Source: Herpetosiphon aurantiacus DSM 785 (lineage in GTDB: Bacteria > Chloroflexota > Chloroflexia > Chloroflexales > Herpetosiphonaceae). Taken from it: DNA of 64,000 nt. Positions 1 to 64,000 of the stretch are shown here, piece by piece. Made by a program: the position numbers and the translations under genes. How positions within the stretch are numbered: the stretch's first letter is position 1; every line of letters starts with the position of its first letter. The notes beneath the pieces are model-generated. The model saw nothing but the letters and a program-made list of their open reading frames with translations. It was not told the DNA's origin and did no database searches. The stretch lies in assembly GCA_000018565.1 (NCBI GenBank), contig CP000875.1, positions 2,185,199 to 2,249,198 on the forward strand. Direction: 5' to 3'.

Positions 1-1721
1 CATGTCATAAAGTTTGGTTGCCAACCTATGCGTTCGATCACCAACGCCATTGGATTGAGGCAGAACAGGCCCACGCACCCCGCGCAAGCAATCAAATAAG
101 CATCAATACCCCAACCTGGCAGGCTCAAAGCTTGGCAACCACCCCAATCCAAGCCAGCACCTGGCTGGTGTGGGGCAGCCAACCAAGCACTATCGAACGG
201 CTGCTCGAACAATTTGCCGCCGATCAGCAGCTCTATATTTGCAATCAAGATACGTTTGCCCAACAGAGCAAACAACTTAATTCTACGACCAGCCAAATCA
301 TCTATTTCAGCAACTTCAGCAGCCTCTCAGCATGGTCAGCCGCCGCTGATCTGTTGACGATCGCCAAGCGGGTGCGCGAGTTGGGGCTAGCCCAGGTACA
401 TTTGCATGTTGTAAGCAGCCAGAGTTTGGCGATTGCTCCGCATGAAGATCTCAACCCGCATGATGCTGCATTGCGCGGGGTGGCGATGGTTTTGGCCCAA
501 GAATATCCCGAAATCAGCAGCCATTGGCTTGACCTTGATTTTACCCATCAAGCGTGGCCGAGTATGTTGGCCCAAGAGCTACAAAGTGCCAGCGAGCCAG
601 TGGTGGCATTGCGTGGTTTCAATCGGTTTGTGCCGCAGGCCAGGGTTGCAAGCTTACCAACCAATCAGCAGGGCTTCCTCGTTGGTGGTTGCTATTTGAT
701 TACGGGTGGCAACGGCGGACTGGGTCGTCAAATTGCGCTCCAACTAGCCCAACAATATCAGGCCAAGATCGCAATTTTGAGCCGTTCGCTCGTGCCTGAG
801 TCGCCCGCTGCCTATGATTTGCAACAGCAGATTACCGAACGTGGTGGTGAGGCCTTAATTATTCAGGCCGATGTGGCACAGCCTAAACAATTAGCCGAAG
901 CCTTGGCGCTGGTCGAAACCCATTGGGGCCAATGTCATGGCCTGATTCACGCAGCGGGCAGTGCCGCCCAAATTGCTTGTACTGACACCACCCAAGCAAC
1001 TTGGGATGCGCTGATGGCGGCCAAGCTCCAGGGAACCCAAAACCTTGCCATGATGGTGCGGCCTTGGAAACTCGATTGGGCGGTGGTGATGTCGTCGTTG
1101 GCCAGTGATTTGGGTGGGCTGGGCTTTGCCTGCTATGCCAGCGCCAACATTGCCCAACATGCCATCGTGCATCAACTCAATCAATCAAGCGCTGTACCGT
1201 GGTATTGCATCAACTGGGATGGTTGGCAAAGCGCCGATGAAGCCGATCCTCAACGCTTGAGCTTTGAACAAGGCTGGGCTGCGCTAAGTGCGATTGTCCA
1301 ACAACGCGGCGTACTCAACCCGCAAGTAGTTGTGGGTGATGTTGCTGCACGTCGTCAGCGCTGGCTCTATCCACAACCGACAGTTGCTGCGCCAATCACG
1401 ACGCATCGTCCACGTTCAGCCAATTTCGAGGCTCCACGCAGCCAACTTGAACAGCAACTTGCGGCAATTTGGCACGATTTACTCGGCGTAAACGAACTTA
1501 GCATTCATGATAATTTCTTCGATTTGGGCGGCCATTCGTTGTTAGCAACCCAAGTGCTTGGCCGAATTCGTCAGCAACTTCAACTTGATCTACCGCTACA
1601 GCTGCTTTTTGAAGCGCCAACCCTTCAAGGCTTGGCCGAGCATATTCGGCAGCAGCAGCTTAGCCAAACGTTACAAGCCCAAGCAGTTGGCGGTGGCGAG
1701 CGTGAGGAGATTGAGTTATGA
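1..1721 (+). CDS. Type I polyketide synthase, C-terminal part (post-AT linker, KR, ACP); 5' end outside window
   Basis: The reading frame is open to the left edge, so this is the tail of a larger PKS. The first visible residues (WLPTYAFDHQRHWIEAE) are the conserved linker that follows an AT domain. A ketoreductase follows: the NADPH motif TGGNGGLG lies near visible residue 233, and the catalytic Ser (MSSLAS, about 365) and Tyr (CYASAN, about 378) are present. No clear LDD motif is seen after HAAG, which hints at an A-type KR, but that is weak evidence. The ACP has the phosphopantetheine serine in LGGHSLLA (about residue 511). No DH or ER lies in the visible part. Its role is to reduce the beta-keto group of the last polyketide extension and pass the chain on. 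The stop overlaps the next start (ATGA), and the next protein begins with a TubC-type docking domain, so the chain probably moves directly to that NRPS. Confidence 0.93.
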   Translation, partial: CHKVWLPTYAFDHQRHWIEAEQAHAPRASNQISINTPTWQAQSLATTPIQASTWLVWGSQPSTIERLLEQFAADQQLYICNQDTFAQQSKQLNSTTSQIIYFSNFSSLSAWSAAADLLTIAKRVRELGLAQVHLHVVSSQSLAIAPHEDLNPHDAALRGVAMVLAQEYPEISSHWLDLDFTHQAWPSMLAQELQSASEPVVALRGFNRFVPQARVASLPTNQQGFLVGGCYLITGGNGGLGRQIALQLAQQYQAKIAILSRSLVPESPAAYDLQQQITERGGEALIIQADVAQPKQLAEALALVETHWGQCHGLIHAAGSAAQIACTDTTQATWDALMAAKLQGTQNLAMMVRPWKLDWAVVMSSLASDLGGLGFACYASANIAQHAIVHQLNQSSAVPWYCINWDGWQSADEADPQRLSFEQGWAALSAIVQQRGVLNPQVVVGDVAARRQRWLYPQPTVAAPITTHRPRSANFEAPRSQLEQQLAAIWHDLLGVNELSIHDNFFDLGGHSLLATQVLGRIRQQLQLDLPLQLLFEAPTLQGLAEHIRQQQLSQTLQAQAVGGGEREEIEL

Positions 1722-4700
1722 GCGCGGTTCAAGCATTGCTCGAACAATTAAATGCACTCGACATAAAATTGTGGCTCGATGGGGCAAATCTGCGGGTAAA
1801 CGCACCTAAAGGGGCATTAACACCCGAATTACGGGCTGCGCTGAGTGAGCAAAAACCGCAATTAATTGCTTGGTTCGAGCACTATCAGGCGACGGCCAAT
1901 TCGAATGCAGCGATTCAGCCAAGCCCACGAACTACGCCTTTACCGCTTTCCTTTGGCCAAGAACGGCTGTGGTTTCTTGACCAACTCGAAGGCCAAAGCA
2001 CTGCCTACAATTTGTCGGGCTGTTTTGAAATTCAGGGCGCGTTCAAGCCCGAATTATTGGCGCGAGCGCTCCAGCTGAGCCTCGAACGCCATGAAATTTT
2101 GCGTACTAGCTTTCCAACCGTTGCGGGCCAGCCAATTCAACAGGTTCATCCAACGCCAAACTTGAGCGAATTGCCATTAGAAATTGCCGATTATTCGAGC
2201 GCTGCCGCGCCGCGCCAACAGGCCTTGCAGTATCTACGCGAGCAAGCTTTGGCTGGCTTCGATTTGAGCAACGGGCCATTATTGCGCGTGGTGGTGGTGC
2301 AACTTGGCGCTGAGCAAGCCATGCTGCTGGTGGTGATGCACCACACAATTGCTGATGGTTGGTCAATGGGCTGCTTGATTCATGAATTAACCACCAGTTA
2401 CCAAGCCTTTGCCCAAGCCACCCGACCGCAATTTCCAGCCCTGCCAATTCAATATGGCGATTTTGCTGCTTGGCAGCGTGATCCGGCGCAAGCGCCGCTT
2501 TGGCAAAAACAGGTGCAATTTTGGCACGATACTTTGCTTGGCGCACCAGCCTTGTTGGAGCTACCCAGCGATTATCCGCGCCCTTCTAGCCAATCGTGGC
2601 GCGGCAAAACCTGCCATTTTGCGCTTTCAGCTTGCCTTAGCCAGCAAATTCGCCACGTTGGTCAGCGCTATGGTTGCACGCCCTATATGACCTTGCTGGC
2701 AGGTTTCGCTTTTTGGCTCGCTCGCATGACTGGCAGCCACGATCTGCCAATTGGCACACCGATTGCCAATCGCAACCGCCTAGAAACTGAACATTTGATT
2801 GGGTTTTTCGTCAACAGTTTGGTGATGCGGATCAAGCCTGATCGCAATCTGCCATTTTCAGCGCTGTTACGCCAAACCCAAGCGGTCAGTTTGGCCGCCT
2901 TTGCCAATCAGGATGCACCATTTGCTCAGGTGGTCGAGGCCTTGCAACCGGAGCGCACTTTAGGCTATAACCCAATTTTTCAAGTGATGTTTGATTTGCA
3001 AACTGCGCCAACGAGCAGCTTGCAACTTCCCAATCTTAGTTTTGAGCCATGCTTGCTTGATGAACTTGGCGAAGGCACGGCGATGTTTGATCTGTCGTGG
3101 ACGATGCAAGATTTGGCGAGTGGCTTTACTGGACAGGTCGAGTTTGCCACCGATCTGTTCGCACCAAGCACAATCGAGCGCTGGATTGAAGATTTTGAAC
3201 AGACCTTGAGCTATGTTTGTGCTGCGCCTGAGCATCCCTTGTATAGTCTGCCGATTTCGCGCTTGGCCGATTGGGGCTTTCAAGCGCCGATTAGCGCAGC
3301 CCAACCGATTCACCATTTGGTTCAGCAGCATGCCCTGGTTCAACCAAATGCTTTGGCCGTAACCTGGCAAGGCCAGCATTTGAGCTATGCCCAACTTGAT
3401 CAGGCGGCCAATCGCTTGGCGCACTATTTGATTGAGCAAGGCATTGGCTGTGGCGATTTTGTTGGCCTCTGTTTTGAGCGCTCGCTAGCCATGCCAGTTG
3501 CTTGGTTGGGTGTGCTCAAGGCGGGCGCGGCTTATTTACCGCTTGATCCAAGTTACCCGCTTGAGCGCTTGGCTTTTATGTGCAGCGATGCCAAACTGCG
3601 TTTGGTGTTAACCCAGGCTGGGTTGGCCGATTGTTTGCCGCTTGAGCAACCGCTCGTCATTTGGGAACAACTAAGCGATGCGCTGGGTGATTATCCTGCG
3701 ACCGCGCTTGGCGTAGCAATTCACCCGCAACAACCAGCCTATGTGATTTATACCTCTGGCTCGACTGGCTTGCCCAAAGGAACCGTGATTGCCCACGGCC
3801 CGCTGGCTCAAACCTACCGCGCTTGGGAACAGGCCTATCAGTTGAGCGACAAGATTCGGGTGCATTTGCAAATGGCGGCGTTTTCGTTTGATGTCTGCAC
3901 TGGCGATTTTGTACGGGCACTCGGTTCAGGCGGACGCTTAGTGCTTTGCCCTCGCGATTATTTGCTCTCGCCCGCCGATTTATATCAACTGATTGTCAGT
4001 GAACAGGTTGATTGTGGCGAATTTGTGCCAGCAGTGCTACGCGAGCTTTGTCATTACTTGGCATTAACCAAGCAAAAACTGGCAATGCCCTTGGTCATCG
4101 CTGGCTCGGATATGTGGTATGGCGAAGAGTATCAGCGTTTTCAAACCGTGTTTGAGCCGAGCACCCGCTTGATCAATTCATATGGTGTGACCGAGGCGGT
4201 GATTGATAGCTGCTATTTCAGTGCTGATCAACCGTTGATTGCTGAGCGCAGCGTGCCAATTGGCCGCCCATTTGCCGCCACCGCGATGTATGTGCTTGAT
4301 CAATGGTTGCAGCCCGTGCCAAACGGGGCAATCGGCGAGCTGTATTTGGCGGGCGAACGTTTGGCCAGCGCCTATCTTGGCCGCCCCGACCTCACCAGCG
4401 AGCGCTTTGTCCCTGATCCTTGGGGGCGTTTGGCTGGGGCACGCATGTATCGCACTGGCGATCGCGCCCGCTGGACGAGCACTGGTCAGTTGGAATTTCT
4501 GGGGCGTGGCGATCAGCAAATCAAGCTACGTGGCTTTCGGATTGAGCTAGGCGAGATTGAAACCGCGCTAACCCAATATTCCAGCATTCAGCATGCGGTG
4601 GCTTTGGTGCATACCACGCCCCATCCGCAGTTAGTCGCCTATGTGGTGACCACCCAAGCGCTTGACCAACCAGCCTTGCTGCAATGGCTCCAAACTCGTG

Positions 4701-7700
4701 TCCCCGAATATATGCTGCCCAGCGGCATTGTTGAGCTTGAGCAATTGCCATTAACTCCCAATGGCAAAGTTGATCGCAAGGCCTTACTCGGCTTAAAACC
4801 GACCCAACTCAGCGCAACTGAACAGATCGCGCCTGAAGGTGCAACTGAGCAAGCGCTGGCCGCAATTTGGCAGCAGGTGCTTGGGCAGCCAGTTGGTCGC
4901 CATGCCAATTTCTTCGGTTTGGGCGGCGATTCGATTTTGGCGATGCAAGTGGTCAGCCGCTGCCGCGCTGCGGGCTTGGGATTAACGCCACGCTTGTTAT
5001 TTCAACATCAAACAATCGCTGCTTTGGCGCAGGTGTTGCCCACGCTTGAGGCGACGAGCACAATTCAACAACCAGCTCGCGCACCACAGCAGCTTTTGCC
5101 AGTTCAACACTGGTTTCGCGAGCTAGCAGCGCCGAATCCGCACCACTACAACCAAAGTGTGTTGATTGAATTAACCACAGCGCTTGATCCTGAACGGCTG
5201 CAAGCCAGCCTGAATCAATTAACCCAATTGCATCCAAGTTTACGGCTCGCATGTGATGCTCAGTTTCAGCAAAAACTGCATGCAGCTGAACCAACCTTGC
5301 ATGTGCTCAAGCTTGATCCTGCTCAGCCAGCTGCTGCCCAAATAACCGCCTACGCCGCCCAGCGCCAACAACAATTGCACTTGCACCAAGCGCCGCTGTG
5401 GCATGCCAGCTATTTGCAGCAGAATGAGCAAGCTTGGCTCTTGTTGATCGCTCATCACTGGATTATCGACGGGGTTTCGTGGCGAATTTTACTTGAAGAT
5501 CTCGCTTATCTATTAAATGAGCAGCAACCTCTCCCTGCTAGCACTAGCGTCGCCGAATGGACTGAGTATCTGCAACAGCAAACCAGTCAGCAGTTTTTCA
5601 GCCAACTTGGCTATTGGCAGCAGACAATCCAACAATTAAAGCCGTTGGTTGCTAGCCAAAACCAACAACTCAATAACGTAGTTGGGCAAACCCTGCGTTA
5701 TCAACATACGCTTAGCCCACAATTAACCGCAAACCTGCTCGGTGAGCTGCATCAAGCCTATCGCACGACGATCGATGATCTATTGCTCGCGGCGTTGGTA
5801 TTGAGCTATTGCGAATGGAGCGGCGAGCAAGGGCTAAGCCTTGAGCGCGAAAGCCATGGCCGCTTTGGCGATCAAGCTGATTTGGATTTGACACGCACTG
5901 TGGGCTGGCTCACCAGCATCTATCCCCAACATGTGAGCTTGCCCGCCAACCCAACCCTTGCCGAAAGCATAATCGCGGTGAAAGAGCAATTACGCGCGGT
6001 GCCAGATCAGGGCTTGAGCTATGGCGGGCTGCGCTATCAACATCCCGATCCGACGGTTCGCCAAGCATTAACGCTGAATCAACCGTTGGCTGTTACCTTC
6101 AACTACCTTGGGCAACTCGATCAAGGCACGCTCACAGCACCATTCAAGCGGCTTGCCGAAATTGACCTTGGCGACGAGCAAGACCCCGCCACGCCACGCA
6201 GTAGTATCATCGAGATCAATGGCTATATCAACAATGGTGTACTGACCTTGAATTGGGAATATTGCCGCGATTGGGCGGCGGCTACGATGCTCGAACAATG
6301 GGCCAGCAGCTTTGCCAGCACGCTTGAAGCCTTAGTTGAGCATTGTCGCACTATGCAGCAACCACGCTTAACTCCGAGCGATGTGCCTTATGCCCAACTC
6401 AATCAGCGCGAATTAGATGGTTTGGCTCTGCGGGTTAAGCAACCAATTGCGGATATCTACCGGCTTACGCCATTACAAGAGGGCATGCTGTTTCATAGCT
6501 TGCTTGCGCCCGAACAGCAATTTTATATCGAGCAAGTCGCATGTCGGCTCGATGGCACGATTGATCCAGGCTTGTTTGAACAGGCTTGGCAGCAGGTCGT
6601 CGAGCGCCATGCCGTGTTTCGGACAGCCTTTTATAACGATGGCCTGAAGCATCCCTGTCAGGTGGTGGCGGCACAGGCTAATTTTCAACTTTGCTATCAC
6701 GATTGGTCTGTTGAACAAATTGAATCAAATCAACTTAACGACGTTGCCCAAGCTGACCGTCAACGTGGCTTTGATCTTCAGCAAGCACCATTAATGCGGA
6801 TCAGTCTGATCAAACTGGCTGAACAGCATTATCACTGTATTTGGACGCATCATCACTTGTTGCTTGATGGTTGGTCGGTGCCGCTGGTATTGGGTGAAGT
6901 AGTGGAATGCTATCAAAACCTGATCGCTGGTAGCCAACCCAATTTAGCGCCAGCCCCAGCCTATCGCGAATACCTTGGCTGGTTGCAAGCCCAAGATCAA
7001 CGTCAAGCCCAGCAATTTTGGCGCGATTATTTGGCGACTCAAGAACAACCAACTGCCTTGCCCTGCGATTACACTGGCTTACATCAGGCAAGCCAAACTT
7101 GGGCCAAAGTTCAGATGCAGCTCACTTCAGCTGAAACCCAAGCCTTGAGCCAATTTGCCCGCGACCAGCATGTGACCCTGAGCACCTTGGCTCAAGCAGC
7201 TTGGGGCTATGTCTTGGGTCGCTATAGTAGCCAACTGCAAGTGTTGTTTGGATTAACGGTTGCTGGCCGACCCGCCAATTTGCCAGCGGCTGAACACATG
7301 GTCGGAATGTTTATCAATACCTTGCCCTGCGTTGTGCCGCTGAATCCTGAGCAATCAGTCGGCGCGTGGCTCCAAACGCTTCAACAGCAACAGCTTGAAG
7401 CCCAACAATATGCCGCCAGCAGCCTTGTTGATATTCAAAGCTGGAGTACTATCGCTCAGCCAACACCACTATTCGAAAGTATTTTGGTGTTTGAGAATTA
7501 CCCGAGCAAGCAGGCTGACGATCAGCAAACGAGTTTACAGATTAGCGAGATTCAAGCGACTGAACAAACCAATTACCCCCTGACACTGGTGGTTGCTCCG
7601 GCTGAGCAACTGGTTTGTAGCCTCAGTTATGCGAATGAGCGCTTTGATTCAGCCCTGATTGAAGCAGTATTGACGGGCTTTTGCCAAACCCTAATGGCGC

Positions 7701-10369
7701 TCACGCGGCAAACAACCTTGGCCCAATTGCCAACCCTCGGCATGCAACACCAACAGCTAGCGGCTTGGAATGCGACCGAACAACCGCTTAGTCCATATTG
7801 CTTGCACGAGCTGTTTCAGCAACAAGCACAGCGCACACCGCAAAACATCGCGATTATCACTGCTGACCAACGCTTGAGTTATGCCGAGCTTGAGCAGCAA
7901 TCGAATCAAATTGCCCACTATTTATGTGGCTTGGGAGTTGGCCCAAATAGCTTGGTGGGGATTCATCTCGAACGTTCGGCTTTGATGTTGGTGGCCTTAT
8001 TGGGGGTGCTCAAGGCGGGCGGAGCTTATGTTCCACTTGATCCTAGTTTTCCCTTGGAGCGGCTAAGCTATATGGCCGAGGATTCCAATATTCGGGTATT
8101 GCTGACTGCGACCTCAACGCAAGCGCTAGCCTCAAGCCTTCAGCATGGCCCATGGGCGGTGGTTGCGCTCGATGAGGTGGCTGATAGCTTGGCACGTATG
8201 CCAACCACTGCGCCGTTGCCGAGCGCTCAAACCCACGATTTGGCCTATGCCATCTATACCTCCGGCTCAACTGGCAAGCCCAAGGGTGTGTTGCTTGAGC
8301 ATCAAGCAGTGGTCAATTTTGTTCAATCAATTCAGCATAAGCCAGGGATTGCCTCCAGCGATCGGTTGTTGGCTGTTACTACCTTGTCGTTCGATATCGC
8401 GGTGCTTGAGTTGTATGGCCCGTTGCTCTGTGGGGCAACGGTTGTGCTGGCTAGCCGCGAGGCTGCTGGCGATGCTGAACAATTGATCAACTTAATTAAT
8501 CAACATGACATAACCACGATGCAGGCAACCCCCGCGACGTGGCGGATGTTGCTGGCGGCTGGTTGGCAGGGTAGCAATCTACGGGCACTCTGCGGCGGCG
8601 AGCCATTACCACGCGATTTGGCTGGAGCGCTACTTGAGCGGGTTGCCCAAGTTTGGAATATGTATGGCCCAACCGAGACCTGTGTTTGGTCAACATGTGC
8701 CCAAATTACCACCGAACTGCTGCTGAATTCAACCCAGCTTCCAATTGGCCGACCATTGGCGAATACCCAATGCTATGTGTTGGATGCGCAACAACAGCCA
8801 TTACCAGTCGGCGCATTAGGCGAATTGTATATCGCTGGGACTGGCGTGGCCCGTGGCTATCACGAACGGCCTGAATTAACCGAACAGCGTTTTGTCCCCG
8901 ATCCTTTCAGCCACAACCCAACTGCGCGAATGTACCGAACTGGCGATTTGGCTCGCTATCGCAACGATGGCACGCTGGAATGCTTGGGCCGTATCGATCA
9001 ACAAGTTAAAATTCGCGGCTATCGAATTGAGCTTGGCGAGATCGAAACCATTCTACTGGCTCACCCCAGCGTGGCCCAAGCCTTGGTTGTGGTGCAAACA
9101 ACCGCGACCGATGCTCAATTGATTGCCTATCTGATTGGCGCAACCCCTGAGGTTGCAATTGAGCCGTTGCGCCAGCACTTGGCCTTGCAACTCCCACGCT
9201 ATATGCTGCCAAGCGCAATTGTAGTATTGAATGAATGGCCATTAACCCCCAATGGCAAAATTGATCGTCAGGCCTTGCCCAAGCCATGGAGCGAGCAGCC
9301 CAACCAGCAAATTGCCCGTGATCCGCTGGAATTGCAGCTGCAACAACTTTGGACAAGCGTGCTTGGCCATCAATTGGGTATTCACGATCACTTTTTGGAG
9401 CATGGCGGCCACTCGCTGATCGCTATTCGATTTATGGCCTTGCTCAACCCAACGCTTGAGCAGCCGCTGCCCTTAACCAGCTTATATCAAGCCCCAACGA
9501 TCGCCGAAATGGCTCAATTGCTGCGGCATCAAAGCCGCCAATGGTCGCCATTAGTGCCCTTACGCCATGGCGCAGCCGAACAAACGCCGCTCTTTTTGCT
9601 CCCAGGGGCTGGTGGTAATGTGCTGTATTTACAACAGCTAGCCCAAGCAATTCCAACTGAGCGGGCGATTTATGCAGTGCAAGCCTATGGCCTAGAGCCA
9701 AACCAAACCCCATTGGAGACGGTCGAAGCCATGGCTCAACAAGCTTGGCAAGCAATTCGCCACGCCTATCCGCAAGGCCCATATACCTTGATTGGTCACT
9801 CGTTTGGCAGCGATGTGGCTTGGGCGATTGCTAGCCTGGCACTTGCCGAGGGCCAGCAAATTTGCCAATTCTTCAGCCTTGATAGCGCTGCACCCCAAAC
9901 TCGCCAGCAACCACGCCAGCTTGAGCCATGGTCGGAATGGATGCGGCGTGGCAAGCAGGTATTGGAGCAGGCATTTGCAGTTAATTTGGTGCTGACTGAG
10001 GCCGATTTAGCCGAATTAAGCCCACTTGAGCAATCTGGCCTGCTAACTGACCAACTGATTACGCTTGGTATTTTGCCAGCCCAAACCGAACCCAGCCTGA
10101 TCGAACGCTTTTTGAAGGTCTTTCAGGCCAATCATCAAGCAAGTTTTCAGCCAGCTCAAGGCTTAGCAGTGCCTGTCGTGCTGATCAAGGCTCGCGACGA
10201 AGCTCCCGAGCCAAGCCTTGATCAACAGCCAGATTGGGGCTGGAGCAACTTAACCAGCCTAGCGCTGGAGATTGTGAGTTTGCCAGGCGATCACCACACG
10301 ATGTTGCACGAGCCATATGTTCAAGCCTTAGGTCGTTTGATTGGGGTTGGCTTGGAGGTCGCCGTATGA
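1718..10369 (+). CDS. NRPS, two modules with termination: TubC dock-C-A-PCP-E-C-A-PCP-TE
   Basis: 2883 aa. Residues 1-55 resemble the TubC N-terminal docking domain. C1 has HHTIADGW at about 208. A1 (about 530-1025) has YTSGSTGLPKG near 677; PCP1 has LGGDSI (about 1071). An epimerisation domain follows (about 1126-1538; HHWIIDG near 1246, ESHGR, NYLGQ). C2 is DCL-like (LTPLQEGMLFH; HHHLLLDGW near 1711), as expected after an E domain. A2 spans about 2030-2520; PCP2 has HGGHSLIA. The type I thioesterase has GHSFG at about 2692. Reading the pocket by eye against GrsA, A1 gives D-V-G-E-V-A-S-I-D, closest to the ornithine code, and A2 gives D-I-L-Q-L-G-M-V-W, close to glycine. Inferred output is D-Orn (or another diamino acid) then Gly, then release. 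Since SbnA/SbnB genes follow, diaminopropionate is a rival substrate for A1 or for an upstream module. The gene overlaps both neighbours by ATGA. Confidence 0.95.
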   Translation: MSAVQALLEQLNALDIKLWLDGANLRVNAPKGALTPELRAALSEQKPQLIAWFEHYQATANSNAAIQPSPRTTPLPLSFGQERLWFLDQLEGQSTAYNLSGCFEIQGAFKPELLARALQLSLERHEILRTSFPTVAGQPIQQVHPTPNLSELPLEIADYSSAAAPRQQALQYLREQALAGFDLSNGPLLRVVVVQLGAEQAMLLVVMHHTIADGWSMGCLIHELTTSYQAFAQATRPQFPALPIQYGDFAAWQRDPAQAPLWQKQVQFWHDTLLGAPALLELPSDYPRPSSQSWRGKTCHFALSACLSQQIRHVGQRYGCTPYMTLLAGFAFWLARMTGSHDLPIGTPIANRNRLETEHLIGFFVNSLVMRIKPDRNLPFSALLRQTQAVSLAAFANQDAPFAQVVEALQPERTLGYNPIFQVMFDLQTAPTSSLQLPNLSFEPCLLDELGEGTAMFDLSWTMQDLASGFTGQVEFATDLFAPSTIERWIEDFEQTLSYVCAAPEHPLYSLPISRLADWGFQAPISAAQPIHHLVQQHALVQPNALAVTWQGQHLSYAQLDQAANRLAHYLIEQGIGCGDFVGLCFERSLAMPVAWLGVLKAGAAYLPLDPSYPLERLAFMCSDAKLRLVLTQAGLADCLPLEQPLVIWEQLSDALGDYPATALGVAIHPQQPAYVIYTSGSTGLPKGTVIAHGPLAQTYRAWEQAYQLSDKIRVHLQMAAFSFDVCTGDFVRALGSGGRLVLCPRDYLLSPADLYQLIVSEQVDCGEFVPAVLRELCHYLALTKQKLAMPLVIAGSDMWYGEEYQRFQTVFEPSTRLINSYGVTEAVIDSCYFSADQPLIAERSVPIGRPFAATAMYVLDQWLQPVPNGAIGELYLAGERLASAYLGRPDLTSERFVPDPWGRLAGARMYRTGDRARWTSTGQLEFLGRGDQQIKLRGFRIELGEIETALTQYSSIQHAVALVHTTPHPQLVAYVVTTQALDQPALLQWLQTRVPEYMLPSGIVELEQLPLTPNGKVDRKALLGLKPTQLSATEQIAPEGATEQALAAIWQQVLGQPVGRHANFFGLGGDSILAMQVVSRCRAAGLGLTPRLLFQHQTIAALAQVLPTLEATSTIQQPARAPQQLLPVQHWFRELAAPNPHHYNQSVLIELTTALDPERLQASLNQLTQLHPSLRLACDAQFQQKLHAAEPTLHVLKLDPAQPAAAQITAYAAQRQQQLHLHQAPLWHASYLQQNEQAWLLLIAHHWIIDGVSWRILLEDLAYLLNEQQPLPASTSVAEWTEYLQQQTSQQFFSQLGYWQQTIQQLKPLVASQNQQLNNVVGQTLRYQHTLSPQLTANLLGELHQAYRTTIDDLLLAALVLSYCEWSGEQGLSLERESHGRFGDQADLDLTRTVGWLTSIYPQHVSLPANPTLAESIIAVKEQLRAVPDQGLSYGGLRYQHPDPTVRQALTLNQPLAVTFNYLGQLDQGTLTAPFKRLAEIDLGDEQDPATPRSSIIEINGYINNGVLTLNWEYCRDWAAATMLEQWASSFASTLEALVEHCRTMQQPRLTPSDVPYAQLNQRELDGLALRVKQPIADIYRLTPLQEGMLFHSLLAPEQQFYIEQVACRLDGTIDPGLFEQAWQQVVERHAVFRTAFYNDGLKHPCQVVAAQANFQLCYHDWSVEQIESNQLNDVAQADRQRGFDLQQAPLMRISLIKLAEQHYHCIWTHHHLLLDGWSVPLVLGEVVECYQNLIAGSQPNLAPAPAYREYLGWLQAQDQRQAQQFWRDYLATQEQPTALPCDYTGLHQASQTWAKVQMQLTSAETQALSQFARDQHVTLSTLAQAAWGYVLGRYSSQLQVLFGLTVAGRPANLPAAEHMVGMFINTLPCVVPLNPEQSVGAWLQTLQQQQLEAQQYAASSLVDIQSWSTIAQPTPLFESILVFENYPSKQADDQQTSLQISEIQATEQTNYPLTLVVAPAEQLVCSLSYANERFDSALIEAVLTGFCQTLMALTRQTTLAQLPTLGMQHQQLAAWNATEQPLSPYCLHELFQQQAQRTPQNIAIITADQRLSYAELEQQSNQIAHYLCGLGVGPNSLVGIHLERSALMLVALLGVLKAGGAYVPLDPSFPLERLSYMAEDSNIRVLLTATSTQALASSLQHGPWAVVALDEVADSLARMPTTAPLPSAQTHDLAYAIYTSGSTGKPKGVLLEHQAVVNFVQSIQHKPGIASSDRLLAVTTLSFDIAVLELYGPLLCGATVVLASREAAGDAEQLINLINQHDITTMQATPATWRMLLAAGWQGSNLRALCGGEPLPRDLAGALLERVAQVWNMYGPTETCVWSTCAQITTELLLNSTQLPIGRPLANTQCYVLDAQQQPLPVGALGELYIAGTGVARGYHERPELTEQRFVPDPFSHNPTARMYRTGDLARYRNDGTLECLGRIDQQVKIRGYRIELGEIETILLAHPSVAQALVVVQTTATDAQLIAYLIGATPEVAIEPLRQHLALQLPRYMLPSAIVVLNEWPLTPNGKIDRQALPKPWSEQPNQQIARDPLELQLQQLWTSVLGHQLGIHDHFLEHGGHSLIAIRFMALLNPTLEQPLPLTSLYQAPTIAEMAQLLRHQSRQWSPLVPLRHGAAEQTPLFLLPGAGGNVLYLQQLAQAIPTERAIYAVQAYGLEPNQTPLETVEAMAQQAWQAIRHAYPQGPYTLIGHSFGSDVAWAIASLALAEGQQICQFFSLDSAAPQTRQQPRQLEPWSEWMRRGKQVLEQAFAVNLVLTEADLAELSPLEQSGLLTDQLITLGILPAQTEPSLIERFLKVFQANHQASFQPAQGLAVPVVLIKARDEAPEPSLDQQPDWGWSNLTSLALEIVSLPGDHHTMLHEPYVQALGRLIGVGLEVAV

Positions 10370-11664
10370 TTTCGCTGCGGCGCTGGCAACAACACCCAAT
10401 GCTGCGCTTTGTGTTGCTTTGGTTTGGCCAAACTGGCTCGATGATTGGCTCAAGCCTGACTGGCTTTGCCTTAGGCATTTGGGTCTATCAGCAGCATGGC
10501 GTAGTAAGTGATTACGCTTGGGTGCTGCTGACCAACACCTTGCCCGCCACCTTAATCGCGCCATGGGCCGGAGCCTTGAGCGATCGTTTTAATCGGCGCA
10601 CGGTGATGCTGATAAGCGATAGCATCGCCGGCCTTAGCACGATTGGGCTGATCATCTTATTTAGCACTGGGCAACTGGTGATTTGGCAAATTTATCTTGC
10701 CAATAGCATCAATGCGCTTGCCCGTGCCTGTCAATGGCCAGCCTATGTTGCCAGCGTCCCACAATTAGTCGATTCGACTCAACATAATCGAGCGAATGGC
10801 TTGATGCAACTCAGCCATGCCTTGGCCCAATTGCTGGCTCCGCTGATTGGTAGTAGTTTGTTGGCATGGGTTGGCATGCCCTTTATCTTTACCCTCGATC
10901 TTCTGACCTTTGGGCTGGCGTTGGTGATTACGGCGAGCACCCGTTTTGCGCCCCAACCACAGGTGACCGAGCATGCCAACGTGCCGTTATTGCAAACGGC
11001 CTTGCTGGCATGGCGCGAGTTTTTGCGCTACCCCAGCCTCGTCGCTCTAACCAGCCTCATTATTTTGAGCAATTTTAGCGCTGGCAGCATCGAGGTCTTG
11101 ATCACGCCGTTGGTGCTGGAACTACATTCAGTGCCGACGCTGGGCATGCTGCTGACGTTTGGTGGTTTAGGTATGGTGGCGGGGAGTTTGTTGGCAAGTA
11201 TGCTGCGCCCGCCGCGTCGTTTAGCCCGCGCGGTTTTACTGGCTGAACTGATTGGTGCATTAGCCATGCTGTTGGCTGGTTGGCAACCAAGCATTATTGG
11301 CTTGGCAATCGCGGCAATCATCTACTTTGGCATGTTGCCATGGGGCAGTGCCAACCACACGAGCTTAATTCAACAACAGCTGCCAAATGCGCTGCATGGG
11401 CGGATTTTTGCCTTGATTAGTGCCCTCGCGTCGTTAGCACTCACGCTTGGCTTCGTTAGTGCGGGCTTGTTGGCCGATCGCTTTTTCACCCCAGCCATGC
11501 AACCCCATGGCTGGCTCAACCCGCTATTCGCTTGGCTGGTGGGGACGCAGCCGAGCAGTGGCATTCAACTGCAATTTATAAGTTTGGGATTACTAACCTT
11601 GCTGTGGACTATCGGGGTTGCTGGATGGCATGCTCGTCAAACACCGCCATCTGAGCAACTATAG
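10366..11664 (+). CDS. MFS transporter, probable product exporter
   Basis: 432 aa from the ATG at 10366, which overlaps the NRPS stop (ATGA). An in-frame extension back to 10234 lies inside the thioesterase coding region and is not credible. The protein is very hydrophobic, with about 12 predicted membrane segments. It carries the MFS loop motif between helices 2 and 3 (WAGALSDRFNRRTVML, about residues 67-82). It resembles the drug-efflux/EntS-like branch of the major facilitator superfamily. Its translational coupling to the terminal NRPS gene suggests it exports the peptide product and may give self-resistance. The substrate is inferred from position only. Confidence 0.88.
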   Translation: MISLRRWQQHPMLRFVLLWFGQTGSMIGSSLTGFALGIWVYQQHGVVSDYAWVLLTNTLPATLIAPWAGALSDRFNRRTVMLISDSIAGLSTIGLIILFSTGQLVIWQIYLANSINALARACQWPAYVASVPQLVDSTQHNRANGLMQLSHALAQLLAPLIGSSLLAWVGMPFIFTLDLLTFGLALVITASTRFAPQPQVTEHANVPLLQTALLAWREFLRYPSLVALTSLIILSNFSAGSIEVLITPLVLELHSVPTLGMLLTFGGLGMVAGSLLASMLRPPRRLARAVLLAELIGALAMLLAGWQPSIIGLAIAAIIYFGMLPWGSANHTSLIQQQLPNALHGRIFALISALASLALTLGFVSAGLLADRFFTPAMQPHGWLNPLFAWLVGTQPSSGIQLQFISLGLLTLLWTIGVAGWHARQTPPSEQL

Positions 11665-11675
11665 GAGATGTTGGG

Positions 11676-12698
11676 ATGTTAACCCACGGATTCACCAAAT
11701 TAGCCCGTTCACACGACGGGATTGTTCAACTGATTGGTAATACGCCCTTAATTCCGTTACGTCGGATTTTTGCTGAGCATCCGATTCAGCTTTTTGCCAA
11801 GCTAGAAATGTTCAATCCAGGTGGCAGCGTCAAAGATCGGGTGGCCCGCTCGATTATTACCAAAGCACTGGCTGAGGGCCGAATCGATCAAGCCACCACA
11901 ATCATCGAATCAAGTTCGGGTAATTTAGGCATTGGCCTCGCTCAGGTCTGTCGTTATTTTGGCTTACGCTTTATTTGTATTGTTGATTCACGCACGACCA
12001 ACCAAAATATTCAAATTCTACGGGCTTATGGGGCTGAGGTTGAAATTATTACCCAGCCCGACCCTGATTTGTTGACGGCTCGGATCAAGCGCGTGCATGC
12101 GCTCCAAGCCAGTATTCCTAATAGCTTTTGGTGTAATCAATACGCAAATTTGCATAATCCAATGGCCCATTACGCCACCATGAGCGAGATTCTGGCAAGT
12201 TTGCCGAATGTTCCCGACTATCTGTTTTGTGCGACCAGTAGCTGTGGCACGCTGCGCGGTTGTGCTGAATATATTCGCGAACAAGGTTTAGCGACCAAGG
12301 TGATCGCGGTTGATGCCTTGGGCAGTGTGATTTTTGGCGGCCAACCCGGCCAGCGCTTGATTCCAGGCCATGGCGCATCACGAATTCCCGAATTGTTCCA
12401 ACCCGATTTAGCGGCTGGTGTAGTCTATGTTTCCGATGCCGATTGTGTAGCTGGCTGCCATAGCTTGCTCGACCAAGAGGCGATTTTTGCTGGCGGCTCG
12501 TCGGGTGGCGTGATTCGCGCTATCGCCCAGATGTTGCCAAGTATGCCCGCTAATGCAACGTGTGTGGCGATTTTGTGTGATCGTGGCGAGCGCTATCTTG
12601 ATACCGTTTTCAACCACGCTTGGATCGATCAACATCTCCCAAGTGTCCTGATTAATCAATCGCAACCACTGATCGAACGCGAAAATGTTGTCGGCTAA
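11676..12698 (+). CDS. sbnA: PLP-dependent SbnA-like synthase (2,3-diaminopropionate pathway)
   Basis: 340 aa; AGGAG lies about 8 nt before the ATG. The protein belongs to the cysteine synthase/cystathionine beta-synthase fold. IGNTPLIPL near residue 23 and NPGGSVKDR near 50 (PLP lysine in SVKDR) are visible, as are the ESSSGNLG substrate loop and a GGSSGG-type phosphate loop late in the protein. In the staphyloferrin B pathway SbnA joins O-phosphoserine and glutamate to give N-(2-amino-2-carboxyethyl)glutamate. The assignment over a plain cysteine synthase rests on the next gene being an SbnB-like partner. The pair would supply diaminopropionate to this NRPS or to one upstream of the window. 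Confidence 0.82.
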   Translation: MLTHGFTKLARSHDGIVQLIGNTPLIPLRRIFAEHPIQLFAKLEMFNPGGSVKDRVARSIITKALAEGRIDQATTIIESSSGNLGIGLAQVCRYFGLRFICIVDSRTTNQNIQILRAYGAEVEIITQPDPDLLTARIKRVHALQASIPNSFWCNQYANLHNPMAHYATMSEILASLPNVPDYLFCATSSCGTLRGCAEYIREQGLATKVIAVDALGSVIFGGQPGQRLIPGHGASRIPELFQPDLAAGVVYVSDADCVAGCHSLLDQEAIFAGGSSGGVIRAIAQMLPSMPANATCVAILCDRGERYLDTVFNHAWIDQHLPSVLINQSQPLIERENVVG

Positions 12699-12728
12699 AC
12701 TGCCGCTGTGAGGAATACGAGGAATACA

Positions 12729-13727
12729 ATGCAACAATCATTAACCCTACTCAAAGGCCATGAAGTTGGGCGCATTCTCGATGGAGCCGAATTAACCTTG
12801 ATCGATTTGGTGCGAGTGGCTTACGAGGCGCATCAGGCTGGATTAAGCTCCCTGCCGCATTCCAGCTTTTTGCGCTTCCCAAATGATCCATTAAATCGGA
12901 TTATTGCCTTGCCAGCCTACTTAGGTGGTGCGCAGCCGAGTGCTGGAATTAAGTGGATCGCCTCGTTTCCTGGCAACCTGAGCCATGGTATCCAACGCGC
13001 CAACGCCACAATTACCCTCAACGATCCGCAAACCGGCTTGCCCATTGCCTTTATGGAAGGTGCGCAAATTAGTGCCAAACGCACGGCGGCCAGTGCAGCC
13101 TTAGCGGCCAAATATTTGCATTCCAACCCACAGGAGACGCGGGTTGGCTTGGTTGGCTGTGGCGTGATCAACCATGAAACCCTGCGCTTTTTGCTGGCAG
13201 TCTTTCCGAGCATTCGTGAGGTGCTGGTGTTTGATACCCAACCAGCCCATGCCGAGCATTTTCAGGCAGCATGTAGCGATCAGTTTGGGATGAATGTGCA
13301 AGTTGTGGCTTCAATCGAGGCCTTGCTTCAGCGCACCAGCTTGATCGCTTTGGCAACGACGGCAATTACGCCCCATATTGATGATTTGAGCATGTGCGCT
13401 GCTGGCACAACCATTTTGCATACATCGCTGCGCGATCTCAACCCTCGCTTAATTGAGTTTTGCGATAACGTCGTTGATGATCGTGAGCATGTCTTGCGAG
13501 CGAATACCTCGCTTGATTTGGCTCAACAAGCCTTGGGGCATCACCATTTTGTGCGTTGCAATCTCGCCGAAATTACCAGCGGCCAAGTTCCTGCTCGCCC
13601 CAACCCTGAGCAAACCACGATCTTTAGCCCATTTGGCTTGGGCGTGCTCGATTTAGCCTTGGCCCAGTGGGTTTTGGGCCAAGCCCGCGAATATACGATT
13701 GGCCTAACCCTCAACGATTTCTGCTAA
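12729..13727 (+). CDS. sbnB: SbnB-like N-(amino-carboxyethyl)glutamate dehydrogenase (ornithine cyclodeaminase family)
   Basis: 332 aa from the ATG at 12729, which has GAGGA about 5 nt upstream. A GTG at 12708 would add seven residues with a poorer ribosome-binding site. The family is ornithine cyclodeaminase/mu-crystallin: the N-terminal half carries the basic residues typical of the substrate site (GIKWIASFPGN; AKRTAASAALAAKYL), followed by a Rossmann NAD motif (RVGLVGCGVINHE). SbnB oxidises and hydrolyses the SbnA product to L-2,3-diaminopropionate plus 2-oxoglutarate. The gene lies 30 nt after sbnA and is the last of the operon; a strong hairpin follows 20 nt beyond the stop. Confidence 0.84.
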   Translation: MQQSLTLLKGHEVGRILDGAELTLIDLVRVAYEAHQAGLSSLPHSSFLRFPNDPLNRIIALPAYLGGAQPSAGIKWIASFPGNLSHGIQRANATITLNDPQTGLPIAFMEGAQISAKRTAASAALAAKYLHSNPQETRVGLVGCGVINHETLRFLLAVFPSIREVLVFDTQPAHAEHFQAACSDQFGMNVQVVASIEALLQRTSLIALATTAITPHIDDLSMCAAGTTILHTSLRDLNPRLIEFCDNVVDDREHVLRANTSLDLAQQALGHHHFVRCNLAEITSGQVPARPNPEQTTIFSPFGLGVLDLALAQWVLGQAREYTIGLTLNDFC

Positions 13728-13745
13728 GCAACCCACCTCGTAAGA

Positions 13746-13780
13746 TCGCCAAGCCACTCATTGATTAAGTGGCTTGGCGA
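13746..13780 (+). terminator. Hairpin terminator after the sbnB-like gene
   Basis: A perfect 13-bp inverted repeat (13746-13758 with 13768-13780; core CGCCAAGCCACT/AGTGGCTTGGCG) with a 9-nt loop begins about 20 nt after the stop codon. The following sequence is only modestly T-rich. It is the first strong terminator-like element after the PKS/NRPS/MFS/sbnAB run and likely ends that transcript. Confidence 0.75.
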
Positions 13781-14108
13781 ATGTTGATTCATGCTTCAAG
13801 CACAACCCCTAGTGCCAGCAATGTATTGGCATCCACCAACGCGCTACGCTAGCGAGTCCGCAACCATCGCAATTAGCTGAACAATTTAGTATAGGCTGCG
13901 CCGAATTGTTGGCCATAAGGCCCGAACCAGCTATCGATTTGAGGCGATCACAGGGCAATATTGGCCAACCATGCAACGAAATAGCCATACCATCGTATGG
14001 GCAACATCTACTCACGCTGAGAAGTCGATCGACGGCTCAGTGGACTGGATGATGTACCCCTTCGGTCAGTGTTGTGTTGAGGTATCCCCTACAGTGATTG
14101 GAGGAAGT
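13781..14108. other. Non-coding interval before the FG-GAP gene
   Basis: About 330 bases with no convincing gene. An in-frame extension of the FG-GAP gene reaches back to 13971, but it has no ribosome-binding site and precedes an obvious signal peptide. A good Shine-Dalgarno (GGAGGAAG, ending about 1 nt before the ATG at 14109) fixes the start. I see no clear sigma-70 promoter, RNA gene or mobile-element remnant here. Confidence 0.5.
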
Positions 14109-15836
14109 ATGGATCGGTCAGGATTCGCACCGCGTTGGTTTCGACGGATCGTTTGGATGGTTTTGCTCGTGCAAGTAGTCGTGATCGCTGCAACCATCAG
14201 CAGTTCACCAACTTCTGTCATGGCAACAGCCCCTTTGTCCTCGGCAGACTGGGCCGCAATCCGTACCCTATTGCCATTGGAGCAACAAGCCTACTTTAAA
14301 CCGTCGCAGGTCTCAGAAACAGATTATTTTGGCCTGAGTGTGGCCATGTCGGGCGACACCGTGGTCGTCGGTGCGCCATATGAGAATAGCAGCACGGCAG
14401 GAGTCCAGAATAGTGCCACCCCAACCGTCGATGAATTAGCACCTGAATCGGGGGCTGCCTATGTCTTTGTACGCAATGGGCCAACTTGGAGTCAACAGGC
14501 CTATCTCAAAGCCTCACAAGTTTCGATAGCAGACCTTTTTGGCTCGAGTGTGGCAGTGTCGGGCGATACGATTGTGGTAAATGCGCTCTATGAAGATAGC
14601 AGCACAACAGGAGTTCAAAATAGTGCCACTCCGACCGTTGATGAAGCTGCGGATAGTGCTGGTGCAGCCTATGTCTTTGTGCGCAACGGGACAACTTGGA
14701 GTCAACAGGCTTATCTCAAGGCCTCGCAAGTCTCAGAAACAGACTTTTTTGGCGGGACTGTGGCAGTATCGGGTGACACCATTGTAGTGGGTGCACACTT
14801 TGAGGATAGCAGCACGGCGGGAGTTCAAAATAGTGCTACTCCAACCGTTAATGAAGCAGCAGACAATGCTGGTGCAGCCTATGTCTTTGTGCGCAATGGG
14901 GCAACCTGGAGTCAACAGGCCTATCTCAAAGCTTCACAGGTCACTGGATTATCCCCCTTTGAAGAAGGCCGCTTTGGCTGGAGCGTGGCGGTGTCGGGCG
15001 ATACGATTGTGGTTGGTGCGACCTATGAGGATAGTACTACGGCAGGAGTCCAGAATAGTGCCACCCCAACCGTCGATGAATTAGCACCTGAATCGGGGGC
15101 TGCCTATGTTTTTGTGCGCAACGGGACAACCTGGACGCAACAGGCTTATCTCAAGGCCTCAAATGTCTCAATGTATAATTACTTTGGCAGGAGCGTGGCG
15201 GTGTCGGGCGATACGATTGTGGTTGGTGCGCCCTATGAGCGTAGCAACATAGCAGGAGTGCAAAACAGTGCCACACCGACCGTGGATGAAAGCGCATTTA
15301 CATTTATGGCGGGAGCGGCGTATGTGTTTGTGCGCAATGGAACTCAGTGGAGCCAACAGGCTTACCTAAAGGCTTCCCAAGTGTCGAGTTCTGACGGCTT
15401 TGGCTGGAGCGTGGCGGTATCGGGCGACACTGTGGTTGTCGGGATACCCAATGAGGATAGTGATACGGCAGGTGTTCAGCAGAGCGACACCCCCGTGGTG
15501 AATGAAGATGCGAGCGATTCTGGGGCAGTAGTGGTGATGGTACGCAACGGGACAACATGGAGCCAGCAGGCCTATCTCAAAGCCTCAAATGTCTCGTCAT
15601 TTGATGTGTTTGGGAACGCCGTTGCGGTTGCTGGTGATACCGTGATCGTGGGTGCACCTTTCGAGAATGGTAGTATCGCGGGCATTCAGTATGGTTCCAG
15701 CCTCGTAGTGGATGACGATGTGATCGATGCTGGAGCCATCTATAGTTTCAGGCTCCCTGTCGTTGATCCATATTTGATGTATCTGCCGTTTGTGGCAACC
15801 AGTGATCGTGCCGCAGCGCAGACCGCCGCGCAATAG
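14109..15836 (+). CDS. Secreted seven-repeat FG-GAP (integrin-like beta-propeller) protein
   Basis: 575 aa, starting at the ATG with GGAGG just upstream. The N-terminus has basic residues (RWFRR), a hydrophobic stretch (WMVLLVQVVVIAATI) and an A-rich cleavage region, so it is probably a signal peptide. Seven repeats of about 65-70 residues follow, each with W(S/T)QQAYLKAS, then FG..VAVSGDT(I/V)VVG, then AGVQ(N)SATP and GAAYVFVRNG. This is the FG-GAP/integrin-alpha repeat, which folds as a seven-bladed propeller. The C-terminus has YLPFV, similar to short tails on other Chloroflexi secreted proteins. An extracellular binding or surface role is plausible; no ligand can be named. The gene stands alone, convergent with the regulator downstream. 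Confidence 0.85.
   Translation: MDRSGFAPRWFRRIVWMVLLVQVVVIAATISSSPTSVMATAPLSSADWAAIRTLLPLEQQAYFKPSQVSETDYFGLSVAMSGDTVVVGAPYENSSTAGVQNSATPTVDELAPESGAAYVFVRNGPTWSQQAYLKASQVSIADLFGSSVAVSGDTIVVNALYEDSSTTGVQNSATPTVDEAADSAGAAYVFVRNGTTWSQQAYLKASQVSETDFFGGTVAVSGDTIVVGAHFEDSSTAGVQNSATPTVNEAADNAGAAYVFVRNGATWSQQAYLKASQVTGLSPFEEGRFGWSVAVSGDTIVVGATYEDSTTAGVQNSATPTVDELAPESGAAYVFVRNGTTWTQQAYLKASNVSMYNYFGRSVAVSGDTIVVGAPYERSNIAGVQNSATPTVDESAFTFMAGAAYVFVRNGTQWSQQAYLKASQVSSSDGFGWSVAVSGDTVVVGIPNEDSDTAGVQQSDTPVVNEDASDSGAVVVMVRNGTTWSQQAYLKASNVSSFDVFGNAVAVAGDTVIVGAPFENGSIAGIQYGSSLVVDDDVIDAGAIYSFRLPVVDPYLMYLPFVATSDRAAAQTAAQ
14282..15750 (+). repeat. Seven direct repeats inside the FG-GAP gene
   Basis: Units of about 195-215 bp encode the propeller blades. 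Stretches such as GTGTCGGGCGATACGATTGT and AGTCAACAGGC recur almost unchanged. Repeats 2 to 5 are the most alike at DNA level, while repeats 6 and 7 have diverged. This suggests expansion by internal duplication. Confidence 0.85.
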
Positions 15837-15882
15837 GCATCAGTAACTTGGTGCATCCTATCCCAAACTTGGTCGAAGATAG

Positions 15883-15925
15883 CGTGCTGCCGCAGATAAT
15901 GCTAACGGAATTCTACGGCAGCACG
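15883..15925. terminator. Bidirectional hairpin between convergent genes
   Basis: A perfect 10-bp inverted repeat (CGTGCTGCCG at 15883-15892, CGGCAGCACG at 15916-15925) separated by 23 nt lies between the stop of the FG-GAP gene and the stop of the minus-strand regulator. Its placement fits a shared terminator. The loop is long and the T-tracts are poor. Confidence 0.55.
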
Positions 15926-15976
15926 ATCAATCTGTGGTCACAGATGCTGAAGCTAGGCCCACAAAGGTGTGGCAGT

Positions 15977-18415
15977 TTATGGCACTAAACCAACGTGTTG
16001 ATAAATTGCTGCATAAGCTTGCCAATGTTGCTCGGCTTGACTCGGATTGGCCAACTGCTGATAGACTTGGGCCAGCACGTGGTGGGCCTTGGCAATCCCA
16101 GTCTGATGTTCAAGCATGGTCGCTAGGCGCAACCCTTCATAGCCATGATAACTGGCCTGATGATAGTGTGCCTGCACCAAAGCCAGTTTAGCCTGTTCGA
16201 GGTGGATTTTGGCTAAATAGGCGGTTGATTGCTGTTCTTCAGCGATCTCCTCGGCTTCTTCGAAGCAGGTTTGGGCATGGCTAAAATCGTGGCGTTGCAT
16301 CGCACATTTACCTTCGAGCAAGGCTATACGTGAACTTGTGATTGTATAATTGCTGGCCTCAACAATCGTTTTAATCTGGGCTAATATTTGCTCAGCCTCA
16401 TGCGGATTGGCTTGTAGTAAGGCTAACTCGGCCAAATCACTTAACACCATCACTTGTCCATGAGTTGATTCAAGCGTTTGCCAAATTGCCAAGCTTTGTT
16501 GCAGGTAGGTTAACCCATGAGTATAGAGGCCTTGGTCGAGGGCTAAACTGCCCAACCCCCAGAGCGAATAGGCTTCGCCTGGCTGTAAACCAAGGGTGCG
16601 CCAACTTGCTAAACTGGCTTGTAAATCGGCCTCGGCCTGAAGAAATTCGCCTTTGTTCTTTTTAACTAAACCTAAATTATACAAAATTCGTGCATGTTTA
16701 AACGATGTGTGGCCGCCAATAAGCTCCAATACGCGCTCAAAAAAGTGTTGGGCTTGGTTAATATTGCCCTGATGGTAGTATAAAAAGCCTAAGGCGTTAT
16801 AGGCATCGGCCAGAATCGCTGGGCTAAGCGTGACTGTTTGTTGTTCAATCAGGCCCAAAATGTGTTGTAACCAACTAATCCCCTCGCGTTGATAGCCATA
16901 GAGATGTAGAAAATCGATTAACGTCGCAATTAGCTTAATCGCATTTTCCAGATCATATGGTGGTTCAAGGCACCATGTGATAACGGTGTGAAAATTATAA
17001 TACTCAGCGGCAATCTCTTGAAAAAGGCTATTGGTACGCGAGTTGAGCATCTTTTGATAAATGGTTTCGGCAATATTCAGGTAGTAGCTGGCAAAACTTT
17101 GGCGTAATTGCTGAATGGTTGTTGGCTCAGCAAGCTGCTCAAGCACATATTCACGCAAAACCCGCAACATCCCAAAGCGTGGCTCATCAGTTTGCTGCTG
17201 CTGAATCCAAATTAGGCTTTTATCGAACAAGTTGGTTAGGCCATCGAAAATCGACCACGGCCACGGGCTATAGCAATCAGCAAGCGCTTCTAGGCTCAGG
17301 AGGGTACAACTTTCGGGAGCTAATGCCAGCGCTACCAGCAGAAATTGCTCGGCACTATCGAGCAAATCGATACTCCATTGGATGGCATTGCGCAAGGTTT
17401 GTTGGCGATGAGGCAAATCGCGCGAGCCTTGGGTCAGTACATTCAATTGATTATTCAGCCGATGCACCAGCATTTGAGGGCTGAGCATGGCGCTACGCGC
17501 AGCAATTAACTCAATACTTAGCGGCAAGCCTTCAAGCTGCATACAAATCGTGCTAATTGCTCGGGCATTCGATGCATTCAACTCGGCCTGAGGATTGATC
17601 GCCCGACTGCGCTCTAAAAATAGCGCAATCGCTGGAATTTGGGCCAGTTGCGCGAGATCAAGCTGCATACCGCGTACTGGAACCGTCAGCGGGCGCAATG
17701 GAAAGCGCTGTTCCCAGCGCAAATGCAACACTTCGCGGCTGGTCGCAAGAATCGAGAGGGTTGGACAATAACTTAACAGTTGGTTTACAAACTGGCGCAA
17801 CTCAATAATATGCTCACAATTATCGAGAATGAGGAGCAAATGGCGATTTTTGAGCCAGTTGAAAATTGTTTCTTCGATCGATTGATTGGGGTTTTCGTGA
17901 ATGCCGAGTACCCGCGTAATTAACGATGGGACAAGGCTAGCATTGACGATTGGATCGAGGCTAATCCAAAAAACGCCATCGCTAAAATGTGTGAGTAACT
18001 GTTGGCCAATGGCTTGGGCCAGGCGGGTTTTGCCAACGCCAGGTGAGCCGACAATCGTAACTAAACGGGCTTTTTGGGCTTGAAATTGGACACAAATTGA
18101 TTCAATCGCCGAATCGCGGCCAATGATTGAACTAAATGGGGGCAGTAAGTTCGAAGGAGCTGGCTCAGGTGGCGAGCCACCATCAGATGGGCTAGGCGAT
18201 TGCCCAGCCCATGCTGCATCAACAAAGGCCCGATTGGCTTCTACTTGACAAAATTTAGCGATCCGAGCCGCAATCTGGCGCGAAGGTCGCCGTTCATTCG
18301 ACTCGATTTTGCGAATAGTAATGGTTGAACAGCTTACCAACTCGGCTAAATATTCTTGGGTAAAATTAAGCTCTTTACGCCGCTGTTTAAGCCAGTAACC
18401 GAAGCTTTCACTCAT
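15977..18415 (-). CDS. XRE-type HTH / NB-ARC (STAND) ATPase / TPR transcriptional regulator
   Basis: 812 aa. Residues 1-60 form an XRE/Cro-C1 helix-turn-helix (WLKQRRKELNFTQEYLAEL; IRKIESNERRPS). After a Pro/Ser-rich linker comes an NB-ARC ATPase with Walker A GSPGVGKTR (122-130) and Walker B LLLILDNCEH (193-201), then the winged-helix part. The C-terminal third (about 520-812) is a tandem helical array of TPR type (YNALGFLYYHQGNINQAQHF; YNLGLVKKNKGEF). Such STAND regulators are thought to switch on ligand binding to the TPR or NB-ARC region. The gene follows the orphan peptide gene in the same direction with 34 nt between them, so the two are probably co-transcribed. It may control the lanthipeptide cluster upstream; that is inference. 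Confidence 0.9.
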   Translation of the reverse strand: MSESFGYWLKQRRKELNFTQEYLAELVSCSTITIRKIESNERRPSRQIAARIAKFCQVEANRAFVDAAWAGQSPSPSDGGSPPEPAPSNLLPPFSSIIGRDSAIESICVQFQAQKARLVTIVGSPGVGKTRLAQAIGQQLLTHFSDGVFWISLDPIVNASLVPSLITRVLGIHENPNQSIEETIFNWLKNRHLLLILDNCEHIIELRQFVNQLLSYCPTLSILATSREVLHLRWEQRFPLRPLTVPVRGMQLDLAQLAQIPAIALFLERSRAINPQAELNASNARAISTICMQLEGLPLSIELIAARSAMLSPQMLVHRLNNQLNVLTQGSRDLPHRQQTLRNAIQWSIDLLDSAEQFLLVALALAPESCTLLSLEALADCYSPWPWSIFDGLTNLFDKSLIWIQQQQTDEPRFGMLRVLREYVLEQLAEPTTIQQLRQSFASYYLNIAETIYQKMLNSRTNSLFQEIAAEYYNFHTVITWCLEPPYDLENAIKLIATLIDFLHLYGYQREGISWLQHILGLIEQQTVTLSPAILADAYNALGFLYYHQGNINQAQHFFERVLELIGGHTSFKHARILYNLGLVKKNKGEFLQAEADLQASLASWRTLGLQPGEAYSLWGLGSLALDQGLYTHGLTYLQQSLAIWQTLESTHGQVMVLSDLAELALLQANPHEAEQILAQIKTIVEASNYTITSSRIALLEGKCAMQRHDFSHAQTCFEEAEEIAEEQQSTAYLAKIHLEQAKLALVQAHYHQASYHGYEGLRLATMLEHQTGIAKAHHVLAQVYQQLANPSQAEQHWQAYAAIYQHVGLVP

Positions 18416-18449
18416 ATAGCGTGCCTAGTCGTGATGGGTTATCTGCTAG

Positions 18450-18650
18450 CTATTTGGTATCGAGCTGGATCTCACAACATTCTCCACCTACCATGGTGAC
18501 GCAGCCTGGTGAACGTTTGCCTGCATAGGCGGTTCCACCAATACAGAGTTCGAGATCGTCGTCACTTAGTTCGGCGGTTCCAACTGGGTTATGCTCTAAC
18601 AGATGCGCGAGGAGGGCTGATTGCTCGTCATGGTTTGATAGCACTGTCAT
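18450..18650 (-). CDS. Small peptide with double-glycine (class II-like) leader; orphan RiPP precursor or signal peptide
   Basis: 66 aa with a good ribosome-binding site (GGAGTAA, 3 nt before the ATG). The first 39 residues resemble a class II lanthipeptide leader, ending in ELSDDDLELCIGG, where cleavage by a C39 peptidase would follow GG. The 27-residue remainder, starting TAYAGKRSPGCVTM, has three Cys (one alone, then a CC pair) and few Ser/Thr. The core does not match the six-gene family at 23166-24326, although the leader end is related. It could be a substrate of the LanM/LanT encoded upstream, or a peptide signal sensed by the adjacent TPR regulator. It has its own candidate promoter. 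Confidence 0.72.
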   Translation of the reverse strand: MTVLSNHDEQSALLAHLLEHNPVGTAELSDDDLELCIGGTAYAGKRSPGCVTMVGGECCEIQLDTK

Positions 18651-18729
18651 GGGTTACTCCAAATTAACAGAATGTTGCTAGCTATCCATACAAGTGGTGC
18701 AATGTAGGCTGAAATGTGGAATATCACCA

Positions 18730-18768
18730 ACTGTACGGCACAGGCTTGGTTTTGTCAAAATCTTGACA
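18730..18768 (-). promoter_or_regulatory. Candidate sigma-70 promoter with overlapping inverted repeat, reading toward the orphan peptide gene
   Basis: On the minus strand there is a consensus -35 TTGACA (18753-18758), a 17-nt spacer and a -10-like TACAGT (18730-18735, 4 of 6 matches). The -35 is one arm of an inverted repeat TGTCAA-GATT-TTGACA (18753-18768), a possible operator. The peptide start codon is about 80 nt downstream. Confidence 0.5.
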
Positions 18769-18788
18769 TCGCTTGGACAAAGGTTGAT

Positions 18789-19670
18789 TCAATCGGTTGT
18801 GGAGGCTAATATTTTGCTTGCCCCCCAGGTTGAACGTAAGGAAACCAGATAGTCGCTGAAGTGGCGATCAAGGAAATTGCGCATCATGGCGCTATCATGG
18901 CGAATCGCGGCCATGCCCCATTGTTCGGCTTGGGCGGCTTGGTGGCGCAGGGCAGTTGTCAGCAAGGCTAAGGCAATGCCCGTTTGGCGCAGATCAGGGT
19001 GAACATAGAATTGGGTATAGACGCGGGTTTGGGGATCGATCAAATGCGTCATCACCCAGCCCAAGATCTGCTGATCTTGGCAAAAGACCAGGCTATGGCT
19101 GGGATCGAATGGTTGCTCTAGCTCAAATGGCGATAAGCCTGGGGGAAACCAACGCGCCGTTTGTTGGGTTGTGAGCCACGTTAACGCGACCGGATCAGCA
19201 TCCTGCCAGGCGACAATGCTGCTGTTTTTGGGCAAACGATACTGGCGTTGGACCCAAGCAGCCTGTGCCATGCGCAAGACATCAAGTTTGAAGATGAGCA
19301 TCCGTGCTTCGGGTGTGGGCCATTGCTCTTGGTTGAGCAAACCGAGCATCGGCGAGGGCTGATCAGTTTGGCTATAAACGAGGTGTAGTTGATCGCAAGC
19401 TTGTTGCCGAAGGTTGGTTTCCAAGGCATTCAATAACTGTCGCCCAATGCCTTGGCGACGATAAGCAGGCGCAACAAATAACGAAAGCACTTCGGCTGAG
19501 CGCTGCTGTTGGCTGGCGACGGCAAGGCCGATCGCTTGCTGTTGCTGATCGTAAGCACCAATCGCCACAACCTGCGGCTCAGCTTCGGCCAACAAGGCTC
19601 GATAGCGCGGATAGGTCAGCGGCAAAAAGGCGGCTAAATCGTTTTGAGGAATTGGGCAAATATTAACCAC
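18789..19670 (-). CDS. GNAT-family N-acetyltransferase, two-domain
   Basis: 293 aa from a GTG start that overlaps the LanM stop by 8 nt, so the two are translationally coupled. The N-terminal GNAT domain has the acetyl-CoA loop (LFVAPAYRRQGIGRQLL, about residues 64-80). A second GNAT-like half has YVHPDLRQTGIALALL (about 226-241). Acceptor unknown. The tight coupling to lanM suggests it acetylates the lanthipeptide (N-terminus or Lys; most cores begin with a Lys-rich stretch) or gives self-protection. A free-standing metabolic GNAT is the alternative. Confidence 0.82.
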   Translation of the reverse strand: MVNICPIPQNDLAAFLPLTYPRYRALLAEAEPQVVAIGAYDQQQQAIGLAVASQQQRSAEVLSLFVAPAYRRQGIGRQLLNALETNLRQQACDQLHLVYSQTDQPSPMLGLLNQEQWPTPEARMLIFKLDVLRMAQAAWVQRQYRLPKNSSIVAWQDADPVALTWLTTQQTARWFPPGLSPFELEQPFDPSHSLVFCQDQQILGWVMTHLIDPQTRVYTQFYVHPDLRQTGIALALLTTALRHQAAQAEQWGMAAIRHDSAMMRNFLDRHFSDYLVSLRSTWGASKILASTTD

Positions 19671-22600
19671 GACTGATCACCTCCAGCAATGGTTCGTTGG
19701 TTGGGAAGATGGCAGGGCTTTCGAGAAATGTGACTAATGGCACGACATTTGGGGCGGCTTGTTGGAGCAAGCCATAGCCAATGCCGGCAATGCCGGTCAT
19801 CAGGCCTGGTGGTTGTGCTCCATATTGCACCCCACAGCGGTAGCCATCTCGTTGAATGCTGGCAAATAGTTCGCTGGCAATCGTTTGGGCTTGGTCGGCT
19901 AACTGCTGGTCGGCGTAGTGCTTGGCTGCTGCTTGAATCAAGGCCAAGTTGCCAAAATCGCCATGGCATAATGAGTGATTCATGCCAAAACCTTGGGTGA
20001 GGGTGGTGGCCAAGGCCTGTTGTAGGTCGTGATTGATCGTTGGATCATCGAGGCAGCGCAGCATTGCCAAGCGCGAAATCCCAATCCCGCTCGCTCCATG
20101 ACACCATGCCGCCATACAAATCACCAGATCATCGGATTGCTGGTTGCCCTTGGTTTTGGCGGTGCGAATATCGCGCCAATTCTGCTGATCGGCCACAAAT
20201 AGGCTATTGTCGTAGGCCAAGGCTTGCAAGCCAGATTCACGGTAGCGCTGATCATTGGTTAATTGGGCAAGCTCGATCAAGGCCCAGGCGATGCCCGCAG
20301 TACCGTGCGCTAAACCACCCAACGCTGGTTGCTCAGCATCGGTGATGGTTTGCCACGAGCGCCCAAGCTCCTCGGCTTGGCTATTGGCAAGCAAGTGCTC
20401 ACCACAGGCCACTAAACTTGTATATAACTCAGCACTAGGTTGCTGGGCATAAAGCCGCAAGCCTACCAAGAGGCTACCTGCCGCCCCTGCCATGAGATCA
20501 AAGGTGCTATCGTTGGCCAGCAGTGAGGGTATTTGGGCTAGCCATGTTTTAGCTTTCTCCAATAAGGCCGGTTGTTGCCACAAGCTCGATAAATGCCAGT
20601 AGAGATAACTCAGGCCGCCCCAACCTACAAATGCCCCAACATCCGTTAATGTGGCTTGATGTTGTTCGAGTAGCAGTTCGAGGGTTTGCAGTGCTCGCTC
20701 AGCCGCTTGGGTGTAGCGTTCAACCCCGCTAATTGCCCCGAGATAGGCCAAGAAATAGATGATGCCGGGCAACCCGTCGTAGAAATCCAACCCGACCATT
20801 TGCAATTCTAGCTGTTGGGTCAGGCCGATCCACGTAATTGAATGGTCATTTTGCAAGGCGGTTGCCAGCAATTCATCGCCAACACCGCAGGCGGCCAACA
20901 GCCAATCGGCATGGCTCGGTTGGATGCTGGTTGGCAACAGATAACGCTCATCTGAACGATAGCTGTTGTGGAGTGAGGCGCTCATGGTGGCAAACGAGAA
21001 ACTAATCAGGCGTACTTGGTTGGCCAAATCGTTGGAGCTGAGTTGGTGTAGGCGCTCAAGCACCATTGTTTTGCCTGAACGTGGCAAGTAGTCGGCAATG
21101 CGTTGACCATCGCTGCTCCACAGGTCGCATGAATCAACGACGGTGGTAAACAACGGAATATCGCCCTGCCATAAATCGCGATGTTCATACGGAATCAATT
21201 CGACCAAACGCTGATTGTATTTTACCTCAAACCATAAACGATCAAACAACCAATCGCGATCAAGCGCATCGCGCAATACATCGGGGTGAAAGCTCTCTTG
21301 ATAAATTTTGGTGTAATAGGCTGTGTGCCGTGCAATCACGCGGATCTTGCAACGGTAGAGGTTGGCTAGGGGGCTGCTATCAGCCAGTAATTCGCTGCGA
21401 TGGGCTAGCAAAAAATCATACATGGCCTCAAAGCCGCTGACCACACAATTGAGGTAGCTGCCAATTTGCTCGGCGCTAACGGTGGCGATCGGGCTATGTT
21501 GGCTGCCAGAAAGGCTGACGGTTTGCTTGGTCATACGTATGCTATCAGTGCCAGCTTCGACCCACAGCGGCATGGTATCCATACTCGTTTGACCATCGCG
21601 TGTGCCCAAGCCGCTAATATCGATGCCGGTTTTGCCCGCCCGGGCTTGAAAACGCTCCGGCAACAAACTAACCCTCAAGACCGAGTTGGTGAGTACTTGG
21701 TTGGCCATAAATTCGTTTTCAAGCTGATTATCGCTATGCACTTGGGGGCCACACAACGATTCCAAATCGATAAACATTGGATCTTCGCCAGCGGCAATAA
21801 TATTTTCGTGGTGAAAATCCGAGGCATTGAGCACATACAACAAGGCCAAATAAATGCCTTGGCGTTGATAAAAACGTTCAATTGCTGCCGAGTCGCTGAG
21901 CATCGCATGATCAACCCATTCCGACCAGCCATAGTCATGGCGATCGAGAATTTTGAGTAGACGCAAAGGGAGCATCGACGAATGTTGGTTGATCCAGTGT
22001 AGGAGTTCTTGAAATGCTTGGTCAATCGCCAATGAGCGTGGTTTATAGACGAGCTTGGCATTGCTGAAGCTCAAAATGACCACACTTTGGCCGCCAGCAT
22101 GCACATCGCCAGCGCCCGTTTGGATGCCAATTAATCCATCTGTTTGTTGGAGCACCGGAAAAAGCTGCTGTAAGGCTGGCCAATCGTGGTTCAAGCGTTC
22201 AAAGATTGTCATGCTATTGGTTTGCCAGCGCTGAATGGTTAAGCACAATTGCTGAATTAAGACTGGATAGGCTTGTAACAACTGCTGTGCCCGTTGACGA
22301 TCTTGCAATTGTTGCACAAAATCTTGATAGCGCTCTTCGGGGGTTGTGCCATTTAATTGGGCTTGAACTCGCGCAATATGTAACTCAAGCACAGTTACTC
22401 GGCTAATCATCCACAGACAGCGTTGGGCTAACGCCTCAAACCAGAGCGTGACCCATTGCGCTGGTTGTAAAAAGGCTTGGCGAGGTTGGACTGCGCTGAG
22501 TTGTTGCTGTAGGTGTTGCACCGCGTAGGCCAATAATGGCTCAACCAGATAGAGCAAGCCATGCATGGGGTGTTGTAACAATTTGGCCGAATAAGGCAGC

Positions 22601-22905
22601 CGCTCCGATAACGGGGTGCGATAGGCCATTTCGAAGAGCGCAACCCAGTCGGGTGCTGCTTGGTCGGCTTCAAATTGTTGGGCAGGCGTTTGTAAAAACT
22701 GTTGTAATTGCTCAGGGGTAAGCTGATTCTGGGCGAGGCGTTGGGAAAACCAATCGCTATCTTGGAAGGGCGTTTGCGCCCGCCAGCGGTCAAAACGTCG
22801 CTGATTGGCAGCATTCAACGGTTGATCACAGCATTGCTGCACATGCATGCTGCGCATTGCCAAGGGGAGCGTCGCACCCCAACCAAGCTGCTTGTGTGTT
22901 GTCAT
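19663..22905 (-). CDS. lanM: Class II lanthipeptide synthetase LanM
   Basis: 1080 aa from the ATG at 22905, preceded by GGGGGAGAA. A longer frame to 23013 lacks a ribosome-binding site. The N-terminal dehydratase half shows the kinase-like LanM motifs GAGDVHAGGQSV, KLVYKPRSL and NASDFHHENIIA...FIDLES, which phosphorylate and eliminate Ser/Thr of the precursor. The C-terminal LanC-like cyclase has the zinc ligands: Cys in AWCHGASGIG (about residue 933) and Cys-His in SLCHGDFGN (about 978), plus GLAHGTAGIAWAL. Length and domain order are normal for LanM. One LanM serves six precursor genes lying upstream. It is followed by an overlapping GNAT gene. Confidence 0.95.
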   Translation of the reverse strand: MTTHKQLGWGATLPLAMRSMHVQQCCDQPLNAANQRRFDRWRAQTPFQDSDWFSQRLAQNQLTPEQLQQFLQTPAQQFEADQAAPDWVALFEMAYRTPLSERLPYSAKLLQHPMHGLLYLVEPLLAYAVQHLQQQLSAVQPRQAFLQPAQWVTLWFEALAQRCLWMISRVTVLELHIARVQAQLNGTTPEERYQDFVQQLQDRQRAQQLLQAYPVLIQQLCLTIQRWQTNSMTIFERLNHDWPALQQLFPVLQQTDGLIGIQTGAGDVHAGGQSVVILSFSNAKLVYKPRSLAIDQAFQELLHWINQHSSMLPLRLLKILDRHDYGWSEWVDHAMLSDSAAIERFYQRQGIYLALLYVLNASDFHHENIIAAGEDPMFIDLESLCGPQVHSDNQLENEFMANQVLTNSVLRVSLLPERFQARAGKTGIDISGLGTRDGQTSMDTMPLWVEAGTDSIRMTKQTVSLSGSQHSPIATVSAEQIGSYLNCVVSGFEAMYDFLLAHRSELLADSSPLANLYRCKIRVIARHTAYYTKIYQESFHPDVLRDALDRDWLFDRLWFEVKYNQRLVELIPYEHRDLWQGDIPLFTTVVDSCDLWSSDGQRIADYLPRSGKTMVLERLHQLSSNDLANQVRLISFSFATMSASLHNSYRSDERYLLPTSIQPSHADWLLAACGVGDELLATALQNDHSITWIGLTQQLELQMVGLDFYDGLPGIIYFLAYLGAISGVERYTQAAERALQTLELLLEQHQATLTDVGAFVGWGGLSYLYWHLSSLWQQPALLEKAKTWLAQIPSLLANDSTFDLMAGAAGSLLVGLRLYAQQPSAELYTSLVACGEHLLANSQAEELGRSWQTITDAEQPALGGLAHGTAGIAWALIELAQLTNDQRYRESGLQALAYDNSLFVADQQNWRDIRTAKTKGNQQSDDLVICMAAWCHGASGIGISRLAMLRCLDDPTINHDLQQALATTLTQGFGMNHSLCHGDFGNLALIQAAAKHYADQQLADQAQTIASELFASIQRDGYRCGVQYGAQPPGLMTGIAGIGYGLLQQAAPNVVPLVTFLESPAIFPTNEPLLEVISRG

Positions 22906-22943
22906 TAAAGATTCTCCCCCGGCTTTGGGCGATACCATCCGGC

Positions 22944-22987
22944 AACAACGGCTCATTGCAGCATAATTGCGAACATGAGCCGTTGTT
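22944..22987 (-). promoter_or_regulatory. Strong stem-loop between precursor array and lanM
   Basis: A perfect 13-bp inverted repeat (AACAACGGCTCAT at 22944-22956, ATGAGCCGTTGTT at 22975-22987) with an 18-nt loop lies in the 260-bp gap between the last precursor gene and lanM, 39 nt before the lanM start. No T-tract follows on the minus strand, so it may be an attenuator or RNA-processing/stability element that keeps precursor mRNA above synthetase mRNA. The rest of the gap (22988-23165) holds no gene I can support. Confidence 0.6.
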
Positions 22988-23165
22988 CGGTATAATGCTA
23001 GTGATCCGGCCAATGCGAAGCAGATTCAAGCCGCTGCAGGGTTGTTGGATTGGGAAGCCCGCGCAAGTGCTGGTTGGAGCAATGGATGTCGGAGTTCATC
23101 GCTCCAGCCATTCCCGTGGCTGAACCACTGAGAGATTTCCCAAAACGCTGCATGGTTGGTTGCTC

Positions 23166-23327
23166 CTAGTTTTCCCGTGGTGGGCAGGTGCATTCACATT
23201 CTTTTGTCGAGCGTGAGATGGTGCACGAGTAGCTTTTGGCCGTAGCACCAGCACTGACCACTTCGAGTTCTTCATCGCTTAGTTCAACACTGCCAATAAT
23301 TAATTCATAATTAATGGTATGCATCAT
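23166..23327 (-). CDS. lanA1: Lanthipeptide precursor peptide 1 (divergent member)
   Basis: 53 aa. The leader ends ELSDEELEVVSAG, and the core begins ATAKSYSCTISRS and continues TKECECTCPPREN. The conserved KSYSCT.SR block and three-Cys CxCxC end are kept, but GDG is replaced by STKE, making it the most divergent of six. Its ATG overlaps the stop of precursor 2 (TAATG), so it is probably translated by coupling; its own ribosome-binding site (GGTGAG) is weak. Two ATGs are adjacent. Being nearest to lanM, it is the last precursor in the array. Predicted to be modified by LanM and cleaved and exported by the C39 ABC protein. Confidence 0.85.
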   Translation of the reverse strand: MMHTINYELIIGSVELSDEELEVVSAGATAKSYSCTISRSTKECECTCPPREN

Positions 23328-23497
23328 TAAGCACTCACCGCACTACTAGCTTGACAGGTGCATTGACAAGCGCCATCGCCACGTGAAACGGTGCACGAGT
23401 AGCTCTTCTTTTCCTTGCTGCCAGCGCTGACAATTTCCAATTCTTCGTCGTTCAGTTCCACGCTGCCGATAATTGTGTTCAGATCAAACTGTTGCAT
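23327..23497 (-). CDS. lanA2: Lanthipeptide precursor peptide 2
   Basis: 56 aa with ribosome-binding site GGAAGGA. The leader ends ELNDEELEIVSAG; the core begins SKEKKSYSCTVSRGDG and continues ACQCTCQASSAVSA. Four Cys and several Ser/Thr upstream of them allow up to four (methyl)lanthionine rings. The stop overlaps the start of precursor 1. Confidence 0.88.
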   Translation of the reverse strand: MQQFDLNTIIGSVELNDEELEIVSAGSKEKKSYSCTVSRGDGACQCTCQASSAVSA

Positions 23498-23529
23498 GCG
23501 AAGTCCTTCCTTCCATCACAAAAGCGTAT

Positions 23530-23694
23530 CTAACTAGCGCTGGTGCAGCTACAGGTACAAGCACCATCGCCGCGAGAAACGGTGCATGAGTAGCTCTTCT
23601 TTTCCTTGCTGCCAGCGCTGACAATTTCCAATTCTTCGTCACTCAGCTCAATGTCACCAACAACGGCATTCAAATCGATGTTTAGATTGTCCAT
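23530..23694 (-). CDS. lanA3: Lanthipeptide precursor peptide 3
   Basis: 54 aa with AGGAG 7 nt before the ATG. The leader ends ELSDEELEIVSAG; the core begins SKEKKSYSCTVSRGDG and continues ACTCSCTSAS. It has the same four-Cys plan as its neighbours and a short tail. Confidence 0.88.
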   Translation of the reverse strand: MDNLNIDLNAVVGDIELSDEELEIVSAGSKEKKSYSCTVSRGDGACTCSCTSAS

Positions 23695-23728
23695 GAAATG
23701 CTCCTGATTTGCTTACAAAATCAACCAA

Positions 23729-23905
23729 TTAGTGTGGGGTTGCTGGTGGAGTTGGAGATGAACCACAGGTGCAGGTACAAGCGCCATCGCCGCGTGACAC
23801 GGTACATGAGTAGCTTTTCTTTTCTGCGCCAGCACTGACAATTTCCAATTCTTCGTCGCTCAGTTCGAGGCTGCCAACAACGGTGTTCAAATCGATATTC
23901 AACAT
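23729..23905 (-). CDS. lanA4: Lanthipeptide precursor peptide 4
   Basis: 58 aa with an AGGAG ribosome-binding site. The leader begins MLNIDLNTVVGS and ends ELSDEELEIVSAG. The core begins AEKKSYSCTVSRGDG and continues ACTCTCGSS, with a Pro-rich tail (PTPPATPH) not seen in the others. The leader DNA is nearly identical to that of precursor 5. Confidence 0.88.
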   Translation of the reverse strand: MLNIDLNTVVGSLELSDEELEIVSAGAEKKSYSCTVSRGDGACTCTCGSSPTPPATPH

Positions 23906-24178
23906 GGGATCGGCTCCTTATAAAATATGCTTAATTGGTGCAGGATTAGGCGTTTTGGCTGGGGGCAGCGCTCGCGCTACAGGTACAGGTACAAGCGCCG
24001 TCGCCACGTGAAACGGTGCATGAGTAGCTCTTCTTTTCCTTGCCAGCGCTGACAACTTCCAATTCTTCGTCGCTCAGTTCGAGGCTGCCAACAACGGTGT
24101 TCAAATCGATATTCAACATGGGATCGCTCCTTATAAAATATGCTTGATTGGTGCAGGATTAGGCGTTTTGGCTGGGGG
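23843..24178. repeat. Tandem duplication of leader plus intergenic DNA in the precursor array
   Basis: Segments 23843-23965 and 24057-24178 match over about 122 bp except for one missing G and one A/G change. Each covers the 5' half of one precursor gene, the ribosome-binding region and the 3' end of the next. The period is 214 bp. The core-coding DNA between them varies more, as expected when leaders are constrained and cores diversify. Confidence 0.85.
23946..24119 (-). CDS. lanA5: Lanthipeptide precursor peptide 5
   Basis: 57 aa with an AGGAG ribosome-binding site. The leader ends ELSDEELEVVSAG; the core begins KEKKSYSCTVSRGDG and continues ACTCTCSASAAPSQNA. The leader matches precursor 4 and the tail matches precursor 6, so it sits between two recent duplication units. 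Confidence 0.88.
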   Translation of the reverse strand: MLNIDLNTVVGSLELSDEELEVVSAGKEKKSYSCTVSRGDGACTCTCSASAAPSQNA

Positions 24179-24326
24179 TAGCACTGGAGCTACAGGTGCA
24201 GTTGCAGCCACCATCGCCGCGTGAAACGGTGCATGAGTAGCTCTTCTTTTCCTTGCCAGCGCTGACAACTTCCAATTCTTCGTCGCTCAGTTCGAGGCTG
24301 CCGATAATCGTGTTCTGTTCGATCAT
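24159..24326 (-). CDS. lanA6: Lanthipeptide precursor peptide 6 (first in array)
   Basis: 55 aa with an AGGA ribosome-binding site. The leader begins MIEQNTIIGS and ends ELSDEELEVVSAG. The core begins KEKKSYSCTVSRGDG and continues GCNCTCSSSATPSQNA. It starts 65 nt after the end of lanT. A small hairpin (CTGGCA/TGCCAG, 24364-24379) lies in that gap. Confidence 0.88.
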   Translation of the reverse strand: MIEQNTIIGSLELSDEELEVVSAGKEKKSYSCTVSRGDGGCNCTCSSSATPSQNA

Positions 24327-24391
24327 GGGTGGTTCCTTTGTACTAGGATGAATCTATCTGGCACTGGCAGAATTGCCAGGAATGCCCAAAT

Positions 24392-26572
24392 TTAGGCTTG
24401 TTGCTGAATAAGTTGGGCATAATAGCCCGCTTGCGCTAGCAATTCTTCGTGGCGGCCTTGCTCAATAATTTGGCCATCACGCAGCACCACAATTAAGTCG
24501 GCATTGACGATGGTGCTTAGGCGATGGGCAATCACGATTCGCGTACAAGCCAAGTGATTAAGATTGCGATCAACTTCGGCTTCGGTGGCAACATCAAGGT
24601 GGCTGGTGGCTTCATCGAGCAACAGCACGCTTGGCTGATGAACTAACGCTCGCGCTAAGGCTAAGCGTTGGCGTTGCCCACCCGAAAGGCTGCTCCCACC
24701 TTCGGCCAAAATCGTCTCCAAACCCATCGGCATGGCCTCAATATCACTGGCAATCGCTGCTTGTTGACAAGCCTCAATAACTTGGGCAAGCTTAAGATCA
24801 TGGCGTTGGAGCGTAATATTTTGGCGAATTGAGCCGCTGAAAAGAAATGTATCTTGGAGCACAACCCCAAATTGCTGGCGTAATGTCGCCAGATCAAAGG
24901 CTTCGGTCGGCTGCTTATCGTAGTAGATTGCCCCGCTGCTTGGCTGATACATTCCCAAAAGCAGTTTGGCGAGGGTGCTTTTGCCCGAGCCAGTTTTGCC
25001 AACCAAGGCAACTTTCTGGCCTGGCTTGATGGTTAGTTGGATATTCTTCAAGACAATTGGGCTATGGGTGCTATAGCGAAACGACACATCACGGAGTTCG
25101 ATCTGGCCAGCGCTCATTAAGGCACTTGGGGTTGGCTTGTTTGGTTGTTCGACGTTACTATGCAAGACATCGGCAATTCGCTGGAAGTAGAGATTCGCCA
25201 ATTGAATATTTTGAACGGTGCGAATCAGCATTGCTAGCGGCGCGAAGAATGCGCCTGCAATACCTAAAAGTGCGAGCAGTGAACCGGTGCTGAGTTGCTG
25301 ATTGAGCACCAATTGGGTGCCAAACCACAAAAGTCCTAACACTGCACTCATATGAATACAATTGATCGCGGTATCGATCACCGCACTGGCACGTGAGCGC
25401 CGCAGCGACCACACTAATTGGTTGGTATAGCGCGGCGACCATTGCTCGTAGACTTGTTGCTCGATGCCGCTGGCTTTGATGGTCGTCATACCATTCAATG
25501 CTTCAACCAAAAAACCTTGGGCTTTGGCTTGAGCATCAAGATCTTGATTGATAATTTCGCGTAGGCGCGATTGGGCTAGCAGCACCAACCCAATTTCGAG
25601 CAAGGCAAAGCCAAGCACAATCGCCGCCAACACGTTACTTTGCCACCAAATGAGCAGGAAATAGCCAAGCACCAAGCTACCATCGAGAATCAAGGTCAAC
25701 ACTTGACTGGTAATCAGTTCGCGCATGATCGTATTACTGTTCAGGCGCATCAATAAATCACCACTACTGCGTTGCTCGAAAAAGACAAACGGTAAAGCCA
25801 AGAGATGGCGAAAAAAGCGTTGCATTATCTGCAAATCAAGCTTGGTTTGCAGATAAATAGTTAATTGTTGGCGCAATAATTGAATCACACCTTGCATAGC
25901 GATAAATACCATAATCGCCAATGCAATTAATGTCATTCCATGGATCAGTGCTTGGGGAATAACCGTATCAATGACTATTTTGGTGAATAGCGGCACAACT
26001 AAGCCGCCAAGTTGCAATAAAATTGAGGTAAAAATCAATTGAAAAAAGAGCGTTTTATGCTGGGTCAGGAGTTGTATATAATTTTGTAAGATTGTTTCGC
26101 GGCGAATTTTACGGCGTTGAAAGCTCGCACTTGGCTGCATAACCAAGCTAACCCCAGTAAATGCAGTTAGAAACTCGGCTTTATCAATCCGTCGGCGGCC
26201 AAAGTTCGGGTCAATGATTTCAGCATAGGTTTCCGTCGTGCGTTCAAGTACCACAAAATGATTGAAATTCCAGTGAATAATAATTGGTTGACGCAAGGCT
26301 AATAAGGATTCGTAGGTAAATGAAAACGCTTTAACCTCAAGTTGATAACTGCGAGCTGCCTGAGCCAATGTTTTTGCGCTAATACCATCACGGCCAACGC
26401 CACAGCGCTCACGACATTCAGCAACACTCATTTCATAGCCATAATAGGTTAAGATCATTGCTAAACATGCAGCACCACACTCGATTTGGCTCATTTGCAA
26501 TAAAACTGGTACTTTGCGCCGTTGAGTGTAGCGTTTTAGAAGCTGATTTGTGTTTGGCTTGGTAAAAATCAT
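24392..26572 (-). CDS. lanT: Peptidase C39-containing ABC transporter (LanT), leader-cleaving lanthipeptide exporter
   Basis: 726 aa from the ATG at 26572; a TTG start at 26584 would overlap the upstream gene. The N-terminal C39 peptidase has the catalytic Cys32 (IECGAACLAM), His105 (WNFNHFVVLE) and Asp121 (DPNFG). A six-helix membrane domain follows. The ATPase has Walker A VGKTGSGKST (about 523-532), signature LSGGQRQRLALARAL (about 630), Walker B VLLLDEATSHLD and switch IAHRLST. The enzyme cuts leaders after GG/AG-type sites and exports the core across the membrane, which fits leaders ending in SAG or IGG here. It lies immediately before the six precursor genes and 5 nt after the small HlyD-like gene. 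Confidence 0.95.
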   Translation of the reverse strand: MIFTKPNTNQLLKRYTQRRKVPVLLQMSQIECGAACLAMILTYYGYEMSVAECRERCGVGRDGISAKTLAQAARSYQLEVKAFSFTYESLLALRQPIIIHWNFNHFVVLERTTETYAEIIDPNFGRRRIDKAEFLTAFTGVSLVMQPSASFQRRKIRRETILQNYIQLLTQHKTLFFQLIFTSILLQLGGLVVPLFTKIVIDTVIPQALIHGMTLIALAIMVFIAMQGVIQLLRQQLTIYLQTKLDLQIMQRFFRHLLALPFVFFEQRSSGDLLMRLNSNTIMRELITSQVLTLILDGSLVLGYFLLIWWQSNVLAAIVLGFALLEIGLVLLAQSRLREIINQDLDAQAKAQGFLVEALNGMTTIKASGIEQQVYEQWSPRYTNQLVWSLRRSRASAVIDTAINCIHMSAVLGLLWFGTQLVLNQQLSTGSLLALLGIAGAFFAPLAMLIRTVQNIQLANLYFQRIADVLHSNVEQPNKPTPSALMSAGQIELRDVSFRYSTHSPIVLKNIQLTIKPGQKVALVGKTGSGKSTLAKLLLGMYQPSSGAIYYDKQPTEAFDLATLRQQFGVVLQDTFLFSGSIRQNITLQRHDLKLAQVIEACQQAAIASDIEAMPMGLETILAEGGSSLSGGQRQRLALARALVHQPSVLLLDEATSHLDVATEAEVDRNLNHLACTRIVIAHRLSTIVNADLIVVLRDGQIIEQGRHEELLAQAGYYAQLIQQQA

Positions 26573-26577
26573 ATGCG

Positions 26578-27003
26578 CTACCAACTATTCATTAATAGAC
26601 TGCCCAAGGTTTGGCTATCTTCAAAAATAACCAACTGATCGGCTGGGTATACCAGCGTGGGAAGGGTTAATACAACTGTTGTTGCATCCTGATGGGGGTT
26701 AACTTGCGCCACTGTTGCTGAAATAGCTACTTGATTGACATAAACATTGACTATTTGATTAAGCATGACTGATTGTTTGGTTTGATAGCGAATTTGTCGC
26801 TGATTGATCACAGATGCACTGGAATTGGGCTGTTGTGGTTGTGGTTGGAGCAACAACCAGCTTAATCCAAGCCCTAACCCACAAATGATCAGCCATAGCC
26901 AATAGCGTGGGCGACTTTCATCAATCGAGAGTGGATTGATTGTCGTTTGTTGTTTGAGATAGACTTCAAGGGCTTCTTGGCGATAAAATGTTGGTTTCAT
27001 CAC
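26578..27003 (-). CDS. Small single-span membrane protein resembling the N-terminus of HlyD/NHLM secretion proteins
   Basis: 141 aa with GGAG 7 nt before the ATG pair. The start (TFYRQEALEVYLKQQ) resembles the N-terminal segment of HlyD-type bacteriocin secretion proteins (FR.EAL). A single transmembrane helix follows at about residues 34-52 (WLWLIICGLGLGLSWLLL), then an extracytoplasmic beta-rich part. There is no room for the long coiled-coil of a normal membrane fusion protein. First gene of the lanthipeptide operon, directly before lanT. It is probably an accessory to the exporter or an immunity factor; I cannot assign a definite function. Confidence 0.65.
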   Translation of the reverse strand: MMKPTFYRQEALEVYLKQQTTINPLSIDESRPRYWLWLIICGLGLGLSWLLLQPQPQQPNSSASVINQRQIRYQTKQSVMLNQIVNVYVNQVAISATVAQVNPHQDATTVVLTLPTLVYPADQLVIFEDSQTLGSLLMNSW

Positions 27004-27181
27004 AACTCCATTTCGCTAGCTCAAGCATAACGAAATTGGGTTGCGAGCAACAGCTACTGGAGCGATACAACAGTGATCCAAGCAGCGATACTGATGGGCT
27101 CATGCTTTAATGATTAACCTGCTGATGAGCGTAGCGTATTGCCATATGCCAACTACTTGATCACGACCCATGCGAAATAAC

Positions 27182-27208
27182 CCGCCCGTCATTTAAATAA
27201 ACGGGCGG
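27182..27208 (-). terminator. Hairpin terminator downstream of the alpha-hydroxy-acid oxidase gene
   Basis: A perfect 8-bp GC-rich stem (CCGCCCGT at 27182-27189, ACGGGCGG at 27201-27208) with an 11-nt AT-rich loop, followed on the minus strand by GTTATTT. It lies 66 nt beyond the oxidase stop and separates that gene from the lanthipeptide operon. The rest of 27004-27273 shows no gene; the lanthipeptide promoter probably lies here, but I cannot point to clear -35/-10 boxes. Confidence 0.65.
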
Positions 27209-27273
27209 CGATGAGTCGTGTTCAACGAACTTAATCTGTCAGGGGATTGATTTGGTATCGGAGGAATTGAGGC

Positions 27274-28350
27274 TTAGGAGCTAATATAATGTCGATTTAA
27301 TTGATGACTGTGGGGACAGCCGATTAATCCTAAGGCTAAGCTATATTCAGATCTGAGTAATTCCAACACATGGTGTGCGCCTTGCTGCCCATCAACCGCC
27401 AAACCCCATAACAAGGGTCGTCCCACAAAAACCATCTTTGCGCCCAAGGCGAGCGCCTTGAGCACATCGGTTCCCCGGCGAATACCGCCATCAAGATACA
27501 CTTCGCAGGTCGAGCCGACGGCATCAACAATTGCAGGTAGGCATTCAATAGTTGCCGCAACCGTATCCAATTGCCGTCCACCATGGTTTGACACAATCAG
27601 CCCATCAACGCCGTGTTGCACTGCCAATTGGGCATCTTCAGCACTTAAAATGCCTTTCAACACAATTGGCAACCGCGTAAGTGAGCGTAACCAGTCAATC
27701 GCTTCCCAGGTTAATGCTGCGTCAAAGCGTCCAGCCGCATGCGTTGCAATCCCTGAAGCTCCAAGCGTTTGTTGATGTTGGCCTGCGGCATCAGTTGGTG
27801 CAAAATTCGCAAAATGCAAGTGTTGCGGTAAGGCAAAGCCATTGCGTAAATCACGCTCGCGACGGCCCAAAAATGGGACATCAACAGTGAGCACTAAAGC
27901 CTGATAGCCAGCAGCCTCGACCCGTCGTACTAACGCTTCAGTAATCTGGCGTTCGCGGTACACATACAGTTGAAACCACAGGGGGCCGTTCGCGGCTTGG
28001 GCAATCGCTTCAAGCGAGTAGTTGGCCATGGCACTAGCAATCATCACGGTCTGAGCTGCTTCGGCTGCTCGCGCCATAGCACACTCGCCTTCAGCATGAA
28101 CTAAGCCTTGGCAACCCATTGGGGCGATGCCAATCGGCATTGCGATTGTTTGGCCAAGCACGCTTGTTTCTAATGTGCACTGACTAACATCAACCAAGAC
28201 TCGCGGGCGTAGCTTCAACTTGGTATAAGCGGCTTGGTTGGCCTGCAACGTGATTTCATCATCGCTGCCACCCTGAATATAATCCCAAGCTGATCGATCA
28301 ATCAGTTGCTTGGCCAATGGCTGGTAATCCATGAGGTTAATTGGTGGCAT
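27274..28350 (-). CDS. FMN-dependent alpha-hydroxy-acid oxidase/dehydrogenase
   Basis: 358 aa, normal family length. It is a TIM barrel of the lactate/glycolate oxidase family. It shows the N-terminal WDYIQGGSDDE, the FMN-binding PIGIAPMGCQGL, the catalytic His in SNHGGRQLD (about residue 261), and the phosphate loop VYLDGGIRRGTDVLKALALGA with MVFVGRP. It oxidises a 2-hydroxy acid to a 2-oxo acid. Lactate, glycolate and mandelate-type substrates cannot be told apart from sequence by eye. In glycopeptide pathways a relative (Hmo) makes an arylglycine precursor, but no other gene of that route is present. It is transcribed away from the PKS/NRPS operon with its own terminator, so a general metabolic role is as likely. 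Confidence 0.9.
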   Translation of the reverse strand: MPPINLMDYQPLAKQLIDRSAWDYIQGGSDDEITLQANQAAYTKLKLRPRVLVDVSQCTLETSVLGQTIAMPIGIAPMGCQGLVHAEGECAMARAAEAAQTVMIASAMANYSLEAIAQAANGPLWFQLYVYRERQITEALVRRVEAAGYQALVLTVDVPFLGRRERDLRNGFALPQHLHFANFAPTDAAGQHQQTLGASGIATHAAGRFDAALTWEAIDWLRSLTRLPIVLKGILSAEDAQLAVQHGVDGLIVSNHGGRQLDTVAATIECLPAIVDAVGSTCEVYLDGGIRRGTDVLKALALGAKMVFVGRPLLWGLAVDGQQGAHHVLELLRSEYSLALGLIGCPHSHQLNRHYISS

Positions 28351-28854
28351 AAGACGTTAATTCCCGTTGATAGAATTGATCTACTTAAATGCAAATTGAG
28401 TCGAGCAGTTGATTTAGTGTTGTTTGGGTGTGGCGCTAGTATAGCAGATTTTTGCCATGCTTCCCTATGGAGTTGAATAGTTTTGGTGTTCGAATTAGGT
28501 CTTGAAGAGGATTTTTGGGCTATTGATTTATGCCAAAATTGAAATTGACAAATTGTTAAATATCTGGCAGTCTATACGCGAACCAAATTCTGTAAACTGA
28601 TAAATACACCGACGCTTATTTCGCCCATTCCATTAGCGCCAATTATTTAAGCTAGTGTAGCGTGTTGGACAACCAAGCCCTTGGATGCCCTTTCTGCTAT
28701 TGCTTACCCAAAAACACGGGTAGGCAATGCCTTATGGCTGCCGAACAGCCTTATTGGTTACTCAGCAAGTGTCCCAACCTGCTGATAGTTAATCCTCAAT
28801 CAACATCAAAATTTTGCGATCAATCCAAATTCCGTGTGTGTGAAGGGGTTCATA
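28351..28854. other. Divergent intergenic region upstream of the membrane protein/PKS operon
   Basis: About 500 bp, AT-richer than its surroundings, between a minus-strand oxidase gene and the plus-strand operon. It must hold promoters for both. A TTGACA occurs near 28547, but the best -10-like TATACG lies 22 nt further on, which is too far to be convincing. A hairpin lies at 28699-28728 (11-bp stem ATTGCTTACCC/GGGTAGGCAAT with one G-U pair, 8-nt loop), about 125 nt before the next start, possibly in the mRNA leader. A 68-codon open frame (28662-28868) overlaps the next gene, and its Cys-rich translation looks non-coding. Confidence 0.45.
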
Positions 28855-29388
28855 ATGAGTCAACTTAAAGCCGGTAGTCGGGCAACTATGCCTATGATGG
28901 TCGTCGGTGGCTTCCTTGTGTTGGTTGGTCTTTTGGTTTTTTATGCACCTTTTGAAGTCAGCCCTGTGGTGCAAGCGCTGATTCCACTCGTTATGGGGAT
29001 TGTGATGTTGGTGATGGCCGTGATCAGTTCCACGGTTTTTTTATTTACTGGCGGGAGTTTATTGACCGGTATTGGCTTAGGCTTTTTGTTGAATGCAACT
29101 GCATTTAGTGATGCCAGCTCGCCAAGCCGCTTTGGGATTTTGTGTGTCACCTTTGGCATAGGTTGGTTGTTTTCGGCGGTTGGGAGCAAATTGGTTTTGA
29201 AAAAAAGTGATTGGCTTTCGTTTATTCCGGGGGTGGTTTTTGCTGGTTTTGGTGGCGCTTTATTAGCCAATTTGGTCTCAAGTGATCAAATGACCAATCT
29301 GAATCGCTTTTTTGGGCTTTTTCGGTTTTGGCCTTTGATTTTGATTATTGCCGGCTTTACCTTTATGTTTAAACGCTCTAAATCATAA
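28855..29388 (+). CDS. Small polytopic membrane protein of unknown function
   Basis: 177 aa from the ATG at 28855 (MSQLKAGSRATM), with GAAGGGG about 8 nt upstream. Five or six hydrophobic stretches are visible, including MVVGGFLVLVGLLVFYA, LIPLVMGIVMLVMAVI, GLGFLLNA, GILCVTFGIGWLFSAVG and FWPLILIIAGFTFMF, ending in a basic tail (KRSKS). I do not recognise the family. It is 72 nt upstream of the PKS start with no terminator between, so it is likely the first gene of the operon. Immunity or transport help is possible but not shown. Confidence 0.75.
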   Translation: MSQLKAGSRATMPMMVVGGFLVLVGLLVFYAPFEVSPVVQALIPLVMGIVMLVMAVISSTVFLFTGGSLLTGIGLGFLLNATAFSDASSPSRFGILCVTFGIGWLFSAVGSKLVLKKSDWLSFIPGVVFAGFGGALLANLVSSDQMTNLNRFFGLFRFWPLILIIAGFTFMFKRSKS

Positions 29389-29460
29389 ATTTGGCTCACA
29401 CAACTTCTCACTGCCGCTTAATTGATTTACAACATATTACCCAGAAGAGGCGCTCGTTCT

Positions 29461-32400
29461 ATGACTCAAACGACAACTTCTATCCAGGATTGGTTGGTCT
29501 CATATTTGGCGTTACATCTTGGCATTGAGTCCCACGAAATCGATACCCGTGAGTCGTTTATCAAATATGGGCTATCTTCGATCGAAGGTTTAAGTCTAAT
29601 TAAGCAGCTTGAGGAGTGGCTTGACCAGCCCTTATCGCCAACTCTGGCGTGGGATTACCCTTCAATTGACAGTTTAGCCCGCCATTTAGGTTCAACTTCT
29701 CCAATCAGCGAACCAACTCAGCCCAATCTGCCGTTTGCCGCTAATCATACCGATGCAATTGCAATTATTGGGCTGGGCTGTCGTTTTCCCCAGGCCGAGA
29801 ATCCCCAGGCCTTCTGGGAGTTGTTATGTGCTGGAACCGACGCAATTACCGAAGTGCCACAAAATCGCTGGGATATTAATGCAGTTTACGATCCCGATTC
29901 GACTCGGCCAGGCAAAATGTCGAGCCGTTGGGGTGGTTTTGTCGATGATATCGATTATTTCGATGCTCAGTTTTTTGGTATTTCGCCCCGTGAGGCGGCG
30001 CATCTCGACCCACGCCAACGCTTGGTTGCTGAAGTTGCTTGGGAAGCACTCGAAGATGCTGGTGTTCCACCATTGAGCTTGGCAGGCAGCAAAACCGGAG
30101 TGTTTGTTGGTACGCTCAGCGCCAATTATGGCACAATTCTGTTTGGCTATTATCCAGAACTGATCGAAGCCTACTCGGGCACGGGCAATGGCGATAGTGT
30201 GGTTGCCAATCGACTTTCCTATTTCTTAGATTTGCGTGGGCCAAGTTTGGCCTTGAATACAGCCTGTTCTGGGGCGCTGGTTTCAATTCACTTAGCCTGC
30301 CAAAGCCTGCGCAATGGTGAATCGGACTTGGCGTTGGCGGGTGGGGTTAACGTTATTCTCAAGCCTGATGATACGGTCTTTTTTACCAAAACCGGGGCTT
30401 TAGCCCCCGATGGTCGTTGTAAAGTTTTTGATAGCCGCGCTAATGGGATTGTGCGTAGCGAAGGCGCAGGCATTATTATTTTGAAACGCTTGGCTGATGC
30501 GTTGGCTGATGGCGACCCGATTCAGGCAGTGATTTTGGGGAGTGTGATCAACCAAGATGGGGCCAGTAATGGCATTATGGCTCCTAGCGGCCAAGCGCAA
30601 GAGCAGATGTTGCGTCAAGCCTATCAAAATGCTGGCATCGCCCCGGCCCAAGTGCAATATATCGAGGCTCATGGCACAGGAACCGCCGTTGGCGACCCGA
30701 TTGAGGTTAATGCCTTGGCCAATGTTTTGGCCCATGATCGGGCTGAGAATCAGCGCTGTGCCTTAGGATCAGTCAAGACCAATATTGGTCATACTGAATC
30801 GGCTTCGGGGGTTGCAGGATTAATCAAAACGGTCTTGGCAATTAAGCATCGCCAATTGCCGGGGAACTTGCATTATCAAGCGCCAAACCCATTAATTCCC
30901 TTTGATTCGATTCCCTTGTTTGTGCAGTCTGCGCTTGGCCCATGGCCATCAACCGATCAAGCGCTGATTGCCGGGATCAGTGGCTTTGGCTTTTCGGGCA
31001 CAAATGCCCATGTGGTGGTTGCCGAAGCCCCTCACCATGCGCATAGCAATAGTCTCAATCAGTATGAGCAGTATCTTTTGCCGATCTCAGCCCGTAATCC
31101 TGAGGCGCTGCGTGCTTTAGCCCAACGCTATTTGCAATTATGGGCTGATCCTACGGCTGCGCCAGCGTTCAACGATCTGGTGTATACGGCAGCAGTGCGA
31201 CGTAGCCATTTAGAGTATCGGCTGGGTGTGGTCGCTCAATCACAGGCCGAAGCTGCTGGTTTGCTTGAAGCCTATCTGCAAGGTGAAATCCGCCATGGAG
31301 TTGTTCAGAGCAGCCGCCGCCTTGATCGCGAACCGCGAATCGTTTTTGTCTTTTCGGGTCAAGGCTCGCATTGGTTCCAAATGGGCCGCGAATTGTTTGA
31401 GCAACACCATGTTTTTCGCTCAATTATGCAAGAATGTGATCAGCTGCTACGCCAACATGTCGATTGGTCGCTGATTGAAGAAATTGCTGCGCCAGAAGCA
31501 AGCTCGCGGCTTGACCAAACCATGATTGCCCAACCTGCGATTTTTGCAATCCAAGTGGCGTTGGCTGGGTTATGGCGCTCATGGGGAATTCAGCCCGATT
31601 TGGTGATTGGTCAGAGTGTTGGCGAAGTTGCGGCGGCTCATGTAGCGGGTGCACTCAGCCTGATCGATGCGATTGCTGTTATTTACCATCGCAGCCGATT
31701 AATGCAACAAGTTGCTGGCCAAGGTAAAACGGCTATGGTTGGCTTGCCACTCGATCAAGCTCGCTTGGTCTTGGCAGGCTGGGATGATCTCTTAGCGGTT
31801 GCCGGGAGCAGTAGCCCTGCATCAAGTGTGCTTTCAGGCGACCCACAAGCCTTAGAACGGGTGCTGAAATCGCTGGAAAAACAAGGTATTTTCTGTCGAT
31901 TTCTCAAGGGTGTTGATATTGCCTTTCATAGCCCGCAGATGGACGTGCTCAAGCCTGAATTGATTGCTGCGTTGGCGCAGATCCAGTCCCAACCAACCAC
32001 AGTTCCGTTATTTTCAACCGTAACGGGAGCAATTATTGAGGGTATGGCGCTTGATGCAACCTATTGGGGCCAAAATTTACGTGAGCCATTTCTCTTTACC
32101 CAAGGCTTCAACTATGCGCTTGAACAAGGCTATACAACCTTTTTAGAGCTTAGCCCGCATCCCGTTTTATCGCCGTCAATGCTGGAAGCACTGGCCCATG
32201 CCAAGAAAAAAGGTGATGTTCTTGGTTCGTTGCGTCGCAATGAACCTGAATTTGTGGCTTTGCTCAATACTTTAGCCGCATTCTATAGCCTTGGGTCAAC
32301 GATCAATTGGCCAACGCTCTATCAACAAACTGGGCAGCATGTAGCTTTACCACTCTATCCATGGCAACGCGAACGTTATTGGTTTGATCAATTGCTCGAT

Positions 32401-35400
32401 GATCAATCGGTTTCATGGCTCAGCCGCCAGTATGGTGCGGCGCTGCAGCAGCCAAACTATAAGGCTGCCTATGAGCATCCTTTATTAGGCAGCCATGTGG
32501 CTTTGGCACATCCAGTAGGCCAACATCTTTGGGAACTTGATCTGAATGCCAATAATCCCAGCTATCTGCGCGATCATCAAGTGCAGGGCGTGGTGGTTTT
32601 GCCGGGGGCAGCTTATCTTGAAATGGCGCTGGCAGCGGCCCAAAGTGCTTTCGGTAAGGGTAGTTATTGCCTTGATCAAGTGGTGTTTAAACAGGCGATG
32701 GTTTTAGCACCCAACGCTTTGCGTCGCATTGAAGTGATTATTGCACCTGAATCGGCTAGTAGCAAATTTCAAATTTTTAGTGCGTTGACGAAACCAGGTC
32801 AGACAGATCAAGCGTGGACGTTGCATGCAACTGGTCAGCTAATTAAACAACCAGATGGGCAATTGCCGCTCGAATCAGTATCCTTGCAGCATCTTCAAGC
32901 TCGTTGTCAAGAGCCATTTTCAAGCCAAGCCCATTACCAAGCGATGGCGCAACGTGGCCTCAATTATGGGCCTGCATTCCAAGCGGTCAAGCAAATTTGG
33001 CGCAACGATGGTGAGGCTTTAGCCCAACTGCAACTTCCTCCTGGTTTAGAGCACGATCTCCAGAGCTATCAAGCCCACCCAATTTTGCTTGATGCCAGCC
33101 TGCAGGTAGTGGCTGCGGCTGTGCCACGCGATGAAAGCGATGCAACCGATACCCGTTTGCCAGTAGGAATTGGTCAGCTCAAACTGTATCGACCACTTAG
33201 CCCAAATTTGTGGTGCCATGCCCAATTGCGAGCTGATTCAGCTGCCAATGATGATATTCGCGAGGCTGATATTTATCTCTACGATAAAGCTGGACAGTTG
33301 GTGTTAGAGCTATTAGGACTACGCTTACAACGGCTTGAAAGTGCTCAGGCTGCCCAAACCGCAATTGGTGATGATTTATTCTATTCGGTTAAGTGGTTGC
33401 CTGATCAAGCTAGCCAGCCAGCGGTTGCTAGCCATTTGCCGACCACGACCGATTTGCTCAAAGCGCTTGACCCAGTGCTTGAACGTGTGACCACTACTGT
33501 CGATTTTGAGCAGCATGAGGCTTCATTAATGGCGGCGAATCATTTGGCTGCCTACCAGATGCTAGCTGCATTACGCCAACTTAATTGGCAGCCTGCGGTC
33601 GATCAGGTCGTTAATCATACCACTTTGACCCAGCAATTGGCGATAACTCCCCAATATGATCGCTTCATCCAGCGAGCCTTGGAAATTTTCCATGAGCAAC
33701 ATTGGCTAAGCCGCCATGGCTCTGAATGGATGATTAGTGCGCAACTACCAGCTACAACACCATCAGGATTAACTGAAAGCTTGCTTGAACAGTATCCTGC
33801 CAATGCTGCAATCTATCAGCTTGTGCAGCGTTGTGGCGATAATTTGGCTGCCATTCTTAGCGGAAAACTTGATCCATTACAGGTTTTATTCAAAGATAGT
33901 TTGATCGATGACCTTTACAGCAAATCACAAATTAAGCTTTTTTATGAATTGTTTATTGAATTGATTACCTGTGCTTTAGCTGAATTGCCGCCACACCGAA
34001 CTATTCGGATCTTAGAGGTTGGAGCCGGAACTGGTAGCCTAACTGGTGGATTATTGCCAAAACTTCCAGCTCAGCAGACGCTCTATACGTTTACTGATAT
34101 TGCGCAAGGCTTCTTAACGCGGGCTACCCAACAATTCCAAGCGTATGATTTTGTGCAATATCAGCTCTTGGATGTTGAACGTGATCCGGTGAGTCAAGGG
34201 TTTGTTGCTGAGCACTATGACTTAATTGTGGTCTCAAATGTGTTGCATGCAACCGCTGATGTGCGCCAAGTGTTGACGCATCTCAAAACCTTGTTGGCTC
34301 CGAATGGGATGTTAGCATTTCTTGAGGGTGCTGTGCCAACCGCTTGGATGGATGTAACGTTTGGCTTAACCAGTGGCTGGTGGCGTTTTACCGATACCGA
34401 TCTACGCCCCACTTATCCTTTGTTGGCTAAAGATCGTTGGACTGAATTGCTCGATGAACTAGGGTTTGTTGATAGTGTTGGGGTAACCTATCCTAATACA
34501 AAGGCCCAGTTTATTGGACTGGCACGTGCGCCGCAACATCGTGCACAGCCAATAAATCCAGTCCAGCCACATCAAGCGCTTGGGAGCTGGTTGATTTTGG
34601 GCGATCAGCAAGGGCTGGGGCAGGAGTTAGCCCAACTCTTCCAAGCCAGGGGTGAGTCGAGTGTTCTAGTTACACCTGCCGATAATTATGAACAGCTGGA
34701 CGAACATCACTTTCAGCTGAACCCACGCGAGTTGAGCCAATTTCAACAAGTGCTCCAAGCAGGCAATCTTCCTTATCGTGGGGTGATTCATCTTTGGGGT
34801 TTAGATGCAGTTGATACCGAAGAGCTAACCTTAACGACGCTTAGTGAAGCTCAAGGCTTAGGCTGTGATGCTGCCGTGCAGCTGATTCAGGCGGTGGTTG
34901 AATTAGATCAGCCCGAATTACCACGGATTTGGCTGGTGACACGTGGAGCGCAATCCGTTACGCCAGAGCAAGCCACCATTGCAGTGGCTCAAGCACCCTT
35001 GTGGGGCTTAGGTCGGGTCTTAGCAACCGAACATCCCGAACTAATGGGCGCTCTGATCGATCTTGACCCAACCAAATCGTCAAATGAGGCTTTTGAGCTA
35101 TTTCAAGCAATCACAACTGGAATCGATGGCGAACAACTGGCTTTGCGTCAAAATCAGCGCTATCTTGCCCGATTAATGCGCGATTCGTTCGATGATCCAC
35201 CAAAACAAGGCTTAGGTTTACGCCCCGATGCTAGCTATCTGATTACTGGTGGTTTAAGCGGGATTGGCCTCGAAGTTGCCCGTTGGATGCTTCAACAGGG
35301 TGCTCGGCGCTTGATCCTACTGGGCCGCACCACCATCCCTGATCGCTCGCTCTGGAACCAACTGGATCTTGATGTTGATAATTTGTTGGCCTCGCGGATT

Positions 35401-36462
35401 GCCGCAATCAAGGAACTGGAAAATCTTGGCGCAAGTATTCATGTCGCGTCAATTGATGTCAGTGATGAAGAGCAATTGGCCATGTTCTTGGCTGAATACC
35501 AACAACAAGGTTGGCCGCCCATTCGTGGGGTCATTCACTCAGCAGGATTAATTAAAGATCAATTGTTGATGCGGATGGATCAAGAAACATTTGATGTGGT
35601 CAATCGACCTAAGATTTTTGGTTCATGGTTGCTGCATCGCTTATTACGCAAATCGCCACTCGATTTCATGATTATGTTCTCGTCGGCTACTTCAATTATG
35701 GGGATGTTTGGTCAGGCCAACTATGCCGCTGGAAATGCCTTTGTTGATGCTTTAGCCCATTTCCGTCGCTCGCAAGGTCTGCCAGCAATGAGCATTAATT
35801 GGGGGCTATGGGCCGAAACAGGAATTGTTGCCCGACTCAAGATGAACGATCAGCTTAATCAAAGTGGGGTGATTGGCATGACCTCGGAGCAAGGCCTTGA
35901 GGTGATGGCCCAGCTATTCCAGCGTAATCCGATTCAGATTGCCCCAATGCTCACCGATTGGCAACGTTGGCAACAAGCCTACCCGCAAACCTGTAAAGTA
36001 CCATTCTTTAAGTCGCACTTTGAATTGGTTAATGCGCAAATTGCACGCCAAACCGATCAAGTTGCCGTACCAAGCCAATCTGGCATTGTGCAAGAATTGC
36101 TCTTGCTTGAGCCGGAGCAACGCCAAACGCGCTTAGAAATGCATTTACGCGACGTGATTGCGACTGTATTACGCCTTGATCGTAGCCGAATTGATCTTGA
36201 CCAACCATTAAATAGGCTTGGGCTTGATTCGATTATGGCGGTTGAATTGAAAAATCGGATTGAGGTTGATCTCGGAGTGAGTCTTTCAATTGTTGAATTG
36301 TTGCAAGGGGCGAGTATTGCCCAATTAACCCAACGGATTTTGCCAAGTATTGCCGAACAAGATGCTGAGTTGGCAGCTTTATTGGCTGAGATTGAGCAAA
36401 CCCCGCTTGATCAGGTGCAAGCCTTGTTGAATGAAACTGCGAGTGAAGGAGGCAGTGAATGA
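29461..36462 (+). CDS. Type I PKS: ACP-KS-AT-DH-cMT-KR-ACP
   Basis: 2333 aa from the ATG at 29461 (MTQTTTSIQDW); AGAGG lies 11 nt upstream, and the TTG at 29422 is less likely. The N-terminal ACP has YGLSSIE near residue 38. KS (about 99-523) has Cys in NTACSGA, and EAHGTGT and NIGHTE. AT (about 625-930) has GQSVGE and an AFHS motif, favouring malonyl-CoA. DH (about 1004-1290) has DHQVQGVVVLPG and LLDASLQ. The C-methyltransferase has ILEVGAGTG (about 1516). KR has TGGLSGIG (about 1926), Ser, NYAAGN, and LIKD after HSAG, similar to B-type. The second ACP has GLDSIMA (about 2255). It would extend an acyl starter by one alpha-methylated, reduced and dehydrated unit. The leading ACP implies a starter loaded by another enzyme; no acyl-AMP ligase is in the window. 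The stop overlaps the next NRPS (ATGA). Confidence 0.95.
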   Translation: MTQTTTSIQDWLVSYLALHLGIESHEIDTRESFIKYGLSSIEGLSLIKQLEEWLDQPLSPTLAWDYPSIDSLARHLGSTSPISEPTQPNLPFAANHTDAIAIIGLGCRFPQAENPQAFWELLCAGTDAITEVPQNRWDINAVYDPDSTRPGKMSSRWGGFVDDIDYFDAQFFGISPREAAHLDPRQRLVAEVAWEALEDAGVPPLSLAGSKTGVFVGTLSANYGTILFGYYPELIEAYSGTGNGDSVVANRLSYFLDLRGPSLALNTACSGALVSIHLACQSLRNGESDLALAGGVNVILKPDDTVFFTKTGALAPDGRCKVFDSRANGIVRSEGAGIIILKRLADALADGDPIQAVILGSVINQDGASNGIMAPSGQAQEQMLRQAYQNAGIAPAQVQYIEAHGTGTAVGDPIEVNALANVLAHDRAENQRCALGSVKTNIGHTESASGVAGLIKTVLAIKHRQLPGNLHYQAPNPLIPFDSIPLFVQSALGPWPSTDQALIAGISGFGFSGTNAHVVVAEAPHHAHSNSLNQYEQYLLPISARNPEALRALAQRYLQLWADPTAAPAFNDLVYTAAVRRSHLEYRLGVVAQSQAEAAGLLEAYLQGEIRHGVVQSSRRLDREPRIVFVFSGQGSHWFQMGRELFEQHHVFRSIMQECDQLLRQHVDWSLIEEIAAPEASSRLDQTMIAQPAIFAIQVALAGLWRSWGIQPDLVIGQSVGEVAAAHVAGALSLIDAIAVIYHRSRLMQQVAGQGKTAMVGLPLDQARLVLAGWDDLLAVAGSSSPASSVLSGDPQALERVLKSLEKQGIFCRFLKGVDIAFHSPQMDVLKPELIAALAQIQSQPTTVPLFSTVTGAIIEGMALDATYWGQNLREPFLFTQGFNYALEQGYTTFLELSPHPVLSPSMLEALAHAKKKGDVLGSLRRNEPEFVALLNTLAAFYSLGSTINWPTLYQQTGQHVALPLYPWQRERYWFDQLLDDQSVSWLSRQYGAALQQPNYKAAYEHPLLGSHVALAHPVGQHLWELDLNANNPSYLRDHQVQGVVVLPGAAYLEMALAAAQSAFGKGSYCLDQVVFKQAMVLAPNALRRIEVIIAPESASSKFQIFSALTKPGQTDQAWTLHATGQLIKQPDGQLPLESVSLQHLQARCQEPFSSQAHYQAMAQRGLNYGPAFQAVKQIWRNDGEALAQLQLPPGLEHDLQSYQAHPILLDASLQVVAAAVPRDESDATDTRLPVGIGQLKLYRPLSPNLWCHAQLRADSAANDDIREADIYLYDKAGQLVLELLGLRLQRLESAQAAQTAIGDDLFYSVKWLPDQASQPAVASHLPTTTDLLKALDPVLERVTTTVDFEQHEASLMAANHLAAYQMLAALRQLNWQPAVDQVVNHTTLTQQLAITPQYDRFIQRALEIFHEQHWLSRHGSEWMISAQLPATTPSGLTESLLEQYPANAAIYQLVQRCGDNLAAILSGKLDPLQVLFKDSLIDDLYSKSQIKLFYELFIELITCALAELPPHRTIRILEVGAGTGSLTGGLLPKLPAQQTLYTFTDIAQGFLTRATQQFQAYDFVQYQLLDVERDPVSQGFVAEHYDLIVVSNVLHATADVRQVLTHLKTLLAPNGMLAFLEGAVPTAWMDVTFGLTSGWWRFTDTDLRPTYPLLAKDRWTELLDELGFVDSVGVTYPNTKAQFIGLARAPQHRAQPINPVQPHQALGSWLILGDQQGLGQELAQLFQARGESSVLVTPADNYEQLDEHHFQLNPRELSQFQQVLQAGNLPYRGVIHLWGLDAVDTEELTLTTLSEAQGLGCDAAVQLIQAVVELDQPELPRIWLVTRGAQSVTPEQATIAVAQAPLWGLGRVLATEHPELMGALIDLDPTKSSNEAFELFQAITTGIDGEQLALRQNQRYLARLMRDSFDDPPKQGLGLRPDASYLITGGLSGIGLEVARWMLQQGARRLILLGRTTIPDRSLWNQLDLDVDNLLASRIAAIKELENLGASIHVASIDVSDEEQLAMFLAEYQQQGWPPIRGVIHSAGLIKDQLLMRMDQETFDVVNRPKIFGSWLLHRLLRKSPLDFMIMFSSATSIMGMFGQANYAAGNAFVDALAHFRRSQGLPAMSINWGLWAETGIVARLKMNDQLNQSGVIGMTSEQGLEVMAQLFQRNPIQIAPMLTDWQRWQQAYPQTCKVPFFKSHFELVNAQIARQTDQVAVPSQSGIVQELLLLEPEQRQTRLEMHLRDVIATVLRLDRSRIDLDQPLNRLGLDSIMAVELKNRIEVDLGVSLSIVELLQGASIAQLTQRILPSIAEQDAELAALLAEIEQTPLDQVQALLNETASEGGSE

Positions 36463-39400
36463 GCGATTTTGCCAAACGCCTAGCTGCTCTTTCGCCAGAG
36501 CAACGAGCCTTGCTTGAAAAACGGCTCAACCAGAAAAAAGCCGAACCAAACAAACAGCAGATTCCCCACGTCGAACGGCAAGGTGCAGCCTATGCCTTAT
36601 CGTTTGCCCAAGAACGTTTGTGGTTGATGTACCAACTTGATCCGCAGAGTGCGCTGTATAACGTGCCGGTCGTGATTCGCTTTGGGCCAAACTTTGACGT
36701 GGCCTTAGAGCAACGGGTTTTTCAGGCGATTATTGAGCGCCATGAAATTCTGCGTACCACGTTTAAAACCGTCGATCAACAACCAGTCCAAATGCTTGAG
36801 CCTGTGCCAGATTTTAGGCTCCCAGTGATCGATTTGCGGTCTTTTCCCGAGGAGCAGCAAGCGTCCGAGGCCCAAAAACACACCCTTGCTGAAGCTCAAA
36901 AGCCCTTTGATTTGAGCAATGGGCCATTGTTGCGCGTGGTTTTGCTGCGCTTAACTCATGAACATCACTTAATTATTAATTTGCACCATATTGTTTCTGA
37001 CGATTGGTCGCCTGGGGTTTTGGTCCAAGAGATTGGGGCTTTGCATCAGGCATTCAGTCAAGGCCAGCCTTCACCATTGGCTCCGTTGGCAATACAGTAT
37101 CTTGATTTTGCCGTATGGCAGCGCCAACGCCTAAACCAGGCCAGTGTCTCCCAGCAATTGGAATATTGGCAAAACCAACTCTCGGGTTCATTACCCTTGT
37201 TGGCCTTGCCAACCGATCGCCCACGCCCACGGATTCAAACCTTCAACGGGGCAAAAATCAGTCGGCGAATGCCTGCCAGCCTACTTAAATCGCTCAAACA
37301 GTTGACTGCCCAAACTGGCGCAACCTTGTTTATGAGCGTTTTGGCGGCCTATAAGATCTTGTTGCAGCACTATACAGGCCAAACAGATTTGCTGATTGGT
37401 ACGCCAATTACCAGTCGAACCCGCCCTGAATTAGAGCCATTGATCGGCTGTTTTATTAATATGTTGGTCTTGCGTAGCCAACTTAATCTTGAGCAAACCT
37501 CCCGCGAGTTTATTCAGCAGGTGCGCCAAATGGCCTTGGATGCTTATGCCAATGCTGAAGTGCCGTTTGAGCGCTTGGTGCAGGTGTTGCGGCCTGAGCG
37601 TAATCCGAGCTATACCCCAATTTTTCAGGCAGCCTATATTCTGCAAGATCCCCAAGAAGCTCGTCAGAAGATGCCTGAAAATGTACTTGGTTATGCCGAG
37701 GTTGATACTGGGACTTCTAAGTTTGATTTGACCTTGGAGATCGATGAAGTTGATGGTGAATTAGCTACAGCTTTTGTGTATAGTACTGATCTCTTCGATC
37801 AAGCAACCGTCGAACGCATGCTTGGGCATCTGCAACAGATTCTTGAAACCATGGTTGCTCAGCCGGATTTGCCGATTGCTGCGATTGAATTGGTTACCAG
37901 TGCCGAACGCCAGCAATTGTTGATCGAGTGGAATGCTACTGAAACAGCCTTTGAAACAGATTTTGTTCAGCATGCAATTGCCCGTCACGCTCAAACCCAA
38001 CCAGATCAACTGGCCTTGCGCTATGGTGATCAGCAGTATTCCTATGCTGAATTGAACCAGCATGCTGAGCGCTTGGCGACCTATTTACAGCAATTAGGCG
38101 TAAAACCAGAATGTGTTGTTGGTTTGTGCGTTGAGCGCACTCCTGCAATGGTGATTGCGATTCTAGCGATTTTTAAAGCTGGCGGCCTGTTTTTGCCACT
38201 TGACCCCAGCTTTCCTGCTGATCGTTTGGCTTATATTGTTGCCGATGCCAAGCCTTTGGTCGTGCTAACAACTGCTGCCTTAGCTGCTGAATTGCCCTTA
38301 GAAGCTCCCCATATTGTTGCACTTGATCAAGCTTGGCATGCCCATATTCAGCAGGTTGATGCGCCAAATCATCAACTGCAACCCAGCAATTTGGCCTATA
38401 TGATTTATACCTCGGGCACGACTGGCACGCCTAAAGCGGTTTTGGTTACCCATCAAAATCTGTTGAATGTGTTGTTGGCAAGTCAGCAAGCGTTTGGCTT
38501 CAATCCTCGTGATGTGATGCCGTGTATTGCCCCATTCTCATTTGATATTTTTCTGTTTGAATTGCTCAACCCATTGCTTGCTGGCGGCACATCGTGGATG
38601 CTTACCCGCGAAGAAATTTTGGATATTGCTGGCTTGATCGAGTCGCTGGCTTCGATGAGTGTGATTCACACTGTCCCAAGTTTGATGCGTCAATTGGTCA
38701 ATGCCTTGGAAACTGAAGGCTATACTGCCGCTGCTTGTCAAAGCATTCGGATGATTTTTATTGGTGGCGATTTAGTGCCGCCTGAATTGTTAAATGCGAT
38801 GCGGCTCGCCTTTCCGCAAGCCGCAATTCATGTGTTGTATGGCCCAACCGAAGCCACGATTATTTGTACCAGCTATCGTGTGCCCCAACAGGGCTTGCTT
38901 GAGCGCCATTTGATTGGGCGACCACTACCAAATATGGCGATTCGCTTGTATGACCCACAGCAAAACCTCGTACCAATTGGTATGCCAGGCGAACTGTACA
39001 TCGGCGGGGCTGGGGTTAGTCGGGGCTATTTGAATCGCTCGGAATTGACTGACGAGAAATTTGTCGAGCTTGATCAGCAGCGTTGGTATCGTACTGGCGA
39101 TTTGGCGCGTTATCAGGTTGATGGAAATCTCGAATTTTTAGGCCGCATCGATCAACAAGTTAAAATTCGTGGCTTTCGGATTGAGCTTGGCGAAATTGAA
39201 GCAGTACTGGCGCAACATCCTAGCATTCGGGAAGCGGTGGTGGTTGCCCGTGAAGATCTGCCTGGCGATAAGCGACTCGTAGCTTATTTGATTGCGGAAT
39301 CAGAACAAATGCCGCATATTGGTGAATTACGGGCATTTTTGCAAACCAAACTGCCTGAATATATGCTGCCTGCAGCGTTTATGGTGTTGGAGAGCCTGCC

Positions 39401-41120
39401 GCTGACCCGCAATGGGAAGGTTGATCGTCAAGCGTTGCCTGTGCCGCCCACCACCCGTGAGCATTTGGCCAATCAATTTGCTGCACCAACCAATCAACTC
39501 GAAACGCTGCTGAGCACGATTTGGGCCGAGGTGTTGGGGCGCGAACAGGTTGGCATTCACGACAATTTCTTTGAACTCGGCGGCGATTCGATTCTGAGTT
39601 TGCAAATTGTAGCGCGACTCAATCAGGCTGGCTATCATGTGCTAACCAAAGATATATTTCAGTATCAAACGATTGCTGAATTGGCACAGGTGGTTTCGAG
39701 CACCACGCTGGTTGTGGCCGATCAAGGCTTGATCGAAGGTGCCGTGCCGCTTACGCCCATTCAACAGTGGTTCTTTTGCCAAAATCTACCTAATCCACAC
39801 TATTTTAATAGTATGCCAGTGTTGCTTGAAGCGCCTGCCGAGCTTACTCAGGCTGATTTGCACTCGATCGTTGCCCAACTTTTGCAGCATCACGATGGCC
39901 TGCGCTTGCGCTTCGAGTTGGTTGCTGACCAATGGCAACAAACCCACGGCTCGCTTGAGGCTGATTTACCACTAGCGATAATTGATCTCAGGGGCTTGAA
40001 TCAAGGAACCCAAACCCAAACGATTGAAGCAACCGCGATTGAATACCAAACCAAACTCGATTTGAGCACTGGCCCGCTGATTTGGTTTGTGCTATTCGAA
40101 GCAGAGTTGAGCAAGCGCCTATTAATTGTGGCGCATCACCTTGTATTTGATGGAATTTCGCTGCGGATTCTGTTGGAAGATTTACAAACGGCCTATGCTC
40201 AACTACAGGCAGGGCAATCGATTAATTTACCGCTCAAAACCAGTTCGTTCAAAACTTGGGCTTTGGCGCTTCAGGAGTATGCCCAATCACCAGAAGTCGC
40301 CCAACAAGCCAGCTATTGGCAGACGATTCAGCATACTCAATCACCTTTGCCGCTTGATCATAGCGGTCAGGCCAATACTGAAGCCTCAAGCAGTATTGTC
40401 TTGGCCCGACTTGAGGTCGCAGAAACCGACGTATTGCTGAACCAATTGCCAACGCTCTATCATGCCAGCCTTGAAGAAGTATTGCTAACCGCTTTAGCCC
40501 AAACGATTGGCGAATGGACGTATAGCCAAAGCCTTGTGGTTGATTTAGAAAGCCATGGCCGCGCCGAATCGATTGCTGAAAATCTCAATCTTTCGCGCAC
40601 GATTGGCTGGTTTACCAGTCTTTATCCAGTAATTTTGGATTGGACTGGCTTTGATGGGCCGCTTGAAATGCTGAAAGTGATTAAAGAAACCCTGCGCCAA
40701 GTGCCTGAATATGGGCTTAGTTATGGCTTATGGCAGTTCAATCAACCTAATCCTAGCGCCAATTCACACGCTGAACTACGCTTTAATTATCTTGGTCAAT
40801 TAGGGGGTGCGGCTCAAAAAGCAGCCTTTGAGTTATTGCCCCAACTTGAAGTGCCACTGCGTGACCCTGCTAGCACGCGATCGCATGTTTTAGACGTTGA
40901 TGTGGTGGTGGTGCAACAGCAATTGTGGGTGCGCTGGACGTATAGCAATCACTTACATGAGCCAGCCACGATTACCCAGCTTGCCGAGCGCTTTATGGCG
41001 GCATTACGCGATTTATTGCAAGGCGATAGCGCAACTAGCGCCGCGTATGTTCCATCCGATTTCCCGATGGCAAACCTTGATCAGCAGACATTGAACTCAC
41101 TTATGAAGAAACTTCGCTAG
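36459..41120 (+). CDS. NRPS module 1: C-A-PCP-E
   Basis: 1553 aa. A short N-terminal helix (ALSPEQRALLEKRLNQKK) looks like a docking or linker segment and recurs at 62944-63260. C is LCL-like (LSFAQERLW; HHIVSDDW near residue 176), suited to a polyketide donor. A (about 490-990) has YTSGTTGTPKA near 648. Its pocket residues read D-I-F-H-F-G-L-I-I, which I cannot match to a substrate. PCP has LGGDSI (about 1043). E (about 1092-1525) has HHLVFDG near 1226, DLESHGR, TIGWFTS and NYLGQ; the usual Trp in the SW of the first motif is Leu here (ISLRIL), so activity should be tested. It adds the first amino acid to the acyl chain and likely inverts it to D. Confidence 0.94.
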   Translation: MSDFAKRLAALSPEQRALLEKRLNQKKAEPNKQQIPHVERQGAAYALSFAQERLWLMYQLDPQSALYNVPVVIRFGPNFDVALEQRVFQAIIERHEILRTTFKTVDQQPVQMLEPVPDFRLPVIDLRSFPEEQQASEAQKHTLAEAQKPFDLSNGPLLRVVLLRLTHEHHLIINLHHIVSDDWSPGVLVQEIGALHQAFSQGQPSPLAPLAIQYLDFAVWQRQRLNQASVSQQLEYWQNQLSGSLPLLALPTDRPRPRIQTFNGAKISRRMPASLLKSLKQLTAQTGATLFMSVLAAYKILLQHYTGQTDLLIGTPITSRTRPELEPLIGCFINMLVLRSQLNLEQTSREFIQQVRQMALDAYANAEVPFERLVQVLRPERNPSYTPIFQAAYILQDPQEARQKMPENVLGYAEVDTGTSKFDLTLEIDEVDGELATAFVYSTDLFDQATVERMLGHLQQILETMVAQPDLPIAAIELVTSAERQQLLIEWNATETAFETDFVQHAIARHAQTQPDQLALRYGDQQYSYAELNQHAERLATYLQQLGVKPECVVGLCVERTPAMVIAILAIFKAGGLFLPLDPSFPADRLAYIVADAKPLVVLTTAALAAELPLEAPHIVALDQAWHAHIQQVDAPNHQLQPSNLAYMIYTSGTTGTPKAVLVTHQNLLNVLLASQQAFGFNPRDVMPCIAPFSFDIFLFELLNPLLAGGTSWMLTREEILDIAGLIESLASMSVIHTVPSLMRQLVNALETEGYTAAACQSIRMIFIGGDLVPPELLNAMRLAFPQAAIHVLYGPTEATIICTSYRVPQQGLLERHLIGRPLPNMAIRLYDPQQNLVPIGMPGELYIGGAGVSRGYLNRSELTDEKFVELDQQRWYRTGDLARYQVDGNLEFLGRIDQQVKIRGFRIELGEIEAVLAQHPSIREAVVVAREDLPGDKRLVAYLIAESEQMPHIGELRAFLQTKLPEYMLPAAFMVLESLPLTRNGKVDRQALPVPPTTREHLANQFAAPTNQLETLLSTIWAEVLGREQVGIHDNFFELGGDSILSLQIVARLNQAGYHVLTKDIFQYQTIAELAQVVSSTTLVVADQGLIEGAVPLTPIQQWFFCQNLPNPHYFNSMPVLLEAPAELTQADLHSIVAQLLQHHDGLRLRFELVADQWQQTHGSLEADLPLAIIDLRGLNQGTQTQTIEATAIEYQTKLDLSTGPLIWFVLFEAELSKRLLIVAHHLVFDGISLRILLEDLQTAYAQLQAGQSINLPLKTSSFKTWALALQEYAQSPEVAQQASYWQTIQHTQSPLPLDHSGQANTEASSSIVLARLEVAETDVLLNQLPTLYHASLEEVLLTALAQTIGEWTYSQSLVVDLESHGRAESIAENLNLSRTIGWFTSLYPVILDWTGFDGPLEMLKVIKETLRQVPEYGLSYGLWQFNQPNPSANSHAELRFNYLGQLGGAAQKAAFELLPQLEVPLRDPASTRSHVLDVDVVVVQQQLWVRWTYSNHLHEPATITQLAERFMAALRDLLQGDSATSAAYVPSDFPMANLDQQTLNSLMKKLR

Positions 41121-41134
41121 CTGAAGGAACTGGG

Positions 41135-44100
41135 ATGAATGCAGATATTGAGGACATCTACCCACTTTCGCCGTTACAACAAGGGTTACTCTTTCATAGC
41201 CTGTATGACCCAGATTCGGGAGCCTATTTTGAGCAATTTACCTGTCAATTAAGGGGAATCCTTCAGCTTGACGCGTTTCGACGGGCTTGGCAACACGTGC
41301 TTGAGCGCCATGCTGCTTTGCGCACAGTCTTCGTATGGGAAGATTTGGCAGAACCGTTACAAGTGGTCTATCGGGCGGTGCAGTTGCCCTTGGATTACCA
41401 CGATTGGCGCGAATTAGATCCGCAGACCCATACGGCCCAGCTTGAAGCCTATTTCCAAACTGAGCGCCAACGTGGGTTTGATCTTAGCCAAGCGCCGTTA
41501 TTACGGGCTAGTTTAATTCAGTTGAGCGATGATTGCTATCAATTTGTTTGGTGTAATCATCACTTATTGCTCGATGGCTGGAGCATGGCGCTGTTATTAA
41601 AGGAAGCATTTAGTTACTACAGCGCTTTCTGCGAGGGTCGGGCATTGCGTTTAGCCCAAACGCGACCGTATCGCGATTATATTGCATGGCTACAAAAGCA
41701 AGATCAAGCCAAGGCCGAGCAATTTTGGCGAGCCAACTTAAGCCCTATTTCAGCCCCAACGCCGTTGGTGATCGAGCGCCCGAATTATGCCTTGCTTGGG
41801 CCAGAACAACCATGCGAACAGCGGATTGTGCTCGATCTTGCGGCAACGGAAACGCTACAGATCATGGCCCGCCAGCATAAACTCACGATCAATACCATCT
41901 TGCAAGGAGCTTGGGCCTTATTGCTTGGGCGGTATAGTGGCGAACGCACGATCGTTTTTGGGAGTCCAGTTTCCAGTCGTCCTGCCCAACTGGCTGGTAG
42001 CAATGCGATGGTTGGTTTATTTATCAATACCATCCCTGTGTGCATAACCATCAAACCTCAGGCAGCGGTCAGTGAATGGCTCCAAGCATTACAACAACAG
42101 CAGGTCGAGGCCCAACAATACCACTATACCGGCTTGAATCAGCTTCAAACGTGGAGCGCAGTGCCACGTGGTATACCACTGTTTGAGAGTATTTTGGTGT
42201 TTGAAAATTACCCCTTGGCCGCATGGCAACAATCGGGCAATGCAACCTTGCAACTGCAAGATGTGCGCTTTATTGAGCAAACCAATTATCCACTTTCAAT
42301 TGAGGCAGTGCTCGCACCAAATCTGGTGATTCAAGTGTTTTATGATCAACGGCGCTTTGAGCCAGCGACGATCACACGCTTGTTGGAGCATCTTCAAAAT
42401 CTATTGCTAAGCTTTGCCACCGCGCCACAAGCTCGTTTAGCCTCAATTGATCTATTGACCGCTGCTGAACGACAGGTGATGCTGCGGGACTGGAATACGA
42501 CGAATGTGCCGTTACCTAGCTCAATCTATTTACATAAGATTGTTGCGGCCCATGCCCAAGCTACTCCAGATGCAGTTGCATTGCGATTTGGTCAACAACA
42601 CCTGAGTTATGGCGAGTTGAATCGGCGGGCCAATCAATTGGCGGCCTATCTTCGGGCGCAGGGAGTTCCGCCTGGTAGCTTGGTTGGGCTGTGTGTTGAG
42701 CGTTCGCTTGAGTTGGTGCTTGGAATTTTGGCAATTCTTAAAGCCGGGGCCGCCTATGTACCGCTTGATCCGCGCTATCCGCTTGAGCGATTGCACTATA
42801 TGCTCAACGATAGCCAAGCTCAGGTTTTGCTGACTCAGCATTCGCTTAGCCAACAAATTCGCACTGAGCAACAACGGGTAATCTATCTTGATCACGATTG
42901 GCCAACGATTGCTCAATATCCCTCGTTTGAGCTAGCCGTACCACTTTGGCCTGAGAGTTTGGTCTATCTGATTTACACTTCTGGCTCAACTGGGCGACCT
43001 AAGGCAGTGCCAATTACCCATCGGGGTTTGGCTAACTTGGCCTATGCCCAAATTCAAGCCTTTGAACTTGATGCACAGCAGCGGATTTTGCAATTTGCCT
43101 CGTTGAGTTTCGATGCCTCGATTTTTGAAATCGTTATGGCACTCTGGTCGGGGGCAACCTTAGTGCTGGCTGATCAAGAGACTTTGTTGCCTGGCCCAAG
43201 TTTGATTGAATTATTGCAACAGCAAGCGATTACTCATATTACTGTGCCGCCGTCGGCATTAAAAGTGCTGCCCGAGGCAGAATTACCAGCATTATCTACG
43301 GTCATCGTGGCGGGCGAGGCTTGTCCGGCTGAGTTGGTGGCGCGTTGGGGTTTGGATCGACGCTTTTTCAATGCCTATGGCCCAACCGAAGCGACAGTTT
43401 GGTCGAGCCTCGCCTTGTGCGACGATCCAAACCAAAAACCCTCAATTGGCCGACCAATTGCCAATACTCAACTATATATTCTTGATCAATACCTGCAACC
43501 TGTGCCAGTTGGGATTGCTGGCGAGTTGTATATTGCTGGGCCTGGTTTGGCATGGGGCTATCTCAATCGGCCTGAATTAACTGCCCAGATGTTTGTGCCA
43601 AATCCCTTTAGTGCTGAGCCTGGCCAACGGCTGTATCGTTCGGGTGATTTGGCTTGTTTCTTACCCGATGGCTCGATTAACCACCTTGGGCGGGTTGATC
43701 ATCAGGTTAAAATTCGGGGCTTTCGGATTGAAACAGGCGAGATTGAGCAATGCTTGTGTGAGCATCCTTTGGTTCATGAAGCGGTGGCGATTGCCCGCGA
43801 TGAGCCAAATGGCCAGAAACGACTGGTGGCCTATGTGGTTGCCACGCCTGATAATCAACCAAGCAGCGCCGAATTGCGCACGTTTTTGCAAACGCGCTTA
43901 CCAGAACATATGCTACCAGCGGTATTTGTGCTGCTGGCTAGCTTACCGCTAACTCCCAATGGCAAACTTGATCGCCATGCCTTGCCTGCACCGAAAACGA
44001 CGCGCCATGCTGAACAAGCCTTGTTTGATGCACCCCAAACCGCCAATCAACAAATCTTGGCTGAGATTTGGGCCGATGTTTTGGGGCTAGCACAGGTTGG

Positions 44101-47100
44101 GATTCACGATAATTTCTTCGAGTTGGGCGGCGATTCAATTATTTGTATTCAAATTGTGGCCCGCGCCAACCAAGCTGGTTTGCGGCTAACCCCCAAGCAG
44201 GTTTTTGAACAACGCACGATTGCCAATTTGGCGACCGTGGTTGGCACTGGCCCCCAAATTCAGGCTGAACAAGGTTTAGTTAGCGGAGCCGTACCATTAA
44301 CCCCGATTCAACAGTGGTTTTTTGCGCAAAACTTGCCAAATTTTCACCATTGGAATCAATCGGCCTTGCTCGAAGTCCGCCAGCCGCTTGATCTAACCTT
44401 GCTTAGCCAAGTGTTGTATCAATTGCACATTCAGCACGATGCACTGCGCTTACGCTTTCAGTTCGGTACAGATGGGTGGCAGCAAATAAACCTCGACCAT
44501 GCTGCCACGCCCAGCATTAGCTTGATTGATTTAGCTGATTTGCCGCTTGAACAACAAAGCGTTGCAATTACTGAGCATGCTAATCAGCTGCAAGCGTGTT
44601 TGAATCTTAGCACTGGACCAGTGTTACAGGTTGCTTTATTCAATTTGGGAGCCGATCGGTCTGGACGCTTGTTGGTGGTGGCTCATCACTTAATTTTCGA
44701 TGGGGTTTCGTGGCGGATCTTTTTTGAAGATTTAGCGACGGCCTACCAACAAATTGCTCAGGCCAAGCCGATTCAGCTGCCTGCGAAAACCAGCTCATAC
44801 AAGGCTTGGGCCGAGCGATTGGTTGAGTATAGTCAATCAACAACCCTACAAGCCGAATTAACCTATTGGAATCAGCAAATTGGCGAGTTGCCAAGCTTGC
44901 CGATTGATTTCCCCGAGGCATTGGCTGACAATAGCGAAGCCTCGCAGGCCTTGGTGACGGTCGCCCTTGATGCGCCAACGACTGCCTTATTGCTCCACGA
45001 GGTGCCCAAAGCCTATCATACCCAGATCAACGATATATTGTTAACAGCCTTAGCCCGCTGTTTGAGTCAATGGAGCGGCCAAGCTGCCCTGCTGATCGAT
45101 TTGGAAAGCCATGGCCGCGAAGATCTGTTTGACGATCTTGATCTATCGCGGACGATTGGCTGGTTTACAGCAATTGCGCCCTTGCGCTTAACCCTCGCAG
45201 AAAGCGGTGAACTTGGTGCTGATCTTCAATCAATCAAAGAGCAGCTTCGTCAAGTTCCACAGCATGGTGTTGGTTATGGTATTTTGCGCTATCTTGGGCA
45301 ACAACCGATTCAGGCTCAGCCACAGGTTGGCTTTAATTATCTTGGTCAATTTGGCTATGGCTTGAGTGCTGATTCGCCGTTGGCATGGGCCTACGAATCG
45401 AGCGGAGCCGACCACGACCCAGCTGGGCTGCGACCACACCTGCTCGAAGTGGGCGGCAGTATTGTTGATGCCCAATTAACGATCCAATGGATGTATAGTA
45501 CCAATCTGTATCGCTCCACGACGATTGAGCAATTGGCGCATAGCTTGATGCACGAACTACGGGCAATCATTGCGCATTGTTTGCAACCAGATGTTGGTGG
45601 CTATACGCCTTCAGATTTTCCTTTGGCCACATTGCCAGCAGCAGATTTGGCTCAGTTGAATGCGCAATATCGCCAAATCGACGATCTGTATCCGTTGACT
45701 CCAACCCAACAAGGTATGCTCTTTCATGCCTTATATGAGCCTGAATCGACTGTCTACTTTATGCAGATTAGTTGGCTCTTTGAGGGCAAACTTGATCTTG
45801 CGGCGTTTCAAGCTGCTTGGAATCACACCCTCAATCAGCATACAATTTTGCGCAGTTGCTTTGTCTGGCAAGGCTTAAGCCAAGCCTATCAGTTGGTGCA
45901 TCCAACCGTGGAGATGCCGTGGGAGTATCTGGATTGGCGCGAGCTTGAACCTGAGCAACAAGCGATTAATCTGGCAGGGTTACTTGAGGCCGATAAAACT
46001 AAGGTTTTTGATCTCTCCCAAGCGCCGTTGATGCGGGTTACGTTGGTGCACTTAGCTGAGCATAGCTACCATTTTATTTGGAGCCAACACCATATTTTGC
46101 TTGATGGCTGGTGTACCAACATTCTGCTCAAAGAGGTGTTTCGCGCCTACGAGGCCTTGGTGCAGGGTTTGCCAATTCCGCTCAGTCAGCCAGCAATTCG
46201 GCCTTATCGTGAGTATATTGCTTGGCTGCAACGCCAAGATTTAGCCCAAGCCGAGGCCTATTGGCGTAAACGATTGCAGGGCTTTGCTAAAACTACACCA
46301 CTGCCACCAGCCAGCGGAGCCCAACAAGCTGGCGTTGATTACGCTGTCCAGAAGTTGCCGCTTGATCCAGCGCTCACAACCGCGATCTATACGCTGCTGC
46401 GTCAACATCAACTGACGATGAACACGCTGTTGCAAGGGCTTTGGGCCTGTGTTTTGGCGCATTACAGTGGCCAGCATGATCTTGTTTTTGGCAGCACGGT
46501 TTCTGGCCGTCCAGTCGATTTGGCTGGAGCTGAGAATATGTTGGGATTATTTATCAACACCCTGCCGGTACGAGTTCGCATCCAACCAACCTTGTCAATC
46601 ATTGAATGGTTACAGGATGTGCAAGCTCAGCAGGTTGAAATGCGTCAATATGAATATACACCAGTGGCGCAGGTTCAGCGCTGGAGCGAATTGCCGCCCC
46701 GTCAACCATTATTTGAAAGCGCTGTGGTGTTTGAAAATCTGCCGATGGATAGTAGCAATCAGGGTCAGTTTAATGACCTAACGATGAGCAATATTCAATC
46801 GTTTATTCAAAATAACTTCCCATTGACGATTCGCGGTGCGCCGAGTGCCACAACCTTCGAGTTGCATGTGCTCTACGATCGCCAGCGTTTTGCCACAACC
46901 ACCGTTTTAGCGTTGCTAGGCCAACTTGAAGCCTTGTTCAAGGCCGTGCAACACCAACCAAGCGCCTCATTGGCCGATTTGGCCCAGCGATTAGAGGATT
47001 TTGATCACCATAACCAAAAAGCGCAAGCTCAACAGAGCGAAACCAGCAGTCTGCAAAAACTAAAACACGTCAAACGTAAGGCTATCCGTGGGCAACAATC

Positions 47101-47107
47101 TGAATAA
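41135..47107 (+). CDS. NRPS module 2 plus condensation domain for module 3: C-A-PCP-E-C
   Basis: 1990 aa. C1 is DCL-like (LSPLQQGLLFH; HHLLLDGW near 142), matching the E domain before it. A (about 460-950) has YTSGSTGRPKA near 613; its pocket reads D-A-F-T-I-A-A-V-W, near the phenylalanine code DAWTIAAVC, so an aromatic or large hydrophobic residue is likely. PCP has LGGDSI (about 1000). E (about 1052-1476) has HHLIFDG, DLESHGRED, TIGWFTA and NYLGQ. The protein then ends with a second DCL-type C domain (LTPTQQGMLFH; HHILLDGW near 1652) and a basic tail (SLQKLKHVKRKAIRG). That last C has no A domain of its own and must work with the I-A-PCP-E protein two genes on. The stop overlaps an ATG (TAATG). 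Confidence 0.94.
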   Translation: MNADIEDIYPLSPLQQGLLFHSLYDPDSGAYFEQFTCQLRGILQLDAFRRAWQHVLERHAALRTVFVWEDLAEPLQVVYRAVQLPLDYHDWRELDPQTHTAQLEAYFQTERQRGFDLSQAPLLRASLIQLSDDCYQFVWCNHHLLLDGWSMALLLKEAFSYYSAFCEGRALRLAQTRPYRDYIAWLQKQDQAKAEQFWRANLSPISAPTPLVIERPNYALLGPEQPCEQRIVLDLAATETLQIMARQHKLTINTILQGAWALLLGRYSGERTIVFGSPVSSRPAQLAGSNAMVGLFINTIPVCITIKPQAAVSEWLQALQQQQVEAQQYHYTGLNQLQTWSAVPRGIPLFESILVFENYPLAAWQQSGNATLQLQDVRFIEQTNYPLSIEAVLAPNLVIQVFYDQRRFEPATITRLLEHLQNLLLSFATAPQARLASIDLLTAAERQVMLRDWNTTNVPLPSSIYLHKIVAAHAQATPDAVALRFGQQHLSYGELNRRANQLAAYLRAQGVPPGSLVGLCVERSLELVLGILAILKAGAAYVPLDPRYPLERLHYMLNDSQAQVLLTQHSLSQQIRTEQQRVIYLDHDWPTIAQYPSFELAVPLWPESLVYLIYTSGSTGRPKAVPITHRGLANLAYAQIQAFELDAQQRILQFASLSFDASIFEIVMALWSGATLVLADQETLLPGPSLIELLQQQAITHITVPPSALKVLPEAELPALSTVIVAGEACPAELVARWGLDRRFFNAYGPTEATVWSSLALCDDPNQKPSIGRPIANTQLYILDQYLQPVPVGIAGELYIAGPGLAWGYLNRPELTAQMFVPNPFSAEPGQRLYRSGDLACFLPDGSINHLGRVDHQVKIRGFRIETGEIEQCLCEHPLVHEAVAIARDEPNGQKRLVAYVVATPDNQPSSAELRTFLQTRLPEHMLPAVFVLLASLPLTPNGKLDRHALPAPKTTRHAEQALFDAPQTANQQILAEIWADVLGLAQVGIHDNFFELGGDSIICIQIVARANQAGLRLTPKQVFEQRTIANLATVVGTGPQIQAEQGLVSGAVPLTPIQQWFFAQNLPNFHHWNQSALLEVRQPLDLTLLSQVLYQLHIQHDALRLRFQFGTDGWQQINLDHAATPSISLIDLADLPLEQQSVAITEHANQLQACLNLSTGPVLQVALFNLGADRSGRLLVVAHHLIFDGVSWRIFFEDLATAYQQIAQAKPIQLPAKTSSYKAWAERLVEYSQSTTLQAELTYWNQQIGELPSLPIDFPEALADNSEASQALVTVALDAPTTALLLHEVPKAYHTQINDILLTALARCLSQWSGQAALLIDLESHGREDLFDDLDLSRTIGWFTAIAPLRLTLAESGELGADLQSIKEQLRQVPQHGVGYGILRYLGQQPIQAQPQVGFNYLGQFGYGLSADSPLAWAYESSGADHDPAGLRPHLLEVGGSIVDAQLTIQWMYSTNLYRSTTIEQLAHSLMHELRAIIAHCLQPDVGGYTPSDFPLATLPAADLAQLNAQYRQIDDLYPLTPTQQGMLFHALYEPESTVYFMQISWLFEGKLDLAAFQAAWNHTLNQHTILRSCFVWQGLSQAYQLVHPTVEMPWEYLDWRELEPEQQAINLAGLLEADKTKVFDLSQAPLMRVTLVHLAEHSYHFIWSQHHILLDGWCTNILLKEVFRAYEALVQGLPIPLSQPAIRPYREYIAWLQRQDLAQAEAYWRKRLQGFAKTTPLPPASGAQQAGVDYAVQKLPLDPALTTAIYTLLRQHQLTMNTLLQGLWACVLAHYSGQHDLVFGSTVSGRPVDLAGAENMLGLFINTLPVRVRIQPTLSIIEWLQDVQAQQVEMRQYEYTPVAQVQRWSELPPRQPLFESAVVFENLPMDSSNQGQFNDLTMSNIQSFIQNNFPLTIRGAPSATTFELHVLYDRQRFATTTVLALLGQLEALFKAVQHQPSASLADLAQRLEDFDHHNQKAQAQQSETSSLQKLKHVKRKAIRGQQSE

Positions 47108-47124
47108 TGAAGGAGCATCAACCC

Positions 47125-48174
47125 ATGACGACATCAGACGATAAAAAGCCAAGCCTCAAAGGCCAATTAGGTGCAGGTCGCCGTTCTGTGAGCGTTTCCC
47201 AAGAAAGTCTGATCAAATCGCAGCCTTTGTTGAGCGATAGTGCCTTGCCACTGCTGGTCACTCCCGCTGTCGAAGGCCTGAATTTGATCACCTGGGCTAA
47301 TAGCCATCGCCCATTTATCGAAACCAATTTGGCCCAGCATGGCGGCATTTTATTCCGCAACTTCAACATTAAAACCCTCGAAGAATTCCAACGTTTTGTT
47401 AGCGAAATGTCGAATGAGCTTTTAGAATATACCTATCGTTCAACGCCGCGCAGCAAAGTCAGCGGCAATATTTATACCTCAACTGAATACCCCGCCGATC
47501 AATCGATTCCATTGCATAACGAAATGTCGTATACCACCAGCTGGCCGATGAAAATTTGGTTTTGCTGTTTGATTGCTCCCCAACAACAAGGCGAAACCCC
47601 GATTGCCGATAGCCGCCGCATCTATCAACGGCTTGATCCAGCGATTCGCGATCGTTTTGCTGAGAAAAAAGTGATGTATGTGCGCAACTATGGCGAGGGC
47701 ATCGATCTTTCATGGGAGAACGTGTTCCAAACCGATAATAAAGCTGACGTTGAAGAATTTTGCCGACTTAACCAGATTGATTTTGAGTGGAAGAGCGGCA
47801 ATCGTTTGCGCACGCGCCAAGTCTGCCAAGCTGTTGCCAAGCATCCCAAAACCAACGAAATGGTTTGGTTCAATCAGGCCCATCTCTTCCATGTGACCAG
47901 TCTGCCGGCGGCTGTGCGCGATATGTTGCTGGCAGAATTTAACGATGAAGATTTGCCACGTAACACCTACTATGGCGATGGTTCGCCGATCGAACCAGAG
48001 GTTTTAGCCGAAATTCGCCATGTGCTGGATCAAGAAACTGTGATGTTTCCATGGCAAGAAGGCGATGTGCTGATGCTCGACAATATGTTGGTGGCTCATG
48101 CTCGCTCGCCTTTTGTTGGCCCACGCAAAATTGTGGTGGGTATGGCCGAATCGGTTGATGCAGCGGCGATCTAA
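47125..48174 (+). CDS. SyrP/TauD-like Fe(II)/2-oxoglutarate dioxygenase, probable aspartate beta-hydroxylase acting on the assembly line
   Basis: 349 aa. The ATG at 47125 has AAGGAG 9 nt upstream; an earlier ATG at 47107 overlaps the NRPS stop. The TauD/TfdA fold has the iron ligands HxE (PLHNEMSY, about residue 133) and a distal His (DNMLVAHARSPF, about 325), with Arg residues (HARSPF, GPRKIVV) to hold 2-oxoglutarate. It resembles SyrP, which hydroxylates Asp bound to a carrier protein. It sits between a free C domain and an HHxxxDG-less C-like domain that precedes an Asp-type A domain. That is the arrangement known for interface-dependent beta-hydroxyaspartate formation in siderophore synthetases. 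Its N-terminus (GRRSVSVSQESL) recalls the tail of the free C protein (KRRSVVS). Confidence 0.9.
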   Translation: MTTSDDKKPSLKGQLGAGRRSVSVSQESLIKSQPLLSDSALPLLVTPAVEGLNLITWANSHRPFIETNLAQHGGILFRNFNIKTLEEFQRFVSEMSNELLEYTYRSTPRSKVSGNIYTSTEYPADQSIPLHNEMSYTTSWPMKIWFCCLIAPQQQGETPIADSRRIYQRLDPAIRDRFAEKKVMYVRNYGEGIDLSWENVFQTDNKADVEEFCRLNQIDFEWKSGNRLRTRQVCQAVAKHPKTNEMVWFNQAHLFHVTSLPAAVRDMLLAEFNDEDLPRNTYYGDGSPIEPEVLAEIRHVLDQETVMFPWQEGDVLMLDNMLVAHARSPFVGPRKIVVGMAESVDAAAI

Positions 48175-48191
48175 GTGAGGAAGGGATTACT

Positions 48192-51100
48192 ATGTCGGAT
48201 GCGATGATCGAGGGATTTCGGCTTTCCCCACAGCAACAGCATGTTTGGGCGCTCCAGCAATTGGATTCAGCCCAGCCTTATCGTACTCAGGGAACTATCG
48301 TGATTGAAGGCTCCCTCGATATTGCTCGCTTGCAGGCTAGTTTGTTGCAGGTTGTACAGCGCTACGAAATTTTGCGCACAACCTTTCACTATCTCCAAGG
48401 GATGGCCTTGCCGTTGCAGGTGGTTACCGAATTAAGCGAACTAGCATTGCCAAGCTATGATCTGAGCGAACATAGTTTGACTGATTTGCAAAGCCAATTG
48501 GCTCAGCAAGCCTTTGATTTTGCTGCTGGCCCATTGCTGCATGCCTGGCTTGGGCGTGAACATGCGCTAAAACATTATTTGCTGTTGAGTGTGCCAACGC
48601 TCTGTGCTGATAACCTGAGTTTGGTCAACTTAACCAGCGAGCTGGCGGCGATTTATGCTGCCGAGCCAACTACCGATGAGCCAATGCAATATATCGATAT
48701 TGCTGAGTGGCAGCACGAACTATTGGAAGCTGAAGAAACCGCTGCTGGCCGCAGTTACTGGCAACAACAAACCTGGCACGATGCGATTACCGTGCGGCCA
48801 GCGTTTGTTGCCAATCAAGCAGCGGCCCAAACGTTTCAACCGCAGCAATTGCCAATTCCGCTGACTGAACAACTAATTGAGCTGCTTAATCAGGCAAGTC
48901 AAACTTTAGCTGTGCCTGCTTCAGCGCTTGCCTTGGCTGCTTGGCGAACCTTGTTGTGGCGCTTGAGTGATCAAACCAATGGTGTGGTTGGCGTGGTTTG
49001 TGATGGGCGCAAATATGCCGAGCTTGAAACCACGCTTGGTTTATTTGCCAAAGCCGTACCGCTGGCTAGCCCGTTGGCAGCAGACCAGCAGTTTGGTCAA
49101 TTGGTCAAACAAGTGCAGCAAGAATATGTGGAGGCCTATGCTTGGCAAGAAAGTTTTCATTGGCCTGCAGAAGTGTCCAGTCAATTGGCCTTTTTCCCCT
49201 TTGGCTTTGAAGCGCTGACCACACCCAAACCGCTGGTGATGGCTAATCTCAGCTTTCAAGTCGTGCAGCAACGGGCTACGCTCAATCCATATGCAGCCCA
49301 CTTAACTTGGTTCAACCAACCCCAAGGATTTGCCGCTAGCCTGAATTTTGATGCTGGGTTGATTGCGTCATCGAGTGCTGAACGGTTGATTGAGCAATAT
49401 CAAACCCTTTTGACTGCTGCACTGAGCAACTTGAACACAAGCTTGGCTCAACTGCCAATTGTGGGTACAAACGAACGTCAACAGCTATTAATTGAATTTA
49501 ATCAAACAGCCGAGCCATTTGACGCTGCACGTTGCTTTCATGAGTTGTTTAGCGCTCAAGCAGCGATTACACCTGATCACCCAGCGGTTGTGGTTGAAGA
49601 CCAACAACTGAGCTATGCAGAACTTGAGGCACGTTCCAATCAACTGGCGCGAGAGTTGCTGGCCCGGGGAGTTCGCCCTGATCAACCAGTTGCTTTAGCC
49701 TTGGATCGCTCGCTCAACCTGCTGGTGGGTATTTTGGGTATTCTCAAGGCTGGCGGAGCTTATGTACCGCTGGATTTGGGATTGCCCAAAGAGCGTTTGG
49801 GCTTTATGCTGGGCGATATTCAAGCCTCAATTGTGGTGAGTGAAACCAGCCTGCAAGCCCAATTGCCTGAGCATGCTGCCGACTATCTTTGGCTGGATCA
49901 AGCTTGGCCGACGATTGCCGAGCATTCAAGCGAACCTGTTGCTGCTTCGGCGGTTCCTTCTAACTTGATGTATATCATTTATACCTCTGGTTCGACTGGC
50001 CAACCCAAAGGCGTTGGGGTCAGCCATCAAAGTCTTTATAACTATATTTCAAGTATTAGCCAACGGCTTAATCTGCCGCCACAGGCTAGTTTTGCCAGTG
50101 TCTCGACCTTTGCCGCTGATCTTGGACATACGGCGATTTTTCCAACCCTAACAAATGGTGGCACGCTGCACCTTATTACTGCTGAGCGAGCGAGCAATGC
50201 TAGCCAATTGGCCGATTATATGCAGCAGCATGCCGTTGATTGTCTTAAAATTGTGCCATCGCATTTGGCGGCGCTCTTGGCTGTGGCTGAACCTGCGCGA
50301 GTCTTGCCACGTCAGCGCTTGATTCTGGGCGGCGAGGCGGTTAGTTGGAAGTTGCTACAAACCTTGGCGCTACTTGCACCTGATTGCCAAGTATTCAACC
50401 ACTACGGACCGACCGAAACAACGGTGGGTGTGCTAACCAATCCACTGAGTGCGAATTTGCCAAGTGCTCAATCGGCAATACCAGCCTTGGGTCGTCCCAT
50501 CGCTAACACCCAAATCTATCTGCTCGATGTTCACGGTCAGCCTGTGCCATTGGGTATGACTGGCGAGCTGTATGTGGGGGGCGCGGCGCTGGCACGTGGT
50601 TATTGGCAGCGACCTGCGATTACGGCTGAGCGGTTTGTGCCCGATGGCTTAAGTGGCCAAACTGGCAGTCGCTTGTATCGTACTGGCGATGTAGCTCGCT
50701 ATTTGCCTGATGGCAAACTTGAGTTTTTAGGCCGCGCTGATGATCAGGTGAAAATTCGCGGCTTCCGGATTGAATTGGGTGAAATTGAAGCAGCGTTGCG
50801 TAACCACACGGCGATTGAACAAGCAGCGGTGATAGTGCGTGATGATCCTGCTGGCGATAAGCGTTTGGTAGCTTATTTGGTTGCAGGCCAACAACGCCCA
50901 CTTTCGTTACGCGAGTTGCGTAACTTTTTGAAACAGAGCCTGCCCGATTACATGGTTCCGGCGGCATTTGTGATGTTGGAACGACTGCCATTGAACGCTA
51001 ACGGCAAACTTGATCGTCAAGCCTTACCAGCGCCTGAACAGCAACAAACCAAGGCTAGCACTCAGATTGTGGCTCCACGAACCCCCGTTGAGACAACATT

Positions 51101-52769
51101 GGTTGACATTTGGAGCCAAGTGTTGGGTGGCAAGTCGGTGGGCATTAACAATAACTTTTTTGAGCTGGGCGGCGATTCAATTCTGAGTATTCAAATTATT
51201 GCCCGCGCCAGCCAAGCAGGCCTTAAGTTGACACCCAAGCAATTATTTGATCATCCGACAATTGCCGATTTGGCGCAAGTGGTGGCCACCACAACAGCAG
51301 ATCAACAAGCTCAGCAGCAATTGATAACTGGCCCTGTGCCGTTGACTCCGATTCAACATTGGTTTTTTGAGCAAGCCCTCGCCGAGCCGCAGCATTATAA
51401 TCAAGCAGTCTTTTTCGAAGTGCGCTTTGATCTCGATCCGGCGATTTTGGCTCAGGTGTTGCCTGAACTTGTGCGCCATCACGATGCCTTGCGCCTACGA
51501 TTTAGCCCGAGCGAACAAGGCTGGCAACAAGTTAATAGTGCCGATGTAGCGGTCGAGTTGCTGCACATTAATCTGGCCGCTGCGCCAGCCGAGCAGCAGC
51601 GCCAGTTGATGGAGCAAAAAGCCACTGAACTGCAAACTAGCCTTGATCTGATCAATGGCCCGTTGTTGCGTATGGCCTTGTTTGAGCTTGGATCCAATCA
51701 ACCAAGTCGCTTGTTGGTGATTGTGCATCACTTGGCGATTGATACTGTCTCGTGGCAGATTTTGTTTGCCGATTTACCGCTGGTATACGAGCAAATTCGT
51801 CAGCAACAACCAATTAATTTACCAGCCAAAACCAACTCATTCAAAGATTGGGCTGAGCGCTTGCAACGCTATGCAGGTTCGGCTGAACTTGAGCGCGAAG
51901 TTGCCTATTGGCTTGATCCTACCCGCCAACAGGTTCGCCCACTACCAGTCGATTATGCTGCTGAAGCCCATGCCAATACGGTTGCAAGCACCCAAAATCT
52001 GAGCCTACATTTGAGTGTTGAGGAAACGAAGGCCTTATTGGAAGTGGTTCCTCCGGTCTATAACACCCAAATTAACGATGCGCTATTGGCAGCCTTAACC
52101 CAAAGCATCAGTCAATGGCAGGGCAATCCAAGCGTGTTAGTCGAGCTCGAAGGCCATGGTCGTGAAGATATCTTGGATGATTTGGATATTTCGCGCACGG
52201 TTGGATGGTTTACTAGTCGCTTTCCGGTGTTGTTGCAAGCGAGCAAATCAGCCAATGCTGGCGATAGCCTACGCGCAACTAAAGAACAGTTGCGCCAAAT
52301 TCCACAGCGCGGGATTGGCTATGGTTTATTGCGCTATTTGCGTGGCGATGCCCAGCTGAGCCAGCAATTAGCCAATCTGCCCCAACCGCAACTGAGCTTT
52401 AATTATTTGGGCACGGTCGCCCACGATGTTTCGCAAACTGGTCCATTGGCTTGGACGAGCGAATCGAGTGGGCCAACCCGTAGCCCCGCAGCCTTACGCC
52501 GCCATTACCTTGATCTGACGATCTTGGTAACCGATCACATGTTACAGATGAATTGGACATATAGCCAAGCATTGCATAGTGCAGCGACGATTCAGCGCTT
52601 GGCTGAACGTTTTGTGTCCGCCTTACAAGCGATTATTCAGCATTGCCAACAACCCAATGCTGGTGGTTATACCCCTTCGGATTTTCCATCGGCCAACTTA
52701 AACCAAAAGAATTTGGATAGCTTTATCGCCAAATTACGCAACAGCGAGAACAGCACTCATGAAAGTTGA
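48192..52769 (+). CDS. NRPS module 3: interface (C-like)-A(Asp)-PCP-E
   Basis: 1525 aa. The first about 425 residues have the condensation fold (IEGFRLSPQQQHVW; RYEILRTTF), but where HHxxxDG should be the sequence is SVPTLCADNLS (about 135-145), so it cannot condense. I read it as an interface domain that recruits the hydroxylase encoded just upstream. A (about 450-946) has YTSGSTGQPKG near 596 and pocket residues D-L-T-K-I-G-H-V-G, near the aspartate code DLTKVGHIG. PCP has LGGDSI (about 995). E (about 1050-1483) has HHLAIDTVSW, ELEGHGRED, TVGWFTS and NYLG. Predicted unit is D-configured beta-hydroxyaspartate. Condensation is probably done by the C domain that ends the protein two genes earlier. 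Its 3' end overlaps the next gene by 11 nt. Confidence 0.93.
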   Translation: MSDAMIEGFRLSPQQQHVWALQQLDSAQPYRTQGTIVIEGSLDIARLQASLLQVVQRYEILRTTFHYLQGMALPLQVVTELSELALPSYDLSEHSLTDLQSQLAQQAFDFAAGPLLHAWLGREHALKHYLLLSVPTLCADNLSLVNLTSELAAIYAAEPTTDEPMQYIDIAEWQHELLEAEETAAGRSYWQQQTWHDAITVRPAFVANQAAAQTFQPQQLPIPLTEQLIELLNQASQTLAVPASALALAAWRTLLWRLSDQTNGVVGVVCDGRKYAELETTLGLFAKAVPLASPLAADQQFGQLVKQVQQEYVEAYAWQESFHWPAEVSSQLAFFPFGFEALTTPKPLVMANLSFQVVQQRATLNPYAAHLTWFNQPQGFAASLNFDAGLIASSSAERLIEQYQTLLTAALSNLNTSLAQLPIVGTNERQQLLIEFNQTAEPFDAARCFHELFSAQAAITPDHPAVVVEDQQLSYAELEARSNQLARELLARGVRPDQPVALALDRSLNLLVGILGILKAGGAYVPLDLGLPKERLGFMLGDIQASIVVSETSLQAQLPEHAADYLWLDQAWPTIAEHSSEPVAASAVPSNLMYIIYTSGSTGQPKGVGVSHQSLYNYISSISQRLNLPPQASFASVSTFAADLGHTAIFPTLTNGGTLHLITAERASNASQLADYMQQHAVDCLKIVPSHLAALLAVAEPARVLPRQRLILGGEAVSWKLLQTLALLAPDCQVFNHYGPTETTVGVLTNPLSANLPSAQSAIPALGRPIANTQIYLLDVHGQPVPLGMTGELYVGGAALARGYWQRPAITAERFVPDGLSGQTGSRLYRTGDVARYLPDGKLEFLGRADDQVKIRGFRIELGEIEAALRNHTAIEQAAVIVRDDPAGDKRLVAYLVAGQQRPLSLRELRNFLKQSLPDYMVPAAFVMLERLPLNANGKLDRQALPAPEQQQTKASTQIVAPRTPVETTLVDIWSQVLGGKSVGINNNFFELGGDSILSIQIIARASQAGLKLTPKQLFDHPTIADLAQVVATTTADQQAQQQLITGPVPLTPIQHWFFEQALAEPQHYNQAVFFEVRFDLDPAILAQVLPELVRHHDALRLRFSPSEQGWQQVNSADVAVELLHINLAAAPAEQQRQLMEQKATELQTSLDLINGPLLRMALFELGSNQPSRLLVIVHHLAIDTVSWQILFADLPLVYEQIRQQQPINLPAKTNSFKDWAERLQRYAGSAELEREVAYWLDPTRQQVRPLPVDYAAEAHANTVASTQNLSLHLSVEETKALLEVVPPVYNTQINDALLAALTQSISQWQGNPSVLVELEGHGREDILDDLDISRTVGWFTSRFPVLLQASKSANAGDSLRATKEQLRQIPQRGIGYGLLRYLRGDAQLSQQLANLPQPQLSFNYLGTVAHDVSQTGPLAWTSESSGPTRSPAALRRHYLDLTILVTDHMLQMNWTYSQALHSAATIQRLAERFVSALQAIIQHCQQPNAGGYTPSDFPSANLNQKNLDSFIAKLRNSENSTHES

Positions 52770-54198
52770 GAATTTAGAAGATATCTATGGTTTGTCGCCT
52801 ATGCAAAAGGGGATGCTTTTTCATACCCTGCTTGTACCCAATTCGAGTGCCTACCAAAATCAATCAGTTTGGCAACTTGAGGGCCAGCTGAATCTGGCAG
52901 CCTTTGAATGGGCTTGGCAACAGGTTATCCAGCGCCATTCAGTGCTGCGGACTGCCTTCTTTTGGGAAGATCTTGAGGAGCCGCTGCAAGTGGTGTTGCG
53001 CCAAGTTACGCTACCATTGCAGATCATGGATTGGCGGGAATACTCGGCTGAGCAGCAAGCCCAACAATTGGAGCCTTGGCTAGCGGCAGATTTAGCCCAA
53101 GGCTTTCAATTAACTGCCGCACCCTTGCTACGCTTGAGCTTGATTCAAATCGGCCCGACCAGCTATTGGTTTTGTTGGAGCCGCCATCATCTCTTGCTTG
53201 ATGGTTGGTCGCAGGCGATTGTGCTGAAGGATTTGTTTACCTTCTATGAGGTCTATTGCTATGGCGAGCAAGCCAGCTTTAATCAGCAGGCAGTTTTAGG
53301 CCCACGCCGCCCGTATGGCGAATACATTGCTTGGCTTCAACAGCAGGATCAGGCCAAGGCGGAGGCTTTTTGGCAACAACTGTTGAATAATTGGGCGGGG
53401 CCAGCGCGACTTAGTTTTGCTCGTCAAGGTCGTTCGCAGCACAGTTATGCTACCCAGCTGCTCCAGCTGGCAAGCGAATTAACTAGCCAAGTTCAAATGG
53501 TGATGCAGCAGGCCGAATTAACCATCAATAGCTTAATTCAGGGTGTGTGGGTTTGTCTCTTAGGTCAATATAGCAATCAACATGATGTACTGTTTGGGGT
53601 GACGGTTTCAGGCCGTCCGCCGAGCCTGCCAGCAATTGAAAGCATGGTTGGTTTGTTTATCAATACGCTGCCGTTGCGAGCTCAAATTCAGCCTGAGCAG
53701 CTGTTTCTCGATTTGCTCAAACAGGTGCAAAGCCAGCAGTTGGCCATGAGCCAATATGAGTATAGCTCGTTGGTTGATATTCAAGGCTGGGCCAAATTGC
53801 CGCGTGAACAAGCCATGTTCGAGACAGTCGTCGTGTTTGAAAATTACCCGATGGATACGGCGGCTTTTACCCAGCACTCAAGCCTTAAGCTCGATTTGCA
53901 GCGCACCTTTGTGCAAAATAGCATGCCATTGACCTTACGGGCAATCCCAGGCGATCAGCTAACCCTCGATGTGCTCTACGATACTGAGCGTTTTACCGTA
54001 ACCCAGATCGAACGAGTATTGCACGATTGTCAGTTGGTGTTGCAAGCCATTGCTGCCACGCCAATGATTGCCGTTGCTGAGATTATGCACCATTTACAAC
54101 AAGCTGAAGACCAATTTCAACAATTGGAAGAGCAACGATTAAGAGATGCTAATGCTCAGAAACTCAAAACGATCAAGCGCCGTTCGGTCGTTTCATAA
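52759..54198 (+). CDS. Free-standing NRPS condensation domain (DCL type)
   Basis: 479 aa, a single C domain: LSPMQKGMLFHTLL at the start, HHLLLDGW near residue 143, GVTVSGRPPSLPAIESMVGLF region present. DCL signatures fit the E domain that ends the preceding protein. It has no A or PCP. The C-terminal tail is helical and basic (AQKLKTIKRRSVVS), like the tail of the C-ending protein at 41135-47107. Both C domains precede a protein that opens with an interface domain, so the tail is probably a docking element. It would form the bond between module 3 and the Asp unit of module 4. Confidence 0.92.
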   Translation: MKVENLEDIYGLSPMQKGMLFHTLLVPNSSAYQNQSVWQLEGQLNLAAFEWAWQQVIQRHSVLRTAFFWEDLEEPLQVVLRQVTLPLQIMDWREYSAEQQAQQLEPWLAADLAQGFQLTAAPLLRLSLIQIGPTSYWFCWSRHHLLLDGWSQAIVLKDLFTFYEVYCYGEQASFNQQAVLGPRRPYGEYIAWLQQQDQAKAEAFWQQLLNNWAGPARLSFARQGRSQHSYATQLLQLASELTSQVQMVMQQAELTINSLIQGVWVCLLGQYSNQHDVLFGVTVSGRPPSLPAIESMVGLFINTLPLRAQIQPEQLFLDLLKQVQSQQLAMSQYEYSSLVDIQGWAKLPREQAMFETVVVFENYPMDTAAFTQHSSLKLDLQRTFVQNSMPLTLRAIPGDQLTLDVLYDTERFTVTQIERVLHDCQLVLQAIAATPMIAVAEIMHHLQQAEDQFQQLEEQRLRDANAQKLKTIKRRSVVS

Positions 54199-54257
54199 CT
54201 GGGGTTGTACCTCGCTGTTGGTCTCTATCTCGATATCGATCACGAAAGGGCTGGATC

Positions 54258-57200
54258 ATGCAAACAGGCTCCATTGAAGGATTTCGCCTCTCTCCCCAGC
54301 AAAAACAGCTATGGTCGCTTAAATATTCAGCGGAGATCAATCCCTACCTTGCTCAATGTAGCGTTGATATTCAGGGGGCGCTTGATGTTCAGCGGTTGCA
54401 AGCTGCCCTTGAAGCCTTAGTGCAACGCTATGAGATTCTGCGTACCCAATTTGCCCAACTTGAAGGCATGAGTATGCCCTTGCAGGTGGTAGGCGAGGGC
54501 CAATTGAATTGGCAAACGCTTCAGGCTGATGATCGCCAAGCTGCGTGGGATGAAGCCTTGGGCAGCCCGATTGACGTGGCACAAGGCCCAGTGCTTTGGG
54601 CGCGATTAATGTCGTTGAGCAACGAACAGCACCAATTAATTTTGACTTTGCCTGCTTTGACCGCCGATTTAACCACGTTGAATTTACTGGTTTATGAACT
54701 AGAACTGTTGTACAGTCAAGAAGGTCAGCCTGATCAAGAAGTAGCTCAGTATATTGATTTGGCTGAATGGCTGAACGATACGCTTGCTACCGATGCCAGC
54801 GAGCCAGGCCCAGCCTTTTGGCAGAGCCACGATCTGCAAACTGTTGCAAACCCCGTTTTGGCGACCTTGGCTGACCCAAGCCCAAGTTTCACTCCAGCAA
54901 TACACGAGCTGACCATTGCTACGCCCAATTTGCCGAGCCAGGAGCTGGCAAGTTGGTTGTTGGCGGCGTGGCAAGTGGTGCTTTGGCGCAATAGCAATCA
55001 AACCGAATTCCAACTTGGTTTGGGGCTCGATGGCCGCAACTATGCCGAATTAGAGCCAGCACTTGGCCTATTCGCCAAACACGTGCCATTCTTCGCCCAG
55101 ATTAAGCCCGAATTGCGGTTTAGCGATTTGGTCAGTCAAACCCGAACCGCCTACCAACAAGCAACCACTTGGCAAGAATATTGGGCCTGGGAGCAATTTT
55201 CCGATGCTGCCGCGCACCATTTAGACTATTGTTTCAGTTATGCCAGCCTTCCGCAACCACCATTTGAACATGCTCCCCGCTTTAGGCTGAGTCAGCAGGT
55301 CTGCTATTTTGAGCGCTTTGTGGCCAAACTCGAATTACTCGAGATCGGCAATATGCTGCAAAGCCGCTTGGTCTATGATGCACAGCTACTCTCGGTGGAG
55401 TTTGTGCAACGTTTGGCGGAACAAGTAGCTACGGTTTGTCAGCAGGTTCAACAATCCGACCAGCTTTTGCTTGGCGAATTAGCAGTTGTTGGAGCCAGCG
55501 AACGCCAGTTTTTGCTTGAACTTAATCGTCGCTACCAAACCTTTGATCTCCAAGTAACTATTCCTAGCTTATTTGCGGCTCAAGCCCAACAACACCCAAC
55601 CGCCCAAGCAGTGGTGTTTGAAGATCAATCGTTGACCTATCAGGAGCTTGAGGGTTACTCCAATCAGCTTGCATTGCAATTACGAGAGCACGGCGCGGCG
55701 AGTGAGCAGATTGTGGCGATCTATCTTGAGCGTAGCATCGCCAGCATTGTGGCAATTTTGGGGGTGCTCAAGGCTGGGGCTGCCTATCTGCCGATCGATC
55801 CGAGCGTACCAAACGAGCGGCTTGAACTCATGCTGGCCGATAGTCGGGCTGTGGTTGTGGTTACTGATCAGGGTTTGCAAACCCGCTTAGGCCATATGCA
55901 AAGCCCAATTGTATTAATTGATCAGCTGCTGAGCAACCCGCCCCAAGCTGATTTGGGCCTCAACGTAGCGATTCAGCCCGAGCAACTGGCCTATATCATT
56001 TATACCTCTGGTTCAACTGGTAAGCCCAAAGGTGTGGCAATTGAGCATCGTCAACTGGCTAATTATGTCCAGAGCATTATCCAAGAGGTCGATCTCCGAC
56101 CTGGAATGCAATATGCCATGGTTTCGACGCTTGCTGCCGATTTAGGCCACACTGTGCTGTTTCCAGCCTTGTGTCATGGCGGTACGCTGCATTTGATTGC
56201 CCAAGATCGGGCGATTAACGCCGATGCCATGGCCGAATATATGCATGCCAAGGCCATTGATGTACTGAAGATTGTGCCATCGCATCTCACCGCACTTTTG
56301 GCTGCTAGCCAACCTGCCCATGTTTTGCCCAAACAACGTTTGGTGCTGGGTGGCGAAGCCAGCAGTTGGGATCTGATTGAGCGCCTTGAACAACTTGCAC
56401 CAACTTGTACGATTGTTAATCACTATGGCCCAACCGAAACTACCGTGGGCGTGCTCACAACCAAACTAAGTGGTTGCTCACCTGCGGCGCGTGGCTCAAT
56501 TGTTCCGCTTGGTCGGCCAATTGCTAATAGCTATGTTTATGTATTGGATGCTGCTCGGCAGCTTGTGCCATTTGGGGCAATTGGCGAGCTGTATATTGGC
56601 GGGGCTGGTGTAGCCCGTGGCTATCTCAATCGGCCAGAATTGACCAACGAACGCTTTGTGACTGATCGCTTGAGCACCAATCCAAGCGATCGTTTGTATC
56701 GCAGCGGCGACGTGGTACGCTATCGGCCTGATGGCTTGCTGGAGTTTTTGGGTCGCAGCGACGATCAAGTTAAAATTCGTGGCTATCGGGTTGAGCTTGG
56801 CGAAATTAGCCATACACTTGAACGGCATCCACTAGTCCAACAAAGCACGGTCCAACTGCGCGAGCACGCGAGCGGCGAGCAACAGCTGGTTGGTTATATT
56901 GTGCCAAATCCGGCCTTAGCCCTACCAGTTAGCAATTTCCTGCGATTCAAGCAACAAGGGATATTTGCTGAGCATGAACATTTTGAATTGCCCAACGGCA
57001 TGTTGGTAGTGCACCAAAATCGCCATATGACGGTGCCGCTGTATAACGAGATTTTTGAAGATCAAGTCTATGTGACCCAAGGTATTCAGCTTAACGATGG
57101 CGATTGTGTTTTTGATGTTGGGGCAAATATTGGCTTGTTTAGTCTGTTTATTGGCCAAAACTATCGCAATATTCGGCTCTTTTCATTTGAGCCAATTCCG

Positions 57201-60200
57201 GCTACCTGCCAAGTGTTGCGTTTGAATGCTGAACTCTATGGCTTAAATGCCCAAGTTTTTGAATGTGGCATCGCCGATGCCGTGAAGCAAGAAACCTTCA
57301 CTCACTATCCCCATTTTTCAGGAGCCTCAGGGCGTTTTGCTGATGTGCTCAAAGATAAAGCTGCCGTGCAAACCTTCGACTTGAACATTCGTAAGGAATA
57401 TTTTTCAAGCACGGTTGGCGCGTTGGCAGGCGATCAAGAGCAAGCTTTTATGGAAGACTTTACTGAAGAATGGATGCAAGGGCGTTGGGATAGTGAACAG
57501 ATTGTCTGTCAGTTACGCACAATTTCTGATGTGATTAGTGAACATAACGTGCAGCAGATCGATTTACTCAAGATCGATGCTGAACGCAGCGAAATCGATG
57601 TGCTGAAGGGAATTGCGCCCAGCGATTGGCCCAAGATTCGCCAAATTGCCATGGAAGTGCATAGTGCTGAATTGCGCGACGAGATTAAACAATTACTCGA
57701 AGCCCAAGGCTACCATGTGATTGCCGATCAAGCTGAGCAATTTGCTGATACAGCGTTGTTCAATATTTATGCCTTGCAACCAGCAGTCTATCAAGCCAAC
57801 CAACAAGCAAGTGCTCGCCCAACGACCCCAACCTGGGCTTGGTGCAACCCGACGAGCATCATAAATGCGCTGCAACACTATAGCCACGAGACCCTGCCTG
57901 AGCCAATGCAGCCAGCAGCCTTGTTATTATTGCCAGCGATTCCACTGACCGCTAATGGCAAAATTGATCGTCAAGCCTTGCCTGTGCCAGAACAAACTAT
58001 AGCGAATACGCTAACCACTAGTTATGTGGCTCCGCGCAACACCGTTGAAGATGTTTTAGCGGGTATTTGGGCCAAGGCTTTCAATCAGCCCCGCATCGGG
58101 ATTCACGATAAATTCTTTGATCTGGGTGGGCACTCGTTGATGGCAACCCAGTTGATTGCTCGGATTCAACAGGCGTTTCAGGTGCAAGTGCCGTTGCGTA
58201 GTCTCTTCGATACCCCAACGATTGCGGGCTTAGCTGAGCAGATCGATGCCTCGTTACGGGCAGGCTCAGTTTTGCAGATGCCACCAATTACCGCAGTCGC
58301 CCATGATCGAGCCTTGCCGTTGTCGTTTACCCAAGAACGCTATTGGATTCTCGATCAATTTGAGCCTGGTAATCCAGCCTATAACGTGCCAACTTATGCC
58401 CGACTTAAAGGGCCACTTAGCCATGAATTATTGGAGCGAGCGTTAACCGAGATTGTGCAGCGGCACGCGATTTTACGCACAACCTTCATCGTGCTCGACG
58501 ATCAACCGATGCAAATTATTCATCCTGAAGTGGCGGTTAGCTTACCTTTGGTGGATTTGAGCGACTTGCCAGTTCAAGATCGTGAACAACAGGCACGGCA
58601 GATTGTGGCCACTGAAGCCCGAACCTCGTTCGATCTGGCTCAAGGCCCATTGTTCCGTGGTCAATTGATTCGGCTTGATGAGACTGACCATATTTTGTTG
58701 ATTATGATGCACCACATCATCACTGACGATTGGTCGAAGAATTTGCTGATTCAAGAGTTGACCGCCTTGAGTTGGGCCTACTTTCGCGGTGAACCTTCGC
58801 CATTGCCACCACTTGCGATTCAATATGCCGATTTTGCCCACTGGCAACGTCAATGGTTCCAAGGAGAAGTTTTGGAATCGCAGTTGGAGTATTGGGTCAA
58901 ACAGCTTGAAGATGCGCCAATGGTGCTGAATTTGCCCTTGGATCGTCCACGTCCAGCCTTGCAGAACTTCCAAGGGCTAAGCCTGCCAGTCTATTTGCCG
59001 CGACGCTTAACCGATCAGCTGGCGGCGCTCAGCTTGCGTGAAGGCGTGACCATGGCCATGACCTTGTTGGCAGGCTTTCAAACCTTGTTGCATCGCTATA
59101 GCGGTCAATCGGATATCGTGATTGGCTCGTATATGAGTGGGCGCGGCCAGGTTGGTACTGAACATTTGATTGGCTTTTTCCTCAATACCTTGCCATTACG
59201 GGTTAGCCTAGCTGGTGACCCCAGCTTTGAAGTATTGCTCAAACGCGTGCAAGAAGTCTCGCTGGGAGCCTACTCGCATCAAGATTTGCCATTTGAAAAG
59301 CTACTGCAACGCTTGCAGCCTGAACATAATTTGAGCCATACTCCAATCTTCCAAGTTGGCATTCAACTAGTCAATGCCTTGAAATCTGAGGCTGAGTTGG
59401 GGGCGCTGACGATCAGCGACGTTGAAAGTAGCCAAACCAGCGTGATGGGCACGGCCCAGCTTGACCTCACCCTGACAATTCGTGGTTTGGGTTCCGATGA
59501 AGGTCTGAATGCCTCGTTTATCTACGATTCAACCATTTTTGAGCAGGCCACGATTGCCCGTATGGCTGGCCATTTGCGGCAATTGCTCGAAAGCATTGTG
59601 GCCCAACCTGAACTGCCAATTTCCCAATTGAGTTTGCTCGGCGAGAACGAAACTGAGCAGTTGTTGGATTCGTGGGCTGGTGATCACGCCCAATACCCGA
59701 GTGATGGCTCGATTCAGGCTTGGTTTGCCAACCAAGTTGCCCAGAAGCCAACCGCGACGGCGCTCGTATTTGGCGAGCAACAACTGAGTTATGCCGAGCT
59801 TGATCAGCGTTCGAGCCAACTGGCGGGCTATTTGCAAAGCCTTGGTGTGCAAGCATTTGCGACAGTTGGGATTTGTATGCAGCGCTCGCCTGAATTGGTA
59901 GTGGCGATGCTGGGCGTGCTCAAAGCTGGGGCAGGCTATGTACCGCTTGATCCAGCAACTCCAACCGAGCGGATTCGTTTTATTCTGCGCGATACGGCTG
60001 CTCCGGTGTTGCTGACCCAGGCCGCGCTCAAGCTCGATCTGGCTGATGCCGATTGGCAGATAGTGGCGCTTGATCAGCTTGATCTGACGGCTGATCACCC
60101 AGTACTCAACCCATTGCCAAGTAGTTTGCTCAACGATCTGCCTGTTTATACGATTTATACCTCGGGTTCGACCGGAACACCCAAAGGTGTGCCGATTTCG

Positions 60201-61517
60201 CAGCGCAATTTGTTGCCAATGTTGCGTTGGGGCCAAGCCTACTTTGGGCTAGGCCAGCATTCACGGGTGTTGCAAACCCTCTCGTATGCCTTTGATTTTG
60301 GGGCATTTGAGCTGCTAACGACCATGCTTTCTGGCGGAACCTTATTTATTGCCCCAGCTGGCCAACTTGAAGATTTGGCGAGCTATCGCAGCTTAATTGA
60401 ACGCTGGCAGATTAATACGATTCATGCAACTCCAGCTTTCTTTGCTGAGGTTGTGGCCTTGGCTCAGCCGATGCCAACCCTAGAAATTGTGCACCTTGGC
60501 GGTGATGCTTTGCAACCAGCCTTGGTTAAGCAAATTCAGGCTTTGGTTGCGCCAACCTGTCGCATCTACAATGGCTATGGCCCAACTGAAGCCTCGGTGA
60601 ATTGTGCAATTTATCAGGTTGAACCAGAACGCTTAGCCGACGTTGTAAATGTGCCGATTGGCCGAGTGACCGCCAACCATCAACTGTATATTCTCGATGC
60701 CCAACTCCGGCCAGTGCCAATTGGCGTAGTTGGTGAGCTTTGTGTGGCGGGGCCAAGCCTCAGCCAAGGCTATCTGAATCAACCAGCACTGAGTGCTGAA
60801 AAATTCGTGCCCAATCCATTTGCTGCCCAGCCAGGCCAACGCTTATATCGCACTGGCGACGTAGCCCGCTACTTGCCCGATGGCCTGATCGAACATTTGG
60901 GGCGCATTGATCATCAAGTCAAAGTGCGCGGCTACCGAATTGAGCTAGGCGAGATTGAAGCAGCCTTATTGAACCATCCTGCGGTGCAAGAGGCGGTAGT
61001 TTTGCCGACGAGTGAGGCCAGCTTAATTGGCTATGTTGTGCTGAAACAAGCAGGTAGCACGCCAACTAGCGAGCTGCGTGAATTTCTGCAACAGCGCTTA
61101 CCCGGTTATATGCTCCCAGCGATACTTGTGCCACTTGAAAGTTTGCCGCGCACCGCCAATGGCAAAATCAATCGTCAAGCCTTGTTGGCTACCAGCGCAC
61201 TACCAGAGCGTGAAACGCCGTTTGTTGCTCCCCAAGGTGAAATTGAAGAAGCCGTGGTGCAAATTTGGATGGAAGTGCTCAAACGCGACCAAATTAGCGT
61301 TCACGATAATTTCTTCCACATTGGTGGTCACTCGCTGTTGGGAACCCAAGTGATTTATAAGCTTGCCAAAGCCTTACAAATTAATATTTCGCTCCAAACC
61401 TTATTCAAGCATCCTACTCCTGCAACACTGGCGTTAGCAGTAGAAGATATCTTGTTGGAAGAGATCGAGCATTTATCAGATGAGGAACTTGCTTTACTCT
61501 CACAAGATCAACCATAG
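54258..61517 (+). CDS. NRPS modules 4 and 5: interface-A(Asp, interrupted by FkbM-like methyltransferase)-PCP-C-A-PCP
   Basis: 2419 aa. The opening C-like domain (IEGFRLSPQQKQLW) lacks HHxxxDG (LTLPALTADLTTL, about 125-137). A4 begins near 434, with YTSGSTGKPKG near 581. Its pocket reads D-L-T-K-V-G-H-V-G, an aspartate code. After the A8 motif (VKIRGYRVELGEI) a methyltransferase of about 290 residues is inserted: DVGANIGLFSLF near 953 and LLKIDAERSEIDVLKG point to the FkbM/Methyltransf_21 family. A9/A10-like sequence resumes (LTANGKIDRQALP, about 1235). PCP has LGGHSLMA (about 1293). C is LCL (LSFTQERYW; HHIITDDW near 1485), correct because no E precedes. A5 (about 1824-2310) reads D-F-F-H-H-G-G-V-N, unassigned. 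The final PCP has IGGHSLLG (about 2359) and an acidic tail. Possible product unit: O-methylated (hydroxy)aspartate. Confidence 0.93.
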   Translation: MQTGSIEGFRLSPQQKQLWSLKYSAEINPYLAQCSVDIQGALDVQRLQAALEALVQRYEILRTQFAQLEGMSMPLQVVGEGQLNWQTLQADDRQAAWDEALGSPIDVAQGPVLWARLMSLSNEQHQLILTLPALTADLTTLNLLVYELELLYSQEGQPDQEVAQYIDLAEWLNDTLATDASEPGPAFWQSHDLQTVANPVLATLADPSPSFTPAIHELTIATPNLPSQELASWLLAAWQVVLWRNSNQTEFQLGLGLDGRNYAELEPALGLFAKHVPFFAQIKPELRFSDLVSQTRTAYQQATTWQEYWAWEQFSDAAAHHLDYCFSYASLPQPPFEHAPRFRLSQQVCYFERFVAKLELLEIGNMLQSRLVYDAQLLSVEFVQRLAEQVATVCQQVQQSDQLLLGELAVVGASERQFLLELNRRYQTFDLQVTIPSLFAAQAQQHPTAQAVVFEDQSLTYQELEGYSNQLALQLREHGAASEQIVAIYLERSIASIVAILGVLKAGAAYLPIDPSVPNERLELMLADSRAVVVVTDQGLQTRLGHMQSPIVLIDQLLSNPPQADLGLNVAIQPEQLAYIIYTSGSTGKPKGVAIEHRQLANYVQSIIQEVDLRPGMQYAMVSTLAADLGHTVLFPALCHGGTLHLIAQDRAINADAMAEYMHAKAIDVLKIVPSHLTALLAASQPAHVLPKQRLVLGGEASSWDLIERLEQLAPTCTIVNHYGPTETTVGVLTTKLSGCSPAARGSIVPLGRPIANSYVYVLDAARQLVPFGAIGELYIGGAGVARGYLNRPELTNERFVTDRLSTNPSDRLYRSGDVVRYRPDGLLEFLGRSDDQVKIRGYRVELGEISHTLERHPLVQQSTVQLREHASGEQQLVGYIVPNPALALPVSNFLRFKQQGIFAEHEHFELPNGMLVVHQNRHMTVPLYNEIFEDQVYVTQGIQLNDGDCVFDVGANIGLFSLFIGQNYRNIRLFSFEPIPATCQVLRLNAELYGLNAQVFECGIADAVKQETFTHYPHFSGASGRFADVLKDKAAVQTFDLNIRKEYFSSTVGALAGDQEQAFMEDFTEEWMQGRWDSEQIVCQLRTISDVISEHNVQQIDLLKIDAERSEIDVLKGIAPSDWPKIRQIAMEVHSAELRDEIKQLLEAQGYHVIADQAEQFADTALFNIYALQPAVYQANQQASARPTTPTWAWCNPTSIINALQHYSHETLPEPMQPAALLLLPAIPLTANGKIDRQALPVPEQTIANTLTTSYVAPRNTVEDVLAGIWAKAFNQPRIGIHDKFFDLGGHSLMATQLIARIQQAFQVQVPLRSLFDTPTIAGLAEQIDASLRAGSVLQMPPITAVAHDRALPLSFTQERYWILDQFEPGNPAYNVPTYARLKGPLSHELLERALTEIVQRHAILRTTFIVLDDQPMQIIHPEVAVSLPLVDLSDLPVQDREQQARQIVATEARTSFDLAQGPLFRGQLIRLDETDHILLIMMHHIITDDWSKNLLIQELTALSWAYFRGEPSPLPPLAIQYADFAHWQRQWFQGEVLESQLEYWVKQLEDAPMVLNLPLDRPRPALQNFQGLSLPVYLPRRLTDQLAALSLREGVTMAMTLLAGFQTLLHRYSGQSDIVIGSYMSGRGQVGTEHLIGFFLNTLPLRVSLAGDPSFEVLLKRVQEVSLGAYSHQDLPFEKLLQRLQPEHNLSHTPIFQVGIQLVNALKSEAELGALTISDVESSQTSVMGTAQLDLTLTIRGLGSDEGLNASFIYDSTIFEQATIARMAGHLRQLLESIVAQPELPISQLSLLGENETEQLLDSWAGDHAQYPSDGSIQAWFANQVAQKPTATALVFGEQQLSYAELDQRSSQLAGYLQSLGVQAFATVGICMQRSPELVVAMLGVLKAGAGYVPLDPATPTERIRFILRDTAAPVLLTQAALKLDLADADWQIVALDQLDLTADHPVLNPLPSSLLNDLPVYTIYTSGSTGTPKGVPISQRNLLPMLRWGQAYFGLGQHSRVLQTLSYAFDFGAFELLTTMLSGGTLFIAPAGQLEDLASYRSLIERWQINTIHATPAFFAEVVALAQPMPTLEIVHLGGDALQPALVKQIQALVAPTCRIYNGYGPTEASVNCAIYQVEPERLADVVNVPIGRVTANHQLYILDAQLRPVPIGVVGELCVAGPSLSQGYLNQPALSAEKFVPNPFAAQPGQRLYRTGDVARYLPDGLIEHLGRIDHQVKVRGYRIELGEIEAALLNHPAVQEAVVLPTSEASLIGYVVLKQAGSTPTSELREFLQQRLPGYMLPAILVPLESLPRTANGKINRQALLATSALPERETPFVAPQGEIEEAVVQIWMEVLKRDQISVHDNFFHIGGHSLLGTQVIYKLAKALQINISLQTLFKHPTPATLALAVEDILLEEIEHLSDEELALLSQDQP

Positions 61518-61568
61518 CCGCCGCGTCCGCAACGATAGCTTTCTTTTTAACTAATGAAGGGCGACAGC

Positions 61569-62879
61569 ATGATTCACAATCAAGAATTTATCATTCGTAA
61601 ATCTGATATTGCTAATCCACAAAGTCTGCCTGAATTGATCGAAACGCTGGTGAGTGGCGATGTATTACGTTGGTATGTTTCTAAAGTAACGGCTGATGAG
61701 CTGGTGGTCGAGGCCACGCTTTATAGCGAACATCTGGCCGACCCGCCCGAGAGTGTGCTTGGGCAGTTTTACCCTGGCAAGAGCGCTGTGTTGAACATTG
61801 TGCCAACCGGAGTTGGTTGTGATATTGGCGGGTATGCTGGCGATGCTGGCCCCGCCACAGCCCTGTTGGCCAGTTGCTGCGATTATTTAGTGACAAATCC
61901 CAATGCAGTTAATGCTTCAAATTTTATCTTGATGGATAAAAATTTAGTGTATACCGAAGGCTACTGCATTGATCTCTTCTCGCGTGGTTTGATTAACCTG
62001 CACCTGCCATATAGCAATAAAATTGGCTTGATTATCGAAAAAACCGATGCTGAGCACTTGGATGTGGTGTTTAATATTCTCAATACCGTTCGCGCAGTTT
62101 ATGGGGTGAATATTGAAGAGTTTGTGATCACCGATGAGGCGATCGGTGGGCGTTGTATTCAGCATAGTTCTGGCAGCTATGTTGGCAGTATCGACAATCC
62201 GGCGACCTTATTCCGTGCTTGCGAGCAATTGATCGCCAAGGGTGTAACCGCAATTGCAGTCACCAGCAACATCCAAGATTTGCCTGCTGATAGCTATGCC
62301 GAGCACTTTTCGGGCCGACATCCCAATCCAGTTGGTGGAGCCGAGGCGATTATCTCGCACCTGATCGCCAAGAAATATCGCTTGCCCGCCGCCCATGCCC
62401 CGATGATTAACCTCAAGCAAATTGACCTTGAAGATCCGATTGTCGATGCCCGTGGCGCAGGCGAAATTACCTCGCACAGTGGGATGGCGAGCGTGCTAAT
62501 TGGCTTAGCTCAGGCTCCGCAAATTACCGCTCGGCCAACTTGCCGCATCGCCGACACGATTAATATTAATAATGTTGTGGCAGTTGTGACACCTGCTAGT
62601 GCCTTGGGTGGCATTCCGGTGTTGTATGCCCAAAAATTTAATATTCCCGTGATTGCAGTGCACAATAATGCCACAATTTTGGAGATTACGCCCGATCGCT
62701 TCCCGCTTAATACCGTGATTGAAGTGCAAAATTATGCTGAAGCCGCCGGAATTATTATGGCGCTCAAGCGTGGCCTAAACTTGAAGAGTATCCTACGACC
62801 GTTGGAAACCTTGCGCTATCAGCGTCAGGCAGTCGCTACGACTGTCGTAAACGATGCAATGATAGCTGAACTAGCCTAA
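61569..62879 (+). CDS. DUF3326-type protein of unknown function in the NRPS operon
   Basis: 436 aa. The ATG at 61569 has GAAGGGCG at good spacing; the ATG at 61554 would add five residues. It resembles the DUF3326 family known mainly from cyanobacteria: VPTGVGCDIGGYAGDAGPAT, a (T)NPNAVNAS segment, VYTEGYCIDLF, RSNKIG-like SNKIGLI, NPVGGAEAIISHL and HAPMINL. The Gly-rich first block resembles a nucleotide- or phosphate-binding loop, but no catalytic activity is established for the family as far as I know. It is followed within 65 nt by the next small gene and by another NRPS, so it belongs to the pathway operon. It may tailor or supply an unusual building block. Start and reading frame are sure; the family call is from memory of motifs. 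Confidence 0.75.
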   Translation: MIHNQEFIIRKSDIANPQSLPELIETLVSGDVLRWYVSKVTADELVVEATLYSEHLADPPESVLGQFYPGKSAVLNIVPTGVGCDIGGYAGDAGPATALLASCCDYLVTNPNAVNASNFILMDKNLVYTEGYCIDLFSRGLINLHLPYSNKIGLIIEKTDAEHLDVVFNILNTVRAVYGVNIEEFVITDEAIGGRCIQHSSGSYVGSIDNPATLFRACEQLIAKGVTAIAVTSNIQDLPADSYAEHFSGRHPNPVGGAEAIISHLIAKKYRLPAAHAPMINLKQIDLEDPIVDARGAGEITSHSGMASVLIGLAQAPQITARPTCRIADTININNVVAVVTPASALGGIPVLYAQKFNIPVIAVHNNATILEITPDRFPLNTVIEVQNYAEAAGIIMALKRGLNLKSILRPLETLRYQRQAVATTVVNDAMIAELA

Positions 62880-62943
62880 CATCTTTGGTTGGCAACGATG
62901 GATCTGGGTCGTAGCAATACGGCCCAGCTTGGAGTACCCGACT

Positions 62944-63123
62944 GTGACAGACCAACTTCCTTCAGCACTCCCGCTAGTTGCACCAACTAACCAACCTGAT
63001 CAATTCGATATGCTCCAGCGCTTGACTGGTTATACGCAGCATCAGCCTGAATTGCTCGCAATTGCAACCGAACATAAACGGTCACTCCTAGAGAAGCGTT
63101 TGAAACAATTACGAGGTGAATAA
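62944..63123 (+). CDS. 59-residue protein with NRPS-linker-like C-terminal helix
   Basis: GTG start with GGAG 9 nt upstream (TTG at 62929 is the alternative). The stop overlaps the next NRPS start (TAATG). It has a Pro-rich N-terminus, then FDMLQRLTGYTQHQPELL, and a basic helical end (KRSLLEKRLKQLRGE). That end resembles the N-terminal linker of the following NRPS (KKARLEKRLRG) and of module 1 (RALLEKRLNQKK). It may be a detached docking peptide or a remnant of a split NRPS linker. It is not an MbtH-like protein: the conserved Trp residues are absent. Confidence 0.62.
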   Translation: MTDQLPSALPLVAPTNQPDQFDMLQRLTGYTQHQPELLAIATEHKRSLLEKRLKQLRGE

Positions 63124-64000
63124 TGTCTGAGCATTCAGATGATTCGTTGCGCAACCAGACTGATCCTGCATCTCGGCGAGTTCCGCTTTCGGCGGCCAAA
63201 AAAGCGCGGCTCGAAAAACGCCTGCGCGGTGATAGCGACAATCAGCAGGCTGAATCAAGCATTCCTCGCCTCGCGACCTATGATCAGGTGCCATTATCGT
63301 TTGCGCAAGAACGGCTGTGGTTTCTCAGCCAATACGAACCAACGAGCAGCAACGCCTATATTATTCCCTTGGCCGTGCGGATCGATGGCCCCATTGATCC
63401 ATCGCTGTTGGAGCAGGCTTTGCAATTGGTGGTGGATCGCCATGCCAGCTTCCGCACCACGTTTCATGCGCAGAATGGGGTGCCGTTTCAACGGGTTGCC
63501 CCACAGCTGCCGCTCAGGTTGCCCGTGCTTGGGCTGGACGTGGCTGATGCGAGCGATGAGGCGGCGGTGTTGCAGGTCGTGCTGGATCAGCTTGTACCGC
63601 TGTTGCAGCTACCGTTTGATCTTGAGCATGGGCCGTTGTTGCGAGCGACCTTACTGCGTTTAGCTGCCGAATCGCATGTGCTGCTGCTGATTTGCCATCA
63701 TATTATTAGTGATGGCTGGTCGATGGGGGTGCTGCTGCGCGATTTTGCCAGCTTTTTAGGCGCGTTACGCACCAATACTGCGCCGGATGTACCGCCGTTG
63801 GTGGTGCAAGCCCCGGATGTCGCGGTGTGGCAACGGCAACGCTTGCAAGGCCACTATCTGACGACACTCCAAGATTTTTGGAAGCAGCAGTTGGCGGATC
63901 TCGAACCATTGAATGTGCCTACCGATTTTGTCCGACCGGCCCAGCAATCCTATCGTGGGGCGACATTGAGTTTTCAGCTCCCCGCTGCGCTCAGCACCCA
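63123..64000 (+). CDS. NRPS, N-terminal condensation domain (3' end outside window)
   Basis: 292 codons are visible and the frame is open at the right edge. An N-terminal linker (SAAKKARLEKRLRG, about residues 23-37) is followed by an LCL-type C domain: VPLSFAQERLWFLSQYEP near 58 and HHIISDGWSMG near 197. The LCL type fits an upstream PCP with no E domain (module 5). So module 6 of the same assembly line starts here. Base composition from about 63400 is somewhat more GC-rich (about 55-63% in lines I counted) than in modules 1-5. Confidence 0.93.
   Translation, partial: MSEHSDDSLRNQTDPASRRVPLSAAKKARLEKRLRGDSDNQQAESSIPRLATYDQVPLSFAQERLWFLSQYEPTSSNAYIIPLAVRIDGPIDPSLLEQALQLVVDRHASFRTTFHAQNGVPFQRVAPQLPLRLPVLGLDVADASDEAAVLQVVLDQLVPLLQLPFDLEHGPLLRATLLRLAAESHVLLLICHHIISDGWSMGVLLRDFASFLGALRTNTAPDVPPLVVQAPDVAVWQRQRLQGHYLTTLQDFWKQQLADLEPLNVPTDFVRPAQQSYRGATLSFQLPAALST

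Follow-up and report, generated by a model that had tools for sequence, protein, structure and literature searches.

One beta-hydroxylase gene, two interface-type domains and an embedded FkbM methyltransferase in a hydroxyphenylglycine-type NRPS cluster of Herpetosiphon aurantiacus: a predicted beta-hydroxy- and beta-methoxyaspartate pair

In the 64,000-nucleotide stretch of the Herpetosiphon aurantiacus DSM 785 genome analysed here (the window), a single stand-alone hydroxylase gene precedes two consecutive NRPS modules, each with a condensation-fold domain that has lost its HHxxxDG site followed by an A domain with an Asp-type code (Table 1). We consider it likely that this one enzyme acts in trans on both modules to give beta-hydroxy-Asp, which would be epimerised in one and turned into beta-methoxy-Asp in the other, within a hydroxyphenylglycine peptide that is not primarily a siderophore. 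We lean slightly, and no further, towards a more specific form of this proposal, in which the adjacent modules have the hydroxylase in common through two paralogous interface-type (I) domains, and an embedded FkbM domain makes of the second an on-line beta-methoxy-Asp cassette, C / I-A(FkbM)-T, to place a D-beta-hydroxy-Asp/beta-methoxy-Asp pair in a hydroxyphenylglycine glycopeptide. The kind of system, an I domain with an Asp beta-hydroxylase, is already known, and the variant found here is new.

Table 1. Features of the locus (window coordinates)
Feature	Position	Strand	Length	Motifs and basis
PKS module KS-AT-DH-MT-KR + two carrier domains, assembly-line start	29422..36462	+		
Module 1, C-A-T-E	36459..41120	+		code DIFHFGLIIK
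Module 2, C-A-T-E, and C domain of module 3	41135..47107	+		module 2 code DAFTIAAVWK
Ordinary condensation domain, Asp module 3 (end of preceding NRPS gene)	45689..46996	+		intact HHILLDG
Stand-alone hydroxylase gene	47107-48174	+	355 aa	Pfam TauD 1e-48
NRPS gene, Asp module 3	48192-52769		1525 aa	Pfam Condensation, AMP-binding, PP-binding domains
I domain 1 (C-fold, without HHxxxDG)	48216..49490	+		tree, profile, structure model, fold match
A domain, module 3	49548..51026	+		code DLTKIGHVGK (presumably Asp)
Carrier domain + epimerisation domain, module 3	51096..52685	+		HHLAID, EGHGRE present
Stand-alone ordinary condensation domain gene, Asp module 4	52759-54198	+	479 aa	intact HHLLLDG
NRPS gene, Asp module 4	54258-61517		2419 aa	Pfam Condensation, AMP-binding, PP-binding domains
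I domain 2 (C-fold, without HHxxxDG, without own hydroxylase gene)	54282..55517	+		tree, profile
A-domain core, module 4	55566..56879	+		code DLTKVGHVGK (presumably Asp)
FkbM methyltransferase embedded in module 4 A domain	57114..57716	+		PF05050 8.2e-15
Carrier domain, module 4	58053..58241	+		Pfam
FMN-dependent dehydrogenase, candidate hydroxymandelate oxidase (hydroxyphenylglycine pathway)	27274..28350	-		Pfam scan

Both C-fold domains start with IEGFRLSPQQ, and the HHxxxDG site reads SVPTLCADNLS in the first and LTLPALTADLTTL in the second, as the earlier note had described. To place them, trees were built from C-fold domains after short fragments, covering no more than about 300 profile positions, had been left out (70 of 382 matches in the first set). 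The I clade comprised 61 of 312 domains in the first tree (support 0.994) and 67 of 354 in a larger one (support 0.998), where it included both beta-hydroxy-Asp modules of cyanochelin B. The window domains lay apart from ordinary C or E domains. Because the inner nodes of the clade were partly weak (support as low as 0.0 and 0.49 in the first and the larger tree, respectively), relations within it were left unused. A profile trained on 23 I domains outscored a general C profile, built without the window I domains, for all 67 clade members (44/44 outside training); among the 287 other domains it was ahead in three, all with intact HHxxxD, by margins of 2 to 7 bits. When both window I domains were among the 24 training rows of the C profile, none of the 287 other domains fell on the I side, and I domain 2 scored 436 bits on the I profile against 349 bits on this C profile. 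Clade membership and profile scores together indicate that both domains are of the interface type, and their identity as ordinary C or E domains was dropped on the same trees and profiles. The model of I domain 1 (pLDDT 90.1) had C domains as its best PDB matches (E 4e-36), while the condensation fold of I domain 2 was recognised from sequence with Pfam. Ordinary condensation domains stand ahead of both, the one before I domain 2 in a separate gene directly upstream that the earlier note did not contain. Since each window I domain comes after an intact condensation domain, it appears to be an extra, non-condensing domain. The same arrangement recurs in the family: a C-fold domain lies at most 6 kb upstream of 58 of 67 I domains and keeps HHxxxD in 57 of these 58, among loci that were the best 80 of 96 by hydroxylase similarity and are therefore a biased sample.

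The A-domain codes behind both I domains are Asp-type, as had been claimed, and we take the DLTKIGHVGK type to specify Asp. Both beta-hydroxy-Asp modules of cyanochelin B, a product whose structure has been solved (PMC12628792), have exactly the code found in module 3. In the same biased locus set, 53 A codes following I-clade domains were readable (14 of 67 were not); 41 were Asp-type and 9 Asn-type (50/53), compared with 9 Asp- or Asn-type codes out of 141 after other C-fold domains.

The hydroxylase is the stand-alone TauD/SyrP-like enzyme that the earlier note had placed ahead of the first C-like domain. Its predicted structure is TauD-like (pLDDT 84.8), with an iron site of H137-x-E139...H331 and with R340 (motifs HNEMSY and NQAHLFH), so that it has both the fold and the HxD/E...H site of SyrP/CcsK-type Asp beta-hydroxylases. 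H137, E139 and H331 were invariant among 16 aligned sequences, and HxE...H was fully present in 119 of the 120 homologues, with the last His falling in a gap in the exception. Of 33 enzymes encoded before Asp codes, 27 had M or L at residue 140 and none had N; of 11 before Asn codes, 9 had N and none had M or L. These counts share the bias of loci picked by hydroxylase similarity. The window enzyme has M at this position. Based on its motif class and gene neighbourhood, it is predicted to be of the carrier-bound Asp-hydroxylase type; its reading as an Asn hydroxylase was dropped because of the motif class and the Asp-type A codes. Hydroxylase classes of this kind, CyanoBH_Asp, have been defined with profile HMMs (PMC12971057).

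To see how far I domains and hydroxylases occur together, we surveyed genomes sampled independently of hydroxylase similarity, scoring at most 5 and 7 best candidates per genome in Chloroflexota and 7 and 8 in cyanobacteria. Among 244 cyanobacterial genomes, 17 had I domains and all 17 had the hydroxylase, which was found without an I domain in one more. There, a hydroxylase lay no more than 1.1 kb ahead of 33 of 34 detected I domains, and 33 of 35 hydroxylases stood in this position; in genome G477, the I domain is about 19 kb from the hydroxylase, on opposite strands. In Chloroflexota, I-type matches of at least 340 bits, a cut-off chosen post hoc in view of a drop in scores from 345 to 291 bits, occurred in 7 of 301 genomes, and all 7 were among the 9 genomes with a hydroxylase. 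As 7 of 67 clade members score below 340 bits, divergent I domains escape this survey. For the 19 Chloroflexota I matches, distances worked out by hand from the best candidates scored per genome put a detected hydroxylase within 10 kb of 12 and within 30 kb of 15. Around one I domain of genome G281 no hydroxylase was found within 20 kb, and the sole hydroxylase match of that genome is a fused one in another cluster.

Such co-occurrence suggests that I domains serve as docking platforms for the hydroxylase. One face of the I domain bears the conserved blocks QYxDxAEW, DGRxYxEL and WQExFxW and is a candidate docking surface. I domains might instead be condensation domains that have degenerated and persist as spacers or acceptor gates, with hydroxylation proceeding independently of them. 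The shared C fold would fit this, as would the many hydroxylases of our locus set, mostly actinobacterial, that have no I domain in their 10 kb flanks, and the cystobactamid study reports that CysJ hydroxylates CysH-bound Asn even without the AMDH domain (PMC7966384). We regard this explanation as quite improbable, given the almost one-to-one pairing in cyanobacteria, the strong co-occurrence in Chloroflexota and the Asp or Asn codes of 50 of 53 I-clade modules. In addition, two Pseudoalteromonas genomes with other SyrP-like enzymes (G301 and G302; 29 and 33 C-fold matches) had no match above 246 bits on the I profile; the four best matches retrieved are ordinary C domains, and divergent I domains are possible among the weaker ones. 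Docking of an oxygenase by a C-fold domain has a counterpart in the glycopeptide X domain, which is inactive and recruits a P450 to the finished peptide. X domain structures 4tx2 and 4tx3, the latter titled as a complex with OxyB, were among the fold matches of I domain 1, at 20-21% identity. Interface domains of siderophore NRPSs, as Reitz et al. 2019 are said to have described them, are inactive members of the C superfamily in modules that combine a TauD-type beta-hydroxylase with an Asp A domain. Our domains are likened to these by description rather than by direct sequence comparison, and they differ in lying in a hydroxyphenylglycine-type cluster. An interface-domain profile is included in antiSMASH 8 (PMC12230676).

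The A domain of module 4 is interrupted. Its code stands before an FkbM domain at residues 953-1153, just beyond the interval of the earlier note, and the C-terminal (A10) lysine motif NGKIDR follows at residue 1233 (near 57954), so the methyltransferase sits between the A core and A10 with both parts present. Its SAM motif, DVGANIG, is intact. NRPS N-methyltransferases are known from families other than FkbM, and an N-methyltransferase identity was dropped given the PF05050 assignment. An FkbM domain behind the A core was found in five modules, namely module 4 of the window, the I modules at L083 and L082, and the cyanobacterial L201 and L202, whereas FkbM-bearing large ORFs at L101, L203 and L204 lack the embedded arrangement. 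The FkbM domains of L201 and L202 are 47-50% identical to that of the window; their modules differ in the code, DFWNIGMVHK, which we take to be that of Thr, a residue with a beta-hydroxyl, and in having no I domain or hydroxylase in the examined flanks. Puwainaphycins A-E are reported to contain O-methyl-threonine. The FkbM domain should, judging from these sequence comparisons, turn the beta-hydroxy-Asp of module 4 into beta-methoxy-Asp.

Module 4 itself lacks a hydroxylase gene, which makes hydroxylation there an indirect prediction. A single enzyme could plausibly act on both modules: a genome search turned up only two such hydroxylase genes, the second of which, at C1:2632404-2633462 and thus about 400 kb distant, has Asn-type motifs, and loci L066, L074 and L077 likewise contain second I modules that lack a hydroxylase of their own. 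We weighed the alternative that module 3 alone is hydroxylated, I domain 2 being a relic and FkbM either inactive or methylating elsewhere, such as the side-chain carboxylate. The missing gene speaks for it, when set against the 33 of 34 cyanobacterial I domains with a hydroxylase immediately upstream. We nevertheless judge it unlikely, because I domain 2 retains the family signature in its profile scores, the three loci above set precedents, the SAM motif is preserved, and all five embedded FkbM domains are in modules whose residue has a beta-hydroxyl or would gain one by the proposed model.

In the shared-hydroxylase model, each module would load Asp, which would receive its beta-hydroxyl while bound to the carrier protein. 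Both modules have the layout C / I-A-T, in which the true condensation domain either closes the gene before or has a gene to itself. The I domain, a C-fold domain without catalytic histidines, would bring the Fe(II)/2-oxoglutarate hydroxylase, whose gene separates the C and I domains of module 3, to the loaded Asp of modules 3 and 4 in trans. The E domain of module 3 would then invert the alpha carbon to give D-threo-beta-hydroxy-Asp, by analogy with cyanochelin CcsK/CcsL, and the FkbM domain of module 4 would O-methylate the new hydroxyl. The product would be a hydroxyphenylglycine peptide, probably glycosylated, with an aromatic or polyketide cap, and not primarily a siderophore.

The closest known system is CcsK-CcsL of cyanochelin B (Leptolyngbya sp. 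NIES-3755, BAU16062-BAU16061), which has the same order of an E-C gene end, a stand-alone hydroxylase and I-A(Asp)-T-E. Its hydroxylase CcsK is 53% identical to that of the window and the I domains 33-38%. It differs in being a siderophore with uptake genes adjoining the cluster, in having an NRPS-fused hydroxylase for its other Asp module, and in showing no FkbM match in the examined stretches. As for beta-methoxylated residues, methoxy-aspartic acid is described for a large NRPS product, and a reference title in the same article names lptJ/K/L (PMC9113097). A54145-type lipopeptides are reported to carry this 3-methoxy-Asp, also predicted here, with separate enzymes for hydroxylation and methylation. 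The cystobactamid enzymes CysH/CysJ/CysQ are alike in that carrier-bound Asn undergoes SyrP-like hydroxylation and then O-methylation to beta-methoxy-asparagine; they differ in their separate methyltransferase, AMDH domain and stand-alone module, and the relevant passages mention no interface domain (PMC7966384).

Since cyanochelin B is a siderophore, the closest proven relatives of our I domains make siderophore ligands. The earlier note had proposed two free beta-hydroxyaspartates and a siderophore-like lipopeptide, and that the nearest structure-proven relatives belong to a siderophore with two beta-hydroxy-Asp residues agrees with it. We find this reading very unlikely, as an FkbM methyltransferase is embedded in the second Asp module. 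Furthermore, among 19 non-NRPS proteins Pfam-scanned in the window and downstream (part of the genes there), none was a siderophore-uptake protein and no FecCD or binding-protein gene was found, whereas the paralogous cluster with an Asn code, a positive control, has both. The module 1 code, which is presumably hydroxyphenylglycine-like, is also conserved in Herpetosiphonaceae contig L039, and the cluster holds hydroxyphenylglycine-type genes that the earlier note had not listed. The genome paper of 2011 lists the matching H. aurantiacus cluster as 'Glycopeptide' with hydroxyphenylglycine genes and predicts myxochelin as the strain's siderophore (PMC3368417). The window cluster appears to be this listed one. 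The dioxygenase assigned here to the hydroxyphenylglycine pathway may be HmaS or HPPD; it scores as an ordinary HPPD, above the cut-off, and a second HPPD/HmaS-type copy, 57% identical, lies at C1:3519588. The siderophore product was dropped on the uptake scan of the 19 proteins, the 'Glycopeptide' listing and the contrast with the paralogous cluster. Going by domain content, one beta-hydroxy-Asp is probably free to act as a ligand and the other O-methylated. Because the second Asp looks set for methyl capping, a decorated peptide antibiotic is more likely as the product than an iron-scavenging compound.

Taken together, the locus offers a clean natural experiment on the function of interface domains, with one enzyme and two paralogous I domains with Asp A domains, just one of which adjoins the enzyme gene, and with a methyltransferase behind only one of the two. 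The comparisons also suggest a sequence rule by which hydroxylase residue 140 and A-domain position 322 separate Asp from Asn hydroxylation, and they caution that beta-hydroxylase genes alone are insufficient for calling a cluster a siderophore cluster. If the proposal is true, interface-directed hydroxylation would reach beyond siderophores and a portable beta-methoxy-Asp module would exist. Should the shared hydroxylase and FkbM cassette hold, the interface system would be a general device for hydroxylating carrier-bound Asp or Asn, with add-on tailoring, rather than a siderophore trait.

The window, with NRPS modules M1-M5, spans C1:2185199-2249198 on the main contig C1 (6,346,587 of the genome's 6,785,430 bases). 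Gene calling and Pfam searches recovered all features reported in the earlier note; its interval, which ends at 57000, misses an FkbM methyltransferase (PF05050, 8.2e-15) inside the second Asp module, M4. Interface-type C-fold domains lacking HHxxxDG (I domains) occur in both Asp modules, M3 and M4, and they are extra domains, since each is preceded by a condensation domain with an intact motif (HHILLDG and HHLLLDG). Two of the cluster's NRPS genes flank the DUF3326 gene. The ammonia-lyase and acyl ligase encoded next to where the assembly line ends are possible sources of a cinnamoyl-type starter for the PKS. The first 14 kb of the window hold a separate assembly line, in which SbnA and SbnB homologues, both above the NCBIfam cut-off, follow an NRPS whose end resembles a thioesterase. 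A LanM-like locus separates the two NRPS clusters and fits the lantibiotic locus listed in PMC3368417.

Features of the assembly line and of the loci compared with it (window positions unless a contig or locus is named)
Feature	Position	Composition
SbnA and SbnB homologues	11676-13727	2,3-diaminopropionate synthesis
LanM-like locus	19663-27003	lanthionine synthetase (DUF4135 + LANC_like), peptidase-C39 ABC transporter
PKS gene	from 29422	KS-AT-DH-MT-KR, two carriers
Stretch collinear with L039	37317-48424	
M1		C-A(DIFHFGLIIK)-T-E
M2		C-A(DAFTIAAVWK)-T-E
M3		C, hydroxylase gene, I-A(DLTKIGHVGK)-T-E
Window hydroxylase	47107..48174 (+)	stand-alone, TauD/SyrP-like
M4		C as own gene, I-A(DLTKVGHVGK)[FkbM]-T
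FkbM methyltransferase	from about 57114	
M5		C-A-T
DUF3326 protein	61554-62879	
Two NRPS genes downstream of M5	as far as C1:2270180	six A domains
Aromatic ammonia-lyase and acyl ligase	C1:2270240-2273470 (L037:1241-4471)	
Paralogous cluster	C1:2600000-2650000 (L033-L035); L034:3899-6791	Asn-motif hydroxylase, stand-alone C gene ahead of I domain, code DLTKVGEVGK
Paralogous hydroxylase	C1:2632404-2633462	
Acidobacteria MAG locus	L082:2596-15111	two tandem hydroxylase genes, I-A module with two tandem FkbM
Klebsiella pneumoniae plasmid pKPN-8c6e	L126:11843-15972	NRPS/PKS cluster, divergent I domain (Asp code), hydroxylase
Weaker I-type module (G070)	L169:1-4735	code DATQIALIDK, Asn-motif hydroxylase ahead

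In a first tree of 312 condensation-superfamily domains, drawn from the best 80 of 96 related loci and four stretches of the window's genome, 61 domains formed an I clade on a long branch (support 0.994). After nine plasmid-derived loci were added, the clade held 67 of 354 domains (support 0.998). Both window I domains belong to it. A profile made from 23 clade members outscored a general C profile, made from 22 C domains of the window's genome, in 67/67 members, including all 44 outside training; it was also ahead in three of the 287 other domains, by 2-7 bits, and these three keep HHxxxD. An open frame starts within 60 residues of the domain start in 61 of the 67. For 58, a second C-fold domain on the same strand lies no more than 6 kb upstream, and 57 of these upstream domains keep HHxxxD. 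Taking GH[V/I]G codes as Asp and GE[V/I]G codes as Asn, we found 41 Asp-type and nine Asn-type codes among the 53 readable after I domains, and either type after 9 of 141 other C-fold domains. Fold matches to the I domain 1 model (pLDDT 90.1) are C domains and, lower in the list, the glycopeptide X domain, a docking platform for the oxygenase OxyB (the 4tx3 title names their complex). The I-type domain of L169 is weaker (252 vs 159 bits), precedes an unusual code and possibly serves a different substrate, and the plasmid cluster has an IS5-like element close by.

The HxE...H ligands are complete in 119 of 120 hydroxylase homologues, and H137, E139, H331 and R340 are invariant among 16 sequences. 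Residue 140 was compared in 44 hydroxylases directly ahead of an I module whose code could be read as Asp or Asn; three more precede other codes. It is Met or Leu in 27/33 Asp-code and 0/11 Asn-code cases, Asn in 9/11 Asn-code and 0/33 Asp-code cases, and Ser in both classes (six Asp, two Asn). A search of the genome found two hydroxylases and no more: the window enzyme, with Met140, and the paralogue, with Asn140.

I domains and hydroxylases co-occur in genome sets that were not picked for this. Among 244 cyanobacterial genomes, 34 I domains were detected in 17, all 17 with a hydroxylase, and one extra genome had a hydroxylase with no I domain detected. Thirty-three of the 34 domains follow a hydroxylase at a distance of no more than 1.1 kb, 32 of them at no more than 400 bases. 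Conversely, 33 of 35 hydroxylases stand at such a distance ahead of an I domain, 17 as stand-alone frames shorter than 600 residues and 16 in longer, fused frames. Among 301 Chloroflexota genomes, I-type matches of at least 340 bits (at least 19 domains) occur in seven, all among the nine with a hydroxylase. Fisher values of 3e-25 (cyanobacteria) and 9e-13 (Chloroflexota) are indicative only, as the genomes are related and not independent. Twelve Chloroflexota stretches carry 15 I domains, with eight Asp-type codes, six Asn-type and one other. Two Pseudoalteromonas genomes, which have a different SyrP-like enzyme, gave no hit above 246 bits, and the four top-scoring fetched domains were ordinary C domains. 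Hydroxylases fused to NRPS ends (L046, L052, L061, L119 and 16 cyanobacterial matches) are followed by an I domain of the same kind as with stand-alone enzymes, so the enzyme need not be separate for I-domain use. One Asp-code I-A module (L167, genome G281) has no hydroxylase within the 20 kb fetched; the sole one found in that genome is NRPS-fused and about 1.5 Mb away.

Cyanochelin B of Leptolyngbya NIES-3755 provides a comparison whose product is established. According to PMC12628792, it contains two beta-hydroxyaspartates, residue 4 from a module behind a fused hydroxylase and residue 6, predicted to be D-threo, from the stand-alone hydroxylase CcsK and the E-domain-containing Asp module CcsL. 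Both of its Asp modules open with an I-clade domain, and both codes are identical to that of M3. The order E-C, hydroxylase, I-A-T-E is common to both clusters, and CcsK is 53% identical to the window enzyme. In M3, Asp would very likely be beta-hydroxylated while carrier-bound, and by analogy with CcsK/CcsL the product may tentatively be D-threo. It is likely that the I domain docks the hydroxylase and that M4 shares this single enzyme. M4 lacks an E domain, and the stand-alone rule that PMC12628792 cites tentatively suggests L-erythro there.

An FkbM domain behind the A core was found in five modules: M4, an Asn-code I module (L083), the L082 module, whose code is unreadable, and two cyanobacterial modules with the code DFWNIGMVHK, presumably for Thr. 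L101, L203 and L204 have large frames with FkbM, but not in this arrangement. A beta-hydroxy residue, native or, on the reading proposed here, introduced, is common to all five, which supports O-methylation of the beta-hydroxyl, a likely step in M4. The L082 module looks like one of double hydroxylation and double O-methylation. O-methyl-threonine is known from puwainaphycins A-E (PMC4219810), and beta-methoxy-asparagine formation by a hydroxylase and a separate O-methyltransferase is shown for cystobactamid (PMC7966384).

Within the family Herpetosiphonaceae, contig L039 is collinear with part of the window at 66-70% DNA identity. It keeps the M1 code, differs in the M2 code and encodes a hydroxylase 86% identical to the window enzyme as well as the start of I domain 1. 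Among the matches listed for five other Herpetosiphon genomes of the Chloroflexota set, three have neither hydroxylase nor I-type match and two (G078, G274) have the paralogous cluster only. The hydroxylase and I-domain genes of this cluster recur elsewhere in the genus, at L175 and L176, each from a different genome. In the window's genome this cluster also has ABC ATPase and penicillin-amidase genes, with FecCD and a Peripla_BP_2 protein near its hydroxylase, and is a candidate for making a beta-hydroxyasparagine metallophore.

The siderophore-like product suggested for the window in the earlier note is not supported: no siderophore uptake protein was found among 19 Pfam-scanned non-NRPS proteins in and behind the window, and the genes point instead to hydroxyphenylglycine. 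An FMN dehydrogenase is encoded within the window, and an HPPD/HmaS-like dioxygenase, an aminotransferase, a glycosyltransferase, the ammonia-lyase and the acyl ligase downstream. In the genome paper (PMC3368417), the PKS/NRPS 2 entry lists one PKS and 11 NRPS modules, 'genes for the production of hydroxyphenylglycine' and the product 'Glycopeptide', and myxochelin is the predicted siderophore, from a different locus. We matched the cluster to this entry not by locus tag but by its 11 A domains, its genes of hydroxyphenylglycine type and the entry's place directly after the LanM locus. The product class is tentative.

Searches of titles and abstract openings, which are weak evidence of absence, found no published description of an interface-type module with embedded FkbM or of the present hydroxylase pair in Herpetosiphon. 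That inactive C-like domains are paired with beta-hydroxylases was reportedly described by Reitz in 2019. antiSMASH 8 has profiles for it, and PMC12971057 names new cyanobacterial hydroxylase classes.
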